In this document: in pieces, positions 1 through 64,000 of the stretch | How the letters are laid out: every line of letters begins with the position of its first letter | How positions within the stretch are numbered: the first letter of the stretch is position 1 | Assembly (NCBI GenBank): GCA_027483535.1 | Contig: JAIXUN010000003.1 | Coordinates: forward strand, 62,001-126,000 | Direction of reading: 5' to 3' | From: a bacterium | GTDB taxonomy: Bacteria > Armatimonadota > Fimbriimonadia > Fimbriimonadales > Fimbriimonadaceae | Length of the DNA stretch: 64,000 bases | Made by a program: the position numbers and the translations under genes | The notes under the pieces: model-generated | Told to the model about the DNA's origin: nothing | The model's database searches: none | The model's input: only the letters and a program-made list of their open reading frames with translations

Positions 1-522
1 ACCGAGAACTACGCGACGGCCGTTTTGCAGCCTCGCCCGGTGAACTACGCCTACAACGGACTGCTCCAGTACGCCTCCACCACTCAAATTGCGGCCCCCA
101 GCCAGCTCACGCTGTTCTGGCAAGGCATGGGTAACGAATCCACCAACGGTGCGGTCATCCTTACTCCTCGTCTTCGCTGCGCGGGCACGGGCGTTTGTCG
201 ATACAATCCCGGCGGACAACCTCAGGCAGATAACCCGGCGGGCAACCCTCAGCAGTACGTGTTGACGCTGACGGCCTCGTTCCACACGTTTGGAATCGGA
301 AACGTGCACGTCTTCTCGGACAGCTCTGCCAAGTTGGTCAAGTACGCAGACGGAAACAAACTGGGCTTCCCGCTCAGTACGAACTCGCAGATCCCTTACC
401 AGTTCTTCACCCCTCAGGGTCGAATTCCTTCGGCGGGTCAGTGGGCGTTCCGAGGCATGGGCGGTCTGCGCGGAGCCAACTATGCGGCTGCGTTCTGCCC
501 AGACAACACGTTTGCGAACTAA
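1..522 (+). CDS. C-terminal part of a pilin-like secreted protein (5' end outside window)
   Basis: The frame is open from base 1 to the TAA at 520-522, so only the last 173 residues are visible. The segment VHVFSDSSAKLVKY resembles the end of the DUF1559/H-X9-DG class of type IV pilin-like proteins, where a short 'F-DGH-K' strand closes the fold. Several cysteines and Gly/Asn-rich loops fit an exported protein. The pilin N-terminal helix would lie left of the window, so the family call is an inference from the tail only. A small lipoprotein gene follows 15 bases downstream on the same strand and is probably co-transcribed. Confidence 0.6.
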   Translation, partial: TENYATAVLQPRPVNYAYNGLLQYASTTQIAAPSQLTLFWQGMGNESTNGAVILTPRLRCAGTGVCRYNPGGQPQADNPAGNPQQYVLTLTASFHTFGIGNVHVFSDSSAKLVKYADGNKLGFPLSTNSQIPYQFFTPQGRIPSAGQWAFRGMGGLRGANYAAAFCPDNTFAN

Positions 523-537
523 GCTCCTTTTTGAAAG

Positions 538-768
538 ATGAACATGAAAGCTAAAATCGCCCTTTGTGGTCTTTGCGTTGCGGCAATCCTAGCCCTCGTT
601 GGGTGCGGATCGAAGGCGGAAGAGTCGACTCCTGCGCCCGCCCCGGCGGCAACCGGAACCACTCCGGCTGCGGGTCAAACCCCAGCGGCTACGGGTCAAC
701 CGGCGCCTCCGCAAGACACCAGCAATCAGGGCGGCGAGTTCATTAAGCACGGAGAGGTCACTCTCTAA
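538..768 (+). CDS. Small Pro/Ala/Thr-rich lipoprotein
   Basis: A 76-residue protein with a typical lipoprotein signal: a basic start (MNMKAK), a hydrophobic core and the lipobox L-V-G-C around residues 20-23, so the mature protein should start with a lipidated cysteine. The rest is low-complexity Ala/Pro/Thr/Gln sequence with no recognisable domain, probably an extended periplasmic or surface tail. Two in-frame ATGs lie six bases apart (538 and 544), and either could be used. It follows the pilin-like gene closely and ends just before a strong terminator. Function unknown. Confidence 0.7.
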   Translation: MNMKAKIALCGLCVAAILALVGCGSKAEESTPAPAPAATGTTPAAGQTPAATGQPAPPQDTSNQGGEFIKHGEVTL

Positions 769-790
769 AGGGACCGGTTCTCGAAACGCA

Positions 791-826
791 AAACGGGCTT
801 CCCATTTGGGAAGCCCGTTTCTTTTT
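791..826. terminator. Bidirectional intrinsic terminator
   Basis: A perfect 13-bp inverted repeat (791-803 with 808-820) with a 4-base loop is followed by CTTTTT on the plus strand. On the minus strand the stem runs into AAACG/TTTTGCG-type sequence. It sits between the convergent lipoprotein gene and the outer-membrane protein gene, so it can stop transcription from both sides. Confidence 0.85.
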
Positions 827-844
827 GTCACCTTTGCGAGCGAT

Positions 845-1396
845 TTAGAATCGACCGACGGTCACCTGGGCGTTCAGGCGGAAGCCGCTGAAATCCAGGG
901 TGTCGTAAGTGGGAAGTTGAACGTACTGCAGGCTCACCGTAACCGTTCGGTTGAACACGATGCCAACTTCAGCAGCGGTAAGGAAGGTGAATCGCTGCTT
1001 GCGAACATCCAAGCCAAGACCCGTGACGTCGTACGCCAGGAAGGCCGGACCCGCGCCGACTCGCGCAAAGGTGAGGGTGGAATCCTCGTCCTTGCCTCGA
1101 TTCTGCCACTCGAAGCCGTACAGAACTCCCAGGTTGAACATGCTGTTGCCCTTGGCGTTGATGGCGGTTCCGGTGAAGTCCCAGCCGAATCCGGCTCGAC
1201 CCAATCGGCCCGGCGACATGGGACCGAACGAATACTGCACGATCGAATCGCTGAACAGCTCTTGCACGCGCTCGGCGCGAGGCACGAACAAACCGGCACC
1301 TACGCCGAACTGAAGACCTTTAAGACCTTGAGCCTGAGCGCCTGCCGCAGCAGCAATGGCTAATGCGGGCAATGCCGCTCGAAAAATGGTTTTCAT
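845..1396 (-). CDS. Outer-membrane beta-barrel protein (small porin-like)
   Basis: A 183-residue protein with a clear Sec signal peptide (basic MKTIFR, Ala-rich core, cleavage after AQAQ near residue 23). The remainder alternates polar and aromatic/hydrophobic residues in short strands (GLQFGVGAGLFVP, FNLGVLYGFEWQ, VTVSLQYVQLP) and ends in a terminal phenylalanine, the usual signature of barrels inserted by BamA. That suggests roughly eight strands. A strong Shine-Dalgarno sequence (AAGGAGGGG) precedes the ATG. Cargo or ligand is not evident. Confidence 0.75.
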   Translation of the reverse strand: MKTIFRAALPALAIAAAAGAQAQGLKGLQFGVGAGLFVPRAERVQELFSDSIVQYSFGPMSPGRLGRAGFGWDFTGTAINAKGNSMFNLGVLYGFEWQNRGKDEDSTLTFARVGAGPAFLAYDVTGLGLDVRKQRFTFLTAAEVGIVFNRTVTVSLQYVQLPTYDTLDFSGFRLNAQVTVGRF

Positions 1397-1500
1397 GATG
1401 TTGATCCCCTCCTTGTCTTCCGCATTCTTAAGGAACGCGGCCCCTCTTGGGGGTTTTCCCTTCAGGATTTTCGGTTGGCGAGCCGAAGCACACCAGATGG

Positions 1501-1531
1501 ATTATAGAACCGACGATTCTAACCCACCAAA
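1501..1531 (-). promoter_or_regulatory. Candidate promoter of the outer-membrane protein gene
   Basis: On the minus strand a perfect TATAAT box lies at 1506-1501, in the gap between the DnaE-like fragment (ending at 1519) and the barrel gene start (1396). The matching -35 region (about 1524-1531) is poor, so this rests mainly on the -10 box and its position. It implies a leader of roughly 95 bases. Confidence 0.3.
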
Positions 1532-2202
1532 AAGTCTGCCACTTTAATCGGAGTGGCTTGCTCGGTGCGTTGGCTGAGCAAGGGCTTGTATTCAAACACG
1601 CGCGATCCTAAAAACGCCATGTGCCCGTCTCGGTTCTGTCCGTGACCGATGAGCGTCACGTACGGACTGCACACAATGGCATGACCGTCTCGCTGGTACA
1701 CATCGTCAAAACAGGTGACGTTGAGCAGTCCGGTTTCATCTTCTAGGTCGAAGAACACCACCCGCTTGCCGCTGGGAGTCGGTGGAAACCGCAACCGAAT
1801 AGGGTTGCCCACCACAATCGCTTTCTCTCCATCCTGGAGCCTTTTGGCTTCTGAGGTCGTGATGCCGCCCCTCGATCGCACCCGCTCCCGTTCGAACGCC
1901 ATGAGGTGATGGTTGATATCCAGCCCGAGCAGCACCCGCTCGTAAACCGCTTTCTCTTCGGGAGTGAAGTCTTCAATGCCCGTGGGCATGGGCGGCTCCG
2001 GAAAGTCGAGCGGCAGCGCGCTCTGTTCCACCAACCCAAAGAGAGTTTGCGAATGTTCCATGGCGGCGGGGATCGCCCACAGCATGGCTCGGCGGTTGGG
2101 GCACAACGAATCGCACGCCCCAGAAAGGATGAGGCGCTCCAGTTCGTCGCGATTCGGTCGCACCTTGGCGACGAAATCAAAGAAGCCGGAAAAGCGATTC
2201 AT
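1519..2202 (-). CDS. Stand-alone C-terminal region of a DnaE-type DNA polymerase III alpha subunit (HhH plus OB fold)
   Basis: A 227-residue protein matching only the end of bacterial replicative or error-prone DnaE polymerases. Residues 1-45 (FSGFFDFVAKVRPNRDELERLILSGACDSL) resemble the helix-hairpin-helix region. Residues about 125-215 resemble the OB-fold, including the 'VVFFDLEDETGLLNVTCFDDVY' type core that is strongest in the DnaE2/ImuC branch. Polymerase palm, fingers and PHP domains are absent and no upstream frame supplies them, because the start is 12 bases after the ComEC stop. It could be a remnant or a dedicated DNA-binding accessory protein. The reading frame is intact, which favours a functional protein. 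Last gene of the DciA-ComEC run. Confidence 0.7.
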   Translation of the reverse strand: MNRFSGFFDFVAKVRPNRDELERLILSGACDSLCPNRRAMLWAIPAAMEHSQTLFGLVEQSALPLDFPEPPMPTGIEDFTPEEKAVYERVLLGLDINHHLMAFERERVRSRGGITTSEAKRLQDGEKAIVVGNPIRLRFPPTPSGKRVVFFDLEDETGLLNVTCFDDVYQRDGHAIVCSPYVTLIGHGQNRDGHMAFLGSRVFEYKPLLSQRTEQATPIKVADFLVG

Positions 2203-2214
2203 GTAGAACTATGT

Positions 2215-3690
2215 CTACTTATTCTGCACCGATTTTGGTTCTCGTGGCAATCTGGGTCGACTGGGTTCTCGCCACATGGCAAGCGCGAAACCGTAGTACA
2301 GCGCCAAGAACAGGGTGGAAACGGTCCCAAGTTCCACCACCGATGAGGGGGCGAAAGCGACCTTTTCAAGCGTCCACCGAACGTAGTTCAGCGATGGGGA
2401 AATCATTTCTCGCGAGATCCACTCCGCTCCAACAGGCCAAATGTCCATCAGCGAAAGCGCGAGTGGTGCCGCAACCAAAAGAAACGAGGTCGCTGTACCG
2501 ATGAGCACGTTCGCCACGAGCGCAAACAGCGTGACCCTTCCGAACCACCATGCCGCCAAGGGTTCCGATGCCAACGTGGCGACCACCGAAACCTTCAGCC
2601 CGTCCCACACCCGAAAAGGATGCTCTTCACCCGCAGGATGCAATCCAGAGACAAACAGGATGAGACCCAGCGTCACCAGGTAGGAGAACTGAAAACCGGG
2701 GGTGGTGAGCGCCCAAGGGTAAAAGAGCAACCATCCTGCCCCGGCAACCGCCCACGCCGAAAGGGGATCTTTGGAGCGCCTCACAAAGAACGCCGCCTCG
2801 GCAATGAGAAACATAACGGTGGCTCGAACCGTTGCCTCGTGCCAGCCCGTGGCGAGCGAGTAGAAGATCAAGATCGCCCCGATCAGCCAGTAGCGCACCC
2901 CTTTCGGCACGTGCACCCTTTGTAGCGCCCAAGCCAGCGCTCCGGCGAGGATCGCGATGTGGAGGCCGGAAGCAGAGACCAGGTGGTACGTTCCGCTCGA
3001 TCGAAGAACCTGCACCGCGTCGTCCTCCAGCGCTTGATCGTCGTTGAACGCAAGCGCGGCGATCCACGACCCGTTATCGGCCCCGAAGAGCAGTTTGGAT
3101 CGAATCGCCCACTCCTTCCGAGATCGGTAGGCGAGTTGTTCGAAAGGGTTGGCTTCGGAAACTTGCTCGGCCTCGGTGGCTTTGAACCGTAGGGTCCCCA
3201 CGATTCCACGTTGCGAAAGCCATCTTTCTCGGTCGTTTAAAGCGGCGACGGTTCCTGAAACAAGCCAAGTCGACCCCGGAACCCAGTCGATCTTCTCCGG
3301 GCATATCGCTTGCAATCGCCTTCCATCGGCGAAGACGGTGACCCGGGATCGGGATTCATCGACTACGGGCACTCCTTCTACCTGTAAGCGCACGTTGGCC
3401 TTGAATCCCGGAGTGACGGGCTGCAGCGAGAATCCGGTGTGCCAAACGCCAATGAGGGCGAGGGAGGCTCCGAAGAGGAACGGAATCGAGGCCCGCATGA
3501 GGGTCGCGCCAAGTCCGGCGAGGATCAGCCCAAGGCCCGCGATTCCAGCGGAGGGTCCGGGTTGTAGGGCGATGAGCGTGAGGCTCATGGCGAGGAAGAG
3601 GATGGCCGCGGGTCGGTGCCGCACCGAGTCGACCAGCGAAAGCGTCGCGCTGCGCGCGCTTACTCTTGGTTCGCTTGGCTTGCTTTCCAC
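2215..3690 (-). CDS. comEC: ComEC/Rec2-family DNA uptake channel, lacking the metallo-beta-lactamase domain
   Basis: A 491-residue polytopic membrane protein. Residues about 25-75 form N-terminal membrane helices and about 80-165 an OB-like DUF4131 region. From about 205 comes the Competence domain with the hallmark 'YHLVSASGLHIAILAG' and many helices up to about 470. ComEC moves single-stranded DNA through the inner membrane during transformation. The B. subtilis protein is about 776 residues and carries a C-terminal metallo-beta-lactamase-like domain, absent here where the frame ends in a basic tail. The chosen GTG overlaps the DciA-like gene by 31 bases, so a slightly later start is possible. 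Pilin-like genes elsewhere in the window fit a competence or pilus biology. Confidence 0.85.
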   Translation of the reverse strand: MESKPSEPRVSARSATLSLVDSVRHRPAAILFLAMSLTLIALQPGPSAGIAGLGLILAGLGATLMRASIPFLFGASLALIGVWHTGFSLQPVTPGFKANVRLQVEGVPVVDESRSRVTVFADGRRLQAICPEKIDWVPGSTWLVSGTVAALNDRERWLSQRGIVGTLRFKATEAEQVSEANPFEQLAYRSRKEWAIRSKLLFGADNGSWIAALAFNDDQALEDDAVQVLRSSGTYHLVSASGLHIAILAGALAWALQRVHVPKGVRYWLIGAILIFYSLATGWHEATVRATVMFLIAEAAFFVRRSKDPLSAWAVAGAGWLLFYPWALTTPGFQFSYLVTLGLILFVSGLHPAGEEHPFRVWDGLKVSVVATLASEPLAAWWFGRVTLFALVANVLIGTATSFLLVAAPLALSLMDIWPVGAEWISREMISPSLNYVRWTLEKVAFAPSSVVELGTVSTLFLALYYGFALAMWREPSRPRLPREPKSVQNK

Positions 3691-4079
3691 CGCTTCATCC
3701 GTTCTTCGGCGATCTCCCTGATGGACCCGGCGGTGTGGAGCTTTTCGAGGCCTTCAGGAATCTCGACCACTTCCGGCTTTTTAGGCGCTTTCAGGGGTCG
3801 AACGCCGAATCGAAGCTCGGTGAAGAGGCTCGGCTCGCCCGCCATTTGTCGCATGCGGTCGAGCAACCCTTCTCGGATCATGCGCATTTCCTGCGCCCAT
3901 GCGGCATCGGTCACGGCGATCCAGACGAGACCGTGGTCGTACCGGTCGGGCCAAGACTTTTCGGCGAGTAGGTCACCAACGATTTCGGGCCATCGACGCA
4001 GGATTCGCTGGGCCCTTGCGGCTCGCAAAACCTCCTTGTCCTCGACCGCCGAGGCGATCATGTCGATGATCCGATCCAC
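3660..4079 (-). CDS. DciA/DUF721-family protein (predicted replicative helicase loader)
   Basis: A 139-residue protein whose first ~95 residues match the DUF721/DciA pattern: 'WPEIVGDLLAEKSWP', then 'GLVWIAVTDAAWAQEMRMIREGLLDRM', then 'LRFGV'. DciA loads the DnaB helicase in bacteria without DnaC. The C-terminal 45 residues are charged and probably flexible. The start is a GTG without a clear Shine-Dalgarno sequence, and an ATG seven codons in is an alternative. First gene of a minus-strand run with ComEC and a DnaE-like C-terminal piece, so all three products touch DNA. Confidence 0.75.
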   Translation of the reverse strand: MDRIIDMIASAVEDKEVLRAARAQRILRRWPEIVGDLLAEKSWPDRYDHGLVWIAVTDAAWAQEMRMIREGLLDRMRQMAGEPSLFTELRFGVRPLKAPKKPEVVEIPEGLEKLHTAGSIREIAEERMKRWKASQANQE

Positions 4080-4145
4080 CGGGATTATTATCTCGCATAT
4101 TGGTCGACCTCGCGACCAGTCGTTAGAAGTCGTCTATCAACGGAA

Positions 4146-5107
4146 CCCTCGCCCCTCTGGGGGAGAGGGTGGCCGAAGGCCGGGTGAGGGGTCCGAGAAA
4201 GATCCTCTCACAGTGGGAGCATCTGGTCGGTCCTCCGGACCTTTGACATTTATCAACCACCTACCCAGACCTATCGGTCTGGGCTAACAGTCTGGACGGT
4301 CCTCCGGACCTTTCCAGAGCGTAGTGCCGCGTCCAACATGTGGAGAGGGACCCGCCAAAATTCCCCTCTATGGAGGGGTGGCGCGGAGCGACGGGGTGGT
4401 CTCCGGACAGAACCACCTGCGAGAAGGAGTATCTGGTCGGTCCTTCCCAATTCTCCGGACACATTGTCGACAAGGGTGAAAACTCTATTGCCAGGGCTCC
4501 GCCCTTCTGGCCGTAATTGAGAACCCCTAACCCAGGGTTAAAACCATGGGCTGCGATGATGGTCGCGGCTCCGCCGCTATTCGGAAAGAAGGTCCAGACC
4601 ATATTCCCCTCTTGGGAGGAGTGGCCTGAAAGGCCGGGGTGGTCGGCAGATTCGATTAGGCGCAAATCCCGAAAGCTCACACCTGCATATTGAAGGAAAG
4701 ATCAAGAAGGTCCGGAGGACCGGCAAGACTGTTAGCCCAGACCGTCAGGTCTGGGTGGGTGGTCTGCTAGAAGTCAAAGGTCCGGCAGGACCGACCAGAT
4801 ACTCCGGTCAAAATCCGTTAGGCGGAAGTGCTTCTCGAAAATTCCCATCGAATGGGGCGAGAAGCCCGGAGACCACCCCGCCCTGCGGGCACCCCTCCGT
4901 AGAGGGGAATTTGGCTGGGCGGTTCCGTACAAGAGGAAAGGCCTGTCCAGAGAAGGCCCGGGAGGACCGGCCAGATACTCCGACTGCATGGTGATCCTTT
5001 GCGGAGACCACCCCGCCCTACGGGCACCCCTCCCAGGAGGGGAATTGGGACCGGACCCCTCACCCGCCCCTTCGGGGCACCCTCTCCCCCAGAGGGGCGA
5101 GGGTTCC
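4146..5107. repeat. Cluster of GC-rich palindromic repeats, block 1
   Basis: The 1256-base gap between the DciA-like gene and the next gene is mostly repeats. Family A (CCTCGCCCC...GTGAGGGGTCC) lies forward at 4146-4195 and reversed at 5053-5107. Family B (AATTCCCCTC...GGGGTGGTC) is forward near 4360 and 4601 and reversed near 4870-4914 and 5003-5048. Family C (GGTCCGGAGGACC with CCCAGACC...GGTCTGGG) lies at 4217-4312, 4709-4806 and 4956-4983. Family D (GCCAGGGCTCCGCCC and ACCCAGGGTT...GGGCTGCGATG) lies at about 4480-4580. Each family is internally palindromic. Apparent frames here are artefacts of the repeats. Confidence 0.9.
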
Positions 5108-5335
5108 GCAGCCGACAACTCTCAACGAAATTCCCAACCGAAACTCCCCCCGAAATGAAACTTAAAATCCATACTTCTCTGCAAAACACCCGACAAACGA
5201 TCCAACCCAATCCGCGATTTCCAGGCACCCTTAACCCAATCCCTAGGACCTCTGACTTAAACTAAAGCAAACCCACGAAATTGAATGGTTCGGGACCCGT
5301 TCAAATTTGGAACCCCCTAAAGAGGCACCGGCAAG

Positions 5336-6946
5336 ATGAGACTCTTATCAAAACTTTCGATCTGCGGGGCAATGGCCCTCGCTCTGGCACACGCCGCACT
5401 CGCCAACCCGGTGATGGAGGCCGCCAAGGCGATCGGATCGCAAGGATTGATCACGCGCAAGCCGTCCATCGAGAGTCCCACCCAGTTCAAACCGACCGGC
5501 TCCACCAAGCATCTCGACGCCTACCTCAAGCAGTTCTTCACCGACGAAAAGGAGTTCGCGCAGATGCAGGGAGCCACTCTGGCGCTGCGGGACGCCTTTG
5601 AGAAAGAGATGGAGCCACGGGGAATGGCGAACGATGCCAGCGCCGCACTCGCTTATGCGTTCTGCGGACTTCTGGATGCCGCCGGGAAACCCAACGGAGA
5701 CGACGCTTTTCTGAAGCTGGTTCCCCGACTTCGGGCGCACTTCGACACCGCCGCCGTGCGATCTTCCACCGACGATCAGAAGCAAGAACTTTACGAGCGC
5801 TCGCTCGCCGCGCTCACCTTCGGCATGACCCTCAACCAGGCTGCCGAGAGTGAGACCGCCAAGCAGCAGGTGAAACTCGCCGCCGAGACTCTTCTACAAG
5901 GCCTTGTAGGAGGAGACGCGAAAACTTTCTCGTTTAAGGGCATGGATCTACAGGTGAACGTTGCCACCGTGGCCGCTCAGCCCAACAAGCCCACCACCGC
6001 CGGATCCGGATTGGAGAGCACCGGGGCCGTGGCACCAGGCTTTACCGTTGCCCCGCCTGCGGGTTGGGATTTGAACGGAAGCTGGTACGAGAAGTACGTC
6101 GAGCGAACCGATCGCACGAAGTCGAGGGCTCTCATCCGATTCCCCGCCGCGATTATTCCAAAAGGAAACATGGGCGACGCGCTGCGCAGCCTTTGGGAGA
6201 CCCAAATTCCGGCGGAAGGAAAGGGCAAGTTTAGTTCGATTGTCTACCGGAGGTACGTGGGAGATCGACTCCATGCCCAGTTCATTCAGAGCCGCTTCCG
6301 GGAGAAGGGTCGCGAGCAAGACACCTGTTTCATGCTGATGCTGATCGATTGCAAGACCCACTGGCAACCGGTGGTGATCGCCCTCACCTACGAATCCAAC
6401 GAGCCTGGCGCCGGTTTTTCTTCCACCTATTCCTATCCAGACACGATGAAGGAAGCGGAGGAGTTCTTGAAGGGACTTCGATGCGCTCCGGCGGCGGGTT
6501 TACCATTGGTCGACCGCAATGCCTTGGCGGGGGATTACCACTTCGGGTCGGGTGCAAGCTCTTGGATGCAGAACGTGTACACCGGAGCGACCTCCATGGC
6601 GTTCGTATCGTATGGCGGAACCCTGAACCTAAAAGCGGATGGATCTTTCACTTACACGTACAGCGGCGCCTCTAATCCCGGGGCAGGCGGCACCACGTAC
6701 GCAAAGATCACAGGATCCGGAACTTGGGCGATCGGGGGAGATCAGCTGATTTGCACGTTCAAGGAATACGATCAGGGCAACGGCTACAAAGTAAAGGAGC
6801 ATCGGTATCGCATTGGCGGGGTCACCGTCTATCAGGACGGCACCAAGCTGGCGGTGCTCATGAGCAACATGGATCGACCCGTGAACATCATCACCACGGG
6901 CGACACCGGCGATTGGTACAGCACCAAGCCTCCCAAAAAAGACTGA
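5336..6946 (+). CDS. Secreted protein of unknown function, DUF6683-like N-terminal region and beta-rich C-terminal domain
   Basis: A 536-residue protein with a signal peptide (MRLLSKLSICGAMALALAHAALA, cleaved near residue 23). Residues 24-200 are helical, with a 'DAYLKQFFTDEKEF' start and a 'LYERSLAALTFGMTL' stretch that recalls DUF6683 proteins. Residues about 235-390 form a mixed region. The last ~140 residues (from 'LAGDYHFGSG') are Gly/Tyr/Thr-rich strands like a lipocalin-type barrel ('KADGSFTYTYSG', 'ITGSGTWAIGGDQLICTF'). No catalytic motif is visible. It is monocistronic and ends before a hairpin shared with the convergent neighbour. Confidence 0.75.
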   Translation: MRLLSKLSICGAMALALAHAALANPVMEAAKAIGSQGLITRKPSIESPTQFKPTGSTKHLDAYLKQFFTDEKEFAQMQGATLALRDAFEKEMEPRGMANDASAALAYAFCGLLDAAGKPNGDDAFLKLVPRLRAHFDTAAVRSSTDDQKQELYERSLAALTFGMTLNQAAESETAKQQVKLAAETLLQGLVGGDAKTFSFKGMDLQVNVATVAAQPNKPTTAGSGLESTGAVAPGFTVAPPAGWDLNGSWYEKYVERTDRTKSRALIRFPAAIIPKGNMGDALRSLWETQIPAEGKGKFSSIVYRRYVGDRLHAQFIQSRFREKGREQDTCFMLMLIDCKTHWQPVVIALTYESNEPGAGFSSTYSYPDTMKEAEEFLKGLRCAPAAGLPLVDRNALAGDYHFGSGASSWMQNVYTGATSMAFVSYGGTLNLKADGSFTYTYSGASNPGAGGTTYAKITGSGTWAIGGDQLICTFKEYDQGNGYKVKEHRYRIGGVTVYQDGTKLAVLMSNMDRPVNIITTGDTGDWYSTKPPKKD

Positions 6947-6952
6947 GGCAGT

Positions 6953-6990
6953 TCATCACCCACCTAACGGGAGCCAGAGGTGGGTGATGA
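6953..6990. terminator. Hairpin between convergent genes
   Basis: A perfect 13-bp inverted repeat (6953-6965 with 6978-6990) with a 12-base loop lies 7 bases after the stop of the plus-strand gene and 12 bases from the stop of the minus-strand gene. No T-run follows, so it may act as an mRNA end-stabilising hairpin or a weak bidirectional terminator. Confidence 0.5.
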
Positions 6991-7001
6991 TTCAGCCGCC
7001 T

Positions 7002-7829
7002 TTAAAGCGACCAGCGAAGCTTGGCCGCGCCGGCTTTATCCATCCGCTTGACATGACCATCTGAGAACGCAACGTAGGTGTAGCCCCTCTCGTCAAACCA
7101 GAGCGAACCGGGTTTGCCCCAGGCGAGCATCGGAGTCTCGGCGGGCTTTTTCACTTTCAATTGGCTCTTGCCAACCAGTGCGGGGTTCAAGAATAGGGGA
7201 AGGACCTGCTTGGTGGCGGGATCTTTGAAGAGTTCCTCATTCTTCACGTACGGCATGATCTGCTTCTTGAGCGTCCCCGGGTTTTTGGGGAAGAAGTCGT
7301 CGTGGTCAACCATCATGATCATGACCCCAAGAGCGAGCTGCTTCATGTTCGAAAGTCGAACGGTGGACAGGGCCGCTTTCTTGGCGTCGGCCACCATCTC
7401 CTTCATCCCGGCCGGGTTCCCCGCTAGATAAGCGAAGAGACCTACGACGACGTTCCCTTCGACCTTCTTGGGCGGAACAATCTTCCAATTGCCATCTTCT
7501 TGAAGCGCTAGCTCGACTGTTTCCTTAATGTCCGACTTATCGTTCGGAGTGGTCGAAACGGTGCTTGTGATCTTTGCCGTCGCCTTGCTGCCTGTGATCT
7601 CGACGCTATCGACCTTGATGGCGATCGAGAGCCCTTTGAAGTCCTCTTTGGCAAAGGCCTCGAAGCCGGAGAGGTCGGACGTTCCTCCGACCACCAACGA
7701 AGAGACGGTGGCGAAGTCTTTGCTCACCAGCGCGGTGGCGAACTTGTCGAACGTATCCTGTGGCGTGCTTCCCTGAAGAGGGTTTGGCAGGGCGGCTAAA
7801 AGCAGCGTGATTGCGGTAAGTGTCCTCAT
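7002..7829 (-). CDS. Secreted NTF2/DUF4878-like plus pseudopilin-C-like protein, paralog 1
   Basis: A 275-residue exported protein (signal peptide to about residue 20). Residues 21-135 read as a DUF4878/NTF2-like fold: helix 'TPQDTFDKFATALVSKDFATVSSLVVGG', strands, then 'LALQEDGNWKIVPP'. Residues about 155-275 look like the globular half of a DUF1559-type pseudopilin ('RLSNMKQLALGVMIMMVDHDDFFPKNP', 'MPYVKNEELFKDP', 'GYTYVAFSDGHVKRM'). The pilin N-terminal methylation helix is absent. Three paralogs follow upstream on the same strand (8866-11532), separated from this one by repeat block 2. Probably exported structural or binding proteins. Function unknown. Confidence 0.8.
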   Translation of the reverse strand: MRTLTAITLLLAALPNPLQGSTPQDTFDKFATALVSKDFATVSSLVVGGTSDLSGFEAFAKEDFKGLSIAIKVDSVEITGSKATAKITSTVSTTPNDKSDIKETVELALQEDGNWKIVPPKKVEGNVVVGLFAYLAGNPAGMKEMVADAKKAALSTVRLSNMKQLALGVMIMMVDHDDFFPKNPGTLKKQIMPYVKNEELFKDPATKQVLPLFLNPALVGKSQLKVKKPAETPMLAWGKPGSLWFDERGYTYVAFSDGHVKRMDKAGAAKLRWSL

Positions 7830-7924
7830 CCCACTATCCGGACGAGCTGGGATTGCCCGTAGTTCGTGAAGATTTTTGGTGGGTTGTTGTGTCGGACTCG
7901 GGGAGCGGGAAGTTACGGGGTTGG

Positions 7925-8797
7925 AGGGCGCTCTGCCGTTCTGGGTTTAGATGAGATCGGGCTGCGATGCTTGTCGCGGCTCCGCCGCTTTCCCGGACCC
8001 CTCACCCGCCTCTTCGAGGCACCCTCTCCCCCAGATGGGCGAGGGTTCCGCTTTGGACAACTTGCAACGAACGGTCCGAACAAAATTCCCCTCTATGGAG
8101 GGGTGGCCTGAAAGGCCGGGGTGGTTTCCAACTCAGGAGCGACAAGGTTCGAAGTGTGGGTTTAGAACTCAAAAAAGGGGGCTTTGAGGACCCTCGCCCC
8201 TCCGGGGGAGAGGGTGGTCCGAAGGACCGGGTGAGGGGTCCGAGAACGGTTGGGAGTCGCGCTAAACGAATCGGTTTCGCCGCAGTTGGAAAGCAGGTCT
8301 AACCCAAATTCCCCTCTTGGGAGGGGTGGCGCGAAGCGACGGGGTGGTCTCCGGATTCCCTTTAACTTGTTGAGAACCTTGGGTTGAACTGGAAGGTATC
8401 CCGAGACGCCGACCACCCCGCCCCTGCCGGGGCACCCCTCCCAGGAGGGGAATTTCTGCGGGGCCTTCTCTACTTGTTAGTTCGGTACCACAACTCTAGG
8501 AAGGTCCGGAGGACCGGCAAGACTGTTAGCCCAGACCGACAGGTCTGGGTAGGGAAACCAAAAAGATCAAAGGGGAGGCCTGCCCCGAGAATCGGGAAGG
8601 ACCGACCAGATACTCCGGACACCTCGTCAACGAGAGGAAAAACCGTATTGCCAGGGCTCCGCCCTTCTGGGCTTACACGAACTCAAGGACCCAGGGTTGA
8701 AACCCTGGGCTGCGATGATTGTCGCGGCTCCGCCGCTCTCCCGGACCCCTCACCCGCCTCTTCGAGGCACCCTCTCCCCCAGATGGGCGAGGGTTCG
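7925..8797. repeat. Cluster of GC-rich palindromic repeats, block 2
   Basis: Fills most of the 1036-base gap between two members of a paralog array. Family D joined directly to reversed family A occurs twice almost identically (about 7959-8052 and 8708-8797, starting GCTGCGATG and ending GGGCGAGGGTTC). Family B lies forward at 8084-8130 and as an inverted pair at 8307-8454. Family A is forward at about 8190-8245 and family C at 8501-8555 and 8597-8619. The family D element GCCAGGGCTCCGCCC is near 8651. Confidence 0.9.
8307..8454. repeat. Inverted-pair (REPIN/MITE-like) composite repeat, family B
   Basis: A forward family B unit starting AATTCCCC (8307) and a reversed unit ending GGGGAATT (8454) enclose a short spacer, with the outer ends forming a perfect terminal inverted repeat. 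The same arrangement recurs at eight or more other places in the window. Confidence 0.75.
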
Positions 8798-8865
8798 GAC
8801 TTAGACAACCTGTGACGAAAAATCCGGGCCAAAGCCCCCCCGATAAAATCGACCGCGTTCACAAA

Positions 8866-9723
8866 CTAAAATGACCAGCGGATTTTCGACGCTTCGGCTC
8901 GACTGAACTTTTCTGCACGACCGTCCACGAAACTCACGTACGTGAATCCATCTTTGTCGAACCAGAGCGACCCCGGTTTGCCCCAAGCGAGTAGCGGGGT
9001 TTTCGAAAGCGTTTTAACCTGGGAAAGGTTCATTCCAATCAATGTCGGGTTGAGGAAAAAGGGCAGGTCTTTCCCTGTAACCTCGTCTTTGAAGGGCCTC
9101 TCGTTCTCGATGTAAGGCATCATTTCCTTCTTCAAATTGATAGATTGCTTAGGAAATGTGCCGTTTAGATCTTCGATCAAAAATCTCAAACCCAAACCGA
9201 GTTGACGCATATTTCGCAGACGCCTATTCGTTCTAGAGGCGAGTGCGTCAGCCGCTCGTTGCCGCTTATATTCTTCTGGCTTGGTAATGATGTATGAGAA
9301 GAATCCGATGGTAACCGACGTCTTCTGCGTTCGCAGAGGAACGATCTTCCAGCCACCTTTCTCCGTGAAAACAAGGTCTACGGTCTCGGGCATCACCCAT
9401 TCCTTGCCCGAGCCTTCCGATGCCCGGCAGACGATCTTCACGTGAGCCTTTTGATCGCTAACTGAAACCTGATTGATCCCTAGCGTTATGTTTTGGCTTT
9501 CGTATTCACCTGTCGTGAACATATCGAAAACCGAACGGTCCGTGCCCCCACCTGCCACGAGTGAGGATGCTTTGGCAAAGTCCTTCTCGTTGATAGCCGC
9601 GACGAACTCAGTGACCGTTGCATCCGGCGTTGGTTGGGAAGGAATCTTTGGCAGCAATAAGACCAGGAGTGTCACAACCACTCCTGCGAAGATTGCAACT
9701 AACCAACGATTCTTCATGTCCAC
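8866..9723 (-). CDS. Membrane-anchored NTF2-like plus pseudopilin-C-like protein, paralog 2
   Basis: A 285-residue protein. A single N-terminal hydrophobic segment (about residues 7-25, no obvious cleavage site) suggests an uncleaved anchor, unlike paralog 1. Residues 32-140 are NTF2-like ('TVTEFVAAINEKDFAKASSLVAGG', 'LVFTEKGGWKIVP'). Residues 165-285 are the pseudopilin-like half ('RLRNMRQLGLGLRFLIEDLNGTFPK', 'MMPYIENERPFKDEVTGKDLPFFLNP', 'GFTYVSFVDGRAEKF'). 'LLAWGKPGSLWFD' is nearly identical in paralogs 1-3, marking a recent common origin. Next upstream gene on the strand is paralog 3, 53 bases away. Confidence 0.8.
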   Translation of the reverse strand: MDMKNRWLVAIFAGVVVTLLVLLLPKIPSQPTPDATVTEFVAAINEKDFAKASSLVAGGGTDRSVFDMFTTGEYESQNITLGINQVSVSDQKAHVKIVCRASEGSGKEWVMPETVDLVFTEKGGWKIVPLRTQKTSVTIGFFSYIITKPEEYKRQRAADALASRTNRRLRNMRQLGLGLRFLIEDLNGTFPKQSINLKKEMMPYIENERPFKDEVTGKDLPFFLNPTLIGMNLSQVKTLSKTPLLAWGKPGSLWFDKDGFTYVSFVDGRAEKFSRAEASKIRWSF

Positions 9724-9775
9724 GTTCAGGCCGATCCGCTGAAGGGAACGCTAGCATTCCCTATCAGTCCCGCGC

Positions 9776-10654
9776 TTACATCTTCCAGCGAAGTTTAGAC
9801 GCTTCGGCCTTTGTCAGCTTCTTGACATGACCATCCGTAAACGCAACATACGTGTACCCACTGTCATCAAACCACAACTCTCCTGGTTTGCCCCATGCGA
9901 GCATGGGTGTGCCAACAATATCCACCACCTTTACATGATTCGTCCCTAGTAACGACGGGTTCAAGAAGAGGGGCAAGTCTTTCTTCGTCTTCGGATCTTT
10001 GAAGGCACTCGATTTCAAAACATACGGGGTGATGGAAGACCATACCGACGATTGGGTTTTCGGAAAGGTGTCGTCGTGATCGGCCAGATAGAGGAGAACG
10101 CCAAGCCCAAGATCCTTCATATTCGCGAATAGCTGGGTCGATAATGAAGTTGCAGTCGGTTTAGACTTTGGCTTAGAACTAGGCTTCGGGTTTACCGCCA
10201 AGTACGAAAGGAAACCCACGACGGTCTGGTCTTTTCGTCCAGTCGGAGGAACAATCTTCCAGCTTCCGTTTGCCTGGAGCGCGAGTTCAACCGATTCACC
10301 GACCGTAGACGCCTTTTTCAGCGCAGTGACCACACTCGTGATTTGAGCAGTAGCCTTGTTTTTTGCAGTGCTTAAGGAGTTCACCTTGATTCTGACTTTG
10401 AGATCTTGATAATCAGCAGATTTCAACATTTCAAAACCAGAAATATCTGATCGCCCACCGAGTACAAGTGACGAAAGCGTCTTAAAGTCTCGTTTTGAAG
10501 CCGCCGCCGCAAATCTGCTCAATGTCTCTTGTGGTGTGCGTTGAGCAAATGCCGTTAAAGCCGTCCCCAGAACAAGCGTCGTTACTAGAATAGGCTTGCA
10601 GGGGCTGGCGACCGGTCGGTGCCACCCTTTCAAATTGTTCCGATGAGCTTTCAT
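9776..10654 (-). CDS. Secreted NTF2-like plus pseudopilin-C-like protein, paralog 3
   Basis: A 292-residue protein from the ATG at 10654, which gives a sensible signal peptide (basic N-region, 'ILVTTLVLGTALTAFAQ'). The longer frame from a GTG at 10720 has no ribosome site and overlaps paralog 4, so I prefer the shorter one. NTF2-like part: 'TPQETLSRFAAAASKRDFKTLSSLVLGG', 'LALQANGSWKIVPP'. A Lys/Pro/Ser linker ('PKPSSKPKSKPTATS') precedes the pseudopilin-like part ('FANMKDLGLGVLLYLADHDDTFPK', 'GYTYVAFTDGHVKKL'). It ends in SKLRWKM, like its neighbours' SKLRWKL/SKIRWSF, a family-specific C-terminal motif. Confidence 0.8.
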   Translation of the reverse strand: MKAHRNNLKGWHRPVASPCKPILVTTLVLGTALTAFAQRTPQETLSRFAAAASKRDFKTLSSLVLGGRSDISGFEMLKSADYQDLKVRIKVNSLSTAKNKATAQITSVVTALKKASTVGESVELALQANGSWKIVPPTGRKDQTVVGFLSYLAVNPKPSSKPKSKPTATSLSTQLFANMKDLGLGVLLYLADHDDTFPKTQSSVWSSITPYVLKSSAFKDPKTKKDLPLFLNPSLLGTNHVKVVDIVGTPMLAWGKPGELWFDDSGYTYVAFTDGHVKKLTKAEASKLRWKM

Positions 10655-10707
10655 TTCTTGGCGTCCCGCATCTGGTGTCAAATGGGCGATAAGGCCTGAC
10701 CGATCTT

Positions 10708-11532
10708 TTAAAGTTTCCACCGAAGTTTAGACGCTTCGGCTCGGGTGGCTTTGATCGCACTTCCGTCGGCAAGGCCAAGATAGGTGTATCCGTGTTGGTC
10801 GAACCAGACATTTCCGGGCTTGCCCAAAAAGAGAACAACGGTATCTCGTTTGAGACCAGGAGTCGAGAGTTTTTTCCCTGCCAGAGCGGGGTTGAGGCTG
10901 ATCACGTAACGCCGGTTATCGATGGGATCGAGCAGTTTGTGGGAACCCTCAAGAAATCCGCGTAACGCATAGGTCGTTGTTGGATAGGTTCCCTTGGTGT
11001 TCCACATGTGGTACGAAAGATAATAACTGAGGCTCTCCATGTGATTCCGCCTTAGTCGGATTTGGTCGGCGGCGGAAAGATGCATGTTGTTTCGCTCAAC
11101 GGGCAGCATCGCCACAGAATAGTGAGCAAGGATGCCGATGGGTCCCTTCTTTGGTTTCGTTTTGGACGGAACAATCTTCCAAGACTTATCCTTCTGCTGA
11201 GCCAGTTGTAAAGATTCCTTCTCCGTAGATACGAAGCTTCCCGATTTGAGTGTGGAGACAACTGCAACCGTCGCCTTACTGCCGCTTACCTTTGACTTCT
11301 CCACCTTTACCGAGAGGGTCTCTTTATCACGCACCTTCTGCGCCTTCCACATGTCCAAGTAGGAACCCCTCGACTGCCCTCCAACCACAAGAGCAGCGAT
11401 GCCGTTCGGATCTCTACCATCAAAGGCGACGACAAACTTCTTCAAAGCGTCCTCGGGGCTCCCTTGGAGAGCCACTAAAAGCAGCACAACAATTCCGGTA
11501 CTCGGCATCATCGCATTATGCCAAGGATGCAT
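10708..11532 (-). CDS. Secreted NTF2-like plus pseudopilin-C-like protein, divergent paralog 4
   Basis: A 274-residue protein with a signal peptide best explained by starting at one of the ATGs at 11511 or 11508 ('MPSTGIVVLLLVALQG'); the listed start is the longest frame. The NTF2-like part is conserved ('SPEDALKKFVVAFDGRDPNGIAALVVGG', 'LQLAQQKDKSWKIVPS'). The second half is more divergent than in paralogs 1-3: the pilin-like helix reads 'RRNHMESLSYYLSYHMWNTKGTYP' and the closing strand 'GYTYLGLADGSAIKAT'. It ends SKLRWKL. Promoter-proximal member of the array and probably co-transcribed with paralogs 3 and 2. Confidence 0.8.
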   Translation of the reverse strand: MHPWHNAMMPSTGIVVLLLVALQGSPEDALKKFVVAFDGRDPNGIAALVVGGQSRGSYLDMWKAQKVRDKETLSVKVEKSKVSGSKATVAVVSTLKSGSFVSTEKESLQLAQQKDKSWKIVPSKTKPKKGPIGILAHYSVAMLPVERNNMHLSAADQIRLRRNHMESLSYYLSYHMWNTKGTYPTTTYALRGFLEGSHKLLDPIDNRRYVISLNPALAGKKLSTPGLKRDTVVLFLGKPGNVWFDQHGYTYLGLADGSAIKATRAEASKLRWKL

Positions 11533-11625
11533 CGTTCCTAAGTACCTATTTTTGCATTATAACATCATCTTAACCAACGAGGGCGGCCAAGGAATCCCTC
11601 GGCGGTCGCGGGTACGATCCATCCC

Positions 11626-12747
11626 ATGCTCGATCCGCGCGTCACCAAGTTGGCGGAGTTGCTTTGCAACCACTCCGTGCGACTCACCGCCGAAGACAAC
11701 CTGCTCATTCACGCCTTCGATATTCCAGAAGAGTGCGTAGTGGAGCTGATTCGAGTAGCCCAGTCTAAGGGTGCCAACGTGGCGGTTCGACTGGAAAGCA
11801 ACCGCGTCAAAGCGCAACTTATGCAGCACATGACGGTCGAGAACGCTCAGCTCATCGCGAAAACCGAAAAGGCGGAGATGGAAGAGATGACCGCCTACAT
11901 CGCCCTGCGCGGCACGCACAACTACGCCGAGCAGTCTGAAGTTGGCGGCGACAAACAAGGCATTTGGTCGAAAGAGTACGTTCAGCCCGTGGTGTTCGGG
12001 GTTCGAGTGCCTAAGACGAAGTGGGTCGCTCTAAGGTGGCCGACTCCCGGAATGGCTCAGCAAGCCTCCATGAGCACTCCCGCTTTTGAGAAGTTCTACT
12101 TTGACGTCTGCACGCTGGACTACGCGAAGATGGCGAAGGCTTGCGAGCCGTTGAAAGAGCTGATGAACAAGACGGATCGCGTGCGCATCGTTGGTCCTGG
12201 AACGGAACTCTCGTTCAGCATCAAAGACATCGGTTCCGTGCCCTGCACGGGCGAGGCGAACATTCCCGATGGCGAGTGCTTCAGCGCGCCGGTGAAGGAT
12301 TCCATGAACGGAACCGTTCAGTACAACACCGTCTCTCTCTACCAAGGCACCGAGTTCAAGGACATTCGATTTGTGGTGAAGAACGGCAAGATCGTTGAGG
12401 CGGAGGCGGGCGCAAACACCGCCAAGCTCAACGAGATCCTCGACACCGATCCGGGCGCGCGCTACTTCGGCGAATGGAGCCTCGGCTTCAACCCGTACGT
12501 CTTGCACCCAATGAAGGACACCCTTTTCGATGAGAAGATCGCGGGTTCGTTCCACCTCACCCCGGGCGGTTCCTATCCTCCTCCCGGCGGCAACGGAAAC
12601 GAGAGCGCCATCCACTGGGATATCGTTTGCATTCAACGACCCGAATACGGCGGCGGCGAAATCTACTTCGACGACGTCCTGATCCGAAAGGATGGCTTGT
12701 TTGTGATCGATTCGCTGCTCGACCTGAACCCGGATCGACTTGGCTAA
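11626..12747 (+). CDS. M29-family (thermophilic) metallo-aminopeptidase
   Basis: A 373-residue protein matching AmpS/PepS/aminopeptidase T in length and motifs. The N-terminal domain starts 'VTKLAELLCNHSVRL'. The catalytic domain contains 'GEANIPDGECFSAPVKDSMNGTV' (metal-binding Glu), 'YFGEWSLGFNP' (second Glu), 'GSFHLTPGGSYP' (His) and 'AIHWDIVC' (His and Asp). These are the dinuclear metal ligands and neighbourhood of M29 enzymes, which remove N-terminal residues from peptides in the cytoplasm. No signal peptide. Its stop overlaps an in-frame ATG of the BioY gene (TAATG), so the two may be translationally coupled. Confidence 0.92.
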   Translation: MLDPRVTKLAELLCNHSVRLTAEDNLLIHAFDIPEECVVELIRVAQSKGANVAVRLESNRVKAQLMQHMTVENAQLIAKTEKAEMEEMTAYIALRGTHNYAEQSEVGGDKQGIWSKEYVQPVVFGVRVPKTKWVALRWPTPGMAQQASMSTPAFEKFYFDVCTLDYAKMAKACEPLKELMNKTDRVRIVGPGTELSFSIKDIGSVPCTGEANIPDGECFSAPVKDSMNGTVQYNTVSLYQGTEFKDIRFVVKNGKIVEAEAGANTAKLNEILDTDPGARYFGEWSLGFNPYVLHPMKDTLFDEKIAGSFHLTPGGSYPPPGGNGNESAIHWDIVCIQRPEYGGGEIYFDDVLIRKDGLFVIDSLLDLNPDRLG

Positions 12748-12767
12748 TGTTCAGTCGTGAAAAGTCT

Positions 12768-13304
12768 ATGAATAAGGCTCAAAACTTATCGTTATCGCAG
12801 AGCAAAGTCGCTCTTCAGTCGGTATTGCCGGTGGTCGGCATGGCGGCGGTTACGGCCGTAGCGGCTCAGGTGACCGTGCCCTGGTGGCTCGTTCCCATCA
12901 CGTTGCAGACCCTTGCGGTCATGGCGGCGGGTGTGGCTTTGGGTGCCAAGAAGGGAGCGGCTTCTCAGGTGGTTTATCTCGCCGCGGGTGCGCTTGGCGC
13001 GCCTGTCTTTGCTGGACTCGGGGCGGGTCCTCTTCATCTTGCCGGACCCACTGCCGGATACCTTTTGTTCTTCCCGGTTTTGGCTTATCTCTTCGGCCTG
13101 GCCGCCGAGCGGCGCAGTTCGGTTTCTGGCTGGCTCATCGCGGGGGCGGCGTCTCTCGCGACCCTGGTTGTCGGCGGGTTGGTGCTCTCCGGATTCGTGG
13201 GTGCAAAGGCGTGGACCGTCGGTGTGCTGCCGTTCCTATTGGCCGAGCCGGCTAAGGCGATTCTTGCCATGGCAGGCTCGCATCTGCGACGCAAGTCCGC
13301 CTAA
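12768..13304 (+). CDS. bioY: BioY-type biotin transporter substrate-binding component
   Basis: A 178-residue protein of about six membrane helices with BioY hallmarks: 'VPWWLVPITLQTLAVMAAGVALG', 'AAGALGAPVFAGLGAG', 'GPTAGYLLFFPVLAYL' and the C-terminal 'PFLLAEPAKAILAM', where the Lys corresponds to the conserved 'D-x-x-K' region. BioY is the S-component of an ECF transporter and can work with shared EcfAA'T, none of which is encoded here. A slightly longer version starts at the ATG at 12747 overlapping the preceding stop. No biotin synthesis genes are nearby. Confidence 0.9.
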   Translation: MNKAQNLSLSQSKVALQSVLPVVGMAAVTAVAAQVTVPWWLVPITLQTLAVMAAGVALGAKKGAASQVVYLAAGALGAPVFAGLGAGPLHLAGPTAGYLLFFPVLAYLFGLAAERRSSVSGWLIAGAASLATLVVGGLVLSGFVGAKAWTVGVLPFLLAEPAKAILAMAGSHLRRKSA

Positions 13305-13373
13305 CGCAACAAACGCTCATTCATCGCCGCCTCGTCCAACTCCCGACTCTTCTCGGGTTATGATGAGTCGGCG

Positions 13374-14354
13374 ATGTTGGCTTTAGGACTCCTCTCGATC
13401 ACCTTGCTCTCCGCAAATCCGGAGAGCCAAACGCGAGGTCGAGACCCGTGGGTTTTCCGGTGCGTGTTTGAAGATCGCACGCGCATGGTGCTCATCACCC
13501 CGAAGTCGGGCTTCTGGCTGGCGTTCAACCCCGAAACCTGCGGAGTGCACAAAATCTGGTCGGGCGAAGTCGATTTTCGAGGGAAGGTTTTCGACTTCAG
13601 CCAGGAAAACTCCCGCGCAAAAGGCACGTTTCACTACGCAGCGCCCAGCGAGATTTGGCGACTCCCCAACCCAACCCAGGCAGGAGAATCGCCCAAATGG
13701 CCGTCTGAAGGGGTTGAAGGAACCAAGGACGGGTGGCAGTTCTCAGGAACGGGTTCCAAAATCGAAGCTCCCACGATGGACCTTTCGGCTTGGCGAAGGG
13801 TTTTTGTCGCGTTCGATGAAACGGGTCGAATGGGTCCTTTCCGGGTGGAACTTTTCACCGGCGCTCGGCTCGATCAATGGTTTCATTCCGCCACTTCGGT
13901 CGAGCGGGAAACGAGCTGGCAATGGAACTTCAAGCGAATCGAACGCCCCGGTGCCAGCCTCGGCGTGACCATCCAATCCAGCACGCCGAAGAAGCTTCGA
14001 AACTTCCGTTTGTACGGCGATCAGCCCGTTTGGGTAGATGCGGGCGGTAAGGCTTTGGACGTGAAATGGGAGGGTTACGAGTTGGTTAAACGAACCCAAG
14101 GCGTAAGGGTTCGATTCTCCGTTTTTCTCGACCCTAATCGAGCGGTGAAGGTGGTTTGGTCTCCGGAAGTCACCGCCACGGGTTGGCGAGAAGATTGGAG
14201 GTTCGAAGGATTGCCAAAGGGAGAATCGATCTTCCTAAAGCGTGCGACGACGTCTGATGCCGTGCGATGCTCGGTGGCAGAACTCGCCAATTCTGGTAAG
14301 TGGACCGTTTCCCAGAATGGGTCAACGACCATCAACTTCGAGGTGGCACGATGA
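13374..14354 (+). CDS. Secreted protein of unknown function, first gene of a sugar-related run
   Basis: A 326-residue protein with a short signal peptide (MLALGLLSITLLSANP). The rest is beta-rich with many Trp and Phe residues and no motif I recognise; segments such as 'VFRCVFEDRTRMVLITPKSGFWLAFNPETCGVHKIWSGEV' and 'WRRVFVAFDETGRMGPFRVELFTG' suggest a jelly-roll or propeller-like fold. It overlaps the PA14-propeller gene by ATGA and so is likely co-translated with it, pointing to an extracellular carbohydrate-related role by association only. Confidence 0.65.
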   Translation: MLALGLLSITLLSANPESQTRGRDPWVFRCVFEDRTRMVLITPKSGFWLAFNPETCGVHKIWSGEVDFRGKVFDFSQENSRAKGTFHYAAPSEIWRLPNPTQAGESPKWPSEGVEGTKDGWQFSGTGSKIEAPTMDLSAWRRVFVAFDETGRMGPFRVELFTGARLDQWFHSATSVERETSWQWNFKRIERPGASLGVTIQSSTPKKLRNFRLYGDQPVWVDAGGKALDVKWEGYELVKRTQGVRVRFSVFLDPNRAVKVVWSPEVTATGWREDWRFEGLPKGESIFLKRATTSDAVRCSVAELANSGKWTVSQNGSTTINFEVAR

Positions 14355-16312
14355 TCGCGACCGCCTTCATCGCCGCGCTTCTTTTGGGTCAGCAAAAGGC
14401 CGATCTGGCTCAGGCTCGCACCGAACCGGGCCTTACTCTTTGGGTTTGGGATGTCGACGGCGCCATCGATCGCCACCCGCAGATTGCCGAAGGGCAGGTG
14501 CCGAACGTGTACCAAATCCTCCCGACCCTGGACGTGGTAGACGGCTTCGAGGGCCAAGAAGGGATGCTCAAAGACAGCTTCATTGGGCGCGCCTTCGGGT
14601 GGATTTCCATACCGACCTCGGGCAACTATCGGTTCCGGTTGACCTGCGACGACGGTGCCACTCTCCGCATTGGCGGGCAACAGGTTTTGGATACGGAACG
14701 GAGTGCCGGTTTCACGGATGAACTCGGTGTAGATCTTCAGGCTGGCGACTACGCGATTGAGATTCCGTTCTACGAAGACAAGGGCAACTTCAAGCTGAAG
14801 CTGGAATGGAAGAAGCCCGGCGATTCCGGCTTCTCCGTGGTCCCCTCGAGCGCCCTCAAGAGCGAGGTCGGGCAGACCTTTGTGGTGAACCCGGGCATCA
14901 AGCGGTGGTTTTACGGCACCGACCCCAGACCTCCCGGCGACGGTCGACCTCTGGAAGACGTTCACCCGAGCATGACTCTGGAAACGATTAGGCCGGAGGG
15001 TTTCACCCCTGCAGTGGGTGGCATGACCTTCTTGCCAGATGGCAGGCTCGCGGTTTGCACCTGGGACCAAGAAGGCACGGTTCACTTTGTGAGCGGCCTG
15101 CAAGGTCCTGCTTCCGAAGTCAAAGTGACCAAGTTCGCGGATGGACTTGGCGAGCCTCTTGGTCTCGCCATGATCGGCGGAGACCTGTGGGTGACTCAAA
15201 AAGGCGAGGTCACTCGCCTAAAGGACCTAGACGGCGATGGCAAAGCGGATCGATACGATGCAATGGCGGGTGGCTGGCCCGCATCGCAGAACTATCACGA
15301 ATTCACGTTCAACCTGGTGCCCAAAGACGGCAAGTTCTACCTAAGCACCTCCGTGCCTTTGCGCGGTGGATGGACCTACTACAACCCGGGCTCGGAACAG
15401 GCTTTCCCCATTCCAAACATCCCGGGATCCATTTTGGAGATGGACTCCAAGACGGGCAAATGGTCGGTGTTTGCCACGGGAGTGCGCACCCCTAACGGCA
15501 TGGGAATCGGAATAGACGGGGAGTTGTTCGTTTGCGATAACCAAGGCTCGTGGCTCCCGTGCTCCAAGCTGATCCACGTGAAGAAAGGCGGGTTCTACGG
15601 GCACCAGCTCAGCCCCGATGGTAAGGCTAAGGCCGATCCTCCTGCGCTGTGGCTGCCTCACGGTGAAATCAGCAATTCGCCCAGCGAGCCGGTTCCGGTG
15701 AAGTCCGGACCGTTCAAGGGTCAGATGCTCTTTGGCGATGTCACTTACGGAGGCATCCAGCGCACCTATTTGGAGAAGGTGAACGGGGTGTATCAGGGGG
15801 TCGTCTTCCGATTCTGCCAAGGCATTGAGGCGGGAGTGAACCGACTGGTTTGGGGTCCGGATGGCAAGCTTTACGTGGGCGGCATCGGCAGCAACGGAAA
15901 CTGGAATCACAAGAACCATCGGTACGGACTGCAAAGACTCGCTCCGAACGGCAAAGTCGCTTTCGAGATGCTGCGGGTGAAAGCCGAACCGAATGGCTTC
16001 ACCATCGACTTCACCGAGCCCGCCGATTCTGCCGCTCTTGGTAAGACCAACACGTTCGAGATCGACTCCTTCCGCTACGAACCGAAAGAGTTTTACGGCG
16101 GTTCCAAGGTCGACCAAAAGCGCCACCTTCCAACCTCGGTCACACCGAGCAAAGATGGAAAATCGGTTCGTCTTCAGTTCAACGGGGTCGAAGCCGGACG
16201 GGTTTTCCACCTCCGACTCAAAGACCTGAAGAGTAAGGCCGGCAAGCCGATGTGGACCACGGAAGGGTGGTACACCTTAAATCAAGTTCCGACCGGAAAG
16301 CAAAAATCATGA
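14351..16312 (+). CDS. Secreted PA14-domain plus beta-propeller protein (glucose/sorbosone dehydrogenase-like fold)
   Basis: A 653-residue protein starting at the ATG that overlaps the previous stop. Signal peptide to about residue 16. Residues about 25-175 are a PA14 domain ('FGWISIPTSGNYRFRLTCDDGATLRIGGQQVLD', 'YAIEIPFYEDKGNFKLKLEW'), usually a carbohydrate-binding module. Residues about 200-560 are propeller blades with 'MTFLPDGRLAVCTWDQEGTVHFV', a calcium-loop-like 'LKDLDGDGKADRYD', 'GVRTPNGMGIGIDGELFVCDNQGSW' and 'NRLVWGPDGKLYVGGIG', as in PQQ sugar dehydrogenase-like proteins. The C-terminal ~90 residues form a separate Ig-like domain. I see no heme-binding CxxCH. Confidence 0.8.
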   Translation: MIATAFIAALLLGQQKADLAQARTEPGLTLWVWDVDGAIDRHPQIAEGQVPNVYQILPTLDVVDGFEGQEGMLKDSFIGRAFGWISIPTSGNYRFRLTCDDGATLRIGGQQVLDTERSAGFTDELGVDLQAGDYAIEIPFYEDKGNFKLKLEWKKPGDSGFSVVPSSALKSEVGQTFVVNPGIKRWFYGTDPRPPGDGRPLEDVHPSMTLETIRPEGFTPAVGGMTFLPDGRLAVCTWDQEGTVHFVSGLQGPASEVKVTKFADGLGEPLGLAMIGGDLWVTQKGEVTRLKDLDGDGKADRYDAMAGGWPASQNYHEFTFNLVPKDGKFYLSTSVPLRGGWTYYNPGSEQAFPIPNIPGSILEMDSKTGKWSVFATGVRTPNGMGIGIDGELFVCDNQGSWLPCSKLIHVKKGGFYGHQLSPDGKAKADPPALWLPHGEISNSPSEPVPVKSGPFKGQMLFGDVTYGGIQRTYLEKVNGVYQGVVFRFCQGIEAGVNRLVWGPDGKLYVGGIGSNGNWNHKNHRYGLQRLAPNGKVAFEMLRVKAEPNGFTIDFTEPADSAALGKTNTFEIDSFRYEPKEFYGGSKVDQKRHLPTSVTPSKDGKSVRLQFNGVEAGRVFHLRLKDLKSKAGKPMWTTEGWYTLNQVPTGKQKS

Positions 16313-17517
16313 TCACCTCGCTCGCTCTTCTTCTTTCCGCATCCGTGGTTCCGGGTTGGACCCCCTTGTTCGACGGCACTTCCCTCAAGGGGTGGAAGCA
16401 AATGGGTGGCGCCGCAACCTACGAAGTCTCTAGCGGAGAGATCGTTGGAAAGACGGTTAAGGGAACGCCCAACTCGTTCCTCTGCACCGAAAGGGAGTAC
16501 GCCAACTTCGAGCTGGAGTACGAGGTGTGGGTCGACCCCAAGCTCAACTCGGGAGTTCAGATTCGGTCGCACAGCGTGGGTGGGTACCAGAACGGGCGAG
16601 TCCACGGCTACCAGATCGAGATCGACCCCAGCGAGCGGGCGTGGTCGGGCGGATTTTACGAAGAGGGTCGGCGAGGATGGTTGTTCCAACCCAGTTCGCC
16701 TCGGGCGAAGTCGGCGTTTAAGAACGGGCAGTGGAACCGGTTCAAGGTTTGGGCTCATGGAGACCGCTTTAGAACGTGGGTGAACGGAATCCCGGTCACG
16801 GATACGACCGACAAGATGACCCAGTCCGGATTCATCGGTCTTCAGGTGCATAGCCATGACACATCTGGGGCGGTAGTGAAGTGGCGCAATCTGCGTATTC
16901 GCGATCTGGGACACCCCAAGGCCGAGCCTCCCAAGGAAGGAAAGTGGCTGCTACGGTCGGAGAATGACATTCAGACGAACTGGCTCTCTGGTCGAGACCC
17001 CAGCAAGCCCGCGCCTTGGTCTTGGGTCGATTGGGCGATGCAGGTGAAGCCCGCTTCTGGCGATGTTGTCACGAAAGACAAGTTTCAAGACTTCCAAATG
17101 CACGTGGAGTTCATGGTGGACGACAACGGCAAACAAGGACAGGCGAACGGCAACTCCGGCGTGTACCTGCAAAACAGCTACGAGGTCCAGATTCTGAACT
17201 CGGCTCCGCGAGGTCCGGCGAACAACGAATGCGCGGGGGTTTACACCATCAAGGCTCCGGATATCGCTATGGCGAAACCCGCGGGTCAGTGGCAAACCTA
17301 CGACATCACCTTCACCGCCGCACGATGGGAGGGTGATAAGAAGGTCGCCGATGCTCGTCTCACGCTGGTGCACAACGGCACGATGGTTCACGACAACATT
17401 CGTCTTCCCAACCCAACGGGCGCGGGCGAACCGGAATCGCCGAATCCTCGCCCGGTGCGATTGCAGGATCACGGCAACCTCATACGCTTCCGCAACATCT
17501 GGGTCGCGGAACGTTAA
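16309..17517 (+). CDS. Secreted double DUF1080 (3-keto-disaccharide hydrolase/LamG-like) protein
   Basis: A 402-residue protein from the ATG overlapping the previous stop (ATGA). Signal peptide about residues 1-16. Two concanavalin-like DUF1080 domains follow. The first (18-205) has 'WTPLFDGTSLKGWKQ', 'LEYEVWVDPKLNSGVQIRS' and 'WNRFKVWAHGDRFRTWVNG'. The second (about 220-400) has 'MHVEFMVDDNG', 'NSGVYLQNSYEVQILNS' and 'GNLIRFRNIWV'. This family includes enzymes acting on 3-keto-glycosides and many carbohydrate-binding proteins of polysaccharide-degrading bacteria. Third gene of the overlapping secreted run, so probably expressed with the PA14-propeller protein. Confidence 0.87.
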   Translation: MITSLALLLSASVVPGWTPLFDGTSLKGWKQMGGAATYEVSSGEIVGKTVKGTPNSFLCTEREYANFELEYEVWVDPKLNSGVQIRSHSVGGYQNGRVHGYQIEIDPSERAWSGGFYEEGRRGWLFQPSSPRAKSAFKNGQWNRFKVWAHGDRFRTWVNGIPVTDTTDKMTQSGFIGLQVHSHDTSGAVVKWRNLRIRDLGHPKAEPPKEGKWLLRSENDIQTNWLSGRDPSKPAPWSWVDWAMQVKPASGDVVTKDKFQDFQMHVEFMVDDNGKQGQANGNSGVYLQNSYEVQILNSAPRGPANNECAGVYTIKAPDIAMAKPAGQWQTYDITFTAARWEGDKKVADARLTLVHNGTMVHDNIRLPNPTGAGEPESPNPRPVRLQDHGNLIRFRNIWVAER

Positions 17518-17575
17518 GCCTTAGCTGATGTTAAACAAAGCACCGGTGCCGCTCGAACCTTTGTATGCTAAGGGC

Positions 17576-18505
17576 ATGACCGCTCGGCATTCTCGTATCC
17601 TCCTCTCCTTTGCCCTGATTGGGGCAGTGGTGAGTCAGGGTTGCGCTTCTTCATCCGCTCCTAAAGTCACCGTTCAGCAGGGCGGGGGCAACATCGCAAG
17701 TCGCATCTCCGACGTGGTGTATGCCAAAGCCCAAGGAGCGGCCTTCACCTATGACGTTTTCAAGCCGAAAGCCCCCACGGGTCGAGCGTTGCTCTTTGTG
17801 GTGAGTGGCGGCTGGGTGAGCGACCATGCGCAAATCTCGCCTCAACTGGCGGAACTTGCCTGCGCCAAAGGGTTCACCGTCTTTCAAGTGGTACACGGAG
17901 CGAAGCCTCGGTACAAGGTGCCGGAGATCGTGGAGCTCATTCGAAGGTCGGTGCGGCACATCAAGAGCAAGGCATCCGACTACGGCATCGATCCCAACAA
18001 GATCGGAATCTCGGGCGGCAGCGCGGGCGGACACCTTTCGCTCATGGTGGGCGCTCTGGGCGAAAAGCCCGCTCTAAAGGCGATGGACGATGTGGATAAG
18101 CAGTCGTCTACGGTGGGTGCGATCGGCGTCTTCTTCCCCCCAACCGACTTTGAGAACTGGGGCAAAGAGGGCACCAAGGCTCTGGATAACCCGATCCTGC
18201 GCGCCGCATTCGGCGATGCGTTCGTTGCCGATGTGAACAAGCCCCAACCAGAGCTTTGGGAAAAGCTCTCGAAGGATATGTCGCCCTCCACGCACGTTAC
18301 GGCAAAAATGCCCCCGACGCTGCTGGTTCACGGAGACAAAGACACCCTTGTGCCCGTTCAGCAGTCTGAGCGACTTGATAAGCAGCTGAAGGGAATCGGC
18401 GTGAAGAGTCGGCTCATTGTGGTGCCGGGCAAGGGTCACGATTTTCTCGGGATGATCGACAAGTTCGAAGATATCCTCGCGTGGTTTAACGAGAATCTGA
18501 AGTAG
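17576..18505 (+). CDS. Alpha/beta-hydrolase (esterase/BD-FAE-like) lipoprotein
   Basis: A 309-residue protein; the ATG at 17576 gives a lipoprotein signal ending in the lipobox S-Q-G-C near residue 22. The hydrolase fold shows the nucleophile elbow 'GISGGSAGGHLSL', an acid residue in 'LLVHGDKDTLVP' and the histidine in 'VPGKGHDFLG', a complete Ser-Asp-His triad. The 'VVSGGWVSDH' segment provides an oxyanion region. It probably cleaves esters, perhaps acyl groups on glycans, at the periplasmic face. It follows the DUF1080 gene by 58 bases and may belong to the same transcript. Confidence 0.87.
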   Translation: MTARHSRILLSFALIGAVVSQGCASSSAPKVTVQQGGGNIASRISDVVYAKAQGAAFTYDVFKPKAPTGRALLFVVSGGWVSDHAQISPQLAELACAKGFTVFQVVHGAKPRYKVPEIVELIRRSVRHIKSKASDYGIDPNKIGISGGSAGGHLSLMVGALGEKPALKAMDDVDKQSSTVGAIGVFFPPTDFENWGKEGTKALDNPILRAAFGDAFVADVNKPQPELWEKLSKDMSPSTHVTAKMPPTLLVHGDKDTLVPVQQSERLDKQLKGIGVKSRLIVVPGKGHDFLGMIDKFEDILAWFNENLK

Positions 18506-18789
18506 GTTGCTTCGAAGATTGTCGCGACGGCCGACGCAATAAATTCCCCTCTATGGAGGAGAACTTTGGTTCGGTCCCCGGAGAAACCCTCGCCCCTCCG
18601 GGGGAGAGGGTGCCCCGATAGGGGCGGGTGAGGGGTCCGGATATCTTCGTCGCAAAGGATGATGCCAGACTCTATTGCCACGGCTCCGCCGTTCGGGAAT
18701 TTAGAAATCGACCCACACTCCCAGGGTTGAAACCCTGGGCTGCGATGATTGCCGGGGCTCCGCCCCTTGGTCTGTGTGGCCGCCCCATA

Positions 18790-18958
18790 AATTCCCCTCT
18801 ATGGAGGGGTGGCGCGAAGCGACGGGGTGGTCTCCGGATAATCCTCCACTACCCGTTCGGGTTCAGAAGGGTTTCTACAGCGCGAAAAAAGGCTGATTGG
18901 CCATCGGTCCTGCCGACCACCCCGCCCCTACCGGGGTACCCCTCCGAGGAGGGAAATT
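18790..18958. repeat. Inverted-pair composite repeat, family B
   Basis: Starts AATTCCCC and ends with the reversed unit GAGGGAAATT. The spacer of about 95 bases carries CTACCCGTTCGGGTTCAGAA, which recurs in the pair at 19281-19449 and, reversed, inside the pair at 31190-31397. The conserved spacer argues that the whole unit multiplied, not only its ends. Confidence 0.75.
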
Positions 18959-19280
18959 TGGTTCGGACCTTCCCCGATAGATTTTCAATCGCGAGAAACC
19001 CTCGCCCCTCCGGGGGAGAGGGTGCCCCGATAGGGGCGGGTGAGGGATCCGGATTGTTCATGATCGGAGTATCTGGTCGGTCCTCCGGACCTCTGACAAA
19101 TTGCGATCCCAAACCCAGACCTATCGGTCTGGGCTAACAGTCTAGCTGGTCCTCCGGACCTTTAGGACCCCATAGGATTCAGAGGTCCGGAGGACCGGCC
19201 AGACACTCAAAAGGTTTTCCGATGTTCCGCGGACTTTATTGCCACGGCTCCGCCGTTCTGGCCGGGAGGGACTATCCAAA

Positions 19281-19449
19281 AATTCCCCTCTATGGAGGGG
19301 TGGCGCGAAGCGACGGGGTGGTCTTCGGATAATTCTCCACCACCCGTCCGGGTTCAGAAGGGTTTCGACACCGCGAAAAGGGGAGATTGGCCATCTGTCT
19401 TGCCGACCACCCCGCCCCTACCGGGGCACCCCTCCCAGGAGGGGGAATT
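19281..19449. repeat. Inverted-pair composite repeat, family B
   Basis: Near-duplicate of the pair at 18790-18958 with a handful of substitutions, including in the spacer (ACCCGTCCGGGTTCAGAA). Confidence 0.75.
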
Positions 19450-19856
19450 TCGTTGGGTCGGCTTGGAAAGAATCGCTCGAACCAAGGCGGTTCTCGGACC
19501 CCTCACCCGGCCTTCGGCCACCCTCTCCCCCGGAGGGGCGAGGGTCCGCCATTGGATGTTTCAACCCGTTTTTAACAAGGTCCGGAGGACCGTCCAGATT
19601 GTTAGCCCAGACCGTCAGGTCTGGGTAGGAACCCCATAAGATTCAAAGGTCCGGAGGACCGGCCAGATACTCCAAAGGTTTCCCGATGTTCCGCGGACTC
19701 TATTGCCACGGCTCCGCCGTTCGGGAATTTAGAAATCGACCCACATTCCCAGGGTTGAAACCCTGGGCTGCGATGATTGCCGGGGCTCCGCCCCTTTTGG
19801 TCCGGATGGACGACCCATAAATTCCCCTCGCAAGAGAACGGCAGCCCCCCTGCGGA

Positions 19857-20633
19857 CTACAGTCCGTCCGTCGGGCGACGATAACCCAAATCCACGCCGT
19901 GATCCTGCTTGAAATACTCCGGCACAAGCTCCAAAAACGACTCGATGTCTCGCATCATGCGCTCGTAACCCGGCACGTCCGTGCGACCCGATTGATACAC
20001 CATGAGATACGGACCGACCATGTCCCAATTGCGAACGGGCATGGTTTGCATTCGCTCGAGCGCCAAAGGGTGGAGCAGATCCATTGCCTTCCGTTCATCG
20101 GCGGCGCGAATGAAGTAAGCCTTGTTGAACGCCTCCGATTCCACCGTCATTTCTCGGATGCCAAACACGGTGCCGATCTTGTTAAACCAGTTCTCGGGAC
20201 TCAATTTCAGGCCAGGTAGGTTGAGCGGAACCCGCGCCACCGCCACCGAAAACCAGTACGTCGAGGTTCGGCGCCGACCCTCGGAGTCGGTGGTGTCGTC
20301 TTCATACTTGTAGTCGAACAGATACCAGTCGATCTCCCCCCGACGACCAATGATCGACGGTCCCGAATACTGTCGATCACCGCGTTGGAACAGCTCGAAC
20401 CAGTCGTCCAGACCCTCCACCAGGGCATCTTTGCTGGCGTTGAAGTTGAACCCGAGGAACGAATAGGTCTCCACTTTGTTCAACGATTCCGGGTGGAACT
20501 CCAAGCCCAACCGCTGCGCCAACAGGAACATCTCCTGACGCCGCTTCTCGGCTTGTTTGGCCGAATAGATCGCCCCGGCGATGATGAGCACCACAAAGAC
20601 GCCAAAGATTAGAAAGAACCCGTATTCACCCAT
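19857..20633 (-). CDS. Membrane-anchored protein of unknown function, paralog A
   Basis: A 258-residue protein with one N-terminal membrane helix (about residues 5-24) followed by a basic, helical 'AKQAEKRRQEMFLLAQRLGLEFHP' and a large soluble domain of alternating strands. It is related to the next gene (20697-21542): both share the 'R..E...LAQ..G.EFHP' start, a 'W(Y/F)(L/V)(F/I)DY' strand, 'VA(R)VPLNLPG', 'ESEAFNKAYFI', 'HPLALERMQT', 'GPYLMVYQSGR' and the ending 'LVPEYFKQDHGVD'. I do not recognise the family. The N-in anchor suggests that the soluble part is on one side of the inner membrane. Confidence 0.7.
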   Translation of the reverse strand: MGEYGFFLIFGVFVVLIIAGAIYSAKQAEKRRQEMFLLAQRLGLEFHPESLNKVETYSFLGFNFNASKDALVEGLDDWFELFQRGDRQYSGPSIIGRRGEIDWYLFDYKYEDDTTDSEGRRRTSTYWFSVAVARVPLNLPGLKLSPENWFNKIGTVFGIREMTVESEAFNKAYFIRAADERKAMDLLHPLALERMQTMPVRNWDMVGPYLMVYQSGRTDVPGYERMMRDIESFLELVPEYFKQDHGVDLGYRRPTDGL

Positions 20634-20696
20634 CGCCCCAGCCCCAAGAATCCGTAACTTCCAGAACCTACATACTCAGCGCGGGGGCGAAAGGGT

Positions 20697-21542
20697 TCAT
20701 GCGTCTTCAAACTCGCCTTCCCCAGACTCGGCTTCTGCGGAGTAAGCCGGATCAAAGGCGTGATCTTCCTTCATGTAGGCAGGAATCAGATCGATGAAGG
20801 CCTGGACCCGGTCGATGAACTCGCCGTAACCTTCGGCCGTTAGTCGCCCCGGCTGGTACGCCATCAGGTAGGGGCCGTTCATCTCCCAGCCGATGGTCGG
20901 CGTGGAGAGCAGGTGCGCAATCGCGACCGGATGCAGCACTTCGTAGACCTTCGCCGAATCGTAGCTGAAGACAACAAACTTGTCGTTGAACGCTTGAGAC
21001 TCTGTTCGGAAGATGGGGACCTTCACCGCCGCTCGGGCGCGATACATCTTGGTCGAAGGATCGATCTGAGCGCCGGGTAGCACCATTGGCAACCGCACGA
21101 CGACGATGGAGTAGTGCTCGATGAAGACGGATTTCGTAAGCGGAGACTCCTTCTTCCTAGGGTCCGGCCGATAGGTCGAGTGGTCTGTCGCGTAGTCGAT
21201 GACGAACCACTCCATGTCGGGGGCGGCTTTAAAGAGAACGGGCGATAGCACGGGTTTTGGGTGCCAGCCAAAGAAGCCGAGCCACTCGGAAAGCCGCTCG
21301 GCAAGGGGATCTCGCTCGCCGACCCAAATGCCGAGTAGCGCCAAAAGGGATGTTCCGCCCGTGTATCCGGGGTGAAACTCCATGCCGCGCGTCTCGGCAA
21401 GCTGCGCCAACTCGGCTCGGCGTGCTTCGGTGTGCCGAATCAGGAGGCGACGATACAGCAACATCGCGAACAGGGCGACGAGCCCAAAAATCGAGAGGCC
21501 AAGAAAAGCCCCCGCTTCGGCTTGTCTCATAGCGGGGTTCAT
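20697..21542 (-). CDS. Membrane-anchored protein of unknown function, paralog B
   Basis: A 281-residue homolog of the preceding gene product, with an N-terminal membrane helix (about residues 10-30), 'LAETRGMEFHPGYTG', 'MEWFVIDYATDHSTY', 'VVVRLPMVLPGAQI', 'ESQAFNDKFVVFSYDSAKVYEVLHPVAIAHL', 'NGPYLMAYQPGRLTAEGY' and 'DLIPAYMKEDHAFDPAY', plus an acidic C-terminal tail (EAESGEGEFEDA). Transcribed before paralog A with a 63-base gap. The two probably form an operon that arose by duplication. Confidence 0.7.
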   Translation of the reverse strand: MNPAMRQAEAGAFLGLSIFGLVALFAMLLYRRLLIRHTEARRAELAQLAETRGMEFHPGYTGGTSLLALLGIWVGERDPLAERLSEWLGFFGWHPKPVLSPVLFKAAPDMEWFVIDYATDHSTYRPDPRKKESPLTKSVFIEHYSIVVVRLPMVLPGAQIDPSTKMYRARAAVKVPIFRTESQAFNDKFVVFSYDSAKVYEVLHPVAIAHLLSTPTIGWEMNGPYLMAYQPGRLTAEGYGEFIDRVQAFIDLIPAYMKEDHAFDPAYSAEAESGEGEFEDA

Positions 21543-21569
21543 GGAACTAATACTCCGCTGGATTCGGAG

Positions 21570-23543
21570 TTACCGAATCCAGACAATGGCGTCTTTTGCC
21601 GCCGAGTTCGGAATGCGTACCTTTCCGTTCTTGTTTTCCAACTGCAGCCGCACCGACTTCTTGGCGTCGAGATCGTAAATATCGGCAGCGAAGTTCTTCT
21701 TCTTGCTCGGCGCAGGGAAGAACCATTCCGTGGCGGATTGGGCGTTCACTCGTGCGATCAGTTGCGACCCGTTACCGATGGCCCTTGCCGCCGCCGCCGG
21801 GGCGATTCCCGAGAATTCGATGGAAGACAGACCCACCCAGTCGGTGCCCTTGTTGTCTAAGACCAAGGTGTGTTTGCCCTCCGGCACTTCCAGCTTCAGA
21901 GTCCTGACCGAGGATTTCTTGAAGGTTTCGGCGCTGTCGAAATCGACCGACATCGTTTTGCCTGCCGCGGTCATTTGCAGTCCGCCGCCGTTGGTTGCCA
22001 CTTCACTGAACTTAGCCGTGATGGTGCTTCCGCCTTTGGGCGCGGTGAACTGGAACGTCACGGGTTTGGTGCGCATGGCGGCGTTGTTTTTGCCTTGGAA
22101 GTACTTGCTCAGCTCGCCCGATCGACCCGCATCTTTCGGCAGAACGAAGTCGTAGCCCGCGTTCGCCGCCCAGCCTCGACCTGGGATGAACGTCAGGTTG
22201 GAGCCCAGCTTCTCTGAAACCGTGACGTCGACAATCTTCCAGTCCGATCCGAACGGCTGAATCGCCTCCAGAATCCGCGAGGCGTAGGCAAACTCAGGGA
22301 AGAGCTTGTCTCGGTACACCAGATCCCAGGTCCAGTACTGACCCGCACCCGAGTGAAGGTTCAAAAGCCCGCTCCAAATGCCGTCCCTTATAGCGGCGAC
22401 TTGCGGCGAGCCCTGCGCCATCAGGTCTCCTGGTCCCACCTCGCCGTAGAAGATCGGCTTATCGGTGGTCTTGGGTTGAGAAAAGACCATCGCGGCGACA
22501 CTGGGCGGATACCCGTGTGGCTGATAGTAGTCGGCCGATTCGTAGATGGGTAGCTCCATTCCCGAGCTGCTCGTGACGAGGTGATCGTAGGGGTCCTGAT
22601 CGCGCACAAATTTCATCATCTCTTTGTGCCAATCGCCCACGGTCTCTTCCCGCTTATCCACAATGGCGTTCACCCATTCGACCTCGTTGAACAGCTCCCA
22701 CGCCATGATGGAGTCGGAGTGTCCCCAGCGGGCAACTGCGTATCGCAGCCAGATTTTCGAAAGCTTCTTGGCTTTATCGTTGGTAAAGAAGTCTTTGGGA
22801 TCGGCTAGGAATCCGCCGTTTTTGGTGTTCCAGGGGTTCTCGTCCCAGTTAGGGTTGGTGCGGGTGGTCCACTGACCGTGGTGGAAAAGCACCCACTGGA
22901 ATCGAACCCCGTTGGCTTCGCAAGCGTCCACCAGATCGGCCCATCGACCAAGGTTGGTTTGATCCAGCATGCCCGGTTCGACCTTGCGATCCAGCGGCCA
23001 CCACGGGTTCTTTTGATCCCAGTGGTTGGTCCAGATGCGGGTCCAGTTGAGCCCGTTGTTGCCCATATCTTTGATGGTTTGAGTGAGGTCGGGGAGTCCT
23101 GGCGACTGCCAGCCGAGGTTGAAATCGATCGGCCAGAACGGCTTGCCTTGTTCATCCGCAAAGCCCCACTTGCCGCCTTTGACAATGAACGAACGGTGGT
23201 TCTTGCGAGCCTTCATTATCGGCTCAAGCTGAATCTTGACGTCCTTTACCGGAGCCCCATTGCGAACCACGCGGAGGCTCTGAGGGTCGATCTCGCCCTT
23301 GGCGAGGATGACCGCATTCCACCGTTTGCCGTCCCAGTAGGCAAGACGATCTTCGGCCTTTTCTTTGCCCTTCAGTCGGAATTCCACCCGGACGTCGTTG
23401 AGTTCGAAGTCGTAGGGGTTGCCGGGGGTTTCGATGGAAAAGGCCAGGCGGAAAGGATCTCGCCATCCGCTTTTTTGAGCGGGCATGAGCGGTTGATGTA
23501 AGGATAAACCAGTGAGAGAAAGCGCAATAAGTCCGTTCAGCAT
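21570..23543 (-). CDS. Secreted GH5-like glycoside hydrolase
   Basis: A 657-residue protein from the ATG at 23543, which gives a short signal peptide; the longer frame runs into the divergent gene. Residues about 28-95 look like a DUF5060-type N-terminal beta domain. Residues about 120-450 form a (beta/alpha)8 barrel with 'MAWELFNEVEW' (acid/base Glu 287) and 'PIFYGEVGPGD' (nucleophile Glu 368), the order and spacing of clan GH-A/GH5 enzymes. Residues 450-657 are beta-sandwich modules ('AKGKHTLVLDNKG'-type carbohydrate-binding region). It probably cleaves a beta-glucan or beta-mannan outside the cytoplasm. The substrate cannot be read from sequence. Confidence 0.83.
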   Translation of the reverse strand: MLNGLIALSLTGLSLHQPLMPAQKSGWRDPFRLAFSIETPGNPYDFELNDVRVEFRLKGKEKAEDRLAYWDGKRWNAVILAKGEIDPQSLRVVRNGAPVKDVKIQLEPIMKARKNHRSFIVKGGKWGFADEQGKPFWPIDFNLGWQSPGLPDLTQTIKDMGNNGLNWTRIWTNHWDQKNPWWPLDRKVEPGMLDQTNLGRWADLVDACEANGVRFQWVLFHHGQWTTRTNPNWDENPWNTKNGGFLADPKDFFTNDKAKKLSKIWLRYAVARWGHSDSIMAWELFNEVEWVNAIVDKREETVGDWHKEMMKFVRDQDPYDHLVTSSSGMELPIYESADYYQPHGYPPSVAAMVFSQPKTTDKPIFYGEVGPGDLMAQGSPQVAAIRDGIWSGLLNLHSGAGQYWTWDLVYRDKLFPEFAYASRILEAIQPFGSDWKIVDVTVSEKLGSNLTFIPGRGWAANAGYDFVLPKDAGRSGELSKYFQGKNNAAMRTKPVTFQFTAPKGGSTITAKFSEVATNGGGLQMTAAGKTMSVDFDSAETFKKSSVRTLKLEVPEGKHTLVLDNKGTDWVGLSSIEFSGIAPAAAARAIGNGSQLIARVNAQSATEWFFPAPSKKKNFAADIYDLDAKKSVRLQLENKNGKVRIPNSAAKDAIVWIR

Positions 23544-23619
23544 CGAAGGGTTCCTGCCTTTATCTTCGCACGGATTAGGGCGAACAGTGATGTTTCCTTC
23601 AACCGATTGGGAAGAAAAC

Positions 23620-25308
23620 ATGATGCTAACGCAAATGTTTAGGGGCAACCTTATAATGGGACCAATGGTAGGTTTAGTGATGATTCTGGCGGGCATAAGT
23701 ATGCACGCGGCGACTTCTCCCTCGATAGCCGCTCATTCGCAGAAAGCTTCCGTTTCTCTTGAAAGGGTGTCTGTCAGGCTCGAAGAACTTGTTGCGAAGG
23801 ACTTAGCACCGATTTACTTCCGCGAACAGGGTCTCCGACTCGAGGTGGGCAAACCGTTTCGGAATCGAAAAGTGACCGCTTTCATCAATGATCTTTCGCT
23901 TGAAAAGGCACTTTCAAGCATCGCCGATGCCCTTTATGCACGATGGGAAAAGCGCGAGGATCGCCTGGTGCTGGAGCTTGCCGGTCCCGAGAGGACACTC
24001 TTGGAGGCGCTTCGGAACGAAGAGGAGGGCCTCGTGAAGGCGGAGCTGAACGGAGTGTTTCAGGGGTGCAAAAGGGTGTTGGAAACGGCACTTGGCAACC
24101 GCGTGACCCCAACCAACGACGCTCTGCGCCGGACTCTCGACCGGTTACGAACGACCGACGTTCTGGAGTACGTTCGTGTTGAGACCCTGCTTGCCATGGC
24201 CGACTTGAGTGGGCCGTTCGCGGAGCCAACGGGTTCAGGTTCTGACGCTGACCCCGTTCTTTTGCACCGCATAGTCGTGGGGAGCCTCACCGAGCCGGAG
24301 AGGAATCAGTTGGTATCGGATGGTGCTTGCTGGGGTTCCAACCTCGTCGACAAAGCAAACTCCAAACCGCGAGCCGATCTACTTGGCAAAGCCCTTCCGG
24401 ACGGCTACACGTGGCTGGTGAGATCCAATGCCGAACGGACGAAATTTACGGTTTCGATCTTGGCCAATGACTCGGATGGCAGGGAGCCAAAGCTTTTGCC
24501 CGCGGGTGAATTCGGCGGCACTTGGTCGGAGTCTGACGAGGTCCTGGGAGCGAGACAAAGTTGGCAGGACCAGATTTCGAAATGGCAATCCGGGCACAAT
24601 GATTCGCAAGCGCTGAAGCAAGCCGTTGAACTCGACGCAACCGCCGTTACCGACGACGCTTCTGGCCCGAAGCCGCTCGCCGGAGTGCTGGCTCAGGTTG
24701 CCAACAAATCGAAGATGAACATTGTTGCCGAACTGGGTCGGCAACGAGTTCCTAGGCGGCCCAAGCCGAAACCAGGTCCGATCAGTGGCGTCTTGAGCCC
24801 CTTCTTTTCAGAGCGAGACTTTGCTTACCGCTTCAAGGACGACTGCTTGGTTCTTCGAACTCGCTTCCCTCATCGCATTGAAGACGAGCCTTCTGGAGAG
24901 GTTCTTGATCAGATAGAAGAGGCAGAAAGAAAGGATGGATCGGGCTTGCAAAAGGCGGGTGCCTTGCTATCACCAAGGAAGTTTTCCCTGTTGCCCAGCC
25001 TTGCCATATCGGTAAGGACGCTGAACCGGCCGGGGGCTTACGAAGCGTTCCGAGTTCTTGGCGGTTTGAACATCGCGGCGGCAAGAGAGGTCGGTTTTAG
25101 CACTTTGTCTCCGGCGCTCCAAAGATCGGTGGTTGCGCTGGCCTATGATGCAACCCGAGGGAAAGCACCGGAACGGACTGAATTGCTAAGGGCCCTTCAG
25201 AGACCGGAAAGCCTATCCGTCCAGCGAAAATCTGACCCAACGGTGTTGCTTCTCTCAAAACTTCAAGCCTACAACCCGCCTTTCGTTCTAGAAATTTGGA
25301 AGCAATGA
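23620..25308 (+). CDS. Secreted protein with a secretin-N/STN-like N-terminal domain
   Basis: A 562-residue protein from the ATG at 23620, preceded by GGAAGAA; the hydrophobic segment 'VGLVMILAGISMHAA' acts as signal. After it comes 'VSVRLEELVAKDLAPIYFREQGLRLEV', then 'RKVTAFINDLSLEKALSSIADALYARWEKREDRLVLEL'. This resembles the short STN/secretin_N fold found before secretin pores and TonB receptors. A second similar stretch occurs at about residues 380-440 ('PLAGVLAQVANKSKMNIVAEL'). No secretin barrel follows; the rest is helical and unrecognised. Divergent from the GH5-like gene across a 76-base gap that must hold both promoters. Confidence 0.65.
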   Translation: MMLTQMFRGNLIMGPMVGLVMILAGISMHAATSPSIAAHSQKASVSLERVSVRLEELVAKDLAPIYFREQGLRLEVGKPFRNRKVTAFINDLSLEKALSSIADALYARWEKREDRLVLELAGPERTLLEALRNEEEGLVKAELNGVFQGCKRVLETALGNRVTPTNDALRRTLDRLRTTDVLEYVRVETLLAMADLSGPFAEPTGSGSDADPVLLHRIVVGSLTEPERNQLVSDGACWGSNLVDKANSKPRADLLGKALPDGYTWLVRSNAERTKFTVSILANDSDGREPKLLPAGEFGGTWSESDEVLGARQSWQDQISKWQSGHNDSQALKQAVELDATAVTDDASGPKPLAGVLAQVANKSKMNIVAELGRQRVPRRPKPKPGPISGVLSPFFSERDFAYRFKDDCLVLRTRFPHRIEDEPSGEVLDQIEEAERKDGSGLQKAGALLSPRKFSLLPSLAISVRTLNRPGAYEAFRVLGGLNIAAAREVGFSTLSPALQRSVVALAYDATRGKAPERTELLRALQRPESLSVQRKSDPTVLLLSKLQAYNPPFVLEIWKQ

Positions 25309-25310
25309 TC

Positions 25311-25363
25311 GGCTCGAACGGTGATTTGGACGCACCTGATTGCTAGGTTCGAGCCTACATTTT
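25311..25363 (+). terminator. Probable intrinsic terminator
   Basis: A 9-bp perfect inverted repeat, GGCTCGAAC (25311-25319) with GTTCGAGCC (25347-25355), lies just after the STN-like gene and is followed shortly by ATTTTG. The loop is long (27 bases) and the T-run short, so efficiency may be low. Confidence 0.45.
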
Positions 25364-25475
25364 GCCGTCGTAAGAAAACAGCACTCCCATTCCATGTTCC
25401 AAGGGATCAAAATAAAAGGGTCATCGACATTGATTAGTCGATACATCAAACTGAATCAACGGAGATCATGCAGCA

Positions 25476-26468
25476 ATGAGTTCGACCATCAAGATCATCG
25501 GCCAGAGCATTCCCAACCTCCCGTGGGAGGATCGTAAAGAGCCCGGGCAAACCCCCGTTTGGCGATACAGCCAAAACCCCATCATTCCCCGGGACCTGAT
25601 CCCCACTTCCAACTCCATTTTTAACAGCGCCGCCGTGCCGTTTGAGGGCAAGTTCGCGGGCGTTTTCCGCTGCGACGATCTTTCGCGAAAGATGATTCTG
25701 CATTCGGGCAGAAGCGAAGACGGCATCAACTGGAACATCAACCACGACCCGATCGACTGGATTTACGACGACCCCACCGTGAACAAGAGCGAGTACGCCT
25801 ACGACCCGCGCGTGGTGTTTGTGGAGGATCGCTACTGGATCATGTGGTGCAACGGTTTCCACGGTCCTACCATTGGTTTGGGCTACACCTACGACTTCGA
25901 AAAGTTCCACATGTTGGAAAACGCTCTGTTGCCATACAACCGCAACGGCGTGCTCTTCCCGCGAAAGGTGAACGGTAAGTACCTGCTGATGAGTCGCCCC
26001 AGCGATACGGGTCACACCCCGTTTGGCGACATCTTTATTAGCCAATCCGAGGACATGGTTTATTGGGGCAAGCACCGCTGGGTGATGGGTCCGCGAGAGG
26101 CTTGGGAGTCGACCAAGATCGGCGGCGGTCCGGTGCCTATCGAGACCTCGGAAGGGTGGCTGGTTTTCCACCACGGCGTTCTTACTTCGTGCAACGGCTA
26201 CGTGTATTCGTTCGGCGCGGTGATTCTGGATCTGGACGAGCCTTGGAAGGTTCGATATCGCTGCAAGACGTACCTGATCAACCCTCGCGAGCCGTACGAG
26301 ATCGCGGGCGACGTTCCGAACGTGACCTTCCCTTGCGCGGCTTTGGCGGATGCGCCCACGGGTCGGATTACCCTGTACTACGGCGCGGCGGATACGGTCA
26401 CGGGTCTGGCGTTTACCCAGGTGGAAGAGCTGTTCGAGTACGTGAAGAAGCACAACACGGAGAAGTAA
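25476..26468 (+). CDS. GH130-family beta-mannoside phosphorylase-like enzyme
   Basis: A 330-residue cytoplasmic protein with the five-bladed GH130 propeller pattern: 'NPIIPRDLIPTSNSIFNSAAVPFEGKF', 'SEYAYDPRVVFVEDRYWIMWCNGFHGPTIGLGYT' (with the conserved Asp that acts as general acid in this family), 'NGVLFPRKVNGKYLLMSRPSD', 'KIGGGPVPIETSEGWLVFHHGV' and 'YYGAADTVTGLAF'. GH130 enzymes phosphorolyse beta-1,4/1,2-mannosides. With the GH5-like enzyme nearby this fits mannan or mannoside use. It has its own 167-base upstream region. No transporter is nearby. Confidence 0.92.
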   Translation: MSSTIKIIGQSIPNLPWEDRKEPGQTPVWRYSQNPIIPRDLIPTSNSIFNSAAVPFEGKFAGVFRCDDLSRKMILHSGRSEDGINWNINHDPIDWIYDDPTVNKSEYAYDPRVVFVEDRYWIMWCNGFHGPTIGLGYTYDFEKFHMLENALLPYNRNGVLFPRKVNGKYLLMSRPSDTGHTPFGDIFISQSEDMVYWGKHRWVMGPREAWESTKIGGGPVPIETSEGWLVFHHGVLTSCNGYVYSFGAVILDLDEPWKVRYRCKTYLINPREPYEIAGDVPNVTFPCAALADAPTGRITLYYGAADTVTGLAFTQVEELFEYVKKHNTEK

Positions 26469-26485
26469 GGGGGTCTGTCTTTAGC

Positions 26486-27031
26486 GCACCCTCTCCCTTT
26501 CCCGATTCTCGGGACAGGCTTCGGGAGAGGGTGGCCGAAGGCCGGGTGAGGGGTCCGGTCGAACGATTGCGATCCAGTTCTTGGAAAATTCCGACCAGCG
26601 AAATTCCCCTCTATGGAGGGGTGCCCCAGCGGGGCGGGGTGGTCTCCGGTGAGAGCCTTTTGCACAGATTGGGCGTTCGAATTCTCACCGACCGAATTCT
26701 TGTTGGAAACAGAGCAACGGTTGAATCTGCCGACCACCACGTTCCCGATTCTCGGGACCACCGCTCCCAAGAGGGGAATATGGGACCCCTCACCCGCCCC
26801 TGACGGGGCACACTCTCCCCCGGAGGGGCGAGGGTTTCTTGAAGCGGTTCAATATCTTCCCACTGAGGTCCGGAGGACCGGCAAGACTGTCAGCCCAGAC
26901 CGATAGGTCTGGGTAGGTCGATATAAATAAATCAAAGGTCCGGAGGACCGACCAGAAACTTGAGCGACCATTCCTCATTGGACCCGTCAGCCGCCCCTGA
27001 CGGGGGAACCTCTCCCCGCGATGGGCGAGAG
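26486..27031. repeat. Cluster of GC-rich palindromic repeats, block 4
   Basis: Contains family A forward (26486-26555, carrying an inserted CCCGATTCTCGGG palindrome), an inverted family B pair (26602-26780), family A reversed (26783-26835), family C (26867-26960) and a degenerate family A (26980-27031). Fills the gap between the GH130 and DUF2330 genes. No gene seen. Confidence 0.88.
26602..26780. repeat. Inverted-pair composite repeat, family B
   Basis: AATTCCCC start and GAGGGGAATA end. In the right arm the usual centre is replaced by CCCGATTCTCGGG. The spacer (CAGATTGGGCGTTCG...GTTGAATCTGCCGACC) is similar to the spacer following the family B unit at 46176. Confidence 0.72.
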
Positions 27032-27134
27032 TCTGTTCCAGGGCCCGACAACGCAATTTCCTTCCCCGATACAAACTCGTAAAGGCGGCGTCCCGATTCC
27101 CAGCCCACGACCCCAGCCCTCGACAAACCTCCGC

Positions 27135-28331
27135 TCAAACCGCCCTTTTCCGTCGACCGAAGATGCGCAGCACCCCTCGACCAATGAGGAACAGAATCCC
27201 GGCAAGCAAGACCATCGGCGTCCAGGTGACGATGGTCGCGAACCGCTTCTGGTCCACCGCTTGATCCTCCACCGACGGCATGATCCAGCGCTTATCTTCA
27301 TCGGTCGGAGCGGGGAAGAAAAGATCGTCTTCCCAAGCTGGGGCGGCGGAGGGATTGGCGGGAGTAGGTCCAACTCTTGGAAACTGACTATCCCGATAGA
27401 CCATCGTCACCAAACGGGTTGGCAACTGGGTCGCGGGAATGTTGAGGCCATCCGCCAGGGCGGTTCGATTGACGGGCGAGACGCGGAACGTATCCTCATC
27501 GGTGCCGGGGAGGTCGGCATGTTTCGGGAACGCCTCGTCCGAGATATAGAAGGCTTTGAGTCCTCGACCGTCGTCGGGCGCTCGGTTGGCTTTGGGCACG
27601 AAGTAGGGATGAAAGGGTCGATCCGTTTTGAACGAGAGAAGGACCTCGCCCGTGGTGCGGGTTGACTCTTCGCCGGCACCGGGCAGACTCTTGATCGCGG
27701 TGAACACCCATCCTTGCTTCAGATACTTCTCAAACCAAGGGATGGCTTCTTGGAAGACCTTGAACTTCCTCGCCATCAGATAATCGGAAACCGCCTTGGC
27801 GGAAGTTGCAGTGAGCACCACGATCTGATTGCCGTCTAGCTTTTCCTCGTGAAGGACGGTGACGCCTTTCGAATCCATCGCGGCGGCAGCAGGGGCCATG
27901 TCCCCAGGTGCGGAGCATCCCATTCCGACGAGGCCGCCCTTGGGAGGGGTGTTTGCGCGCTCAACGATCGACCAGATTTCGGGGTCGACGGTGGAGAACT
28001 TCGGAACGGTTGGCGTTGCCACCAGGAAAGCGACGGTGGACTTTGTCGAAAAATCGGCCCGGCGAACGAAGTGCTGAGTCTTCTTCTCTGAGTCCCAGAA
28101 GATCAGGCTCGTCTGACCGGTAAAGCCCGGAGCACCTATTTCGTCGAACCCACAACAGGCCTGCGCGGGGGAAAGAGAGAAGAGAGCGATGCCGCCGGTA
28201 ACGAGCCTCTTAAAACTGCTCTGAGGGCTTCTTAATATTTCGCTGCGGGTCGGGCGGGCTGGGAGCGCCCAGTTTGAACCTAAAAAGACCCTCGCAAAAG
28301 ATTCAAGACGACGTGGCTTCGAAGAAAGCAT
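27135..28331 (-). CDS. DUF2330-family membrane-anchored exported protein
   Basis: A 398-residue protein. After a long basic N-terminus there is a signal-like segment ('LVTGGIALFSLSPAQACCGF'); no other start codon lies between, so the ATG at 28331 is kept. The exported part matches the DUF2330 pattern of a Cys-rich start followed by 'TSLIFWDSEKKTQHFVRRADF', 'AFLVATPTVPKFSTVDPEIWSIVERANTP', and a later 'GEVLLSFKTDRPFHPYF'. One C-terminal helix (about 372-390) plus a basic tail anchors it in the membrane. The role of DUF2330 is unknown. Its start lies only about 30 bases from the 16S promoter box, on the opposite strand. Confidence 0.75.
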   Translation of the reverse strand: MLSSKPRRLESFARVFLGSNWALPARPTRSEILRSPQSSFKRLVTGGIALFSLSPAQACCGFDEIGAPGFTGQTSLIFWDSEKKTQHFVRRADFSTKSTVAFLVATPTVPKFSTVDPEIWSIVERANTPPKGGLVGMGCSAPGDMAPAAAAMDSKGVTVLHEEKLDGNQIVVLTATSAKAVSDYLMARKFKVFQEAIPWFEKYLKQGWVFTAIKSLPGAGEESTRTTGEVLLSFKTDRPFHPYFVPKANRAPDDGRGLKAFYISDEAFPKHADLPGTDEDTFRVSPVNRTALADGLNIPATQLPTRLVTMVYRDSQFPRVGPTPANPSAAPAWEDDLFFPAPTDEDKRWIMPSVEDQAVDQKRFATIVTWTPMVLLAGILFLIGRGVLRIFGRRKRAV

Positions 28332-28362
28332 CAGATTTTTTTCGCTTTTTCTTAAACACCCG

Positions 28363-28398
28363 TTGACATCTGGGGGTGCTCCGTGGAATCATATTAAT
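28363..28398 (+). promoter_or_regulatory. Candidate promoter of the 16S rRNA gene
   Basis: A perfect TTGACA at 28363-28368 is followed by a GC-rich stretch and then an A/T-rich CATATTAAT (28390-28398). The distance to the A/T-rich box exceeds the usual 17 bases, so the exact -10 is uncertain. The location about 230 bases upstream of the mature 16S is normal for an rRNA leader. Confidence 0.5.
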
Positions 28399-28596
28399 CG
28401 CGCCAGTCAAACGGCGACGAACTTTGAAAACGGAATAGAGAGGCGTTCATGCAGGTAAATAATAATGGTTGATTTCGATAAGAAACTCAACCCCGATGGC
28501 CTGAAACCTGCGAAGTAATTCGGTGGAATCAGGTGCTGGCAACAGCAACATCACAATCATTTGAAACCAATGTTCGATAGAACATCGGTCAAGCTT

Positions 28597-30105
<1,509 letters not shown>

Positions 30106-30192
30106 AAGGATATGTACTCTCAAGCACTGCTTGAGACAAATCCAGGTCGGAACTGCTGAACGCGTCTCTATCCGTTATCAAAAGCAGAGAGG

Positions 30193-30213
30193 CCACCGCA
30201 AGGTGGTTTTTTT
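30193..30213 (+). terminator. Intrinsic terminator directly after the 16S gene
   Basis: Stem CCACC (30193-30197) with GGTGG (30202-30206), a stable GCAA tetraloop and seven consecutive Ts (30207-30213). It lies 88 bases after the 16S 3' end and explains the absence of a linked 23S gene on this transcript. Confidence 0.8.
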
Positions 30214-30218
30214 GTTTT

Positions 30219-30277
30219 AGCCCATCGGGTTTTTCTCATCGCTCTTTGTAGCGGTAAGAAGATCCGGTGGGCTTTTC
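30219..30277 (+). terminator. Second hairpin with T-rich tail, back-up terminator
   Basis: AGCCCATCGG (30219-30228) can pair with CCGGTGGGCT (30264-30273), with one G-U pair, and is followed by TTTCTTC. The enclosed loop has its own short stem. It lies six bases behind the first terminator and may be a back-up stop or an RNA-processing signal. Confidence 0.5.
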
Positions 30278-30616
30278 TTCGTTAACGGGGTCATTACTCT
30301 CGCCCTTTCCCAAGAGTGGCGTGTGTGTTGGTGTTGTCATTCAGAGTTGTCTGAAGCCCGGGTGAGGTGTTCGGGAAAGCGGCGGAGCCGCGGCAATCAT
30401 CGCAGCCCAGGGTTTAAACCCTGGGTTAGGGGTTCTCATTTAGGGCCAGAAGGGCGGAGCCCTGGCAATAGGTTTTAACTCTTGTCGACGATGTGTCCGG
30501 AGTATCTGGTCGGTCCTCCGGACCTTGGTTTTTTGGGGATCCTAACCCAGACCTATCGGTCTGGGCTAACAGTCTAGCCGGTCCTCCGGACCTCCCGGAA
30601 AGAACCGACCCGCAAA

Positions 30617-30790
30617 AATTCCCCTCTTGGGAGGGGTGCCCCGGCAGGGGCGGGATGGTGGGCAGATTCAAGAACCCTGCAATGTTCAATTGCCTCCGGA
30701 GAACCTCAAACGAGGAGATTGATCGGCATAAAGATGGTGTAATCCGGAGACCACCCCGTCGCTTCGCGCCACCCCTCCCGGGAGGGGAAT
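30617..30790. repeat. Inverted-pair composite repeat, family B
   Basis: AATTCCCC start, GAGGGGAAT end, about 90-base spacer. The inner hairpin of the left arm is CCCCGGCAGGGG while the right arm has GTCGCTTCGCGCC, so the two arms belong to different sub-variants. Confidence 0.73.
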
Positions 30791-31189
30791 GAAGTCTGGA
30801 CCCTTCAAGGCAAGTTATCAAATCAGCGATCCCTCGCCCCTCCGGGGAGAGGGTGCCCGAAGGGGCGGGTGAGGGGTCCCATATTCCCCTCGGAGGCCAG
30901 TCCCGATTCATCGGCAAGGGGAATTTAAGTCGGACCTTCTTATCCAAAGCGGCGGAGCTGCGACCATCATCGCAGCCCAGGGTTTTAACCCTGGGTTTAG
31001 GTATCCGCCAAAAACCAAAAGGGCGGAGCCCTGGCAATACGGTTTTGACCCGTGTCGACAAGGTGACCGGAGTATCTGGTCGGTCCTGCCGGACCTTTGA
31101 TCTCTAACGAGCTCCTACCCAGACCTAACGGTCTGGGCTAACAGTCTGGACGGTCCTCCGGACCTTCCCGAAAAAAAACGACTTACTGC

Positions 31190-31397
31190 AATTCCCCTCT
31201 AAGGAGGGGTGCCCCGGTAGGGGCGGGGTGGTCGGCAGAACCGAACGCTGTTCAGCCCGTTTTTGGCGCTATCCAAAAGCTTTGGAAAATGAACCTGAGC
31301 CCGGACCTGAACGAGTAGTGGAGGATTATTGGGAGACCACCCCGTCGCTTCGCGCCACCCCTCCAGTGCCTGCCCCGATTTATCGGGGAGGGGAATT
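31190..31397. repeat. Inverted-pair composite repeat, family B, with nested palindrome
   Basis: AATTCCCC start and GGGGAATT end. The outer stem of the right arm is interrupted by TGCCTGCCCCGATTTATCGG, itself a palindrome-bearing insert. The spacer contains a reversed copy of the spacer of the pair at 18790-18958 (CGAGTAGTGGAGGATTAT). Confidence 0.73.
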
Positions 31398-31525
31398 TGG
31401 GTTGGACCTTCGTTGGCAAGTTATCAGTCGCGAGAGCTCTCCCCGGGAGGGGCGAGGGTCATAGAATTCGTCCCTGACTCCTCACCCGCCCCTTCGCGAC
31501 CAACTCACGACCGCAAACCAAATCC

Positions 31526-32287
31526 CTACTCGCCCAAAACCGACGTCTTCTTGCCCGCCCATCGAACCGCGTTGAAGATCACCTTCCGAACATCCGCGTT
31601 CAAATACGTCGGATACGTCTCGTGACCCGGGCGGAAGTAGAACACTCGACCCACGCCATGACCCTGGTGAACGCCGTTCCCCGGACCTGAAGAGAACTCG
31701 GGGTCGATCCCCTCGCCCACCGTCCAGATCATTCCCGACGGAAAAGTTGCGCCATCGATCGAGAACCGCGATTGGAAGATGTTCATCAGCGGAGCCGGAG
31801 TCTCAAACGGAGCGCCGTACATCTCTTCGGCTTCGATCACAAAGTCAGAAACGCCCTCGCAGATCGGGTGCCAAGGAGCGCACACGCGAACCGTCTCCGA
31901 ATCGTTCGACTCTCGCCAGCCGCCCTTGAGATGACCCGTGGTGCCCAAAACCGCCTTGAACGTTTTGGAATAGTGACCCGAGTGCAGGCAGATGAAGCCC
32001 ATGCCGTCTTTGTGCGCTCGAACCTTCACGCGCTCGGCAAGCTCTTCGTTCACCTCGCCGTGGCGAGCGTGACCCCACCAGATCAGAACGTCGGTCCATT
32101 CCAAAAGCTCTTGCGGAACGCCCTGCTCTTCCTCGTCCAGGTGAGCGGTTTTGACCTCGAGCTCCCCTGCGGTGTCCAGACCTCGCAAGCCCTCGGCGAT
32201 CGCCTCGCGAAGACCCACCGGATAGATCTCCATCGATCGGTGTCCCGGGTTCTCATCCCAAATCAGAACGTTCAACTTCTTTGTCAT
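31526..32287 (-). CDS. ThuA-like domain protein (trehalose/sugar utilisation family)
   Basis: A 253-residue cytoplasmic protein of the ThuA fold, related to class I glutamine amidotransferase-like domains. It shows 'LNVLIWDENPGHR' at the N-terminus, 'TDVLIWWGHARHGEV', 'GMGFICLHSGHYSKTFKAVLG' (position of the conserved His/Ser region), 'HPICEGVSDFVIEAEEMYG' and 'GVGRVFYFRPGHETYPTYLNADVRKVIFNAVRW'. ThuA proteins act in disaccharide (trehalose, 3-keto-glycoside) metabolism. This fits the DUF1080 and GH genes elsewhere in the window, although it stands alone here. Divergent from the carbonic anhydrase gene across 201 bases. Confidence 0.87.
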   Translation of the reverse strand: MTKKLNVLIWDENPGHRSMEIYPVGLREAIAEGLRGLDTAGELEVKTAHLDEEEQGVPQELLEWTDVLIWWGHARHGEVNEELAERVKVRAHKDGMGFICLHSGHYSKTFKAVLGTTGHLKGGWRESNDSETVRVCAPWHPICEGVSDFVIEAEEMYGAPFETPAPLMNIFQSRFSIDGATFPSGMIWTVGEGIDPEFSSGPGNGVHQGHGVGRVFYFRPGHETYPTYLNADVRKVIFNAVRWAGKKTSVLGE

Positions 32288-32488
32288 ACCGCTTTCATTT
32301 TGACCGCCTGCCCACCGGTTTCAACCCTAGTAATCAAGGTTCGTCCCTTAAACCGATGACGGATCACGAAGGTTAACAAACGGTCTCGCAAGAACGATTC
32401 TTAGCCCGAGACACGCACTCAAACTAACATTCAACGGAAGTTGCCGCCGGGTGGAACGCACGCCCGAGCCTGTGCGCAGAAACGAAAG

Positions 32489-33067
32489 ATGTCGACTTCC
32501 GTGCTTCCTGAAATCCTCGACGCCAATTCGGCTTATGCGGCCGAATTCGGCGATCGTGCCAATTTGGCCCTTCCCCCCGCTCGCCGATTCGCGATCCTCA
32601 CCTGCATGGATGCTCGGCTGGACCCCGCCAAGTACGCCGGACTCGCCGAAGGCGACGCCCACGTCATTCGCAACGCGGGTGGTCGAGCCAGCGACGACGC
32701 CATTCGCAGCCTGGTGATCTCTTACAAACTGCTCGGCACGCGCGAGTTCTTTGTGATCCACCACACCGATTGCGGCATGCTGTTCTTCACCAACGATCTC
32801 ATGGCCGGACTGCTGGAGAGCAGCCTGGAAACCGCTCAACTCACCGAAAACGGGTTTGTGGACGTGGGCACGGGCCCCGGCTCCATCGAGGGTCGATACG
32901 TGAACTTCCTCACCATCCGCGACCCCCAACTGGCGGTGATCGAGGACGTGAACCGAATCGCCAACCACCCGCTGGTGCCCAGCACCATCCCGATCCGAGG
33001 GTTCATCTACGACGTCCGATCCGGAAAGCTGAATCCGGTGGAAGGCGCCGAGCGAAACATCGGTTAA
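32489..33067 (+). CDS. Beta-class carbonic anhydrase
   Basis: A 192-residue protein starting at the ATG after GAAAG. Zinc ligands are visible: Cys39 in '[11 protein letters not shown]', His92 and Cys95 in 'HHTDCGM', with the Asp41-Arg43 dyad of the beta class. '[32 protein letters not shown]' is typical for the small mycobacterial Rv1284-like subgroup. It interconverts carbon dioxide and bicarbonate in the cytoplasm. The start is supported because the longer frame adds only basic, unrelated residues. It ends 6 bases from the convergent VWA gene. Confidence 0.93.
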
Positions 33068-33072
33068 GCGGC

Positions 33073-34500
33073 TTAAGTGTTCTTTTTGCCCTGCTCTAGG
33101 TGCAGCGCGGTGCCCATCAAGGTCTTTTCGGCCTGCCCCGTGTCTCCCGATTGCAGGGCTCGCAACGCCATGGTCACCTCTTGGGCCTCGGCGGTTCGAC
33201 CCTCGCTCACCAGCAGCATCTGGGTCTTCTGCAGTTCCTGAATGGCGCCCATGGCGGTGAGCACGCCCGTCTTCAGGCCCATCACGGTCTTCTCCACCAC
33301 CTTAGAAGCGGCGGCAACTTGGTACGCCTGAGACACCTTGGGGTTCGGCGGCACGCTGTATCGAGCCGAATCGGCGGTGAACTCCATCACCATGTCGATA
33401 TCCACCGTCTTGGTCGATCCGGACTCCAAATCTTCGTAAATCAGCTTGCCCGCCGCGACTCGGTACCAGCCCAACGGGTGATTGCCGAACTCTAGGTCCA
33501 GCACCTGCTGAAGCGTGGTGCCCCGCTCCATGTCTGCCAAAGGAATGGTGACCGTGCCTTGCGGAACGGTTTGGGGCGATCGCATCGCCACCCATCGAGA
33601 CAGTTTCACCTCCAGCACTAGGTTTCGGGCGACCGTCGTCATCAGCTTTTCCAGTTCGCTGCGGAACACTTCGGGGATCATTTGCGGCTGAGGAATGTAG
33701 TAATAGCTTCCTCCAGCCCGCTTGGCCATTCCCGCTAGGAGCTCTTCGTTGTAATCCGGTCCGAAGCCGAGGAACGTGGCGGAAATGCCTCGATTCTTCA
33801 CCTCGCCCGCGTGATTCACCAATGCGCTGAAGTCTTTGATTCCGGCGGTGGGGTCGCCGTCGGTCAGCACGATCATACGCGTGGCTCGAGCCGCGTCTTG
33901 AGTCTGCAACAGTTGCTGAACACCCAAAGAAAGACCGTCGTACAGGTTGGTGGTGTTGCCCGGCACCAGCCGAGAAACGCCCTGTTTGATGAGCTCTTTG
34001 TTGGTCACTCGCTGAGGCGGCATCAGCACCTCCACCACCTCTTCAAAGGTCACAATGCTCAGCACGTCGTTGGGGGTGAGCATGTCCACCACGTAGTGAC
34101 AGGCTTGTTTCACGTACTCCAGCGGGGGACCTTCCATCGAACCCGAACGGTCGATGACTAGGCACAGATTCATGGGGGTTCGACCCGAAGCCGCGATCCC
34201 ACCGTAGCCCGGAATCGAAGCGCCCATCCCGGCCGAGAGCTCGATCAGGAACTGCTCGCGAGCGGGTCCGTTCGCCATGCTTACGTCTCTGGAAGCGGTC
34301 ACTTGAACGGTCAACCCCTGTGACGGCGCCTGCATCATGGTGGTGCGCTGAAGGTCGGCGGCCGACATCGCCTGGGTGACGTTGGCACCTCCCATGCCCG
34401 CCAAACCGCCCGGCATGGCCTGGGTCCGGTTCGGATCTCCCGCCATGGGCGATGCGCCTAGTACGGTCTTGTTCGGATCGTTCGGTTGGTTGGGTTGCAT
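33073..34500 (-). CDS. VWA-domain protein with N-terminal threonine-motif repeats
   Basis: A 475-residue cytoplasmic protein. Residues 110-300 form a von Willebrand A domain with a full MIDAS: D-R-S-G-S at 117-121, a Thr in 'GNTTNLYDGL' and Asp in 'VLTDGDPTAG'. Residues about 305-475 form a beta region then a helical end. The first 60 residues are disordered and carry repeated Thr motifs: NKTVLGA, NRTQAM, NVTQAM, QRTTMM. Such Thr sites are the type FHA domains bind once phosphorylated, and the next two genes encode three FHA domains. I infer an FHA-ligand role; the kinase is not in the window. Confidence 0.83.
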   Translation of the reverse strand: MQPNQPNDPNKTVLGASPMAGDPNRTQAMPGGLAGMGGANVTQAMSAADLQRTTMMQAPSQGLTVQVTASRDVSMANGPAREQFLIELSAGMGASIPGYGGIAASGRTPMNLCLVIDRSGSMEGPPLEYVKQACHYVVDMLTPNDVLSIVTFEEVVEVLMPPQRVTNKELIKQGVSRLVPGNTTNLYDGLSLGVQQLLQTQDAARATRMIVLTDGDPTAGIKDFSALVNHAGEVKNRGISATFLGFGPDYNEELLAGMAKRAGGSYYYIPQPQMIPEVFRSELEKLMTTVARNLVLEVKLSRWVAMRSPQTVPQGTVTIPLADMERGTTLQQVLDLEFGNHPLGWYRVAAGKLIYEDLESGSTKTVDIDMVMEFTADSARYSVPPNPKVSQAYQVAAASKVVEKTVMGLKTGVLTAMGAIQELQKTQMLLVSEGRTAEAQEVTMALRALQSGDTGQAEKTLMGTALHLEQGKKNT

Positions 34501-34586
34501 GGTGGCTTCTTTGGTGAGCAGAGAAAACTTAGCGGGTGAATAACTGGGCAATTAAAACTGGGCGAGTCTTATAAGTCTACAAAGGG

Positions 34587-36059
34587 TCAAGATTCGAATC
34601 GGAAGGTGGTGCCCCCAATTCTGATCATATCGCCCGTCCACAGAAGACGCGACGACACCTTGTTTCCGTTCACATAGGTTCCGTTGGTGCTTCCAAGATC
34701 GGTGATCTCGAATCCGCCAACAGTGGGGGAAATTCGGGCGTGGTGCCGGGATGCCATGGTGTCGTAAGGAATCGTGACCGGGTGGGCTTCTCTCCCAATC
34801 TCGATGGGAGCTTGAATGTTGAATCCCTGGCCCGTGAGCGGTCCATCCATCACCACTAGTCGACCTGTTTGCGAGGGTGCAGCCATCGATGCCATGCCCG
34901 CGAGGGTTGGGATCACCGAGGTTGGAGTGGGGTTGGAGGGCAATCCGGGAGTGGCGATAGGGGCCGAGGTCGGTGCAGAGGTTGGCGGAACAACCGGCCC
35001 AGGCATCTGGGTTGGCATCTGGGTAGGCATCGCCTGGGGCATAGCTTGCGGCATCTGCTGAGGCATCTGGGGACCTCCCCCCATTTGCGGTCCTCCCATC
35101 GGATACGATGCGCCGATGTAAGTTTCCGGACCCCGAACCGGCGTCGGTCCGCCCCGAGTCAGAAACTCCAACTGGAATCCGCCGATCTGGATCACCGAAC
35201 CGGGCATCAACTTCGCTTCTTGAATCCGTTGCCCGTTCACTCCCGTGCCGAGCGGAGTGCCGGCATCCACCACGTACCAACCGTCGTTGCGACGCTGCAG
35301 CATTGCATGGTTGGGTGCTACGTTCATGTCGCCGAACAGCGGAATGTGAACGTTCTCCGCCCGACCAATGAACATCTGCGGCGAATCCAGCGCCCACTCG
35401 CGACCCTCGTTACGGCCTAGCCGCAATCGAACCCACGCCGATTTGCTCACCTCTTCGATCAGTCCGATAAAGAGTCCAATGGCGGTGCCGGTGAGCGCAA
35501 ACCAGATCGCCCGGGGAATCGCTCCCGTTTCGGCGCGTTGCTGAGGCGCGGTGCCTTGAATCGCCATCTGAATGGGATCGGTGACCATGCCAATGGTGTC
35601 GAAGAGGAACCCGCCGCACGCTCCGCCGAGTGCGCCGCCAATCAGCCCCTGAAGCATCCGCTTAGGATTGAGCGAGCCCGCGCCGACGCCCAAGCCAACT
35701 CCTGCACCGATCGGGGTGAGCACGATCACGCGCCAAATGATGGGCGCGCTGAGTTTCATCGTGACGAACATCCCGCCCAGGACCGACCCAAGGGATCTGG
35801 CGATGATCACACCCAAAACACCGAAGATCGCACCGAGCACCGCACCCTGAATGAGGTGTCGACGACTGCCCTGATACCAACCGGAAAGGCTTCCGAGTCC
35901 TGCTCCAAGGAACAAGCCGAAGAAGATCATCATTCGGGCCTCGAACGCAATCCATTCCGGAGTGTCGATGGTGGGTTTGCTTGGTTCCACCAGCGCCCAC
36001 GCCAAAGCCCCACCTGCGGCTCCTGCTAATCCTTTGGTGATGAGTTTGCCGATGGCCAT
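34587..36059 (-). CDS. Membrane protein with glycine-rich helices and two FHA domains
   Basis: A 490-residue protein from the ATG at 36059. Residues 1-190 contain several Gly/Ala-rich hydrophobic helices ('GLAGAAGGALAWALVEP', 'FFGLFLGAGLGSLSG', 'LGAIFGVLGVIIARSLG', 'GAGVGLGVGAGS'). Residues about 205-300 form a divergent FHA domain ('MFIGRAENVHIPLFGD', with APNHA instead of SRRHA). A Met/Pro/Gln-rich linker of short repeats follows. The last 100 residues are a canonical FHA domain ('IEIGREAHPVTIPYDTMASRHHARI', 'ITDLGSTNGTYVNG'). It probably tethers phosphothreonine proteins to the membrane. Encoded next to the VWA protein and another FHA protein. Confidence 0.87.
   Translation of the reverse strand: MAIGKLITKGLAGAAGGALAWALVEPSKPTIDTPEWIAFEARMMIFFGLFLGAGLGSLSGWYQGSRRHLIQGAVLGAIFGVLGVIIARSLGSVLGGMFVTMKLSAPIIWRVIVLTPIGAGVGLGVGAGSLNPKRMLQGLIGGALGGACGGFLFDTIGMVTDPIQMAIQGTAPQQRAETGAIPRAIWFALTGTAIGLFIGLIEEVSKSAWVRLRLGRNEGREWALDSPQMFIGRAENVHIPLFGDMNVAPNHAMLQRRNDGWYVVDAGTPLGTGVNGQRIQEAKLMPGSVIQIGGFQLEFLTRGGPTPVRGPETYIGASYPMGGPQMGGGPQMPQQMPQAMPQAMPTQMPTQMPGPVVPPTSAPTSAPIATPGLPSNPTPTSVIPTLAGMASMAAPSQTGRLVVMDGPLTGQGFNIQAPIEIGREAHPVTIPYDTMASRHHARISPTVGGFEITDLGSTNGTYVNGNKVSSRLLWTGDMIRIGGTTFRFES
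34985..35100 (-). repeat. Short coding tandem repeats in the FHA protein linker
   Basis: The linker between the two FHA domains is built from degenerate 9-12 base units encoding QMP, QAMP and TQMP motifs. Such minisatellites can change length by slippage without shifting the frame. Confidence 0.6.
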
Positions 36060-36116
36060 GCGCGAATCCGAATGTTCTGAAGCTTTCCGATAAACCGGAA
36101 AGCACAACGGTAGGGA

Positions 36117-36140
36117 CGCACGAACGCCTTCATTCGTGCG
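36117..36140. other. Hairpin between the two FHA genes
   Basis: CGCACGAA (36117-36124) and TTCGTGCG (36133-36140) form a perfect 8-bp stem with an 8-base loop in the 107-base gap between the two FHA genes. A second stem (36082-36089 with 36096-36103) lies beside it. No T-run is present, so they may be attenuating or mRNA-stabilising structures. Confidence 0.4.
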
Positions 36141-36166
36141 ACCAAACCTGTTCTACCTATCGGGTT

Positions 36167-37588
36167 TTAACCCTCAAATCGATACTCGACCCCGCCGAAT
36201 CGCACCGAATCGCCTGGATTCAGCACCGTCGGGACATCTATCTTGCGACCGTTGACCCAGGTTCCGTTGGTGCTACCCAGATCGGTAAGGGTGACGGCAC
36301 CGCCAGAAACGGAGAGCGTCGCGTGTCGACGAGAGACCGTATCGTGCACCACTGGGAACTCGGCGTTGGATTCTCGACCCACCACCTTGTCGCCTTCCAC
36401 CAGTTCCAGTTCGGTGCCGGACATGTCCACCAATCGGGGTCCAGATCCCAGACCCATCAGGAAATCGGAGACTGGAGGATCCTGTGCGGATGCCGAAGAG
36501 ATTGGGGTGTCCACCGTTGCGTCCGCACCAAGAATGATCTTCTCCACCGGAGCCGGAGCCTTCGGTGCGGCAGGCATTGGGTCCACATTGGCCGCAGGGT
36601 CCGGAGTCTTCGGGATATCTGCGCCGAGTTTCTCCAGCGTGTCCGTCACCTTGGTCGGATTGTTCTGCATGAATCGCCAGCCCGCATAGCCAAGGCCTCC
36701 GATCACTCCCAGCCCAAGCAGGGTGCTGAGCAGGTTGGAAAGAGGGTTAGAACCCGCAACCGGCTCGTTCGATTCGGTCTTCGAGGGCTCGCTACCGGAC
36801 GTTTCCGACGGTTTCGCCGAGGCCGCTCCGACCGTTCCGGAATCTTCTGGAACCGCGATCGCAAACACGGGCTTGGGTTCATCGCGAACGCGCTCGATGG
36901 TGAATGTTTGCTTCACGGGCGCGGCCGGATTGCCCTTCGAGTTGTAGTTCACCGTCACCTGAAACTCGCCAAAGCGCACGAATCGAAACACCACGTCGCC
37001 CTTTGCGCTGGGATCGATCAGCTTCTTCTGCTCGCGATACTTATCCTTCAGAGTCACCTCTGCGGCGTCAATAGGAGCCCCGCCCGCGGTGACCCGAATG
37101 ACGACCTCGTAGGCCTCACTCTCGGCATCGTTGGAGACGGTCCAGGTCTGGTCTCGCACCACGCCGAGGGCTCGCGATTGGGCGTTCCCAGTTTGGGTAT
37201 TGATCAAGTACAACTTGTCGCTGTCTTGGTTCGAGCCAACTTGAACCTTGATCTGCCTTCCAACCGCTTGGGTTACCGCCTTGGGGATGGCGGTCGGAAG
37301 TTTGTTGGCCTCAAAAACCAGCCTCGGAGCCTCATCCGGAAAGCTGAGGGTGACGTACGTCTTGGCGACATCGATCTTCTTGAGATACCGATCCAGATCT
37401 TCATCGCCCGTGGGCCGGATATTGGCGCCCGGAATCTTTGGCTTCGAACCCGGCGCGTCCGGCGAACCCTGTGCGGGCGCAATGGCGACCGCAAGCAAGG
37501 CGGCCAAAACCGCAAAAATGTTCGAACATCGAACGGTTTGCACCTTGGAAGCGGCTGGGAGGTTACGGCAAATCATCCCGCAAAGCAT
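36167..37588 (-). CDS. Exported/membrane protein with C-terminal FHA domain
   Basis: A 473-residue protein. I use the ATG at 37588, preceded by AGGTAGAG; a second ATG at 37576 is also possible. A signal or anchor segment is at about 24-40 ('NIFAVLAALLAVAIAPAQG'). A beta-rich extracytoplasmic region follows to about residue 270, including an Ig-like part ('YEVVIRVTAGGAPIDAAEVTLKD'). A membrane helix comes at about 285-305 ('LLSTLLGLGVIGGLGYAGW'). A Pro/Ala linker precedes a C-terminal FHA domain with 'KVVGRESNAEFPVVHDTVSRRHATL' and 'LTDLGSTNGTWVNG'. It would sense outside and dock phospho-proteins inside. Confidence 0.85.
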   Translation of the reverse strand: MLCGMICRNLPAASKVQTVRCSNIFAVLAALLAVAIAPAQGSPDAPGSKPKIPGANIRPTGDEDLDRYLKKIDVAKTYVTLSFPDEAPRLVFEANKLPTAIPKAVTQAVGRQIKVQVGSNQDSDKLYLINTQTGNAQSRALGVVRDQTWTVSNDAESEAYEVVIRVTAGGAPIDAAEVTLKDKYREQKKLIDPSAKGDVVFRFVRFGEFQVTVNYNSKGNPAAPVKQTFTIERVRDEPKPVFAIAVPEDSGTVGAASAKPSETSGSEPSKTESNEPVAGSNPLSNLLSTLLGLGVIGGLGYAGWRFMQNNPTKVTDTLEKLGADIPKTPDPAANVDPMPAAPKAPAPVEKIILGADATVDTPISSASAQDPPVSDFLMGLGSGPRLVDMSGTELELVEGDKVVGRESNAEFPVVHDTVSRRHATLSVSGGAVTLTDLGSTNGTWVNGRKIDVPTVLNPGDSVRFGGVEYRFEG

Positions 37589-37744
37589 GAATTTCACTCT
37601 ACCTGTAGACAATTTGCAAAGTACGGTTCGTTCGCTCTGCCTTAACTCACACCCAAAGAACTCTGGTATTGGTCCCAACGATGCTTAGGCCAACGCACCC
37701 TGTTCGGCGTAAACTACGTAACGTTTCTTACTTCGCGCGTGGCC

Positions 37745-38563
37745 ATGTTTTTCTCTGAGAAGATCAAACGTTATCCCCACCTGGTGGCGTTCTTGCGCGA
37801 GTTTGACGACCAAGTTCTCACCCGTCCCATCCAGCAAAGACAGAGCGGAATGATCACGGCGGGCGTGATCGCCCTGGCGGGGTTAGTGGTTGCGATTGGT
37901 CCTTACGCACTGCTGCTCAAGATCGCCGCGATGGTGGTGGTGCCCGTTGCCTGTACCGTTGCGGCGAAGCTTTACGGCGAGAACCAAAAGGCGATCAGTC
38001 ACCCAGAATATGAGCCCCGACTCCGCGCCTATCGCACCGTCGGCAGCCTTCGAGCCCTGCTCGACAAGAATCGTCTTCACCGAGACATCACCGAAGGCAC
38101 ACTCACTGTTTTGGAAGCTACGGCTCAGATTCGGTTCGAGATTCGGAACCTGCTCGATTCGGCAGCGTGGCGCAGAGACGACCTCCCGGAAACTTACCGA
38201 AGGCTTCGCGCCCAGGCCCTGGACGCCACCGATCAGGCGATGATCGAGGCTGTCAGCTTCCTGCGACCCTTCGTGCCGGAGCAGGTCGAGAGTCGAAAGG
38301 TGAGCGACTACGTGAACGAAGCGGTGGAAACCTTTGTGTTCTCCGGACCCAAAACCGTAATGCCCGAACCCGCTTTCGATGAGATTCGCGCCATCGCCGA
38401 CAAGATGCTCACCTTGAAAGAGGAACTGATTCGCGCCGGTGAAGAAGTGGAGGCGGTGACGCCGGAAGAGCTTCGCAAGAAGCCCGTCGACTTGCTCGAC
38501 CTCACGCTCAGCGATCTCAAGCACGTTCGGCAAGCCGAAGAAGAACTGCGCGAGGAGCTTTAA
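37745..38563 (+). CDS. Membrane protein of unknown function with helical cytoplasmic tail
   Basis: A 272-residue protein from the ATG at 37745 (a GTG two codons earlier is possible). Two membrane helices lie at about residues 37-80 ('MITAGVIALAGLVVAIGPYALLL', 'IAAMVVVPVACTVAAKLYG'). The rest is charged and predicted to be alpha-helical, coiled-coil-like ('ITEGTLTVLEATAQIRFEIRNLL', 'LTLKEELIRAGEEVEAVTPEELRK'). It ends EEELREEL. No family recognised. Divergent from the FHA gene across 156 bases and followed after 3 bases by a small membrane protein gene. Confidence 0.7.
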   Translation: MFFSEKIKRYPHLVAFLREFDDQVLTRPIQQRQSGMITAGVIALAGLVVAIGPYALLLKIAAMVVVPVACTVAAKLYGENQKAISHPEYEPRLRAYRTVGSLRALLDKNRLHRDITEGTLTVLEATAQIRFEIRNLLDSAAWRRDDLPETYRRLRAQALDATDQAMIEAVSFLRPFVPEQVESRKVSDYVNEAVETFVFSGPKTVMPEPAFDEIRAIADKMLTLKEELIRAGEEVEAVTPEELRKKPVDLLDLTLSDLKHVRQAEEELREEL

Positions 38564-38566
38564 GCC

Positions 38567-39016
38567 ATGTCTGAACCCGCTGTTCCGTTTACCAAAACCC
38601 CGCAGTTCAAAATCTCCATGCTCGCGCTGGCAATGGTTCCGGTGGCCCTGTGGGTGATCCCCCTCAACCGAGCCAAGCCCAACGTCAACCTCGTGATCTC
38701 CGAACTCGGCAAAGGTCTGGCGAACTATCGCGATGCCGAATGTTCGCAGGATAAGAAGTTCGTCACGGTCTCGGTCGAACGGATTCAGGAAAAGCAGAAG
38801 GGGCGATCGACGCTGGGCAAGATGGTCAATCGCAACGTCGATCTGCTGAAAGAGATGGGGATTCAGGTTCAAGTGGCGAAATCGGTCGAGGGCAAGCAGT
38901 GTTCAGAAGTGAAGCCGAACGACCCGGTTTACGACTTTGTGGTGGTCGAGAAGAAAGAGAAGATTCCGACACCGATGTATCGCTCCGTCGCCGCCAACGG
39001 CTTTTTGATCAAATGA
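38567..39016 (+). CDS. Small single-span membrane protein of unknown function
   Basis: A 149-residue protein with one membrane helix (about residues 17-33, 'ISMLALAMVPVALWVIP') and a mixed alpha/beta soluble part with two cysteines. Nothing recognisable. It starts 3 bases after the preceding stop and its own stop overlaps the RNase HII start (ATGA), so it is in one operon with the neighbouring membrane protein, rnhB and yraN. Confidence 0.65.
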   Translation: MSEPAVPFTKTPQFKISMLALAMVPVALWVIPLNRAKPNVNLVISELGKGLANYRDAECSQDKKFVTVSVERIQEKQKGRSTLGKMVNRNVDLLKEMGIQVQVAKSVEGKQCSEVKPNDPVYDFVVVEKKEKIPTPMYRSVAANGFLIK

Positions 39017-39666
39017 AATCGACCGTGTCTTTGGAGGCTCCGGTTGGGGTGATCGGGGTGGACGAAGCGGGTCGTGGACCCCTCGCCGGACCGATTGTTG
39101 TCGCCGCGGTGATCTTCCCCGAGTCTGGTTGTCCGATTGCGGGTCTCAACGATTCCAAGCAGCTCAAGGCGCAAGCCAGAGAAGAGTTCGCCGATCAGAT
39201 TCGAGCCACCTGCACCTACGCCATCGAATACTCTTGGCCGGAAGAGATCGATCGACTCAACGTTTTTTGGGCGACCATGGCGGCAATGGAGCGAGCGGTT
39301 GCCGCTCTGCAAATTCCCACCTCTAAGGTTCTTATCGATGGGAACCAGATTCCTCGCGGACTTCGATCGCGGGCGGAAGCGGTGGTGAAGGGAGACGGCA
39401 AGATCGCGCAGATTGCGGCCGCATCCATTCTTGCCAAAACCGAGCGGGACGCCTACATGGTCCGGATCGCGGAGAAGTTTCCGGGTTATGGGTTCGAGAG
39501 CCACTTTGGTTATCCCACCCCGCCTCACTTCGCCGCTCTGGAAGCACTGGGGCCGTGCGAGATTCATCGCCGCTCTTACGCACCCGTCGCCGCCGCTTAC
39601 GAGCGCATGGGCATTCCCTTGGCCCCAATTGAATCGGCTCCCTTGGGCCAGCTAGAACTCTTTTAG
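39013..39666 (+). CDS. rnhB: Ribonuclease HII
   Basis: A 217-residue protein from the ATG overlapping the previous stop. Motif I 'VIGVDEAGRGPLAGP' gives the catalytic Asp17-Glu18. Motif III-like 'VLIDGNQIP' gives the third acidic residue and 'AAASILAKTERD' the fourth; 'YGFESHFGYPTPPHFAALEALGPCEIHRRSY' is the typical C-terminal block. It removes RNA from RNA-DNA hybrids and single ribonucleotides in DNA. The longer frame upstream only re-reads the previous gene. The association with yraN downstream is common in bacteria. Confidence 0.96.
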   Translation: MKSTVSLEAPVGVIGVDEAGRGPLAGPIVVAAVIFPESGCPIAGLNDSKQLKAQAREEFADQIRATCTYAIEYSWPEEIDRLNVFWATMAAMERAVAALQIPTSKVLIDGNQIPRGLRSRAEAVVKGDGKIAQIAAASILAKTERDAYMVRIAEKFPGYGFESHFGYPTPPHFAALEALGPCEIHRRSYAPVAAAYERMGIPLAPIESAPLGQLELF

Positions 39667-39676
39667 AGCGAGCGAT

Positions 39677-40027
39677 ATGTCTTCGGAGAATCGAACCGCG
39701 ATCGGCAGAGAGGGCGAGGATCGTGCCTTTCGATACCTTCGCGACCTCGGTTACACGCCCGTTGGTCGAAACGTGCGCGTGGGTCGAGACGAGCTGGACG
39801 CCATCTTTTTGGATGGTGAGGTTGTCGTTTTTGTAGAAGTTCGGACAAGGAAAGATACACAAATCTCGCCTGAGGAAACGGTGGATTCGGGCAAGCGAGA
39901 AAGGCTCTCTCGCGCCATGACCGCTTATCTGGAAGAAGCCTGCTGGTCGGATAGGGAGAGTCGGCTGGACCTGATCGCGATCGACTCCGACGGGCTTCGG
40001 CACACCGTAGACCTGTTCAATCTTTGA
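39677..40027 (+). CDS. YraN/UPF0102-family nuclease-like protein
   Basis: A 116-residue protein with the YraN core 'IGREGEDRAFRYLRDLGYTPVGRNVRVGRDELDAIFLDGEVVVFVEVRTRKD', holding the E-x(n)-D-x(n)-ExK-like restriction-fold residues (Glu14, Asp39/Asp43, Glu53-Val-Arg). The final Lys of the classical motif is Arg here, common in this family. The role is unproven, possibly DNA processing. It starts 10 bases after rnhB, the usual neighbour. Confidence 0.88.
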   Translation: MSSENRTAIGREGEDRAFRYLRDLGYTPVGRNVRVGRDELDAIFLDGEVVVFVEVRTRKDTQISPEETVDSGKRERLSRAMTAYLEEACWSDRESRLDLIAIDSDGLRHTVDLFNL

Positions 40028-40093
40028 TTCCCGCCGTACGAGTTTTTGCCTTCGCGTTTTGGACCACAACTGGAAATCGTTGTACGCTTAAGC

Positions 40094-40990
40094 ATGGGTC
40101 CCGCGGATTCAAAGTCGACCATCGAGGAAACCAAACCGCTCATCGGCACCTTCGAGCGAGAAATGAGCGACGACTATCCGGAGAGTCTTTACCGGGTGGA
40201 TGCGATCGCGCCGAAGTTCGACGGCCTGGAGTCGATCAACGAGGAAGCGTTCGAGTTTTACGAAGACGCGGGGTTCCTCGCCATTGAAAACGCGTTTTCG
40301 CCAGAAGAAGTTCAGACCGTCATCGATGCACTTCAAGACATCGTGATGCGCGATTCCTTGCCGCCCGGAGTCCAGCTTCAATACGAATATCGCGCCAAAG
40401 ATTTGCTCCCGACCCTCGCGGCTTCGGAGCGGTTAGACGCGGTGCGCAAGTTCATGCTCTTCGTGCACCTCGATCCTCGCCTGGAGGCGATGGTGTACCA
40501 CCCGCGCCTCATGCCCATTCTGAATCGCCTGCTTGGCGAGCCGCCGAGCATGTTTCAAGACATGGCGCTGCTCAAGCCGCCCGGCATTGGTCGAGAGAAG
40601 CCGTGGCACCAAGACAACGCCTACTTCCGAGTCCCGCAGTCTGCGCCGGTGGTGGGCGTGTGGGTGGCGCTCGACGAAACCACTCCCGAAAACGGGTGCA
40701 TGTTCTTCCGCCCCGGTGGACACAAAGAGGGTCCGATCCCGCACTTCAATCGCCGCGATTGGCAGATTTGCGACGCGGATATCTTAGGGAAGGAGTCGGT
40801 GGCGGTGCCGCTCAAGCCGGGTGGCTGCCTCATCTTTAACGGACTCACCCCGCATGGCACGCCGTCGAATCGGACGAACACTCGTCGCCGGGCTTTGCAG
40901 TTCCACTATAAGGGAGAATCGGTGCTGATGTCTTCGGACGAAGAACGTCTGGCGACGTTCGGCAGCGAGGGTGTCGGCGCGAGCTGTTGA
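40094..40990 (+). CDS. PhyH-family Fe(II)/2-oxoglutarate dioxygenase
   Basis: A 298-residue protein of the phytanoyl-CoA dioxygenase superfamily. The start at 40094 is the first ATG after a non-conserved stretch; an ATG at 40163 is an alternative. It has 'FYEDAGFLAIENAFSPEEVQTVIDAL' at the N-terminus, the iron ligands 'WHQDN' (His and Asp) and 'LTPHGTPSNRT' (His), and a downstream Arg in 'RRRALQFHY' that would bind 2-oxoglutarate. 'VGVWVALDETTPENGCMFFRPGGHK' is typical. Substrate unknown; family members hydroxylate small metabolites. Confidence 0.9.
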   Translation: MGPADSKSTIEETKPLIGTFEREMSDDYPESLYRVDAIAPKFDGLESINEEAFEFYEDAGFLAIENAFSPEEVQTVIDALQDIVMRDSLPPGVQLQYEYRAKDLLPTLAASERLDAVRKFMLFVHLDPRLEAMVYHPRLMPILNRLLGEPPSMFQDMALLKPPGIGREKPWHQDNAYFRVPQSAPVVGVWVALDETTPENGCMFFRPGGHKEGPIPHFNRRDWQICDADILGKESVAVPLKPGGCLIFNGLTPHGTPSNRTNTRRRALQFHYKGESVLMSSDEERLATFGSEGVGASC

Positions 40991-41499
40991 GGTGATTTGG
41001 CCTTCTCGTCCCTGCCCAAGAATCGGGAAGCATCGACCATAAAGGATCCGAATCGTACAATTTCGAACCCTCGCCCCTCTGGGGGAGAGGGTGCCCCTTT
41101 AGGGGCGGGTGAGGGGTCCGGTTGAACCATTTTGATGCCGTAATAGGATTGGCTTTTAATCCGGTACGGCGGAGCCGTGGCATGAGCCTTTCCGTACATG
41201 AGCGGGAGGTTCTGGTCAGTCCGCCGGACATTTTGTAGGGAAAGGACCGATTAAATTCCCCTCTATGGAGGGGTGGCACGGAGCGACGGGGTGGTCTCCG
41301 GGCAGAACCACCTGCGAGAAGGAGTATTTGATCGGTCCGTCCCGATTCTCCGGACACATTTTCGACAAGGGGGAAAACCGTAAGGCCAGGGCTCCGCCCT
41401 TCTGGTTTTTAGCGGATACCTAAACCCAGGGTTGAAACCCTGGGCTGCGATGATTGCCGCGGCTCCGCCGCTTCTGGAATGGTGGGGGGATCCCAATTC

Positions 41500-41676
41500 A
41501 ATTCCCCTCCTGGGAGGGGTGGTCCCGAGAATCGGGAACGGGGTGGTCTCCGGGATTTCGGTTTTGTTACCAAAGAGCCGGGATCAGACATGGAAGTTTC
41601 TCGCCTGAAGAACGCAGGTCAAGACTGGAATCGCCGACCACCCCGCCCCGCGGGCAGCCCTCCATAGAGGGGAATT
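41500..41676. repeat. Inverted-pair composite repeat, family B
   Basis: AATTCCCC start and GGGGAATT end. The inner hairpin of the left arm is replaced by CCCGAGAATCGGG. The spacer is unlike the one shared by the pairs in block 3. Confidence 0.72.
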
Positions 41677-41812
41677 TGGCTGGTCGGAGTTTTCCAAGAA
41701 CTGGATCCCAATGGGTCGACCTGACCCCTCACCCGCCCCTGTCGGGGCACCCTCTCCCCCAGAGGGGCGAGGGTTTCGTCGAGAGACGAGTAGCAATGCA
41801 AGGTCCGAACCA

Positions 41813-41964
41813 AATTCCCCTCTATGGAGGGGTGGCGCGAAGCGACGGGGTGGTCGGCATTTTCGACAGCCGCTCGATGCGATCATGAACGAGATAGATC
41901 GTGATCGTGCGGAGGATCCCGGAACCACCCCGCCCCTTTGGGGCACCCCTCCCAGGAGGGGAAT
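41813..41964. repeat. Inverted-pair composite repeat, family B
   Basis: AATTCCCC start and GAGGGGAAT end. The spacer is short (about 65 bases) and itself contains GATCATGAACGAGATAGATC, able to fold imperfectly. Confidence 0.72.
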
Positions 41965-42175
41965 AAGGACTGGATCCCAAACCCGCCCATCGATTCCTTT
42001 TCCCACCGACAGGTCTTTATTCTCAAATCCGCGATTATTCGGCAACGAAACAAATTGATCGACGGTATTTATCGGCTGGAATCGGCGGTGGGGGCATACT
42101 TGACCTTGTAACGGGTCTCCGAGAGCGCTCGCATCGTCGTGCCGTGTTAAGAACCCTATTTAGTCAGGTCTGTCT

Positions 42176-45100
42176 ATGCTAACCACCGTCCTCGCAACCT
42201 CCCTACTTGCACCCATGTCGCTGCCGACTCCGGTGCAGGGATCGGCGTCCGAGACGTTTGCGCCGCGTTTGCTCCGCACCCCGGACATTCACGGCGACAC
42301 CGTCGTTTTCAACTACGCAGGCGATCTTTGGATCACATCGCTCAACTCCAACGAGCCCGCACGGCGACTCACCAGCCACTCCGGGAACGAATCCAACCCC
42401 CACTTCTCCAACGATGGGCAATGGGTCGCATTCACCGGTTCTTACGACGGAACCCCCAACGTTTATGTGGTTCCTGCGGCGGGCGGCGTTCCTAAGCGAC
42501 TCACCTATTCGCCCGAAGGCGACCGAGTGGCAGGATGGACTCCGGACGGAAAGATCATGTACGCCACCTCCAGTGGCAACCCGGTTCCTCGACAGCAGTC
42601 GCTTTATCTCATCGACCCCAAGGGGGGCGTGCCTATCAGCACCCCGCTTAAAGAGTTCCAAGTAGGTTCTTACTTCGCTTCCGGAGACAAGATCGCCTAC
42701 ACCCGGGTCAACAGCTTTAACTTCAACTGGCGACGCTACCGAGGCGGCACCCAAGGCCGAGTCGGCATTTTCGACTTCAAGACCTTGGAGTACAAGGAGC
42801 TTCCCGCGAAGCGCGAGCAGTCGTTCTTCCCGATGGTGATCGGCAACGACATCTACTACATCAGCGATCGCGCCAACGGAACGCTCAACCTGTACAAGAA
42901 CTCGGGTGGACGTGATTCTCAGCTCACCAAGTTCGCCGATGCCGACATCAAGTGGCCCAACACCGATGGCAAGACGATCATCTTTGAAAAGGATGGCGTG
43001 CTGTACACCTTCGATGTTGCCAAGGGGACGACCACCGAGGTCAAACCTCGCATCGTCAGCGAGCAAATCAACTCGCGACCAACCCTGAAGAACCTGGTTC
43101 CTTATCTCAACAGCGGCAGCCTTTCTCCTTCCGGTGCACGCGTGGTGGTGGAAGCTCGAGGCGAGCTGTTCTCCGTGCCGGCAAAGGCAGGCGAAACGCG
43201 AAACCTCACCGGAACCTCCGGTTCCCGCGAGCAAAGCCCGCAATGGTCGCCCGATGGCAAGAGCATTGCCTACATCAGCGATGCCGATGGTGAGTTCGAG
43301 GTTTACGTGCAACCGCAGCAAGGCGGCGAGGCGACTCAGCTCACCAAGCGAACGGGCGTCATCATTGAGGCCATCACATGGCTCCCCGATTCCAAGACCC
43401 TCTTGGTGATCGGGGCGGGCAGCAAGATCTACTCGCTGGACGTTGCCACCAAGGCTCTGAAGCTTCAAGATGAGAACCGAGCGGGCTATGGCGGATTCGA
43501 CATCAGCCCAGACGGAAAGTGGGCGGTGCTCTCCAAGCTCAGCCTCACGGGTTCGGCGCTTTATCTGCACGAGTTCGCAACGGGCAAGCAAACCAAGATC
43601 ACCGAAGGTTTCTATGGCGATGTTGAACCCGTGTTCGACTCCAACGGAAAGTGGATCTACTTCGTTTCCAACCGAACCTTTGAACCGACCTACGGTGTGT
43701 TTGAGTTCTCGCTGAAGGTAGATGCCACGGCGCGAGTCTATGCGCTTCCGCTCACCAAAGATGCGGGCAACCCCTACCTGGATGGCAACGACGAAGAAGG
43801 CGAGGCTCCGGCCAAGCCCGCCGCAGCCGGCGAAAAGAAAGATCTGACCGTCGACTTCGATGGCATCTTCGACCGAGCAATGGTTCTTCCGCTCCCGGCA
43901 GGCAGCTATCGCGGACTGACGGGCGTGAACGGCGGCTTCTTGTTCTACGGACCTACCGGACTGAGCAAGTTCGATCTAGGTGGCAAGGACGCAACGCCGT
44001 TGTTCCCCGGTTACTTCGGTGGATACAGCACCAACGCGGCCAAAACGAAGCTTCTGCTTCTTGGTAGAGGCGCAGCGCAGGTGGTTGATATCCGACCCGG
44101 GATCACCCCCGCCGCAGGTCGAGTAGACCTCTCCAACGTCGAGGCGATCATTGATCCCGAGCAAGAGTGGAAGCAGATCTACTGGGAAGCCTGGCGCTAC
44201 GAGCGAGACTACTTCTATGACGCCGGCATGGTGGGCGTGGACTGGAAGGCGATCGGCGAGCAGTACGCCAAGTACCTGCCGTTCGTGAAGCATCGCAACG
44301 ACCTGAACTACATTCTTGGCAACCTCATCGGTGAGCTTGGAACGGGTCACGCGTACATTACGGCTGCGGGCGACATGGGGCCCAGCGCAATGATTGCACG
44401 AGTGCCGGTTGGCTCTTTGGGTGCTGATTTCGTTGCCGATCAAGGCGGACTCAAGTTCGCGAAGATTCTGCGAGGCTCCAACTACAACGAGCAGTACGCG
44501 GCTCCGCTGGGCGCATACGGTGTAGACGTGAAGGAGGGCGAGTTCCTGGTTGCCATCGACGGTAAGCCTGTGAATGCAAAGGTGAACCCATCTGAACTGC
44601 TTATCGGTAAGGTCGGCAAGACGGTGAGCCTCTCCATCAACTCCAAGCCCGGCCTGGATGGCGCTCGTAAGGTTCGAGTGAAGCCGATCGGTTCCGATTC
44701 CGGTCTGCGGTACTGGGACTTCATCGAGAGCAATCGCAAGAAGGTCGCCGAACTATCCGGTGGCAAGATCGGCTACATGCACATCTCCAACACCGCTGCG
44801 GAAGGATCTTCGGACTTCGTTCGGGGCTTCTACAACCAGTGGGATCGCGACGCGCTGATCGTTGACGAGCGGTGGAACGGCGGCGGATACATTCAGCCGT
44901 GGTTTGTCAGCACCCTGGGTCGAACCCTTCAGTGCATGATCCAGCCTCGACACAGCATCGACTCGCCGGATGCACCCGTTCACGACGGACCGAAGGCGAT
45001 GTTGATCAACGAGTATGCAGGTTCGGGCGGAGACTTCTTCCCGTACATGTTCAAATCGAACGGCGTGGGCCCGCTCATTGGTCGACGCACGTGGGGCGGC

Positions 45101-45382
45101 CTGGTTGGTATTGACGGTGGTCGACGCCTGATCGACGGCGGTGGTCTGACCGCTCCGGCGTTCAGCCTCTTCAACCCGAAGACGAACGAGATCATTGCGG
45201 AGAACACGGGCGTTGATCCGGATATGGACATCGACATGCGACCGGATCTGGTGGCGAAGGGTCGAGATCCTCAACTGGAAGCGGCGGTCGAGTACCTGTT
45301 GAAGGAACTCGCCAAGCGCCCGGCGAAGAAGCCTCGCGCGGAGACTCCGAAGGTGTCGAAGCCGGGTCGAATCGGCGGCTGA
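42176..45382 (+). CDS. Tricorn-like S41-family exported protease
   Basis: A 1068-residue protein with a signal peptide (about 1-22). Residues about 30-330 and 330-600 are WD40-like propellers with PD40 units ('NPHFSNDGQWVAFTGSYDGTPNVYVVP', 'SPQWSPDGKSIAYISDADGEFEVYV'). A tricorn C1 region follows ('EQEWKQIYWEAWRYERDYFYDAGMVGVDWKAI', 'GTGHAYIT', catalytic His near 724). Then come a PDZ-like domain ('GVDVKEGEFLVAIDGKPVNA') and the S41 core with 'AGSGGDFFPYMFK' (nucleophile Ser near 949). Length and order match bacterial tricorn homologs, which trim peptides. Because of the signal it should act in the periplasm. Monocistronic with a strong terminator. Confidence 0.93.
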   Translation: MLTTVLATSLLAPMSLPTPVQGSASETFAPRLLRTPDIHGDTVVFNYAGDLWITSLNSNEPARRLTSHSGNESNPHFSNDGQWVAFTGSYDGTPNVYVVPAAGGVPKRLTYSPEGDRVAGWTPDGKIMYATSSGNPVPRQQSLYLIDPKGGVPISTPLKEFQVGSYFASGDKIAYTRVNSFNFNWRRYRGGTQGRVGIFDFKTLEYKELPAKREQSFFPMVIGNDIYYISDRANGTLNLYKNSGGRDSQLTKFADADIKWPNTDGKTIIFEKDGVLYTFDVAKGTTTEVKPRIVSEQINSRPTLKNLVPYLNSGSLSPSGARVVVEARGELFSVPAKAGETRNLTGTSGSREQSPQWSPDGKSIAYISDADGEFEVYVQPQQGGEATQLTKRTGVIIEAITWLPDSKTLLVIGAGSKIYSLDVATKALKLQDENRAGYGGFDISPDGKWAVLSKLSLTGSALYLHEFATGKQTKITEGFYGDVEPVFDSNGKWIYFVSNRTFEPTYGVFEFSLKVDATARVYALPLTKDAGNPYLDGNDEEGEAPAKPAAAGEKKDLTVDFDGIFDRAMVLPLPAGSYRGLTGVNGGFLFYGPTGLSKFDLGGKDATPLFPGYFGGYSTNAAKTKLLLLGRGAAQVVDIRPGITPAAGRVDLSNVEAIIDPEQEWKQIYWEAWRYERDYFYDAGMVGVDWKAIGEQYAKYLPFVKHRNDLNYILGNLIGELGTGHAYITAAGDMGPSAMIARVPVGSLGADFVADQGGLKFAKILRGSNYNEQYAAPLGAYGVDVKEGEFLVAIDGKPVNAKVNPSELLIGKVGKTVSLSINSKPGLDGARKVRVKPIGSDSGLRYWDFIESNRKKVAELSGGKIGYMHISNTAAEGSSDFVRGFYNQWDRDALIVDERWNGGGYIQPWFVSTLGRTLQCMIQPRHSIDSPDAPVHDGPKAMLINEYAGSGGDFFPYMFKSNGVGPLIGRRTWGGLVGIDGGRRLIDGGGLTAPAFSLFNPKTNEIIAENTGVDPDMDIDMRPDLVAKGRDPQLEAAVEYLLKELAKRPAKKPRAETPKVSKPGRIGG

Positions 45383-45397
45383 TCTTCCTTTAGGAAT

Positions 45398-45433
45398 AAA
45401 GGGCGCCCCGAGTGATCGGGGCGCCCTTTTTGT
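45398..45433 (+). terminator. Strong intrinsic terminator of the tricorn-like gene
   Basis: AAAGGGCGCCCCG (45398-45410) pairs with CGGGGCGCCCTTT (45417-45429) around a 6-base loop and runs into TTTTTGTTT. A very stable 13-bp stem, 15 bases after the stop codon. Confidence 0.92.
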
Positions 45434-45500
45434 TTGGTTGGTGAATAACGGTCGCGTATCCGCCGGTTTACGGAGTATGTGTCGGGAATCCAGGATCATT

Positions 45501-46387
45501 CCCATCCCAAATCAATCGGGGCAGGCTTTCGGAAAGGTGATCCGGAGAATCAGGGCGTCAATCGGAATGGCTTGTAGTCACGGTCCGGCTTCATTCCCCT
45601 CCCCGATAAATCGGGGCAGGCACTGGAGGGGTGGCGCGGAGTGACGGGGTGGTCTCCGGATTACCGTCTCGTTCTTGCGACCCATTGCCCGTTGAAGCCT
45701 GACTCGCGCGAAAGCCAGGGATTGGAGGGTGTTCGGTCCTGCCGACCACCCCGGCCTTTCAGGCCACCCCTCCCAGGAGGGGAATATGGTGCCCTTCACT
45801 TCCGAGAAGGTCCGGAGGACCGTCCAGACTGTTAGCCCCGACCGATAGGTCTGGGTGGGTAGTCGGTAGAAAGCAAAGGTCCGGCAGGACCGACCAGAAT
45901 CTCCGGAGCGATAAACATCGCGGCCTACCGTTTCAACTTGCGAACCTTGGCGGCTATATCCCTCGCCCCTCTGGGGGAGAGGGTGGCGCGAAGCGACGGG
46001 TGAGGGGTCTGGGAAGCTTTGTCGCGCGTTGGGGAAAAGGGGGGCAGGCTCCCTATCTCCGCTTGCCAGGGCTCCGCCCTTCTGGCTTTTAAGGAGAACC
46101 CCGAACCCAGGGTTAAAGCCCTGGGCTGCGATGCTGGTCGCGGCTCCGCCGCTTTTGGAAAGAAGGTCCGAGCCAAATTCCCCTCCCGGGAGGGGTGCCC
46201 CGACGGGGCGGGGTGGTCTCCGGGAATGTTTTCGAAATAGATTTGGCGTCCACATTCCCATCGGAAAAAGAGCGGTGTTTGAACTTGCCGACCACCCCCT
46301 TCCCGATTCTCGGGACCGACCAGATACTCCCACCGCAAAATGATCTTTCACGGACCCCTCACCCGGTCCTTCGGCCACCCTCTCAGC
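45501..46387. repeat. Cluster of GC-rich palindromic repeats, block 7
   Basis: Contains an inverted family B pair (45593-45785), family C (45806-45905), family A forward (45960-46015), family D (46060-46150) and a chimeric family B unit at 46176-46320. A truncated reversed family A unit at 46353-46387 overlaps the stop codon of the last gene of the minus-strand operon. No independent gene seen. Confidence 0.87.
45593..45785. repeat. Inverted-pair composite repeat, family B, with nested palindrome
   Basis: Starts ATTCCCCTCC, ends GAGGGGAAT. The left arm is interrupted by CCCCGATAAATCGGGG plus CAGGCACT, the same insert type as in the right arm at 31190-31397 but on the other side. Confidence 0.7.
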
Positions 46388-46976
46388 CGAGCTGAACCTT
46401 AGTCGGCGCAACCGCAAGAAACAACCCCTCCGCCGACCTGCCCGTCAATCGCTCGATCTCCCGCTTAAACTCCCCAACCCCAACCAGCCGGATTCCATGC
46501 CGCTGAAGCGCGGACAACAGCTGCAAATCCTTCACCGGGTCGATTTTCCGGACGAAATACACCTTCAGGAAATCTTTACCGCCCGGCGGAATCACCCCCA
46601 GGGTGATCTCGATTCGACTCTTAACCCTTGCAACGGCAATCTCGCACTCGGTCACGCCCTCAAGCGGAATGGTGGTTTTCCCCAGCCGAGTTGAAACTTC
46701 GAGAGCATTGCCTTCAAAAACCACCTTGGTGACGGACGTCAACCATTCCTTCGAATATAAGATGCCGCCATATATGGGTGCAAGGAATAAGACCCATGTA
46801 ACGAACAGGGATTTTTGATCAGAGATCGGAGTTAGGTATTTGTGGAGGAGAGCGGCCAAGTTGCTCAAGATCATTAGAACGAACCAGGGACTCAATACCA
46901 CCAGGAACCAGGTTCGATGAAGCCCGTCGGCTCGCAGCCGAACCGGTGACGATGCCGAAACGTCGACCTCTCTCAC
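46383..46976 (-). CDS. Nuclease-operon membrane protein 9 (half-length paralog)
   Basis: Last gene of the eleven-gene operon: 197 residues, one module only. Two membrane helices lie at about 24-48 ('TWFLVVLSPWFVLMILSNLAAL') and 60-77. A soluble PH-like region of strands follows ('ALEVSTRLGKTTIPLEGVTECEIAVARVKSRIEITLGV'), then 'KIDPVKDLQLLSALQRHGIRLVGVGEFKREIERLTGRS'. The end is close to that of the next protein, so the two are recent duplicates. The ATG overlaps the upstream stop by 4 bases. Its stop lies inside a palindromic repeat. Function unknown. Confidence 0.75.
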   Translation of the reverse strand: MREVDVSASSPVRLRADGLHRTWFLVVLSPWFVLMILSNLAALLHKYLTPISDQKSLFVTWVLFLAPIYGGILYSKEWLTSVTKVVFEGNALEVSTRLGKTTIPLEGVTECEIAVARVKSRIEITLGVIPPGGKDFLKVYFVRKIDPVKDLQLLSALQRHGIRLVGVGEFKREIERLTGRSAEGLFLAVAPTKVQLG

Positions 46977-47572
46977 GCCGACCCTCCCGCTTTAAGCGAC
47001 CCGGACTCGTCAAACAGCCCCACCGTGGACTTACCCGTCAACCGCTCGATATCCCGCTTAAACTCTTCGACCCCGATCATCTCCACCCCTCGCCGCTGAA
47101 GGGCAGGGAGCAACTGCAGGTCCTTGAGCGGATCGAACTTGCTACGGTACAAGAACACCTCCACGCGCTCGGTTTCGCCCTCACCCTTGAGCAAAAAGAA
47201 AACCTTGACCCGGGTGAACGATCGGTTGATGAAGAGTTCGCAACTGCGGAGATCGCTCACCGCCAAAACGGTTTGTTTTGCCCGAGTGGAAACGGTGAGA
47301 GACTCCTCCGAAAGCGAAACATCGATCACGGAGTCCCGCCACCACCCCCAAAAACAAAAGAAGTTGAACATACCGGCAACGACCAGAATGCACGTCCTCA
47401 CGATTCGCCGTTCTTCGGCAGGCCAAGTCCACTGGTCAACGACGATCCCGTGAACGAGAAGACCGAAGGAAAAAATCATAAGCACGAACAGGATCGGCAT
47501 CCAAACGGTGGGCCAATCGCCCACCCCCTTCAGGCGAACCGATGAGGACTCCGAAACGTCGACCTCACTCAC
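46973..47572 (-). CDS. Nuclease-operon membrane protein 8 (half-length paralog)
   Basis: 199 residues, one module: two membrane helices at about 18-40 ('VWMPILFVLMIFSFGLLVHGI') and 54-72 ('CILVVAGMFNFFCFWGWW'). The PH-like soluble part follows ('SLTVSTRAKQTVLAVSDLRSCELFI'), then 'KFDPLKDLQLLPALQRRGVEMIGVEEFKRDIERLTGKS'. Closest relative is protein 9. Both start with the same 'EVDVS-SS-VRL' leader. Overlaps both neighbours by ATGA-type junctions. Confidence 0.75.
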   Translation of the reverse strand: MSEVDVSESSSVRLKGVGDWPTVWMPILFVLMIFSFGLLVHGIVVDQWTWPAEERRIVRTCILVVAGMFNFFCFWGWWRDSVIDVSLSEESLTVSTRAKQTVLAVSDLRSCELFINRSFTRVKVFFLLKGEGETERVEVFLYRSKFDPLKDLQLLPALQRRGVEMIGVEEFKRDIERLTGKSTVGLFDESGSLKAGGSA

Positions 47573-48567
47573 GCCGACCCCCTCGGAGCCCTGCTGTTCC
47601 CTTCTGCCGCCAGCGCGATCCGCCGTTTGACCTCTTCCAAGACCGCTACATCCGAAGCATCCTTGAACTGGATCCGACGTTCGGAACCGCGCCCGACTCT
47701 TGGCTTGATCTCAACCCAATACTCGTTCGAATCGGGAGTGTTCATTCGCCGCACAGCGCGAATGCTTTCCAGATCCCCGTAGGTGTAAGCGTTGATGTAC
47801 TTCTCACCAACGGTAATCCCTATACCTTCCGAGCCAAACACCATGGCGAGGGGTTGAAACTTGGGCATGCTTAGCAAGAATCCCAATGCTGCCAGAGCCG
47901 CACCAATGAGAACGCCAATTGGATGAACCATGACGACTGGGACGGACTGTAATACCAAAGTGCCACCGGCGAAGACTAGCCATTGATGAAGAGGTGTAGC
48001 CGTGAAGGTGAAAGATTCGAAAAAGCGCTGTCGCACTTCAACGGCGAGTTCTACGTCTCCAACCCGCTTTTTGAAGTCTTCTTGAAAGAGTTCGACTCTT
48101 TTATCGAAACGTTGCGCAAGGCGGCGGACGTAAGATTCTAGATTAAGCCTACTTCCTAACAACTCTCGGAGGCGCAGCAGAAATATGGATGAGTCATCCC
48201 GATCTAGGGCTTTACGGTTGTGAAGGCTTAGATATTTCGCGCCCTCAGTTGTTTCAAAGGTTAAGGTTGAGAAACTTGTATCACACGACAATACAGTGTC
48301 TAAAGCAATTGTCATCTTTTTCTTTTGAAACACGGATGAAATTTCAGTATTCGTGAGGGTTATACGATATCGATCGAGTTGCTGAACCGCAAAGAAAATA
48401 AGAATAAATACCAATAGCTTAAAAAGCACAAACGCAACGAACACTTTGGGCATTCTGTTGTTTTCGACGACTAAAAATTGGAAACCCACGATGAGCGCAA
48501 ACCATGTCCATTGATTGGTTCCGTCGATGGTGATCGGCCTTTCTGGATCGTTGTTCGGAACTTTCAT
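47569..48567 (-). CDS. Nuclease-operon membrane protein 7 (double-length paralog)
   Basis: 332 residues and two modules. N-terminal helices at about 18-62, soluble part with 'TEISSVFQKKKMTIALDTVLSCDTSFSTL', second helix pair near 198-235 ('WLVFAGGTLVLQSVPVVMVHP', 'IGVLIGAALAALGFLLSMP'). The second module is 'MVFGSEGIGITVGEKYINAYTYGDLESIRAV'. The Gly-hP-pattern 'G.EGIG' is shared by proteins 1-3 and 5-7 as a family marker. The first half of the gene (about 48200-48500) is visibly richer in A/T than its neighbours. Overlaps both neighbours by 4 bases. Confidence 0.75.
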   Translation of the reverse strand: MKVPNNDPERPITIDGTNQWTWFALIVGFQFLVVENNRMPKVFVAFVLFKLLVFILIFFAVQQLDRYRITLTNTEISSVFQKKKMTIALDTVLSCDTSFSTLTFETTEGAKYLSLHNRKALDRDDSSIFLLRLRELLGSRLNLESYVRRLAQRFDKRVELFQEDFKKRVGDVELAVEVRQRFFESFTFTATPLHQWLVFAGGTLVLQSVPVVMVHPIGVLIGAALAALGFLLSMPKFQPLAMVFGSEGIGITVGEKYINAYTYGDLESIRAVRRMNTPDSNEYWVEIKPRVGRGSERRIQFKDASDVAVLEEVKRRIALAAEGNSRAPRGSA

Positions 48568-49673
48568 TTCAGCACTCCCGCATAAGTTGCTTCACCTATC
48601 TGCAACGCCTTCACCTTCTCCGATGCCTTCTTCAGCACCTCTCGATCAACCTCGACCGTTGGAAAAAGCTCGATGGTGATCTCTTCGTCGGTTTGCAATT
48701 TCATTTGAACAAGGACCGTGGGAGATGTGCCGTACCGAGGCAGGACGAACTGAAGCGACTTGAGGTCGGCAAGCGCGTAGGCCTCCATCAACACCCCGTC
48801 TCTAAAGAAACCGACACCGTTCTCGCCGACCACAAACTCAAAAGTTGGTCTCGGCGGCCGCTTCCAGTTGAACAGGTAGCTTGCGATAAAGCCCGCCGCC
48901 GTGCAAAATGCCGATGTACGGGGCGACCAGTTGAACTGGTTCAGCCCAAGGTAGGCCGCTACGAGGAAAGCGAACGGCACCGCATCAAACCAACGAACCT
49001 TGATCTGACCGAGCTTCTCGAAGAAGCTCAGCTCGTACGGGCATCGGTAGAGCTCGGCGCCGAGCGCATCGTGGAATCGCTGATCCCACTCCGGCACTGA
49101 CCCCCACTTGTTCGCTATCATCGCCTTGCGAAACTTGACCAGGTTCTCCAGCCGCAACCCACGCGACTCCAGTTCCAGAAGAAACGCAATGACCTTCTGT
49201 CGGTCCTTGGCTCGCCATATTGGGAGCGGACCGGTGAGGCGCGCGCCGCTCTTTGAGAGCAGAACCAGAGTCCACTCCCCCCGATTGTTTGACGTCGCAA
49301 GAATGCAGCGATCGATCTCGGCGAGCGGGATTTCGGTGGTGCGGAACAGCTTGTATTGGCGAATGAATTGCGGGGTGAGCTCGAGAAAGCGAACGTAGCT
49401 TGCGGTCACCAGCCCAAGGGTAACCATCGCGATTACTGTCTGGACCGCAAACAGCCAGCCTCGGATGATCTGTACATCGTTCGGGGCCGGCTTCATCTGC
49501 GGGAGCGTGCGGATGTAAAGGACGAGCAAGCTTAGGATGAATGCCACCATTAAGCCGAGGGCAAAAAGAGTGAGCAGGTCTTTACGGAACAGCCCCGGCC
49601 CAAGCCGGAAGACTGATTCCCTCGCTTGATCCTCCGACCGAAGGTCGACTGTGTCGGGTGAAGGCTCGCTCAC
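48564..49673 (-). CDS. Nuclease-operon membrane protein 6 (double-length paralog)
   Basis: 369 residues. Helices at about 35-60 and 75-100, a PH-like part with 'TEIPLAEIDRCILATSNNRGEWTLVLLSKSG', then 'FLLELESRGLRLENLVKFRK', second helix pair near 235-275 and second module 'FVVGENGVGFFRDGVLMEAYALADLKSLQF'. Very similar to protein 5; at DNA level a stretch around 49151-49190 is almost the same as 50311-50345. They arose by a recent tandem duplication. Four-base overlaps on both sides. Confidence 0.78.
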   Translation of the reverse strand: MSEPSPDTVDLRSEDQARESVFRLGPGLFRKDLLTLFALGLMVAFILSLLVLYIRTLPQMKPAPNDVQIIRGWLFAVQTVIAMVTLGLVTASYVRFLELTPQFIRQYKLFRTTEIPLAEIDRCILATSNNRGEWTLVLLSKSGARLTGPLPIWRAKDRQKVIAFLLELESRGLRLENLVKFRKAMIANKWGSVPEWDQRFHDALGAELYRCPYELSFFEKLGQIKVRWFDAVPFAFLVAAYLGLNQFNWSPRTSAFCTAAGFIASYLFNWKRPPRPTFEFVVGENGVGFFRDGVLMEAYALADLKSLQFVLPRYGTSPTVLVQMKLQTDEEITIELFPTVEVDREVLKKASEKVKALQIGEATYAGVLK

Positions 49674-50830
49674 CGGTGACTCTCCCCGCTACTGACCTCG
49701 CCCGAATCGACCTTTGCGGGCGCATCTGCCTGCGAAAGGTGCTGCGGCGATGCGGAATTCATCGCCTTCACCCTCTCCGATGCCTCTTTCAGCACCTCTC
49801 GATCACCCTCACCGCCGGTCTCCAGATCGAACTCCATCACCTCTCCGCTGAGAAACTTAATCTGCAGACTGCAATGGGGCGAACCGCTGTATCGCACAAA
49901 CCCAAACTTCAGCGACTTCAGATCGGCGTACGGGTAAGCCTCTATCAAGGTATTGCCTTTCATGAAGCCGATGCCGTTCTCACCCAACACGAACTCCGAC
50001 GAGGGCGTTGCTTTACGATTCCGATTCAAGAGAATGATCAAGATCAGACATGCGGCACAGCTCACCGAAATGGCACCTCGATGCCAATCTAGAAACTTCA
50101 TCCCGAGGTAGCCAACCGGCAGAGGAACCAAAGGCAAAAGGTCGACCCAGCGGAGATCGATCTCTTTGAACTTCTCCAAGTAGCCCGCCTCGTAAGGACA
50201 TCGGTAAATCTCGGTACCGAGCGCGGCTATGATCCTTTGATTCCACTCCGGCACGGGTTGCCAATTCCTCTCAAGGATGGACTTGTGGAACTTGACCAGG
50301 TTTTCCAGCCGCAACCCGCGCGACTCCAGTTCCAGAAGAAAAGAGATCACCTTTGCGCGAGCCTTCGCTCCCTCCATCTGAATAGGAACCCTGATCGACG
50401 CACCCCCCTTAGACTCGACAACCAGCGTCCATTCCCGCCGATTGTTATTCGGAACAAGAATGCATCGATCAACCACTGAGAACGCAATCTCCTTCGTGCG
50501 GAAGAACCCAACTCGGCGAATCGATCCCAGAGTTAGCTCGACTCGCTTCACGTATTGGGACATGAGAACAAGAAAGGTGCCCAAAAACCCAAGGCTCTGA
50601 GTGCGCCAAAGCGTTAGCGCGATAGCCTCTCCCGGATCGACAGGCACAGCGCGCCCGATAACGATTTGCCGGTATTGAAGATGTGCGAGTAAGAAAAAGA
50701 TGGTGACAAGCCCGAAACCCAGAATGTAGACAAGGTTTTGCCGAAGCAGTCTCGGTCCCAGAACACTGACGGAACCGGTCCCCCGAATGTAGGGAGAAGT
50801 CGGCAAGAGATCGGGCGAAAGGTCGCTCAT
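49670..50830 (-). CDS. Nuclease-operon membrane protein 5 (double-length paralog)
   Basis: 386 residues, the longest of the series. Helices at about 33-55 and 75-95; soluble part with 'KEIAFSVVDRCILVPNNNRREWTLVVESKGG' and 'FLLELESRGLRLENLVKFHK'; second helix pair near 232-270; second module 'FVLGENGIGFMKGNTLIEAYPYADLKSLKF' ending 'VLKEASERVKAMNSAS'. The extra C-terminal 20 residues are Ala/Asp/Ser-rich. 'RCI(L)' followed by an Asn-Arg-rich turn is shared with protein 6 and may be a surface site. Confidence 0.78.
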   Translation of the reverse strand: MSDLSPDLLPTSPYIRGTGSVSVLGPRLLRQNLVYILGFGLVTIFFLLAHLQYRQIVIGRAVPVDPGEAIALTLWRTQSLGFLGTFLVLMSQYVKRVELTLGSIRRVGFFRTKEIAFSVVDRCILVPNNNRREWTLVVESKGGASIRVPIQMEGAKARAKVISFLLELESRGLRLENLVKFHKSILERNWQPVPEWNQRIIAALGTEIYRCPYEAGYLEKFKEIDLRWVDLLPLVPLPVGYLGMKFLDWHRGAISVSCAACLILIILLNRNRKATPSSEFVLGENGIGFMKGNTLIEAYPYADLKSLKFGFVRYSGSPHCSLQIKFLSGEVMEFDLETGGEGDREVLKEASERVKAMNSASPQHLSQADAPAKVDSGEVSSGESHR

Positions 50831-51918
50831 TTGATATCCCCCTGGATTCCGGTGCCTTCCTTCGCCCCCGCCTCCGATTTCGGCTCGTCGCGTTCGGGAT
50901 TGTCCCGCTCCGGATTGTCCCGTTCCGGATTGTCCTTTTGCGGCGAGTCTTCTGGGGAAGGGTCCGCATCTCGGGTGTTCATCGCCTTCACCGCTGCGCT
51001 CGCCTCCAGCAGCAAGCTCTTCCCGACCTCATCGGCGATCTCCACCTCTTCTGACCATCCGGCTTTGTTTGGAAGCACAACGGTGAGCTTTGCCAACGAG
51101 AGCTGCTTTCGCTGCACAAACTCCACCTCCAGCGACGAAACCTCCGAGTACGGGTACGCCACCAACACTCCTCGATCGCAAACCACGCCTAGCTCTTTGC
51201 TCCCCACCACAAACCGCATGGAATCATCCTTTACGGTTATCTTTCCTAATCGCTTGAAACGGTGCCTCTCTTCCCCAAGGGCATTCAACAACCGTTGCTG
51301 CCATTCCGGCACAACGGTGTTGAATCGAGTGACGAATTCAAAGTTGAGACCCGCAAAGAACTCCAGCTTCACCCCGCGAGATTGGAGCGTGTTAACGAGT
51401 TGCACAATCAATCCACGATCGGCCGGAGTGTCACACCTTAAGTTGGCCACGAAGCCTAACTGTCTCCCCTTTTTGTCTGCTTTAAGCGTCGCCGGGGTCA
51501 GATAAAGGGCCAAGAGCTTGCCGGAAGACAACAAGATGCAGGATCTGACCAGCGACTCAAACTCGATGGTTATCTTCCCGCGAAGTGAGATTAACGAAAT
51601 CGACCGGTCTTCGATACGGATGGTATGCGTGTTCCCAATCCAGCCCTTCACAAAGTTGTACGTGAGATACAAAAGGCTTAACGGTACTAGCAAGCCCACC
51701 AAAGACGGAGTTGAAGGAGGTCGTCCCGTAGAAAGGATATAACTCACCACTGAAAAAGCGATGAACATGGAGATGAACAGCAGCGCAAATGTCAGGAACG
51801 TAGGCGGAGTTCGGCGAGCTTTTATCGTCATATTGGATCGCAGATAAGCCGATTCTTTGGGCTTTTGCGACTCGGAAGGCGTGTCGGCCCCTGGGCTTGA
51901 AAGGTTCTCGCTTGTCAT
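50827..51918 (-). CDS. Nuclease-operon membrane protein 4 (double-length paralog with repeat tail)
   Basis: 363 residues. Helices at about 40-60 and 70-92, soluble part 'DRSISLISLRGKITIEFESLVRSCILLSSGKLLALYL', then 'NTLQSRGVKLEFFAGLNFEFVTRFNTVVPEWQQRLLNALG'. The second module 'FVVGSKELGVVCDRGVLVAYPYSEVSSLEVEF' follows without a strong second helix pair. The tail 'NPERDNPERDNPERDEPK' is a charged tandem repeat. The different spacing suggests loss of the middle membrane pair. Overlaps both neighbours by 4 bases. Confidence 0.75.
   Translation of the reverse strand: MTSENLSSPGADTPSESQKPKESAYLRSNMTIKARRTPPTFLTFALLFISMFIAFSVVSYILSTGRPPSTPSLVGLLVPLSLLYLTYNFVKGWIGNTHTIRIEDRSISLISLRGKITIEFESLVRSCILLSSGKLLALYLTPATLKADKKGRQLGFVANLRCDTPADRGLIVQLVNTLQSRGVKLEFFAGLNFEFVTRFNTVVPEWQQRLLNALGEERHRFKRLGKITVKDDSMRFVVGSKELGVVCDRGVLVAYPYSEVSSLEVEFVQRKQLSLAKLTVVLPNKAGWSEEVEIADEVGKSLLLEASAAVKAMNTRDADPSPEDSPQKDNPERDNPERDNPERDEPKSEAGAKEGTGIQGDIK
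50891..50935 (-). repeat. 15-bp coding tandem repeat in membrane protein 4
   Basis: Three consecutive 15-base units (consensus CGTTCCGGATTGTCC on the plus strand) encode the NPERD repeat. A likely slippage site that would vary tail length in frame. Confidence 0.8.
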
Positions 51919-52985
51919 TGGCGCTTCTCGTTGGCGAGCGGGGTCCCCAACTTGGGCTGGGAATTCTGAATGGCTTGTTCGAGTTGGGCGAGGTGGTCGT
52001 CGGACTCTATAATGACAAAGACCCTAAATATCTCCTCACCCGACCAAGAAGAGATAGTGGCCAGTGTCCTGCCCTTGGACTCCGTCACCGTATAAGTAAG
52101 GTCACCCAAAAGTCGATAGGGAATCGCCCGTCCGATTTGGCCTTTGGAAGTTTGCATACCAACACCTTCTGACCCGATCAAGGCCTGCGACATATCAAAG
52201 TGGTCAATAACTGCCCCAACAATCCCTAACGAAGCTACAGAAACAATGCCCATTAAGCTAACAAGAAACGCCTTCCATACATTCGCGCTGACAACCATCG
52301 CGATAAAGAAGACAAGAAAAGCTCCGAGAAGGGAGAGGCTAAAGATCAATCGAATGTTAAACGGCGGGTTCACCTTCACCCCTTTAAAGACAATCTCGCC
52401 AATCAACTTCCTTGCGAACTCTTCTGCAACCAGCGGTTTGCCACTTGAGGTTGTGGAGTTTAAAAGATGGTACAGGCCGGATGTTAACTCAATATGAGGC
52501 GCAAGAATTAGGAGGAATCTATTCAACTCGGCACGATTGACATCCGAAAGGTCTCCTAACTGGATTCCCTTATAGCCTACTTTTGAAAAAATGGCTGCCG
52601 TGCTGAATTCCTGTAAGTAGAATCCACGACCGGGAGTCCTATACACGGCGAGTTTAGTTTCTGGAGCAAGCTTCAGCTCGAAGGATCCCAAGAGCCCCTT
52701 TTGGACCAATGAGCTACCCGTGTAAACGATTGCATTTCGTCGAGAATAGGCCTTCTGAAACAGGAAGCACCCAACCGGAAGGATCAGTGCGAGCTCGACA
52801 AAAAGCACCCAAAACTCCCATCGCTGAACCAATGGTGCGGCTGTATAAACATGGGTGAACCCCAATAGCGGGAAAAAGCAGACAATTATCTGGGTCAGTA
52901 GAAAAATAGCAATCGGCATGGTCATCAGGCCGCGCCGAAGGCGGAAGACCTGCGGTTCGTTCTCCGGCTGACCGTTAGTCGCCAT
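51915..52985 (-). CDS. Nuclease-operon membrane protein 3 (double-length paralog)
   Basis: 356 residues. Helices at about 20-45 ('LMTMPIAIFLLTQIIVCFFPLLG') and 55-72, soluble part with 'SSLVQKGLLGSFELKLAPETKLAVYRTPGRGFYLQEFS', second helix pair near 208-258 ('LIFSLSLLGAFLVFFIAMVVSAN', 'FLVSLMGIVSVASLGIVGAVI') and second module 'ALIGSEGVGMQTSKGQIGRAIPYRLLGDLTY'. It overlaps protein 2 by 11 bases and protein 4 by 4 bases. Codon use is more A/T-rich than in the flanking housekeeping genes. Confidence 0.76.
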   Translation of the reverse strand: MATNGQPENEPQVFRLRRGLMTMPIAIFLLTQIIVCFFPLLGFTHVYTAAPLVQRWEFWVLFVELALILPVGCFLFQKAYSRRNAIVYTGSSLVQKGLLGSFELKLAPETKLAVYRTPGRGFYLQEFSTAAIFSKVGYKGIQLGDLSDVNRAELNRFLLILAPHIELTSGLYHLLNSTTSSGKPLVAEEFARKLIGEIVFKGVKVNPPFNIRLIFSLSLLGAFLVFFIAMVVSANVWKAFLVSLMGIVSVASLGIVGAVIDHFDMSQALIGSEGVGMQTSKGQIGRAIPYRLLGDLTYTVTESKGRTLATISSWSGEEIFRVFVIIESDDHLAQLEQAIQNSQPKLGTPLANEKRQ

Positions 52986-54024
52986 GTTTCAGCTCCTTGA
53001 ATTCCCGGGCAATTCGCTGAAGGGCGTCTTTGTCCTCTTGTTTCTTAACGATGAGGTTGTAGTTCAGTTCATCGCCGTTCAGGAAGATGAGTGAAGCCTT
53101 TATAAGCCCCCGGTCGGCATCAATTCGAGAGGGTGTAAATCGTAAGGATTGCAGCTGCTGATAGGAGATGACATGGGCGACCTGCTCACTTCTGCCAATT
53201 CCAATTCCGTCATGCCCAAGGATTAAATTAAGAGGCTTCTGCATGAATGGTAAAACAGAATGAAGCGCAGCCATCGGTAGCATGACCACCACTTTGGGAA
53301 TAGTGTTGATAACGTATAGGATAGCAAGACCGCCAAGAACGAGGAGGATTTGAAGTCCCTGTGCTTTTGTGAGGCGTAGTCGAGCCTGATCGAATTCGTA
53401 GTTTCGCTCGATCTTTGCTTCAATCTTTACAAGCCCAATTGATTCCTTCAGAGCGTCCTGAGATAAGGGCCGGGTTTCAGGATAGCGTAGGAAGAGCAGA
53501 GGGTAGAGAAATTCTATTCCCTCTGTAAAGTACGGATCGCCCTTTAGTTTCTCCAGTAGAGAATAAGGGAGACGATCTTCTGCCCGGCGGGTGAGGTGAA
53601 GACGAAACTCGTGGCTTTCTCCAGCCTTAGTTTGCACGCTTATTGCCAAGTCATTTGATTTGTGGAATGAATCTGCATTAAGGATATGAACGTGCTTGAT
53701 ATTGTCGTTCGGGATGACAACGGTTTGCTCTAGAGATGATAGGACGATGCTGTTCTCTTCAAATGCAACCGATCGGAAGACGAACTTTTGCCCGCCGTTT
53801 TTTGTCGACCAGACCCGAAGGAGGATGTAGAGCACTAGAAACAAGCCGCAAGCCACTCCGACAATAGAGGGACCGGTAAGAAGGTTGTGGATCAGACCTG
53901 CAGTAAAAACCGTTCCAACACCCACATCGTATTGTCGAAGGGTCTTCTTGTTCTGCAGGTCATCCTGCTCGTCCCGAAGAACAATCTCCAGCCGATCGTG
54001 CGCCAAAGCCACGTCAGTCGCCAT
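52975..54024 (-). CDS. Nuclease-operon membrane protein 2 (double-length paralog)
   Basis: 349 residues. Leader 'DRLEIVLRDEQDDL' matches that of protein 1 ('DRLEIVLRDPFLNS'), and the C-termini 'REFKELKHGD' and 'QEFKELKHGD' are almost the same. Helix pair about 38-68, soluble part 'NSIVLSSLEQTVVIPNDNIKHVHIL', second helix pair about 222-262, second module 'LILGHDGIGIGRSEQVAHVISYQQLQSLRF'. The 11-base overlap with protein 1 lies inside the shared HGD-encoding end. Confidence 0.77.
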   Translation of the reverse strand: MATDVALAHDRLEIVLRDEQDDLQNKKTLRQYDVGVGTVFTAGLIHNLLTGPSIVGVACGLFLVLYILLRVWSTKNGGQKFVFRSVAFEENSIVLSSLEQTVVIPNDNIKHVHILNADSFHKSNDLAISVQTKAGESHEFRLHLTRRAEDRLPYSLLEKLKGDPYFTEGIEFLYPLLFLRYPETRPLSQDALKESIGLVKIEAKIERNYEFDQARLRLTKAQGLQILLVLGGLAILYVINTIPKVVVMLPMAALHSVLPFMQKPLNLILGHDGIGIGRSEQVAHVISYQQLQSLRFTPSRIDADRGLIKASLIFLNGDELNYNLIVKKQEDKDALQRIAREFKELKHGD

Positions 54025-55075
54025 GCTTCAGCTCCTTAAACTCCTGGGCAATCTGCCTCAGCGTCTCCCGATCCTCCGGTGTACGTGGCTTTAGCTCAAA
54101 GCGAAGTTCTTCACCGTTCAAGAACTGAAAAATCACCTTGGGCCGATTGTCGTCTCGAAGGACCGAAGATTCTTCAAATCGAATGGAACGTAAAGCTTTC
54201 AGCGGCATCCCGTAGGCAAATGTTCCATTGGACCAAACTCCGATTCCATCCCTCCCAACAACGAGCCAGAGGGGTTTCTGGAAGATTTGAAAGAGAATGG
54301 GTAGGGTTATGGCTATTGGAAAAAGCGAGGAACTACCTTTTTGATAAATGAAGACAAGAGCACTGCAGAGGCCAAGAACGGCTACCCAAATCAGAATGTG
54401 GCCACGCGTTAGTATGAAGCGATCTGTGCGTTCGTTTCCTTCGAAAATCTTGATCCTTATTCTTTCATCGCCAAGTTGTTCTTGCAAGTCAAACAGTTCA
54501 AAGTTGTTAGGCAGGTCAAGGCCGATCCGAAGTGCATAGAGTGCCTTCTGTACATCGATCAAGGGTTTTTTGAGTGATCGAAGACCATCTAGGAGGACGG
54601 ACAACTGCCCCGAGGTTATGAGTTCACTGGCAGAAAGGCTAAAGGTTTCACTGTTACCCCGTCCCAGCGTGATACTAACTACAAGTGAAGCTCGCTTTTG
54701 AAACCCGCGAAGCGTTGCTACTGATATTTCAGAAATGTCGTCTGTCCGCAAAGTCTTTGTTTCGCTATGTCTTCTGATCTCAATTGCGGAAGGTGTAATG
54801 ACCAGCCGGTGTACTCGTTTGATCTGAGTCAAGAGGAAAATTAAGAAGCCTAGCGATCCAAGACCAGAAAAGGTAAGTAGAAGAACAAATCCGGAAGAGT
54901 TATAATGTGCTTCATTTAGAGTCCCTTGAATGCTATAGGTCAGGGGTGCCAACCAGAGAAGGGCAACACCAACGAAACCTAATTTGATCTGCCGGGAATT
55001 CAGAAAGGGGTCCCGAAGAACAATCTCCAGCCGGTCATCGACTGGTTCGACATTCTCGACAACCGTGCTGCTCAT
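54014..55075 (-). CDS. Nuclease-operon membrane protein 1 (double-length paralog)
   Basis: 353 residues and first membrane gene after the ATPase gene (27-base gap, with a Shine-Dalgarno-like AGGAGATC before the ATG). Helices at about 30-50 and 62-84, PH-like soluble part 'LVITPSAIEIRRHSETKTLRTDDISEISVATLRG', second helix pair about 226-268 ('HILIWVAVLGLCSALVFIY', 'LFPIAITLPILFQIFQKP'), second module 'LVVGRDGIGVWSNGTFAYGMPLKALRSIRF' and end 'AQEFKELKHGD'. The two-module layout looks like an internal duplication of the 198-residue unit seen in proteins 8 and 9. I suggest a bPH2-like fold from strand pattern only. Confidence 0.77.
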   Translation of the reverse strand: MSSTVVENVEPVDDRLEIVLRDPFLNSRQIKLGFVGVALLWLAPLTYSIQGTLNEAHYNSSGFVLLLTFSGLGSLGFLIFLLTQIKRVHRLVITPSAIEIRRHSETKTLRTDDISEISVATLRGFQKRASLVVSITLGRGNSETFSLSASELITSGQLSVLLDGLRSLKKPLIDVQKALYALRIGLDLPNNFELFDLQEQLGDERIRIKIFEGNERTDRFILTRGHILIWVAVLGLCSALVFIYQKGSSSLFPIAITLPILFQIFQKPLWLVVGRDGIGVWSNGTFAYGMPLKALRSIRFEESSVLRDDNRPKVIFQFLNGEELRFELKPRTPEDRETLRQIAQEFKELKHGD

Positions 55076-55102
55076 GATCTCCTCCGGTAGGTTGCCGACC
55101 CG

Positions 55103-58100
55103 CTAGCTCACACTCTGCCGAAACACTGCCGCAAAGAACTCGACAACAAAGCCAGACCCATCGTCACCGAGAAGCTCGCGAACCCGCGATTTCAGGGATT
55201 CAACCGCAGGTGGATCGGCGAGATAGCCCCCGCTGTTCAGGAATGCATCGACCCTGTCGCGTCGGCCCGCAGGAACCCCATGTTCGGCAAGGCTTGCCAG
55301 AAACGTCCTTGCCGAGCTCCCGCTCGCTTCAAACGCCTTAGCAAGGTTTTCGCGAGTCGCAGGGGTAATCACCCCACCCGCCTCAATCGCTTCCCACGTC
55401 AGTCGAGGGAAGTTGGCAAGAAGCTCCTCTCGCAGCGGCTCAAGCTTCACGAGAATCCTCTCCAGATTCGGTTCCTCGGCCGCAAGCGACCCAAACGCCT
55501 CCGGATCGTGAGCGTCCAGCGGGATAGCCAAATTCATCCGACGCGGACGAGGCAACTCGCCGTACTCGGGAATCATCAGCGATCCTCCCACAGGCTCCGG
55601 AATGGCTTCCACAACCAGCGGCCGCACATTCACCGATGGATCGACGCTTTCAAAAACCGCCACGTCGTCCGGTTGGTTGGTGAACACAATCACCTGCCGC
55701 TCCCGACTGATCTCCCGCAGAGCCTCTGCCACCGCTCGACTGGCTTCCGGATCGGACACCGCCAAAACCTCGTCTGCCACCACCGGAAACTTGCGAGTAC
55801 CGCCGTTGGCGCTCTCTTCCTGCAAGTCGATGAGGCCCAGCCGAATGGCGATCAGGCTGTGCATTTTGGTGCCCGTGCTCAGCTCGTTGAACGCCTGGGT
55901 TCGACCCGTTGTCCGGTCTCGCAATCGCAAGTTGCCAAGCTCGTCTTCTTTCACATCCGGGTTCAAAGAAAGGCGGTACCGATTGTTAGAAAACCGGCCC
56001 AAGTAGTCGTTGGCCCGTTCAATCAGCGGCGGAACCGACTGGGTTTTCAGTTCATCGAGCAAAAACCGGTGGAGCCGGTACTTCACAATCGCCCGGGCCT
56101 GATTCTGGAAAAGTCCCTCCCGCGCGCGCTGATCTTCCGCCAACTCTTCGGCAAGCCGTTGATAGTCCTCGTTCTTCTGTGCCCGAGCGACCTCGTTTTC
56201 AATCTCTCGCACCTTGCCCGCCAAATCGGTGTGCTCGGCGGCAAGCCGCTCTTGCTTAGCTCGAATGCCGTCTAGATCGTCGGCGTTCAGCAGTTCCCAT
56301 TCGCCCGGAACGTCGGAAGTCTTGAGTCGGGCAAGGTTCTGCTCGTTCACAGAGCGCTCTGTTTTCAATTGCGATAACCGCTCGTGCAGTTCGGCGCGAT
56401 GAACCAGGGTCTCTTCTCGATCCTCTTCCAGAACCGACTCGAAGCCGTTGGTTTTCCAGAACGAGTTCAGGCTTTCTTTGGCCGCCTCGAAGTTGCCCGC
56501 CGCCTCGTCCAGCTTTTGAATCAGAGAGAAACGCGCCTTCAGCCCATCGATCTCTCGTTCCACTTCCACCGCTTCTGATCGGTAGCCGTTGGCAGAAAAG
56601 AGGTCTCGCAGTTGTTGCCGCAGATCCGCCAAACGCGCTCGTTTGCGCTCTAGTTCGGCTTCCTCCGTGGCCAGTCGCTTTTGACTTTCTTGATAGGTGT
56701 GCAGGGCATCAGAAGCAGCGCGTAGCGAGATCGTCTCTCCCTGAACCCCCTTCTCTTCGAGCAAGCGTTTGCCAGAAGGAATCGCGGGTTCGGCCACTTG
56801 CAGAGCCTTGATCAGGTCTTCCGCCTTTGCCAGCGCTTCGGTATCGGCAACCTTCTGCATCCAGTTCAAAACCTCTCCGGGGGAGGAGTTCTTGGAAAGA
56901 GGATCGCGCGCCACCCGAGCCCGAGCTTCGGCAAGGGTCTCACCCGCCGAAACGGTCCCTTCGGGCTTTTTGGATTTGCCCGCAAGGTACGCCAGCACCG
57001 CCGAAACGCCGCCTAACCCGATCACCTTGACCATCGCCGGAATGGAATTTGGCAACAGCGCAACAATAATGGTGAGCACCGCAATGGCGGCCACAAACAT
57101 TACGGAAAGGAGCTTGCCCTGTTCCGCCCCGGCTGCCGCAGCGATCCGCGGTTCCACGTTCAGCCAGTCGGTAATGGCCGTCTTAACGGCGTCTGCATTG
57201 GGCAGCGATTTGCCACCGTGGTTCTGAGTCCACCGCTCCAGAACCCGTCGATACGCTTCGGCTTTCAGCGCCTCTCGCTTGTAGTCGTCCTCTTCGGCGG
57301 CAATCTGTCGAAACCGCTCCACGTCCTCGCCCGTGAAAGAAGGCAATCCTTCGGGCTGCCAGCCCGTGAGTTTGGCAAGGTCGTCTCGAGCTTTCGTGCA
57401 CTCCGTGCGAAACTTGGTGACCGACTGCTGGATCACATCCAGAGCGCTCTTCACCTGCCCAATCTCATCCGCAAGCGAGCCAAGTAGAGACGCATCCGAG
57501 GTTCTGAGCACCCTTTCGGACGTGTTGGCATCGATCCCTTCGGCATCCAATCGATCCTGAGCCGCCTGAACTTCTCGAAGGCATCGCTCATAACCCGCTC
57601 GCTCTTTTCTAAGCTGGTCTGCCGCGTTCGGCGAGAGCTTTTCCAGTCCAGGATGCTCTTCCAAAAGGGTGGCAATCTGTTCGTTCAGGTTCTGCAGGGT
57701 CTGTTCCAGTTCCCGCCTTCGAAGCAGCCGATCCACCTGATCGATCACGTTCTGAGCCCGCTCCGCTTGCGCAAGCTGATTCTTCAGGCCAACAAGTCGA
57801 TTCTCATCTTCCAGCACCAAGTTCCGGCTGCGACGAATCTCCCGAATCTTGTCGAGCGGCTCACACTTCTTTCGAGGTTTTGGCTTAACGGGTTCCGGCT
57901 TGCGCAAACCCGATCCGATGAGGCGCGTGATGGCGTTGAGCTCATCCTTGTTCATGCCCTCCAGGAGCCCGGCAATGTCCAGGAGGTACCGACCGCGCTG
58001 CTCCGGAAAACCGTTCCAAGTGGATTGCCTTGCGTTGATGTCCAGGGTCACGGTCGCGCCGCCATCGTTGGCCAAGCCCGTCACTCGTCCGCTCGAACCC

Positions 58101-58288
58101 AGCCCTTTCGGCTGAAACACCAGCGTGATCGCCTTGGCAAGGGTGCTCTTTCCAATCGCGTTCGGACCGTAAATCAGGTTCAAACCGGGCTGCAGACCCT
58201 CTAGCGAGCGCTCACCCATAAACCCGTGAATCCCGATCGGGCGGATCGTTTCAATCCAAACTCGGCTCTCCACGGTTGGCAGGCTCAC
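55103..58288 (-). CDS. YhaN/SbcC-like membrane-spanning ABC-type DNA repair ATPase (COG4717/AAA_27-like)
   Basis: 1061 residues. Walker A is GPNAIGKS (41-48) in an SMC/Rad50-type N-terminal lobe. Coiled-coil arms (about 150-390 and 480-740) flank two membrane helices at about 393-437 ('LLSVMFVAAIAVLTIIVALLP', 'VIGLGGVSAVLAYLAG'). The C-terminal lobe has the signature 'FNELSTGTKMHSLIAIR' (about 800-816) and Walker B 'FPVVADE' (834-840). Residues about 890-1061 are an extra Leu/Glu-rich extension not usual for SbcC. With the nuclease encoded immediately upstream it should form an SbcCD/YhaNO-type complex, here anchored to the membrane. Confidence 0.88.
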   Translation of the reverse strand: MSLPTVESRVWIETIRPIGIHGFMGERSLEGLQPGLNLIYGPNAIGKSTLAKAITLVFQPKGLGSSGRVTGLANDGGATVTLDINARQSTWNGFPEQRGRYLLDIAGLLEGMNKDELNAITRLIGSGLRKPEPVKPKPRKKCEPLDKIREIRRSRNLVLEDENRLVGLKNQLAQAERAQNVIDQVDRLLRRRELEQTLQNLNEQIATLLEEHPGLEKLSPNAADQLRKERAGYERCLREVQAAQDRLDAEGIDANTSERVLRTSDASLLGSLADEIGQVKSALDVIQQSVTKFRTECTKARDDLAKLTGWQPEGLPSFTGEDVERFRQIAAEEDDYKREALKAEAYRRVLERWTQNHGGKSLPNADAVKTAITDWLNVEPRIAAAAGAEQGKLLSVMFVAAIAVLTIIVALLPNSIPAMVKVIGLGGVSAVLAYLAGKSKKPEGTVSAGETLAEARARVARDPLSKNSSPGEVLNWMQKVADTEALAKAEDLIKALQVAEPAIPSGKRLLEEKGVQGETISLRAASDALHTYQESQKRLATEEAELERKRARLADLRQQLRDLFSANGYRSEAVEVEREIDGLKARFSLIQKLDEAAGNFEAAKESLNSFWKTNGFESVLEEDREETLVHRAELHERLSQLKTERSVNEQNLARLKTSDVPGEWELLNADDLDGIRAKQERLAAEHTDLAGKVREIENEVARAQKNEDYQRLAEELAEDQRAREGLFQNQARAIVKYRLHRFLLDELKTQSVPPLIERANDYLGRFSNNRYRLSLNPDVKEDELGNLRLRDRTTGRTQAFNELSTGTKMHSLIAIRLGLIDLQEESANGGTRKFPVVADEVLAVSDPEASRAVAEALREISRERQVIVFTNQPDDVAVFESVDPSVNVRPLVVEAIPEPVGGSLMIPEYGELPRPRRMNLAIPLDAHDPEAFGSLAAEEPNLERILVKLEPLREELLANFPRLTWEAIEAGGVITPATRENLAKAFEASGSSARTFLASLAEHGVPAGRRDRVDAFLNSGGYLADPPAVESLKSRVRELLGDDGSGFVVEFFAAVFRQSVS

Positions 58289-59577
58289 TTCGCCACCTCC
58301 TCGCCCAGAAGGGTCTCAATTTCGGCGATCAAAAGGTCGCGAGCAATCCCGGCGGCCTCCTCTGGGTCCAGCACCGCCGGAGCGCCGTCTTCGGTGTCCA
58401 TCGCCATGCCAACAATGGTCGGGTAGTTGGAAACCAGCTCGGCTCGAACGGATTCCACCAGTTTTCGCGCCGATTCTTGCCATTCCGGCTGAACCTCTCC
58501 CACCTCATCGCCACGAAGGTGTTTGGCGCCTAAAAGCACCTTGGCAAGGTCGGCAACGGTGTCCCCGCTGTGCACCAGCCGGGTGGGGTCCACCTTCCGC
58601 ACTGTCTGAATGGCCAGCAAGTGAAAAGCGTCTCGACCGTCGATCGACTCCTCCACCCGAGACTCCAATTCCTCGCGCTCCTTCCCATCCAAATCAAATC
58701 CATCCGACCTGAGCGAGGCAAAAACCCGCGTTTGAACCGACTGCACCGATTCTTGTTGCGCCTTTATCCCGCGAGCCCAGTTGGTGAGGTCGGCTAGGAG
58801 CAGGTCTCGAATCGGTTGAGGTTGAGAGATGTCTAAGTTGCGGCTGACCAGTTCGTACCGAACCGTCGAGATCGGTTCAAACGCACCAAATCTTGCCCGT
58901 CCAGATTCCACCTCCACCCACCACGCGCCGTGAGCTCCGCGTTCGCCTGGACCGAAGTCCATCGCCTGCGGCGAGCTCATGTAGCGGGCGGTCGGGTGGC
59001 TGTCGGGTAGGTGAACGTGACCCAAAATCCACACGTCGGCTTTACCGTCTAAATCTCGGTCAGAGAACGGGTGATAGTCGCTCAGGGCGGCCCCTCTGTC
59101 GCCGTGGAGAAGCCCGATCACGGGCAGCGATTGGCTGGGTCGAATCGCGTTGAGCACGGCATTACTCTTGAACGTTTCACGTGGAAAAGACCACCCGTAA
59201 ATCACGGTTCCTGCAACCTCCACAGATTGCCACCGACCTTCGAGGCCGATCACCTGAAGGCCGCAATCGGGGAAAGATTTCGCGAAGGCGGACAGGGCAA
59301 TGGCGTCGTGATTTCCCGCCACCGCAATCGCGGCGATGCCTCGTTCTTTGAGCCGCTCGAACTGGGCGGCCACCGCGTTTCGGTGGGAATAAAAGGCGGT
59401 GAGGCCGTCAAAAAGGTCGCCTGCAATCAGCAGTCCGGCGGCTCCTCCTTCAATGGCGGCGTCGACCAGTCGAGTGAGCGCACCCATCGTGGTGAGGTCC
59501 ACATTGGTAGGGGAGTTCAGGCAAGAAGAGACTCGGCCCACGTGAACATCGGCGCAACAAAGAAACCGAATCGGCAT
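58285..59577 (-). CDS. YhaO/SbcD-like calcineurin-type nuclease subunit
   Basis: 430 residues starting at the ATG at 59577 (a TTG one codon earlier is possible); AAGGTG precedes it. Metallophosphoesterase motifs are complete: D10-x-H12 ('CCADVHVG'), 'AGDLFDG' (53-58), 'GNHD' (88-91), 'LLHGDRG' (His158) and 'GHVHLPDSH' (186-194). This is the SbcD/Mre11/YhaO layout, giving a Mn-dependent DNA exo/endonuclease. The C-terminal ~150 residues are acidic and helical, an unusual extension that parallels that of the partner ATPase. Its stop overlaps the ATPase start by 4 bases. First gene of the eleven-gene operon; the promoter must lie at about 59580-59680. Confidence 0.9.
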   Translation of the reverse strand: MPIRFLCCADVHVGRVSSCLNSPTNVDLTTMGALTRLVDAAIEGGAAGLLIAGDLFDGLTAFYSHRNAVAAQFERLKERGIAAIAVAGNHDAIALSAFAKSFPDCGLQVIGLEGRWQSVEVAGTVIYGWSFPRETFKSNAVLNAIRPSQSLPVIGLLHGDRGAALSDYHPFSDRDLDGKADVWILGHVHLPDSHPTARYMSSPQAMDFGPGERGAHGAWWVEVESGRARFGAFEPISTVRYELVSRNLDISQPQPIRDLLLADLTNWARGIKAQQESVQSVQTRVFASLRSDGFDLDGKEREELESRVEESIDGRDAFHLLAIQTVRKVDPTRLVHSGDTVADLAKVLLGAKHLRGDEVGEVQPEWQESARKLVESVRAELVSNYPTIVGMAMDTEDGAPAVLDPEEAAGIARDLLIAEIETLLGEEVAK

Positions 59578-59676
59578 CAAGAAACACCTTACTTGAATCC
59601 CACGTTTTGCGCTTGCAAATAATCGGAAATACCGCAGGTTGTTTGTCGGGGATGGGATGGGATGGGGTGGATGTGG

Positions 59677-59776
59677 GACCCCTCACCCGGTCCTTCGGAC
59701 CACCCTCTCCCCCAGAGGGGCGAGGGTTCCGTTGAGACAGAACTTCCCATCAAAGGTCCAAACCAAATTCCCCTTC
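59677..59776. repeat. Palindromic repeats, block 8 (family A plus degenerate family B)
   Basis: A reversed family A unit (59677-59732, inner hairpin GGTCCTTCGGACC) is followed by a degenerate family B start (AATTCCCCTTCCCC). They lie in the gap of 305 bases between the divergent nuclease operon and the next gene, so any promoter of either must work around them. Confidence 0.85.
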
Positions 59777-59882
59777 CCCCGATCATTGCCGGTTGTAACC
59801 GGGAACGGGCCCAACCGTTACCTTGTTCTAACAAAAGGCGACGCACAATGACATTGGGCGTTTTTCGCACGCTTGATCATTC

Positions 59883-60416
59883 ATGTGGCGTTATTGGTGG
59901 CAAAAGGGGACCGAACGGGCGTACGACGCTCTCGAACTCGCCATATTGCGCCTGAAAATCAAGCTCAAACGACGCTCGCCCATCATCACCCTCCTCACCC
60001 TTTTCATCGTGCTGGGAGCGATGGCGATCTTTCCCTACGCGCAATGGGCATACGCGGGTTTTGCCGAAGAAGCGGTTTTGGGAGCCTACTTCTACCGAGA
60101 AGGCGATTCCAGCAAACAGAGCTTTGAAGAACTGAGTCGACTGCGAAGGCAGGTGGCGGGCTGGCGAGGAATCTCGCGAGATCGGCGGCTCGAACTAGGT
60201 TTGGCACGGGCCGAATCGGTACTCGTAGAGTCGCACTTCAGTCGCCTGGACAAGCGGACCATCGACGAAATTCAGCAGCACGCCGAGCAATGGCGAGCCA
60301 CTAGCGACCCTGAACTGCGGATGGAAGCCAACCTCATTCAGAACATGCTGGCGAAAAACTCCGATCCGGCGGTGCAGGCAATGACCGCCTCCGACAAGAC
60401 TCCTGCCTTGCGATAA
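59883..60416 (+). CDS. Small single-span membrane protein with helical domain
   Basis: 177 residues with a basic N-terminus ('LRLKIKLKRRSP'), one membrane helix (about 34-56, 'IITLLTLFIVLGAMAIFPYAQWA') and a helical, charged C-terminal domain reminiscent of TPR-type repeats ('RDRRLELGLARAESVLVESHFSRLDKRTIDEIQQHAEQW'). Not recognised. No convincing Shine-Dalgarno sequence; the ATG at 59883 is the first in the frame. Confidence 0.65.
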   Translation: MWRYWWQKGTERAYDALELAILRLKIKLKRRSPIITLLTLFIVLGAMAIFPYAQWAYAGFAEEAVLGAYFYREGDSSKQSFEELSRLRRQVAGWRGISRDRRLELGLARAESVLVESHFSRLDKRTIDEIQQHAEQWRATSDPELRMEANLIQNMLAKNSDPAVQAMTASDKTPALR

Positions 60417-60536
60417 CGGTTCCGTACACGTTATCCATAGGGGGCACAAATCCCCACCCAGGGTGTGAGCCATATCACACCTGCAACACCACTCGACGCA
60501 CAGGCTCGTCCGGTTCGATGACCGAACAATAGAGTC

Positions 60537-62423
60537 ATGAATCGCGCCATTGTTGCTACCATCACCGCCGTCTCGATCGCCTCGGTTTCTCTTGGGGGAG
60601 GGCTGACCGACCCGCGATCGGCGGCGGGCAAAGGAGTGTTTGGGGACTTGCCCTACGCAGGTCTCAAAGCGGTTCTGATCGCCGGGGCGGACAAGGGAGG
60701 TCCGTTCCCGCACGATCTGCCGGAGATTCATGCGATGGCGGAATCTTTGCGCAAGCGGGGTTTTGAAGTGAGGGAGCTTCAAGCCCCGCTCAAGTGGGCA
60801 ACGGTGCGCGATGCAATGCAGGGAGCATCCATCGTGGGCTATTGGGGGCACGGCGTCATTCGGGGGCACAACGGCAACGAACTAGAGAGCTACAACGTCG
60901 GCGGATTCCATGTTGGGGAAGGTGGCAGTCCAGACGAGATCGCTCGCGAAGTTCGGTTGGCCCCCGGGGCGGCGGTGATGCTGTTCCACGCGTGCTTTAC
61001 TGCCGGAAACTCGGGGGGCGATTACGGAAAGGTTCGGCCCGAGATTGCTCGGATGCGCGTTTCCACCTACTCGGAAGCGTTCTTTAAAGCCGGAGCGGCA
61101 GTCTACTTTGCGGGTCACGGAGACAGATTTTTGAACGGCTGGCTGGACGGCAAGCCCGCCTCGGAAGCGTTTATCGGGCACTCCAACGGAGCCACGGGCA
61201 TCCTCACCTGGGATCACGCCTTTCGACAGATTCCCATTCGAGTTGGGCACCACCAGGCAGATGGCGAGTTTCCGCGGTTTGGTCCGGCGGTGGCGGGAAA
61301 GATCGACAACGACGCTTTGGATCTGCGTGAACTGGCGGTGAGAAAGCGATCGACCCCGGTGCGCTGGGGCGCGGAAGTTCGATGGTCGCCGGGCGAGTGG
61401 TCGGAGGGAGTTCGCGAGAAGGTTCGAGGATCGCTCGCGGCTCTGCCCGCCCAGGTCGCCGAGCAAACGGGTGGCAAGTGTGCCATCGACTACAACAATA
61501 TGAATCGGGACCTGGTTGTGGAGGTGCATCGTGGGGAGGAGCCCTCCACCCAGGTGACGGTGGGAACCGAGTACGAACCAGTCAAACTTTCGGTCACCTT
61601 AACCGAGAGTCAGGCTGAGCAGTTGCTCACCGGGAGCTCGAAGACCCCGATGGCGGCGGCTTGGTCGCGAGTGGTGGGGGCCTATCTGGAGAAGATCGGC
61701 TATCAGAGCAACGCCATCGACTGGTCGGAGCAATGGGCGTACGGGTATCGACCCTCGACGGTTGGCGAGCTGGACAAGGTGGTTCAACCCATCAGCCCGG
61801 CGGCAGGTGCGTTGGTCGGCGGAGCGGTGAAGTTTGCTTGGGCGGGCGATGCTTCGAGCGAGTACGAACTGATGGTGCAATCGGAAGGAAAGGAGAAGCT
61901 CTTCACCGTTTCGGGCTGCGAAACCACCGTTCCGGTGGGGACCCTGACGACGGGCAAGCCCTTCCGGTGGAGCGTGCGGAAGGTGGGCGGCAAGGTCGGC
62001 ATCTTCCGACAAGGAACCTACGTGCGGCTCGATCCGCCCCGATTTGTCTCGATGATGCGAACCGAGGGCGGCATGCAGTTCGGACCTGCGGACACGGCTC
62101 CGGCGGTGGGCGGCAAAGGGGGAGACATCACCCTGCAAACCGTGATCGAAACCTCGGAAGAGGCTCGGCCGATGGCGGAGGTCACCCTGTACGATGGCTC
62201 CTCGTTCAGTGTGGAGATGAAGGAGATCAAGCGGGCGGGGAATCGACGAACGTTCCAGGCTCGCATCAGCTTCGGCGCGAATCGGAAGGGGTTTGCGGTG
62301 AAGCACCGCGTGACGATTTCTTACACTGGGGCGATGGGTCGATTCCAGTCGATGGACCGATTTACGGTGGATCAGGGCGGGGCGACGATGGATCGCCCCC
62401 TGGGTGCTCGGGGACGTTCTTAA
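60537..62423 (+). CDS. Secreted caspase-fold-like protein with C-terminal Ig-like region
   Basis: 628 residues with a signal peptide (about 1-20). Residues 40-200 show a caspase-like alpha/beta order: strand 'LKAVLIAGADKG', helix 'DLPEIHAMAESLRKRGFEVREL', then His105 in 'IVGYWGHG', 'AAVMLFHACFTAG' with Cys153, and 'AVYFAGHG'. His-Gly followed by Cys at a strand end is the C14/C25 peptidase dyad arrangement. The downstream 400 residues are beta-rich ('PAAGALVGGAVKFAWAGDASSEYELMV' is FN3/Ig-like). Proteolytic activity is inferred, and the S1 acidic pocket cannot be judged. Monocistronic. Confidence 0.7.
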   Translation: MNRAIVATITAVSIASVSLGGGLTDPRSAAGKGVFGDLPYAGLKAVLIAGADKGGPFPHDLPEIHAMAESLRKRGFEVRELQAPLKWATVRDAMQGASIVGYWGHGVIRGHNGNELESYNVGGFHVGEGGSPDEIAREVRLAPGAAVMLFHACFTAGNSGGDYGKVRPEIARMRVSTYSEAFFKAGAAVYFAGHGDRFLNGWLDGKPASEAFIGHSNGATGILTWDHAFRQIPIRVGHHQADGEFPRFGPAVAGKIDNDALDLRELAVRKRSTPVRWGAEVRWSPGEWSEGVREKVRGSLAALPAQVAEQTGGKCAIDYNNMNRDLVVEVHRGEEPSTQVTVGTEYEPVKLSVTLTESQAEQLLTGSSKTPMAAAWSRVVGAYLEKIGYQSNAIDWSEQWAYGYRPSTVGELDKVVQPISPAAGALVGGAVKFAWAGDASSEYELMVQSEGKEKLFTVSGCETTVPVGTLTTGKPFRWSVRKVGGKVGIFRQGTYVRLDPPRFVSMMRTEGGMQFGPADTAPAVGGKGGDITLQTVIETSEEARPMAEVTLYDGSSFSVEMKEIKRAGNRRTFQARISFGANRKGFAVKHRVTISYTGAMGRFQSMDRFTVDQGGATMDRPLGARGRS

Positions 62424-62535
62424 CACTTTGTTGTTGCAAATAGCCCCTTTGGATACTCATTTAGCCGTGTTACACTGGTCCTTGAAATCGGGGTGATCCA
62501 CTCGGCTGGATTGTGCTTACCGAGTGGATAGTCGC

Positions 62536-63300
62536 TTGACCAAAACGGAATTCATTGAGCTGGTTGCAAGCACGCGGAGCAACCGGGCGCTTGCCGAACG
62601 GCTTGAAGAACTCGGCGTTAACGAGAACCTTTCGCACTTTGTTCGGGCGAATACGGCGTTCAATGAAGGGAGAATCGAGCGGGTGTTTGCCGAGTGCGAC
62701 ATTGATCTCCTGATTGCTGAATTGCGAGACGTTCCGGGGTGGTTTTGGAGTTCCTCGCGTCTGATCCGCCAATTGGAAAAAGCTCGTGAAGCTCTTGCTG
62801 TTCTAGGCAACAGAAAAGCCACGGCGGAGGAAAAGAAGCAAGCCGAGGCAGCGATCGTAAAAGCGTGGTACCCGTGGTGGAGCCTGCGCACAAAGATCCT
62901 CTTAGGGTTTTGGCGCGGCGTTCGTCGTGCACCGGAGCGCTTTTACGATCGCTCGGCGGACGCGTTTTCTGGGGCTGGGAAATGTAAGCCGGTGGATGAA
63001 TCCGCAAGTGCACCTCGCCCACAAACCCCCTTGGTTGCAATCTTCAAATATGGAAGAGCCGAGATGAACTTCTGGGGAATCCATTTCCTTATAGGTATCC
63101 CACTCGTAGAACTAAAGGGTTACTGTAAGCGTATATTCGCAACAGATGTCTTAATGTATAACATTACGACTTTCTCATTGTCAGTTTTGATCTTAGTGAT
63201 CCCCTTCGCGTTGCATTGGAAATTCCGTTCGAAGTTTAGAATAGATAATCCCTTGGACGCTCCTTTACTTCCCGAGCCGAACGCTGAAGGAACACCATGA
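62536..63300 (+). CDS. Membrane protein of unknown function, tandem paralog 1
   Basis: 254 residues from the TTG at 62536, chosen because it aligns the N-terminus (TKTEFIELVAS) with that of the next gene (MTRQEFIDFVTG); a GTG at 62524 is the longer alternative. Shared features: 'LGVNENLSHFVRANTAFNEGRIERVFAECDIDLLIAEL', then a helical region, then 'GVRRAPERFYDRSADAF'. Two membrane helices lie near the C-terminus (about 175-225). The family is unknown. Its stop overlaps the next start (ATGA), so the pair is co-translated. Confidence 0.7.
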   Translation: MTKTEFIELVASTRSNRALAERLEELGVNENLSHFVRANTAFNEGRIERVFAECDIDLLIAELRDVPGWFWSSSRLIRQLEKAREALAVLGNRKATAEEKKQAEAAIVKAWYPWWSLRTKILLGFWRGVRRAPERFYDRSADAFSGAGKCKPVDESASAPRPQTPLVAIFKYGRAEMNFWGIHFLIGIPLVELKGYCKRIFATDVLMYNITTFSLSVLILVIPFALHWKFRSKFRIDNPLDAPLLPEPNAEGTP

Positions 63301-64000
63301 CCCGACAAGAATTCATCGACTTTGTCACGGGTTCTCCGAACACTTTGACGTTGGCGAAGTCTTTCGAAGACCTGGGAGTTAATCCATATCTCTCGAGATT
63401 TGTGCTTGCCAATGAAGTCTTTAACAAAGGAGGCTTGGCGCACGTGTTCGCCGAATGTGATATCGAAGCGCTGTTTGCAGAACTGAACGATTTACGTTCG
63501 ATCTACACTCCCGACCTCAACAGCGCCCTTCTGACTGCGAAAGCCTCTCTGCCTGCGCTGAATGACCCTCACGCCTCGCCTACCTTGAAAGAACTGAACG
63601 AGAAGGAACTTCGTCGGGCAGAAAAGCTGTGGAAGCTCAAGCGCGGTGGTGCTCTGGATTACGTTTGGGGAGCAATTCATCGCGATCCGGGCGGGTTCTA
63701 TGATCGAGCAAAAGACCTTCTGGAGTCGGTGGAAAAGCCCCAGGCATACTCGACCCCTGAGTTGGCGACAGGGAGGGAATCGGTGCTGTATTTATCGGCC
63801 GTTTCTTCGAAGGCAGCCCGGCGCTTGTGGGTTGTTTTGGTTCCGATCCATTTGGGCAATCTCTTCTTGGTAATAGGGGGACAGTTCGGAGTGCCACTAT
63901 GGGTTCGCGTACTCGTGTTCCTTATCTCATTTACAGCTTATGCAGTGTTTGCGTGGAAAATCTCTAGGGAAATGAATCTCCGTGCCGTGAATGCAGGTTT
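63297..64000 (+). CDS. Membrane protein of unknown function, tandem paralog 2 (3' end outside window)
   Basis: An open frame starts at the ATG overlapping the previous stop and continues to the window edge without a stop, giving at least 234 residues. It begins MTRQEFIDFV, has 'LGVNPYLSRFVLANEVFNKGGLAHVFAECDIEALFAEL' and 'AIHRDPGGFYDRAKDLL', then two hydrophobic helices ('RLWVVLVPIHLGNLFLVIGG', 'VRVLVFLISFTAYAVFAW'). It is a clear homolog of the previous gene product over its whole visible length. Function unknown. Confidence 0.75.
   Translation, partial: MTRQEFIDFVTGSPNTLTLAKSFEDLGVNPYLSRFVLANEVFNKGGLAHVFAECDIEALFAELNDLRSIYTPDLNSALLTAKASLPALNDPHASPTLKELNEKELRRAEKLWKLKRGGALDYVWGAIHRDPGGFYDRAKDLLESVEKPQAYSTPELATGRESVLYLSAVSSKAARRLWVVLVPIHLGNLFLVIGGQFGVPLWVRVLVFLISFTAYAVFAWKISREMNLRAVNAG

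Follow-up and report, generated by a model that had tools for sequence, protein, structure and literature searches.

Why a gene pair for an SbcD-type nuclease and an SbcC-type ATPase should be followed, on the same strand, by nine genes for related membrane proteins is the question raised by an operon in the window (the whole stretch of DNA that was analysed, 64,000 nucleotides). Our answer is that the operon may encode a private membrane-tethered machine for foreign or broken DNA. Among the loci examined, this is the only operon to combine a nuclease-ATPase pair with an enlarged family of membrane PH proteins.

Results

Organisation of the operon

The minus-strand run from 46383 to 59577 consists of 11 consecutive open reading frames (ORFs) with verified coordinates, which agree with the 4- or 11-base overlaps and single 27-base gap first described for it. 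The nuclease gene (58285..59577, minus strand, about 430 aa) has an ORF that opens at a TTG at 59580, with an ATG directly after it at 59577, and the ATG is the likely start. It overlaps the ATPase gene (55103..58288, minus strand, 1061 aa) by 4 bases. The sole gap in the run, of 27 bases, lies between the ATPase gene and M1, the first membrane protein gene; it holds a strong Shine-Dalgarno-like GGAGGAG and no convincing terminator. The M1/M2 and M2/M3 junctions are 11-base overlaps, all those from M3/M4 to M8/M9 are 4-base overlaps, and most starts in the run are preceded by a purine-rich Shine-Dalgarno-like sequence. Compared with the ATPase gene, M1-M3 are lower in both G+C (0.47-0.50 versus 0.59) and GC3 (0.48-0.56 versus 0.66). 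An Rfam search of 44-64 kb of the window gave no match. The surroundings of the neighbouring tricorn-protease gene differ in every relative examined, and insertion or loss of the operon is therefore not datable by empty-site comparison.

The nuclease and the ATPase

The initial annotation took the first two products to be a YhaO/YhaN-like nuclease and ATPase, of the SbcD and SbcC types, and pointed out that YhaN-type ATPases often have membrane helices; profile matches, motifs and hydropathy agree with this. The nuclease, of the SbcD/Mre11/YhaO metallophosphoesterase type, matches PF00149 (39.6 bits against a cut-off of 21.5) and the sbcd model TIGR00619 (E 9e-9), and all five metallophosphoesterase motifs are complete (DVHVG-11, GDLFD-54, GNHD-89, LLHGD-157 and GHVH-187). 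The ATPase, of the SbcC/Rad50/YhaN type, aligns over nearly its full length to SMC family ATPases, matches the Pfam models SMC_N, AAA_21, AAA_23 and AAA_27 and, weakly, Rad50 in the PDB, and carries a Walker A motif (41), the signature LSTGT (803) and the Walker B motif ADEVL (838), with a C-terminal extension from about residue 890. By hydropathy, the long arms carry a membrane hairpin of two helices at their middle, at about residues 393-436. No CxxC zinc hook was found in the ATPase sequence, and the membrane hairpin occupies the hook position, which makes this a YhaN-like protein rather than a classical SbcC; several YhaN-type relatives likewise have a membrane hairpin at the hook site. 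Judged by their catalytic motifs, both proteins are intact, with a predicted activity and a predicted complex.

The membrane protein array

The nine membrane proteins, all encoded on the minus strand, form one paralogous family by BLASTP, as had been proposed, with a PH fold that the earlier reading had missed. The closest pairs are M5/M6 (44% identity, E 3e-94), M1/M2 (29%, E 4e-25) and M8/M9 (38%, E 3e-34), all three adjacent, as tandem duplication predicts; weaker matches join M4/M5 (1e-11), M7/M2 (2e-6) and M3/M7 (3e-3), and by these comparisons the paralogy is beyond chance. Differences between paralogues fall most often at codon position 3 and least often at position 2, a pattern like that of genes under protein-level selection. 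M1 (54014..55075, 353 aa) is assigned as a double PH-hairpin membrane protein from paralogy, the array alignment and a weak match to bPH_10 (PF23494; E 0.015, 15.1 bits, below the curated 27). M2 (52975..54024, 349 aa), M3 (51915..52985, 356 aa), M6 (48564..49673, 369 aa) and M7 (47569..48567, 332 aa) are assigned to the same class from paralogy, alignment and hydropathy. The single-module proteins are M8 (46973..47572, 199 aa), assigned from its paralogy to M9 and the module alignment, and M9 (46383..46976, 197 aa), the last gene of the run, assigned from paralogy, the module alignment and a match of the array alignment profile (A1) to its locus (E 1.6e-6). No array protein reaches the cut-off of any Pfam or NCBIfam family; bPH_2 (PF03703) matches none of them at E up to 1, and has no match in the whole source genome. 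The array profile does match, in register and at E 2e-5 to 2e-4, bPH_2 proteins encoded by relatives.

AlphaFold (AF2) models cover M5 (49670..50830, 386 aa) and M4 (50827..51918, 363 aa), and the other seven array proteins are assigned by homology. The two models share one fold, and not the unrelated folds that would have spoken against the initial annotation. The M5 model has two units, each of two transmembrane helices, six strands and a helix, with one strand ahead of each unit. In the second module of the M4 model, strands at 217, 235, 242, 250, 262, 273 and 287 are followed by a helix. Over the second PH domain, most pLDDT values are 80-91. Foldseek matches M5 and M4 to the tandem PH domains of Rtt106/FACT (E 8e-6 and 6e-6), and VIA-align superposes both on those of Rtt106/SSRP1/Pob3 with Z 9.6-9.7. 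M5 and M4 are thus predicted to have the PH barrel of seven strands with a helix closing it at the C-terminal end, and the array as a whole is read as tandem PH proteins in which a two-helix membrane hairpin is inserted between strands b1 and b2. When first modules were aligned directly with second modules in hhalign, the match was weak (E 0.16), though in register; it is structure that identifies both as PH domains. Hydropathy finds the two-helix hairpin in 15 of the 16 modules. The proposed division into seven double-module and two single-module proteins thus holds for all but M4, in which AF2 and hydropathy indicate a second module without a membrane hairpin. Residues 217-316 of the M4 model form an uninterrupted seven-strand PH domain, followed by a charged C-terminal tail, and this module is predicted to have lost its hairpin. 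The charge distribution of the array topology is only mildly positive-inside, at 0.175 versus 0.121 K+R per residue.

Distribution and ancestry

An array conserved alongside COG4717/COG0420 pairs, as the initial annotation had envisaged, was not what we found. Of 291 genomes of the phylum searched, the other 290 lack the array. Its profile has no match in the surroundings of some 20 other nuclease-ATPase pairs of the phylum or of 10 plasmid pairs, the plasmid search covering 11 loci. M1 and M5 have no match on plasmids, and scans of genome and viral contig collections with the ATPase and M5/M6, which detect close relatives only, returned no relatives; phages gave only remote ATPase matches. 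Within the reach of these searches, the array is lineage-specific and confined to one species. Elsewhere in the source genome there is one solitary double-PH protein, encoded without a nuclease or ATPase.

The pair has a different history. Among the sequences sampled, those nearest to it are pairs on haloarchaeal plasmids, to which the nuclease is about 33% identical in its catalytic part, while the ATPase aligns near full length to its haloarchaeal homologues (24% identity, E 2e-32), which keep the membrane hairpin and lack the CxxC hook as the window ATPase does. The nuclease and ATPase trees are congruent, both placing the window proteins with the haloarchaeal plasmid pairs (99/97 and 100/99), apart from the pairs found in their phylum. 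The window pair was most likely acquired horizontally. Among plasmid pairs, that of Ochrobactrum adjoins BREX genes, that of Roseibium TIR/WYL/Fic genes, and that of Halapricum a CRISPR ring nuclease and an HNH gene.

Discussion

We tentatively favour the reading that the operon was in part acquired horizontally and encodes a machine of the Mre11-Rad50 kind, tethered to the membrane on a PH scaffold and acting perhaps against foreign DNA. The nuclease and ATPase would form an Mre11-Rad50-like complex whose arm tips anchor it to the cytoplasmic side of the membrane; the PH proteins would surround it as a hetero-oligomeric platform or ring, joined through pairing of b-sheet edges; and DNA ends or entering DNA would be held at the membrane for nucleolytic processing. 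By analogy, a hetero-oligomeric membrane scaffold is plausible, since ring formation by bacterial PH domains (PHb) has been published (Xu et al. 2010, PMC2817789). The channel that the initial annotation offered as an alternative, and its suggested roles in phage defence, DNA uptake or envelope-stress coupling, are hypothetical. Foreign DNA is the likeliest target, given that the pair has a horizontal history, that some related plasmid pairs have defence-type neighbours and that the array is restricted to one species. We note that the plasmid pairs with BREX or TIR neighbours lie on a different tree branch from the window pair, which counts against this reading, as does the absence of defence genes (Pfam, PADLOC) from the flanks of the operon in the window. 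The most specific form of the proposal, a new immune or DNA-processing machine with arm tips in the bilayer and a collar of up to nine PH-hairpin proteins that degrades entering DNA, we regard as quite improbable. As array and pair occur together in no other genome, their coupling rests on a single operon.

The main rival, in our view rather unlikely, is that pair and array are functionally separate, the array being a YdbS/YdbT- or DdE/DdF-like system for peptide export, peptide resistance or envelope stress that grew by tandem duplication downstream of a mobile pair. Nuclease-ATPase pairs elsewhere lack the array and the solitary double-PH protein lacks the pair; moreover, the sole gap in the run, with its own Shine-Dalgarno sequence, falls exactly at the ATPase-M1 junction, where composition also shifts. 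These observations weigh against coupling. The bPH2 proteins DdE and DdF, in addition, are required for export of the leaderless bacteriocin EntDD14 (PMC8657885). Against separation, array and pair share a strand within a coupled gene run, 27 bases apart and with no convincing terminator between them, the array was found nowhere but behind this pair, and neither the operon nor the genes just beside it include a transporter gene.

That the operon serves DNA repair or uptake is unlikely. SbcE (YhaN) is reportedly involved in repair and competence, going by the title of the 2010 report of Krishnamurthy et al., and in Bacillus pumilus yhaONM is a putative double-strand break repair cluster induced together with the LexA regulon (PMC3896406). 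Against this, both sequence and tree position set the window pair apart from the usual pair of its phylum, the nearest relatives sampled are carried by plasmids, and the neighbouring genes include none recognised as serving competence or repair. Very improbable is a defence system of the Lamassu type, in which the ATPase would be LmuB, the nuclease would be a new effector and the array would supply accessory proteins. In PADLOC, LmuB is the model that the ATPase matches best (E 6e-14, 50 bits), and it matches a haloarchaeal homologue at E 3e-19, but ordinary YhaN-type ATPases of the phylum, serving as controls, match it too (E 2e-9 to 3e-6), so that the match is weakly specific and the assignment was dropped. 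Of the nuclease, M1 and M5, the other operon proteins scanned, none matched a PADLOC model, and no LmuA or other Lamassu effector was recognised.

If the coupling of pair and array that we favour is real, the operon would be a tangible setting in which to ask why ATPases of the YhaN type place their arm tips in the membrane. The array is relevant to a structural question as well, since membrane-bound PHb families appear to be without strand b1 (Xu et al. 2010, PMC2817789), whereas here b1 is modelled ahead of the membrane hairpin; M4, with one hairpin missing and the PH barrel continuous, is a natural control. Among known systems, YhaO/YhaN (SbcE; COG0420/COG4717) has the same overlapping nuclease-then-ATPase order and shares with the window pair intact Mre11 and ABC/SMC-type motifs, a membrane hairpin in the arms and the lack of a zinc hook; the window pair differs in its divergent sequence and in the nine PH-domain membrane proteins downstream. 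The closest solved folds to the array are the tandem PH domains of Rtt106, SSRP1/Pob3 and Spt16, which are soluble eukaryotic histone chaperones with 5-16% identity to it, and we draw no functional inference, histone-like or other, from these matches. YqeB-like bPH_10 is the only bacterial PH model in Pfam that the array touches, through M1 and below the curated score. YdbS/YdbT and DdE/DdF (bPH_2) resemble the array in their repeated units of two membrane helices and a PH domain. Unlike them, the array is not matched by the bPH_2 model, spans nine consecutive genes with tandem double modules, includes one module without a hairpin, and has as its partner a nuclease-ATPase pair rather than an ABC transporter.

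Organisation of the operon and paralogy of the array

The eleven-gene minus-strand run proposed in the initial annotation was borne out, with 11 consecutive genes between 59577 and 46383 of the window encoding an SbcD/YhaO-type nuclease, an SbcC/YhaN-type ATPase and nine membrane proteins (M1-M9, the array), M1-M7 having two modules each and M8 and M9 one. The nuclease and ATPase genes overlap by 4 bases, M1/M2 and M2/M3 by 11 bases and the other six junctions by 4 bases, the 27-base interval between the ATPase gene and M1 being the single gap of the operon; a purine-rich, ribosome-binding-like sequence precedes most starts. The proposed paralogy of the nine small proteins also held, their similarity being beyond chance: strongest in M5/M6 (44% identity, E 3e-94), M8/M9 (38%, E 3e-34) and M1/M2 (29%, E 4e-25), and weaker among the remainder. 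In each of these best three pairs the genes adjoin, which fits an origin by tandem duplication, and their differences are commonest at codon position 3 and rarest at position 2, so that these genes have been under protein-level selection.

A palindromic repeat of approximately 50 bases (CCCTCACCCGGTCCTTCGGACCACCCTCTCCCCC...GAGGGGCGAGGG and variants) is dispersed intergenically in the window, for example at 4146-4199, 8190-8241, 19491-19544, 45960-46009, 46352-46384 and 59676-59727. Copies sit within larger repeat-rich intergenic blocks at many sites and flank the operon on both sides, and none was seen inside it.

A PH fold with an inserted membrane hairpin

None of the nine array proteins was named above cut-off by Pfam or NCBIfam, the sole hint being M1 against bPH_10, a bacterial PH-domain model (15.1 bits, below cut-off). 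Structure prediction indicates that M1-M9 are PH-domain proteins, the fold being modelled in M5 and M4 and assigned by homology only in the other seven. The AF2 model of M5, built from the seven double-module paralogues (mean pLDDT 72), has two repeats, each of a strand, two helices, six strands and a C-terminal helix; the second two-helix membrane hairpin is of lower confidence, with broken helices. Foldseek matched this model, at a best E of 8e-6, to the tandem PH domains of Rtt106, SSRP1/Pob3 and Spt16, and VIA-align gave Z 9.6 against tandem PH domains. Alignment of the first PH domain begins at residue 18 and, over 90 residues at 3.2 A, takes in the strand preceding the membrane helices; the predicted hairpin can therefore be read as inserted into the loop between b1 and b2. 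This reading is supported by the second module of M4, which lacks the hairpin and is modelled as an uninterrupted seven-strand barrel plus helix (pLDDT mostly 79-91; Z about 9 against PH domains); the hairpin is present in 15 of the 16 array modules. The array profile weakly matched, in register, proteins of relatives carrying the bacterial PH-domain model bPH_2, a model that no protein of the source genome reaches. Xu et al. 2010 (PMC2817789) noted an apparent lack of strand b1 in membrane-bound PHb families; in this array b1 precedes the membrane hairpin. The inserted hairpin in a PH barrel is a useful structural detail.

Distribution of the array and history of the nuclease-ATPase pair

The interpretation in the initial annotation was supported in part: the conserved system that had been proposed was not borne out, and on present data the arrangement is confined to a single species. 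The array profile found nothing comparable in 290 other genomes of the phylum, including 19 of the same genus. The nuclease was matched in 24 of 121 genomes searched (source genome counted), and array proteins were absent from the inspected neighbourhoods of about 20 nuclease-ATPase pairs of the phylum and from those of ten plasmid pairs of haloarchaea and alphaproteobacteria. The profile also matched a solitary 363-aa double-module PH-hairpin protein of the source genome (G000), on the minus strand of contig C1 at 734591-735679 (9589-10680 of inspected stretch L054), with no nuclease or ATPase adjoining and no relatives in the rest of the phylum. This gene adjoins an apparent sugar ABC transporter operon.

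The nuclease and ATPase trees agree: each window protein groups with the pairs on haloarchaeal plasmids (99/97 and 100/99 support, respectively) and apart from those of the host genus or family. Since branches are long and sampling covered this phylum and plasmid records, the haloarchaeal plasmid pairs appear to be the closest relatives among those sampled. One haloarchaeal pair has in its vicinity a CRISPR-associated ring nuclease as well as an HNH gene. Two alphaproteobacterial plasmid pairs sit on a different branch from the window pair, one adjoining BREX genes and the other TIR, WYL and Fic genes. These neighbourhoods point to conflict with foreign DNA, although plasmids are a biased sample.

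The pair adjoining BREX genes, on Ochrobactrum plasmid CP061774.1 (inspected stretch L107), is of YhaO/YhaN type and divergent from the BREX operon; a WYL-domain gene separates the two, and the pair is possibly an unrecognised defence-associated one.

Other features of the window and genome

Divergent from the operon, on the plus strand at 60537-62423, lies a gene for a protein of 628 aa. Its N-terminus is signal-like, and its YWGHG and HACFTAG stretches are reminiscent of a caspase-like (clan CD) peptidase, but neither Pfam nor PADLOC matched it, and it has no relative among the 19 further genomes of the genus. Two adjacent overlapping genes at 62524-63300 and 63297-63998 (the second running beyond the window) encode proteins with similar N-termini (TEFIELVASTRSNRALAERLEELGVN and QEFIDFVTGSPNTLTLAKSFEDLGVN), membrane helices and no Pfam match. 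On the minus strand at 19857-21542, two adjoining genes encode membrane proteins with a single helix each and weak similarity to DUF3137. A stretch that starts about 15 kb beyond the right end of the window (L071, contig C4:141401-161300) has apparent phage structural and terminase genes, such as that at 15234-16709 of L071; judged by eye, these suggest a prophage at a distance of roughly 20-40 kb from the operon.

Proposed function and comparison with known systems

The nuclease has a Metallophos match over cut-off, matches the SbcD model (E 9e-9) and retains 5 of 5 active-site motifs, while the ATPase has SMC_N/AAA matches and carries Walker A, signature and Walker B motifs. The best PADLOC match of the ATPase was LmuB of Lamassu; ordinary YhaN-type proteins match LmuB as well, and so a Lamassu assignment was dropped. 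We propose that nuclease and ATPase may form a membrane-tethered Mre11-Rad50-like complex, that the PH proteins could build a hetero-oligomeric platform, and that complex and platform would be used against foreign DNA. The strongest alternative is that the array is a membrane system independent of the pair, as suggested by the one gap of the operon, by a base composition of M1-M3 that differs from that of the ATPase gene, and by the lack of a second genome combining pair and array. DdE/DdF, which act in bacteriocin export (PMC8657885), offer a comparison for such an array. A further alternative is a role in repair or in the uptake of DNA, like that reported for YhaN/SbcE (PMC3896406).

The window ATPase, in which a CxxC hook was sought and found absent, has a two-helix hydrophobic hairpin (residues ~393-436) at mid-arm, the place of the hook in Rad50. 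Haloarchaeal homologues align with this ATPase over nearly the full length, hairpin included (24%, E 2e-32), and mid-arm membrane helices also occur in several pairs of the same phylum. The arrangement joins two known kinds, and the variant itself is new.
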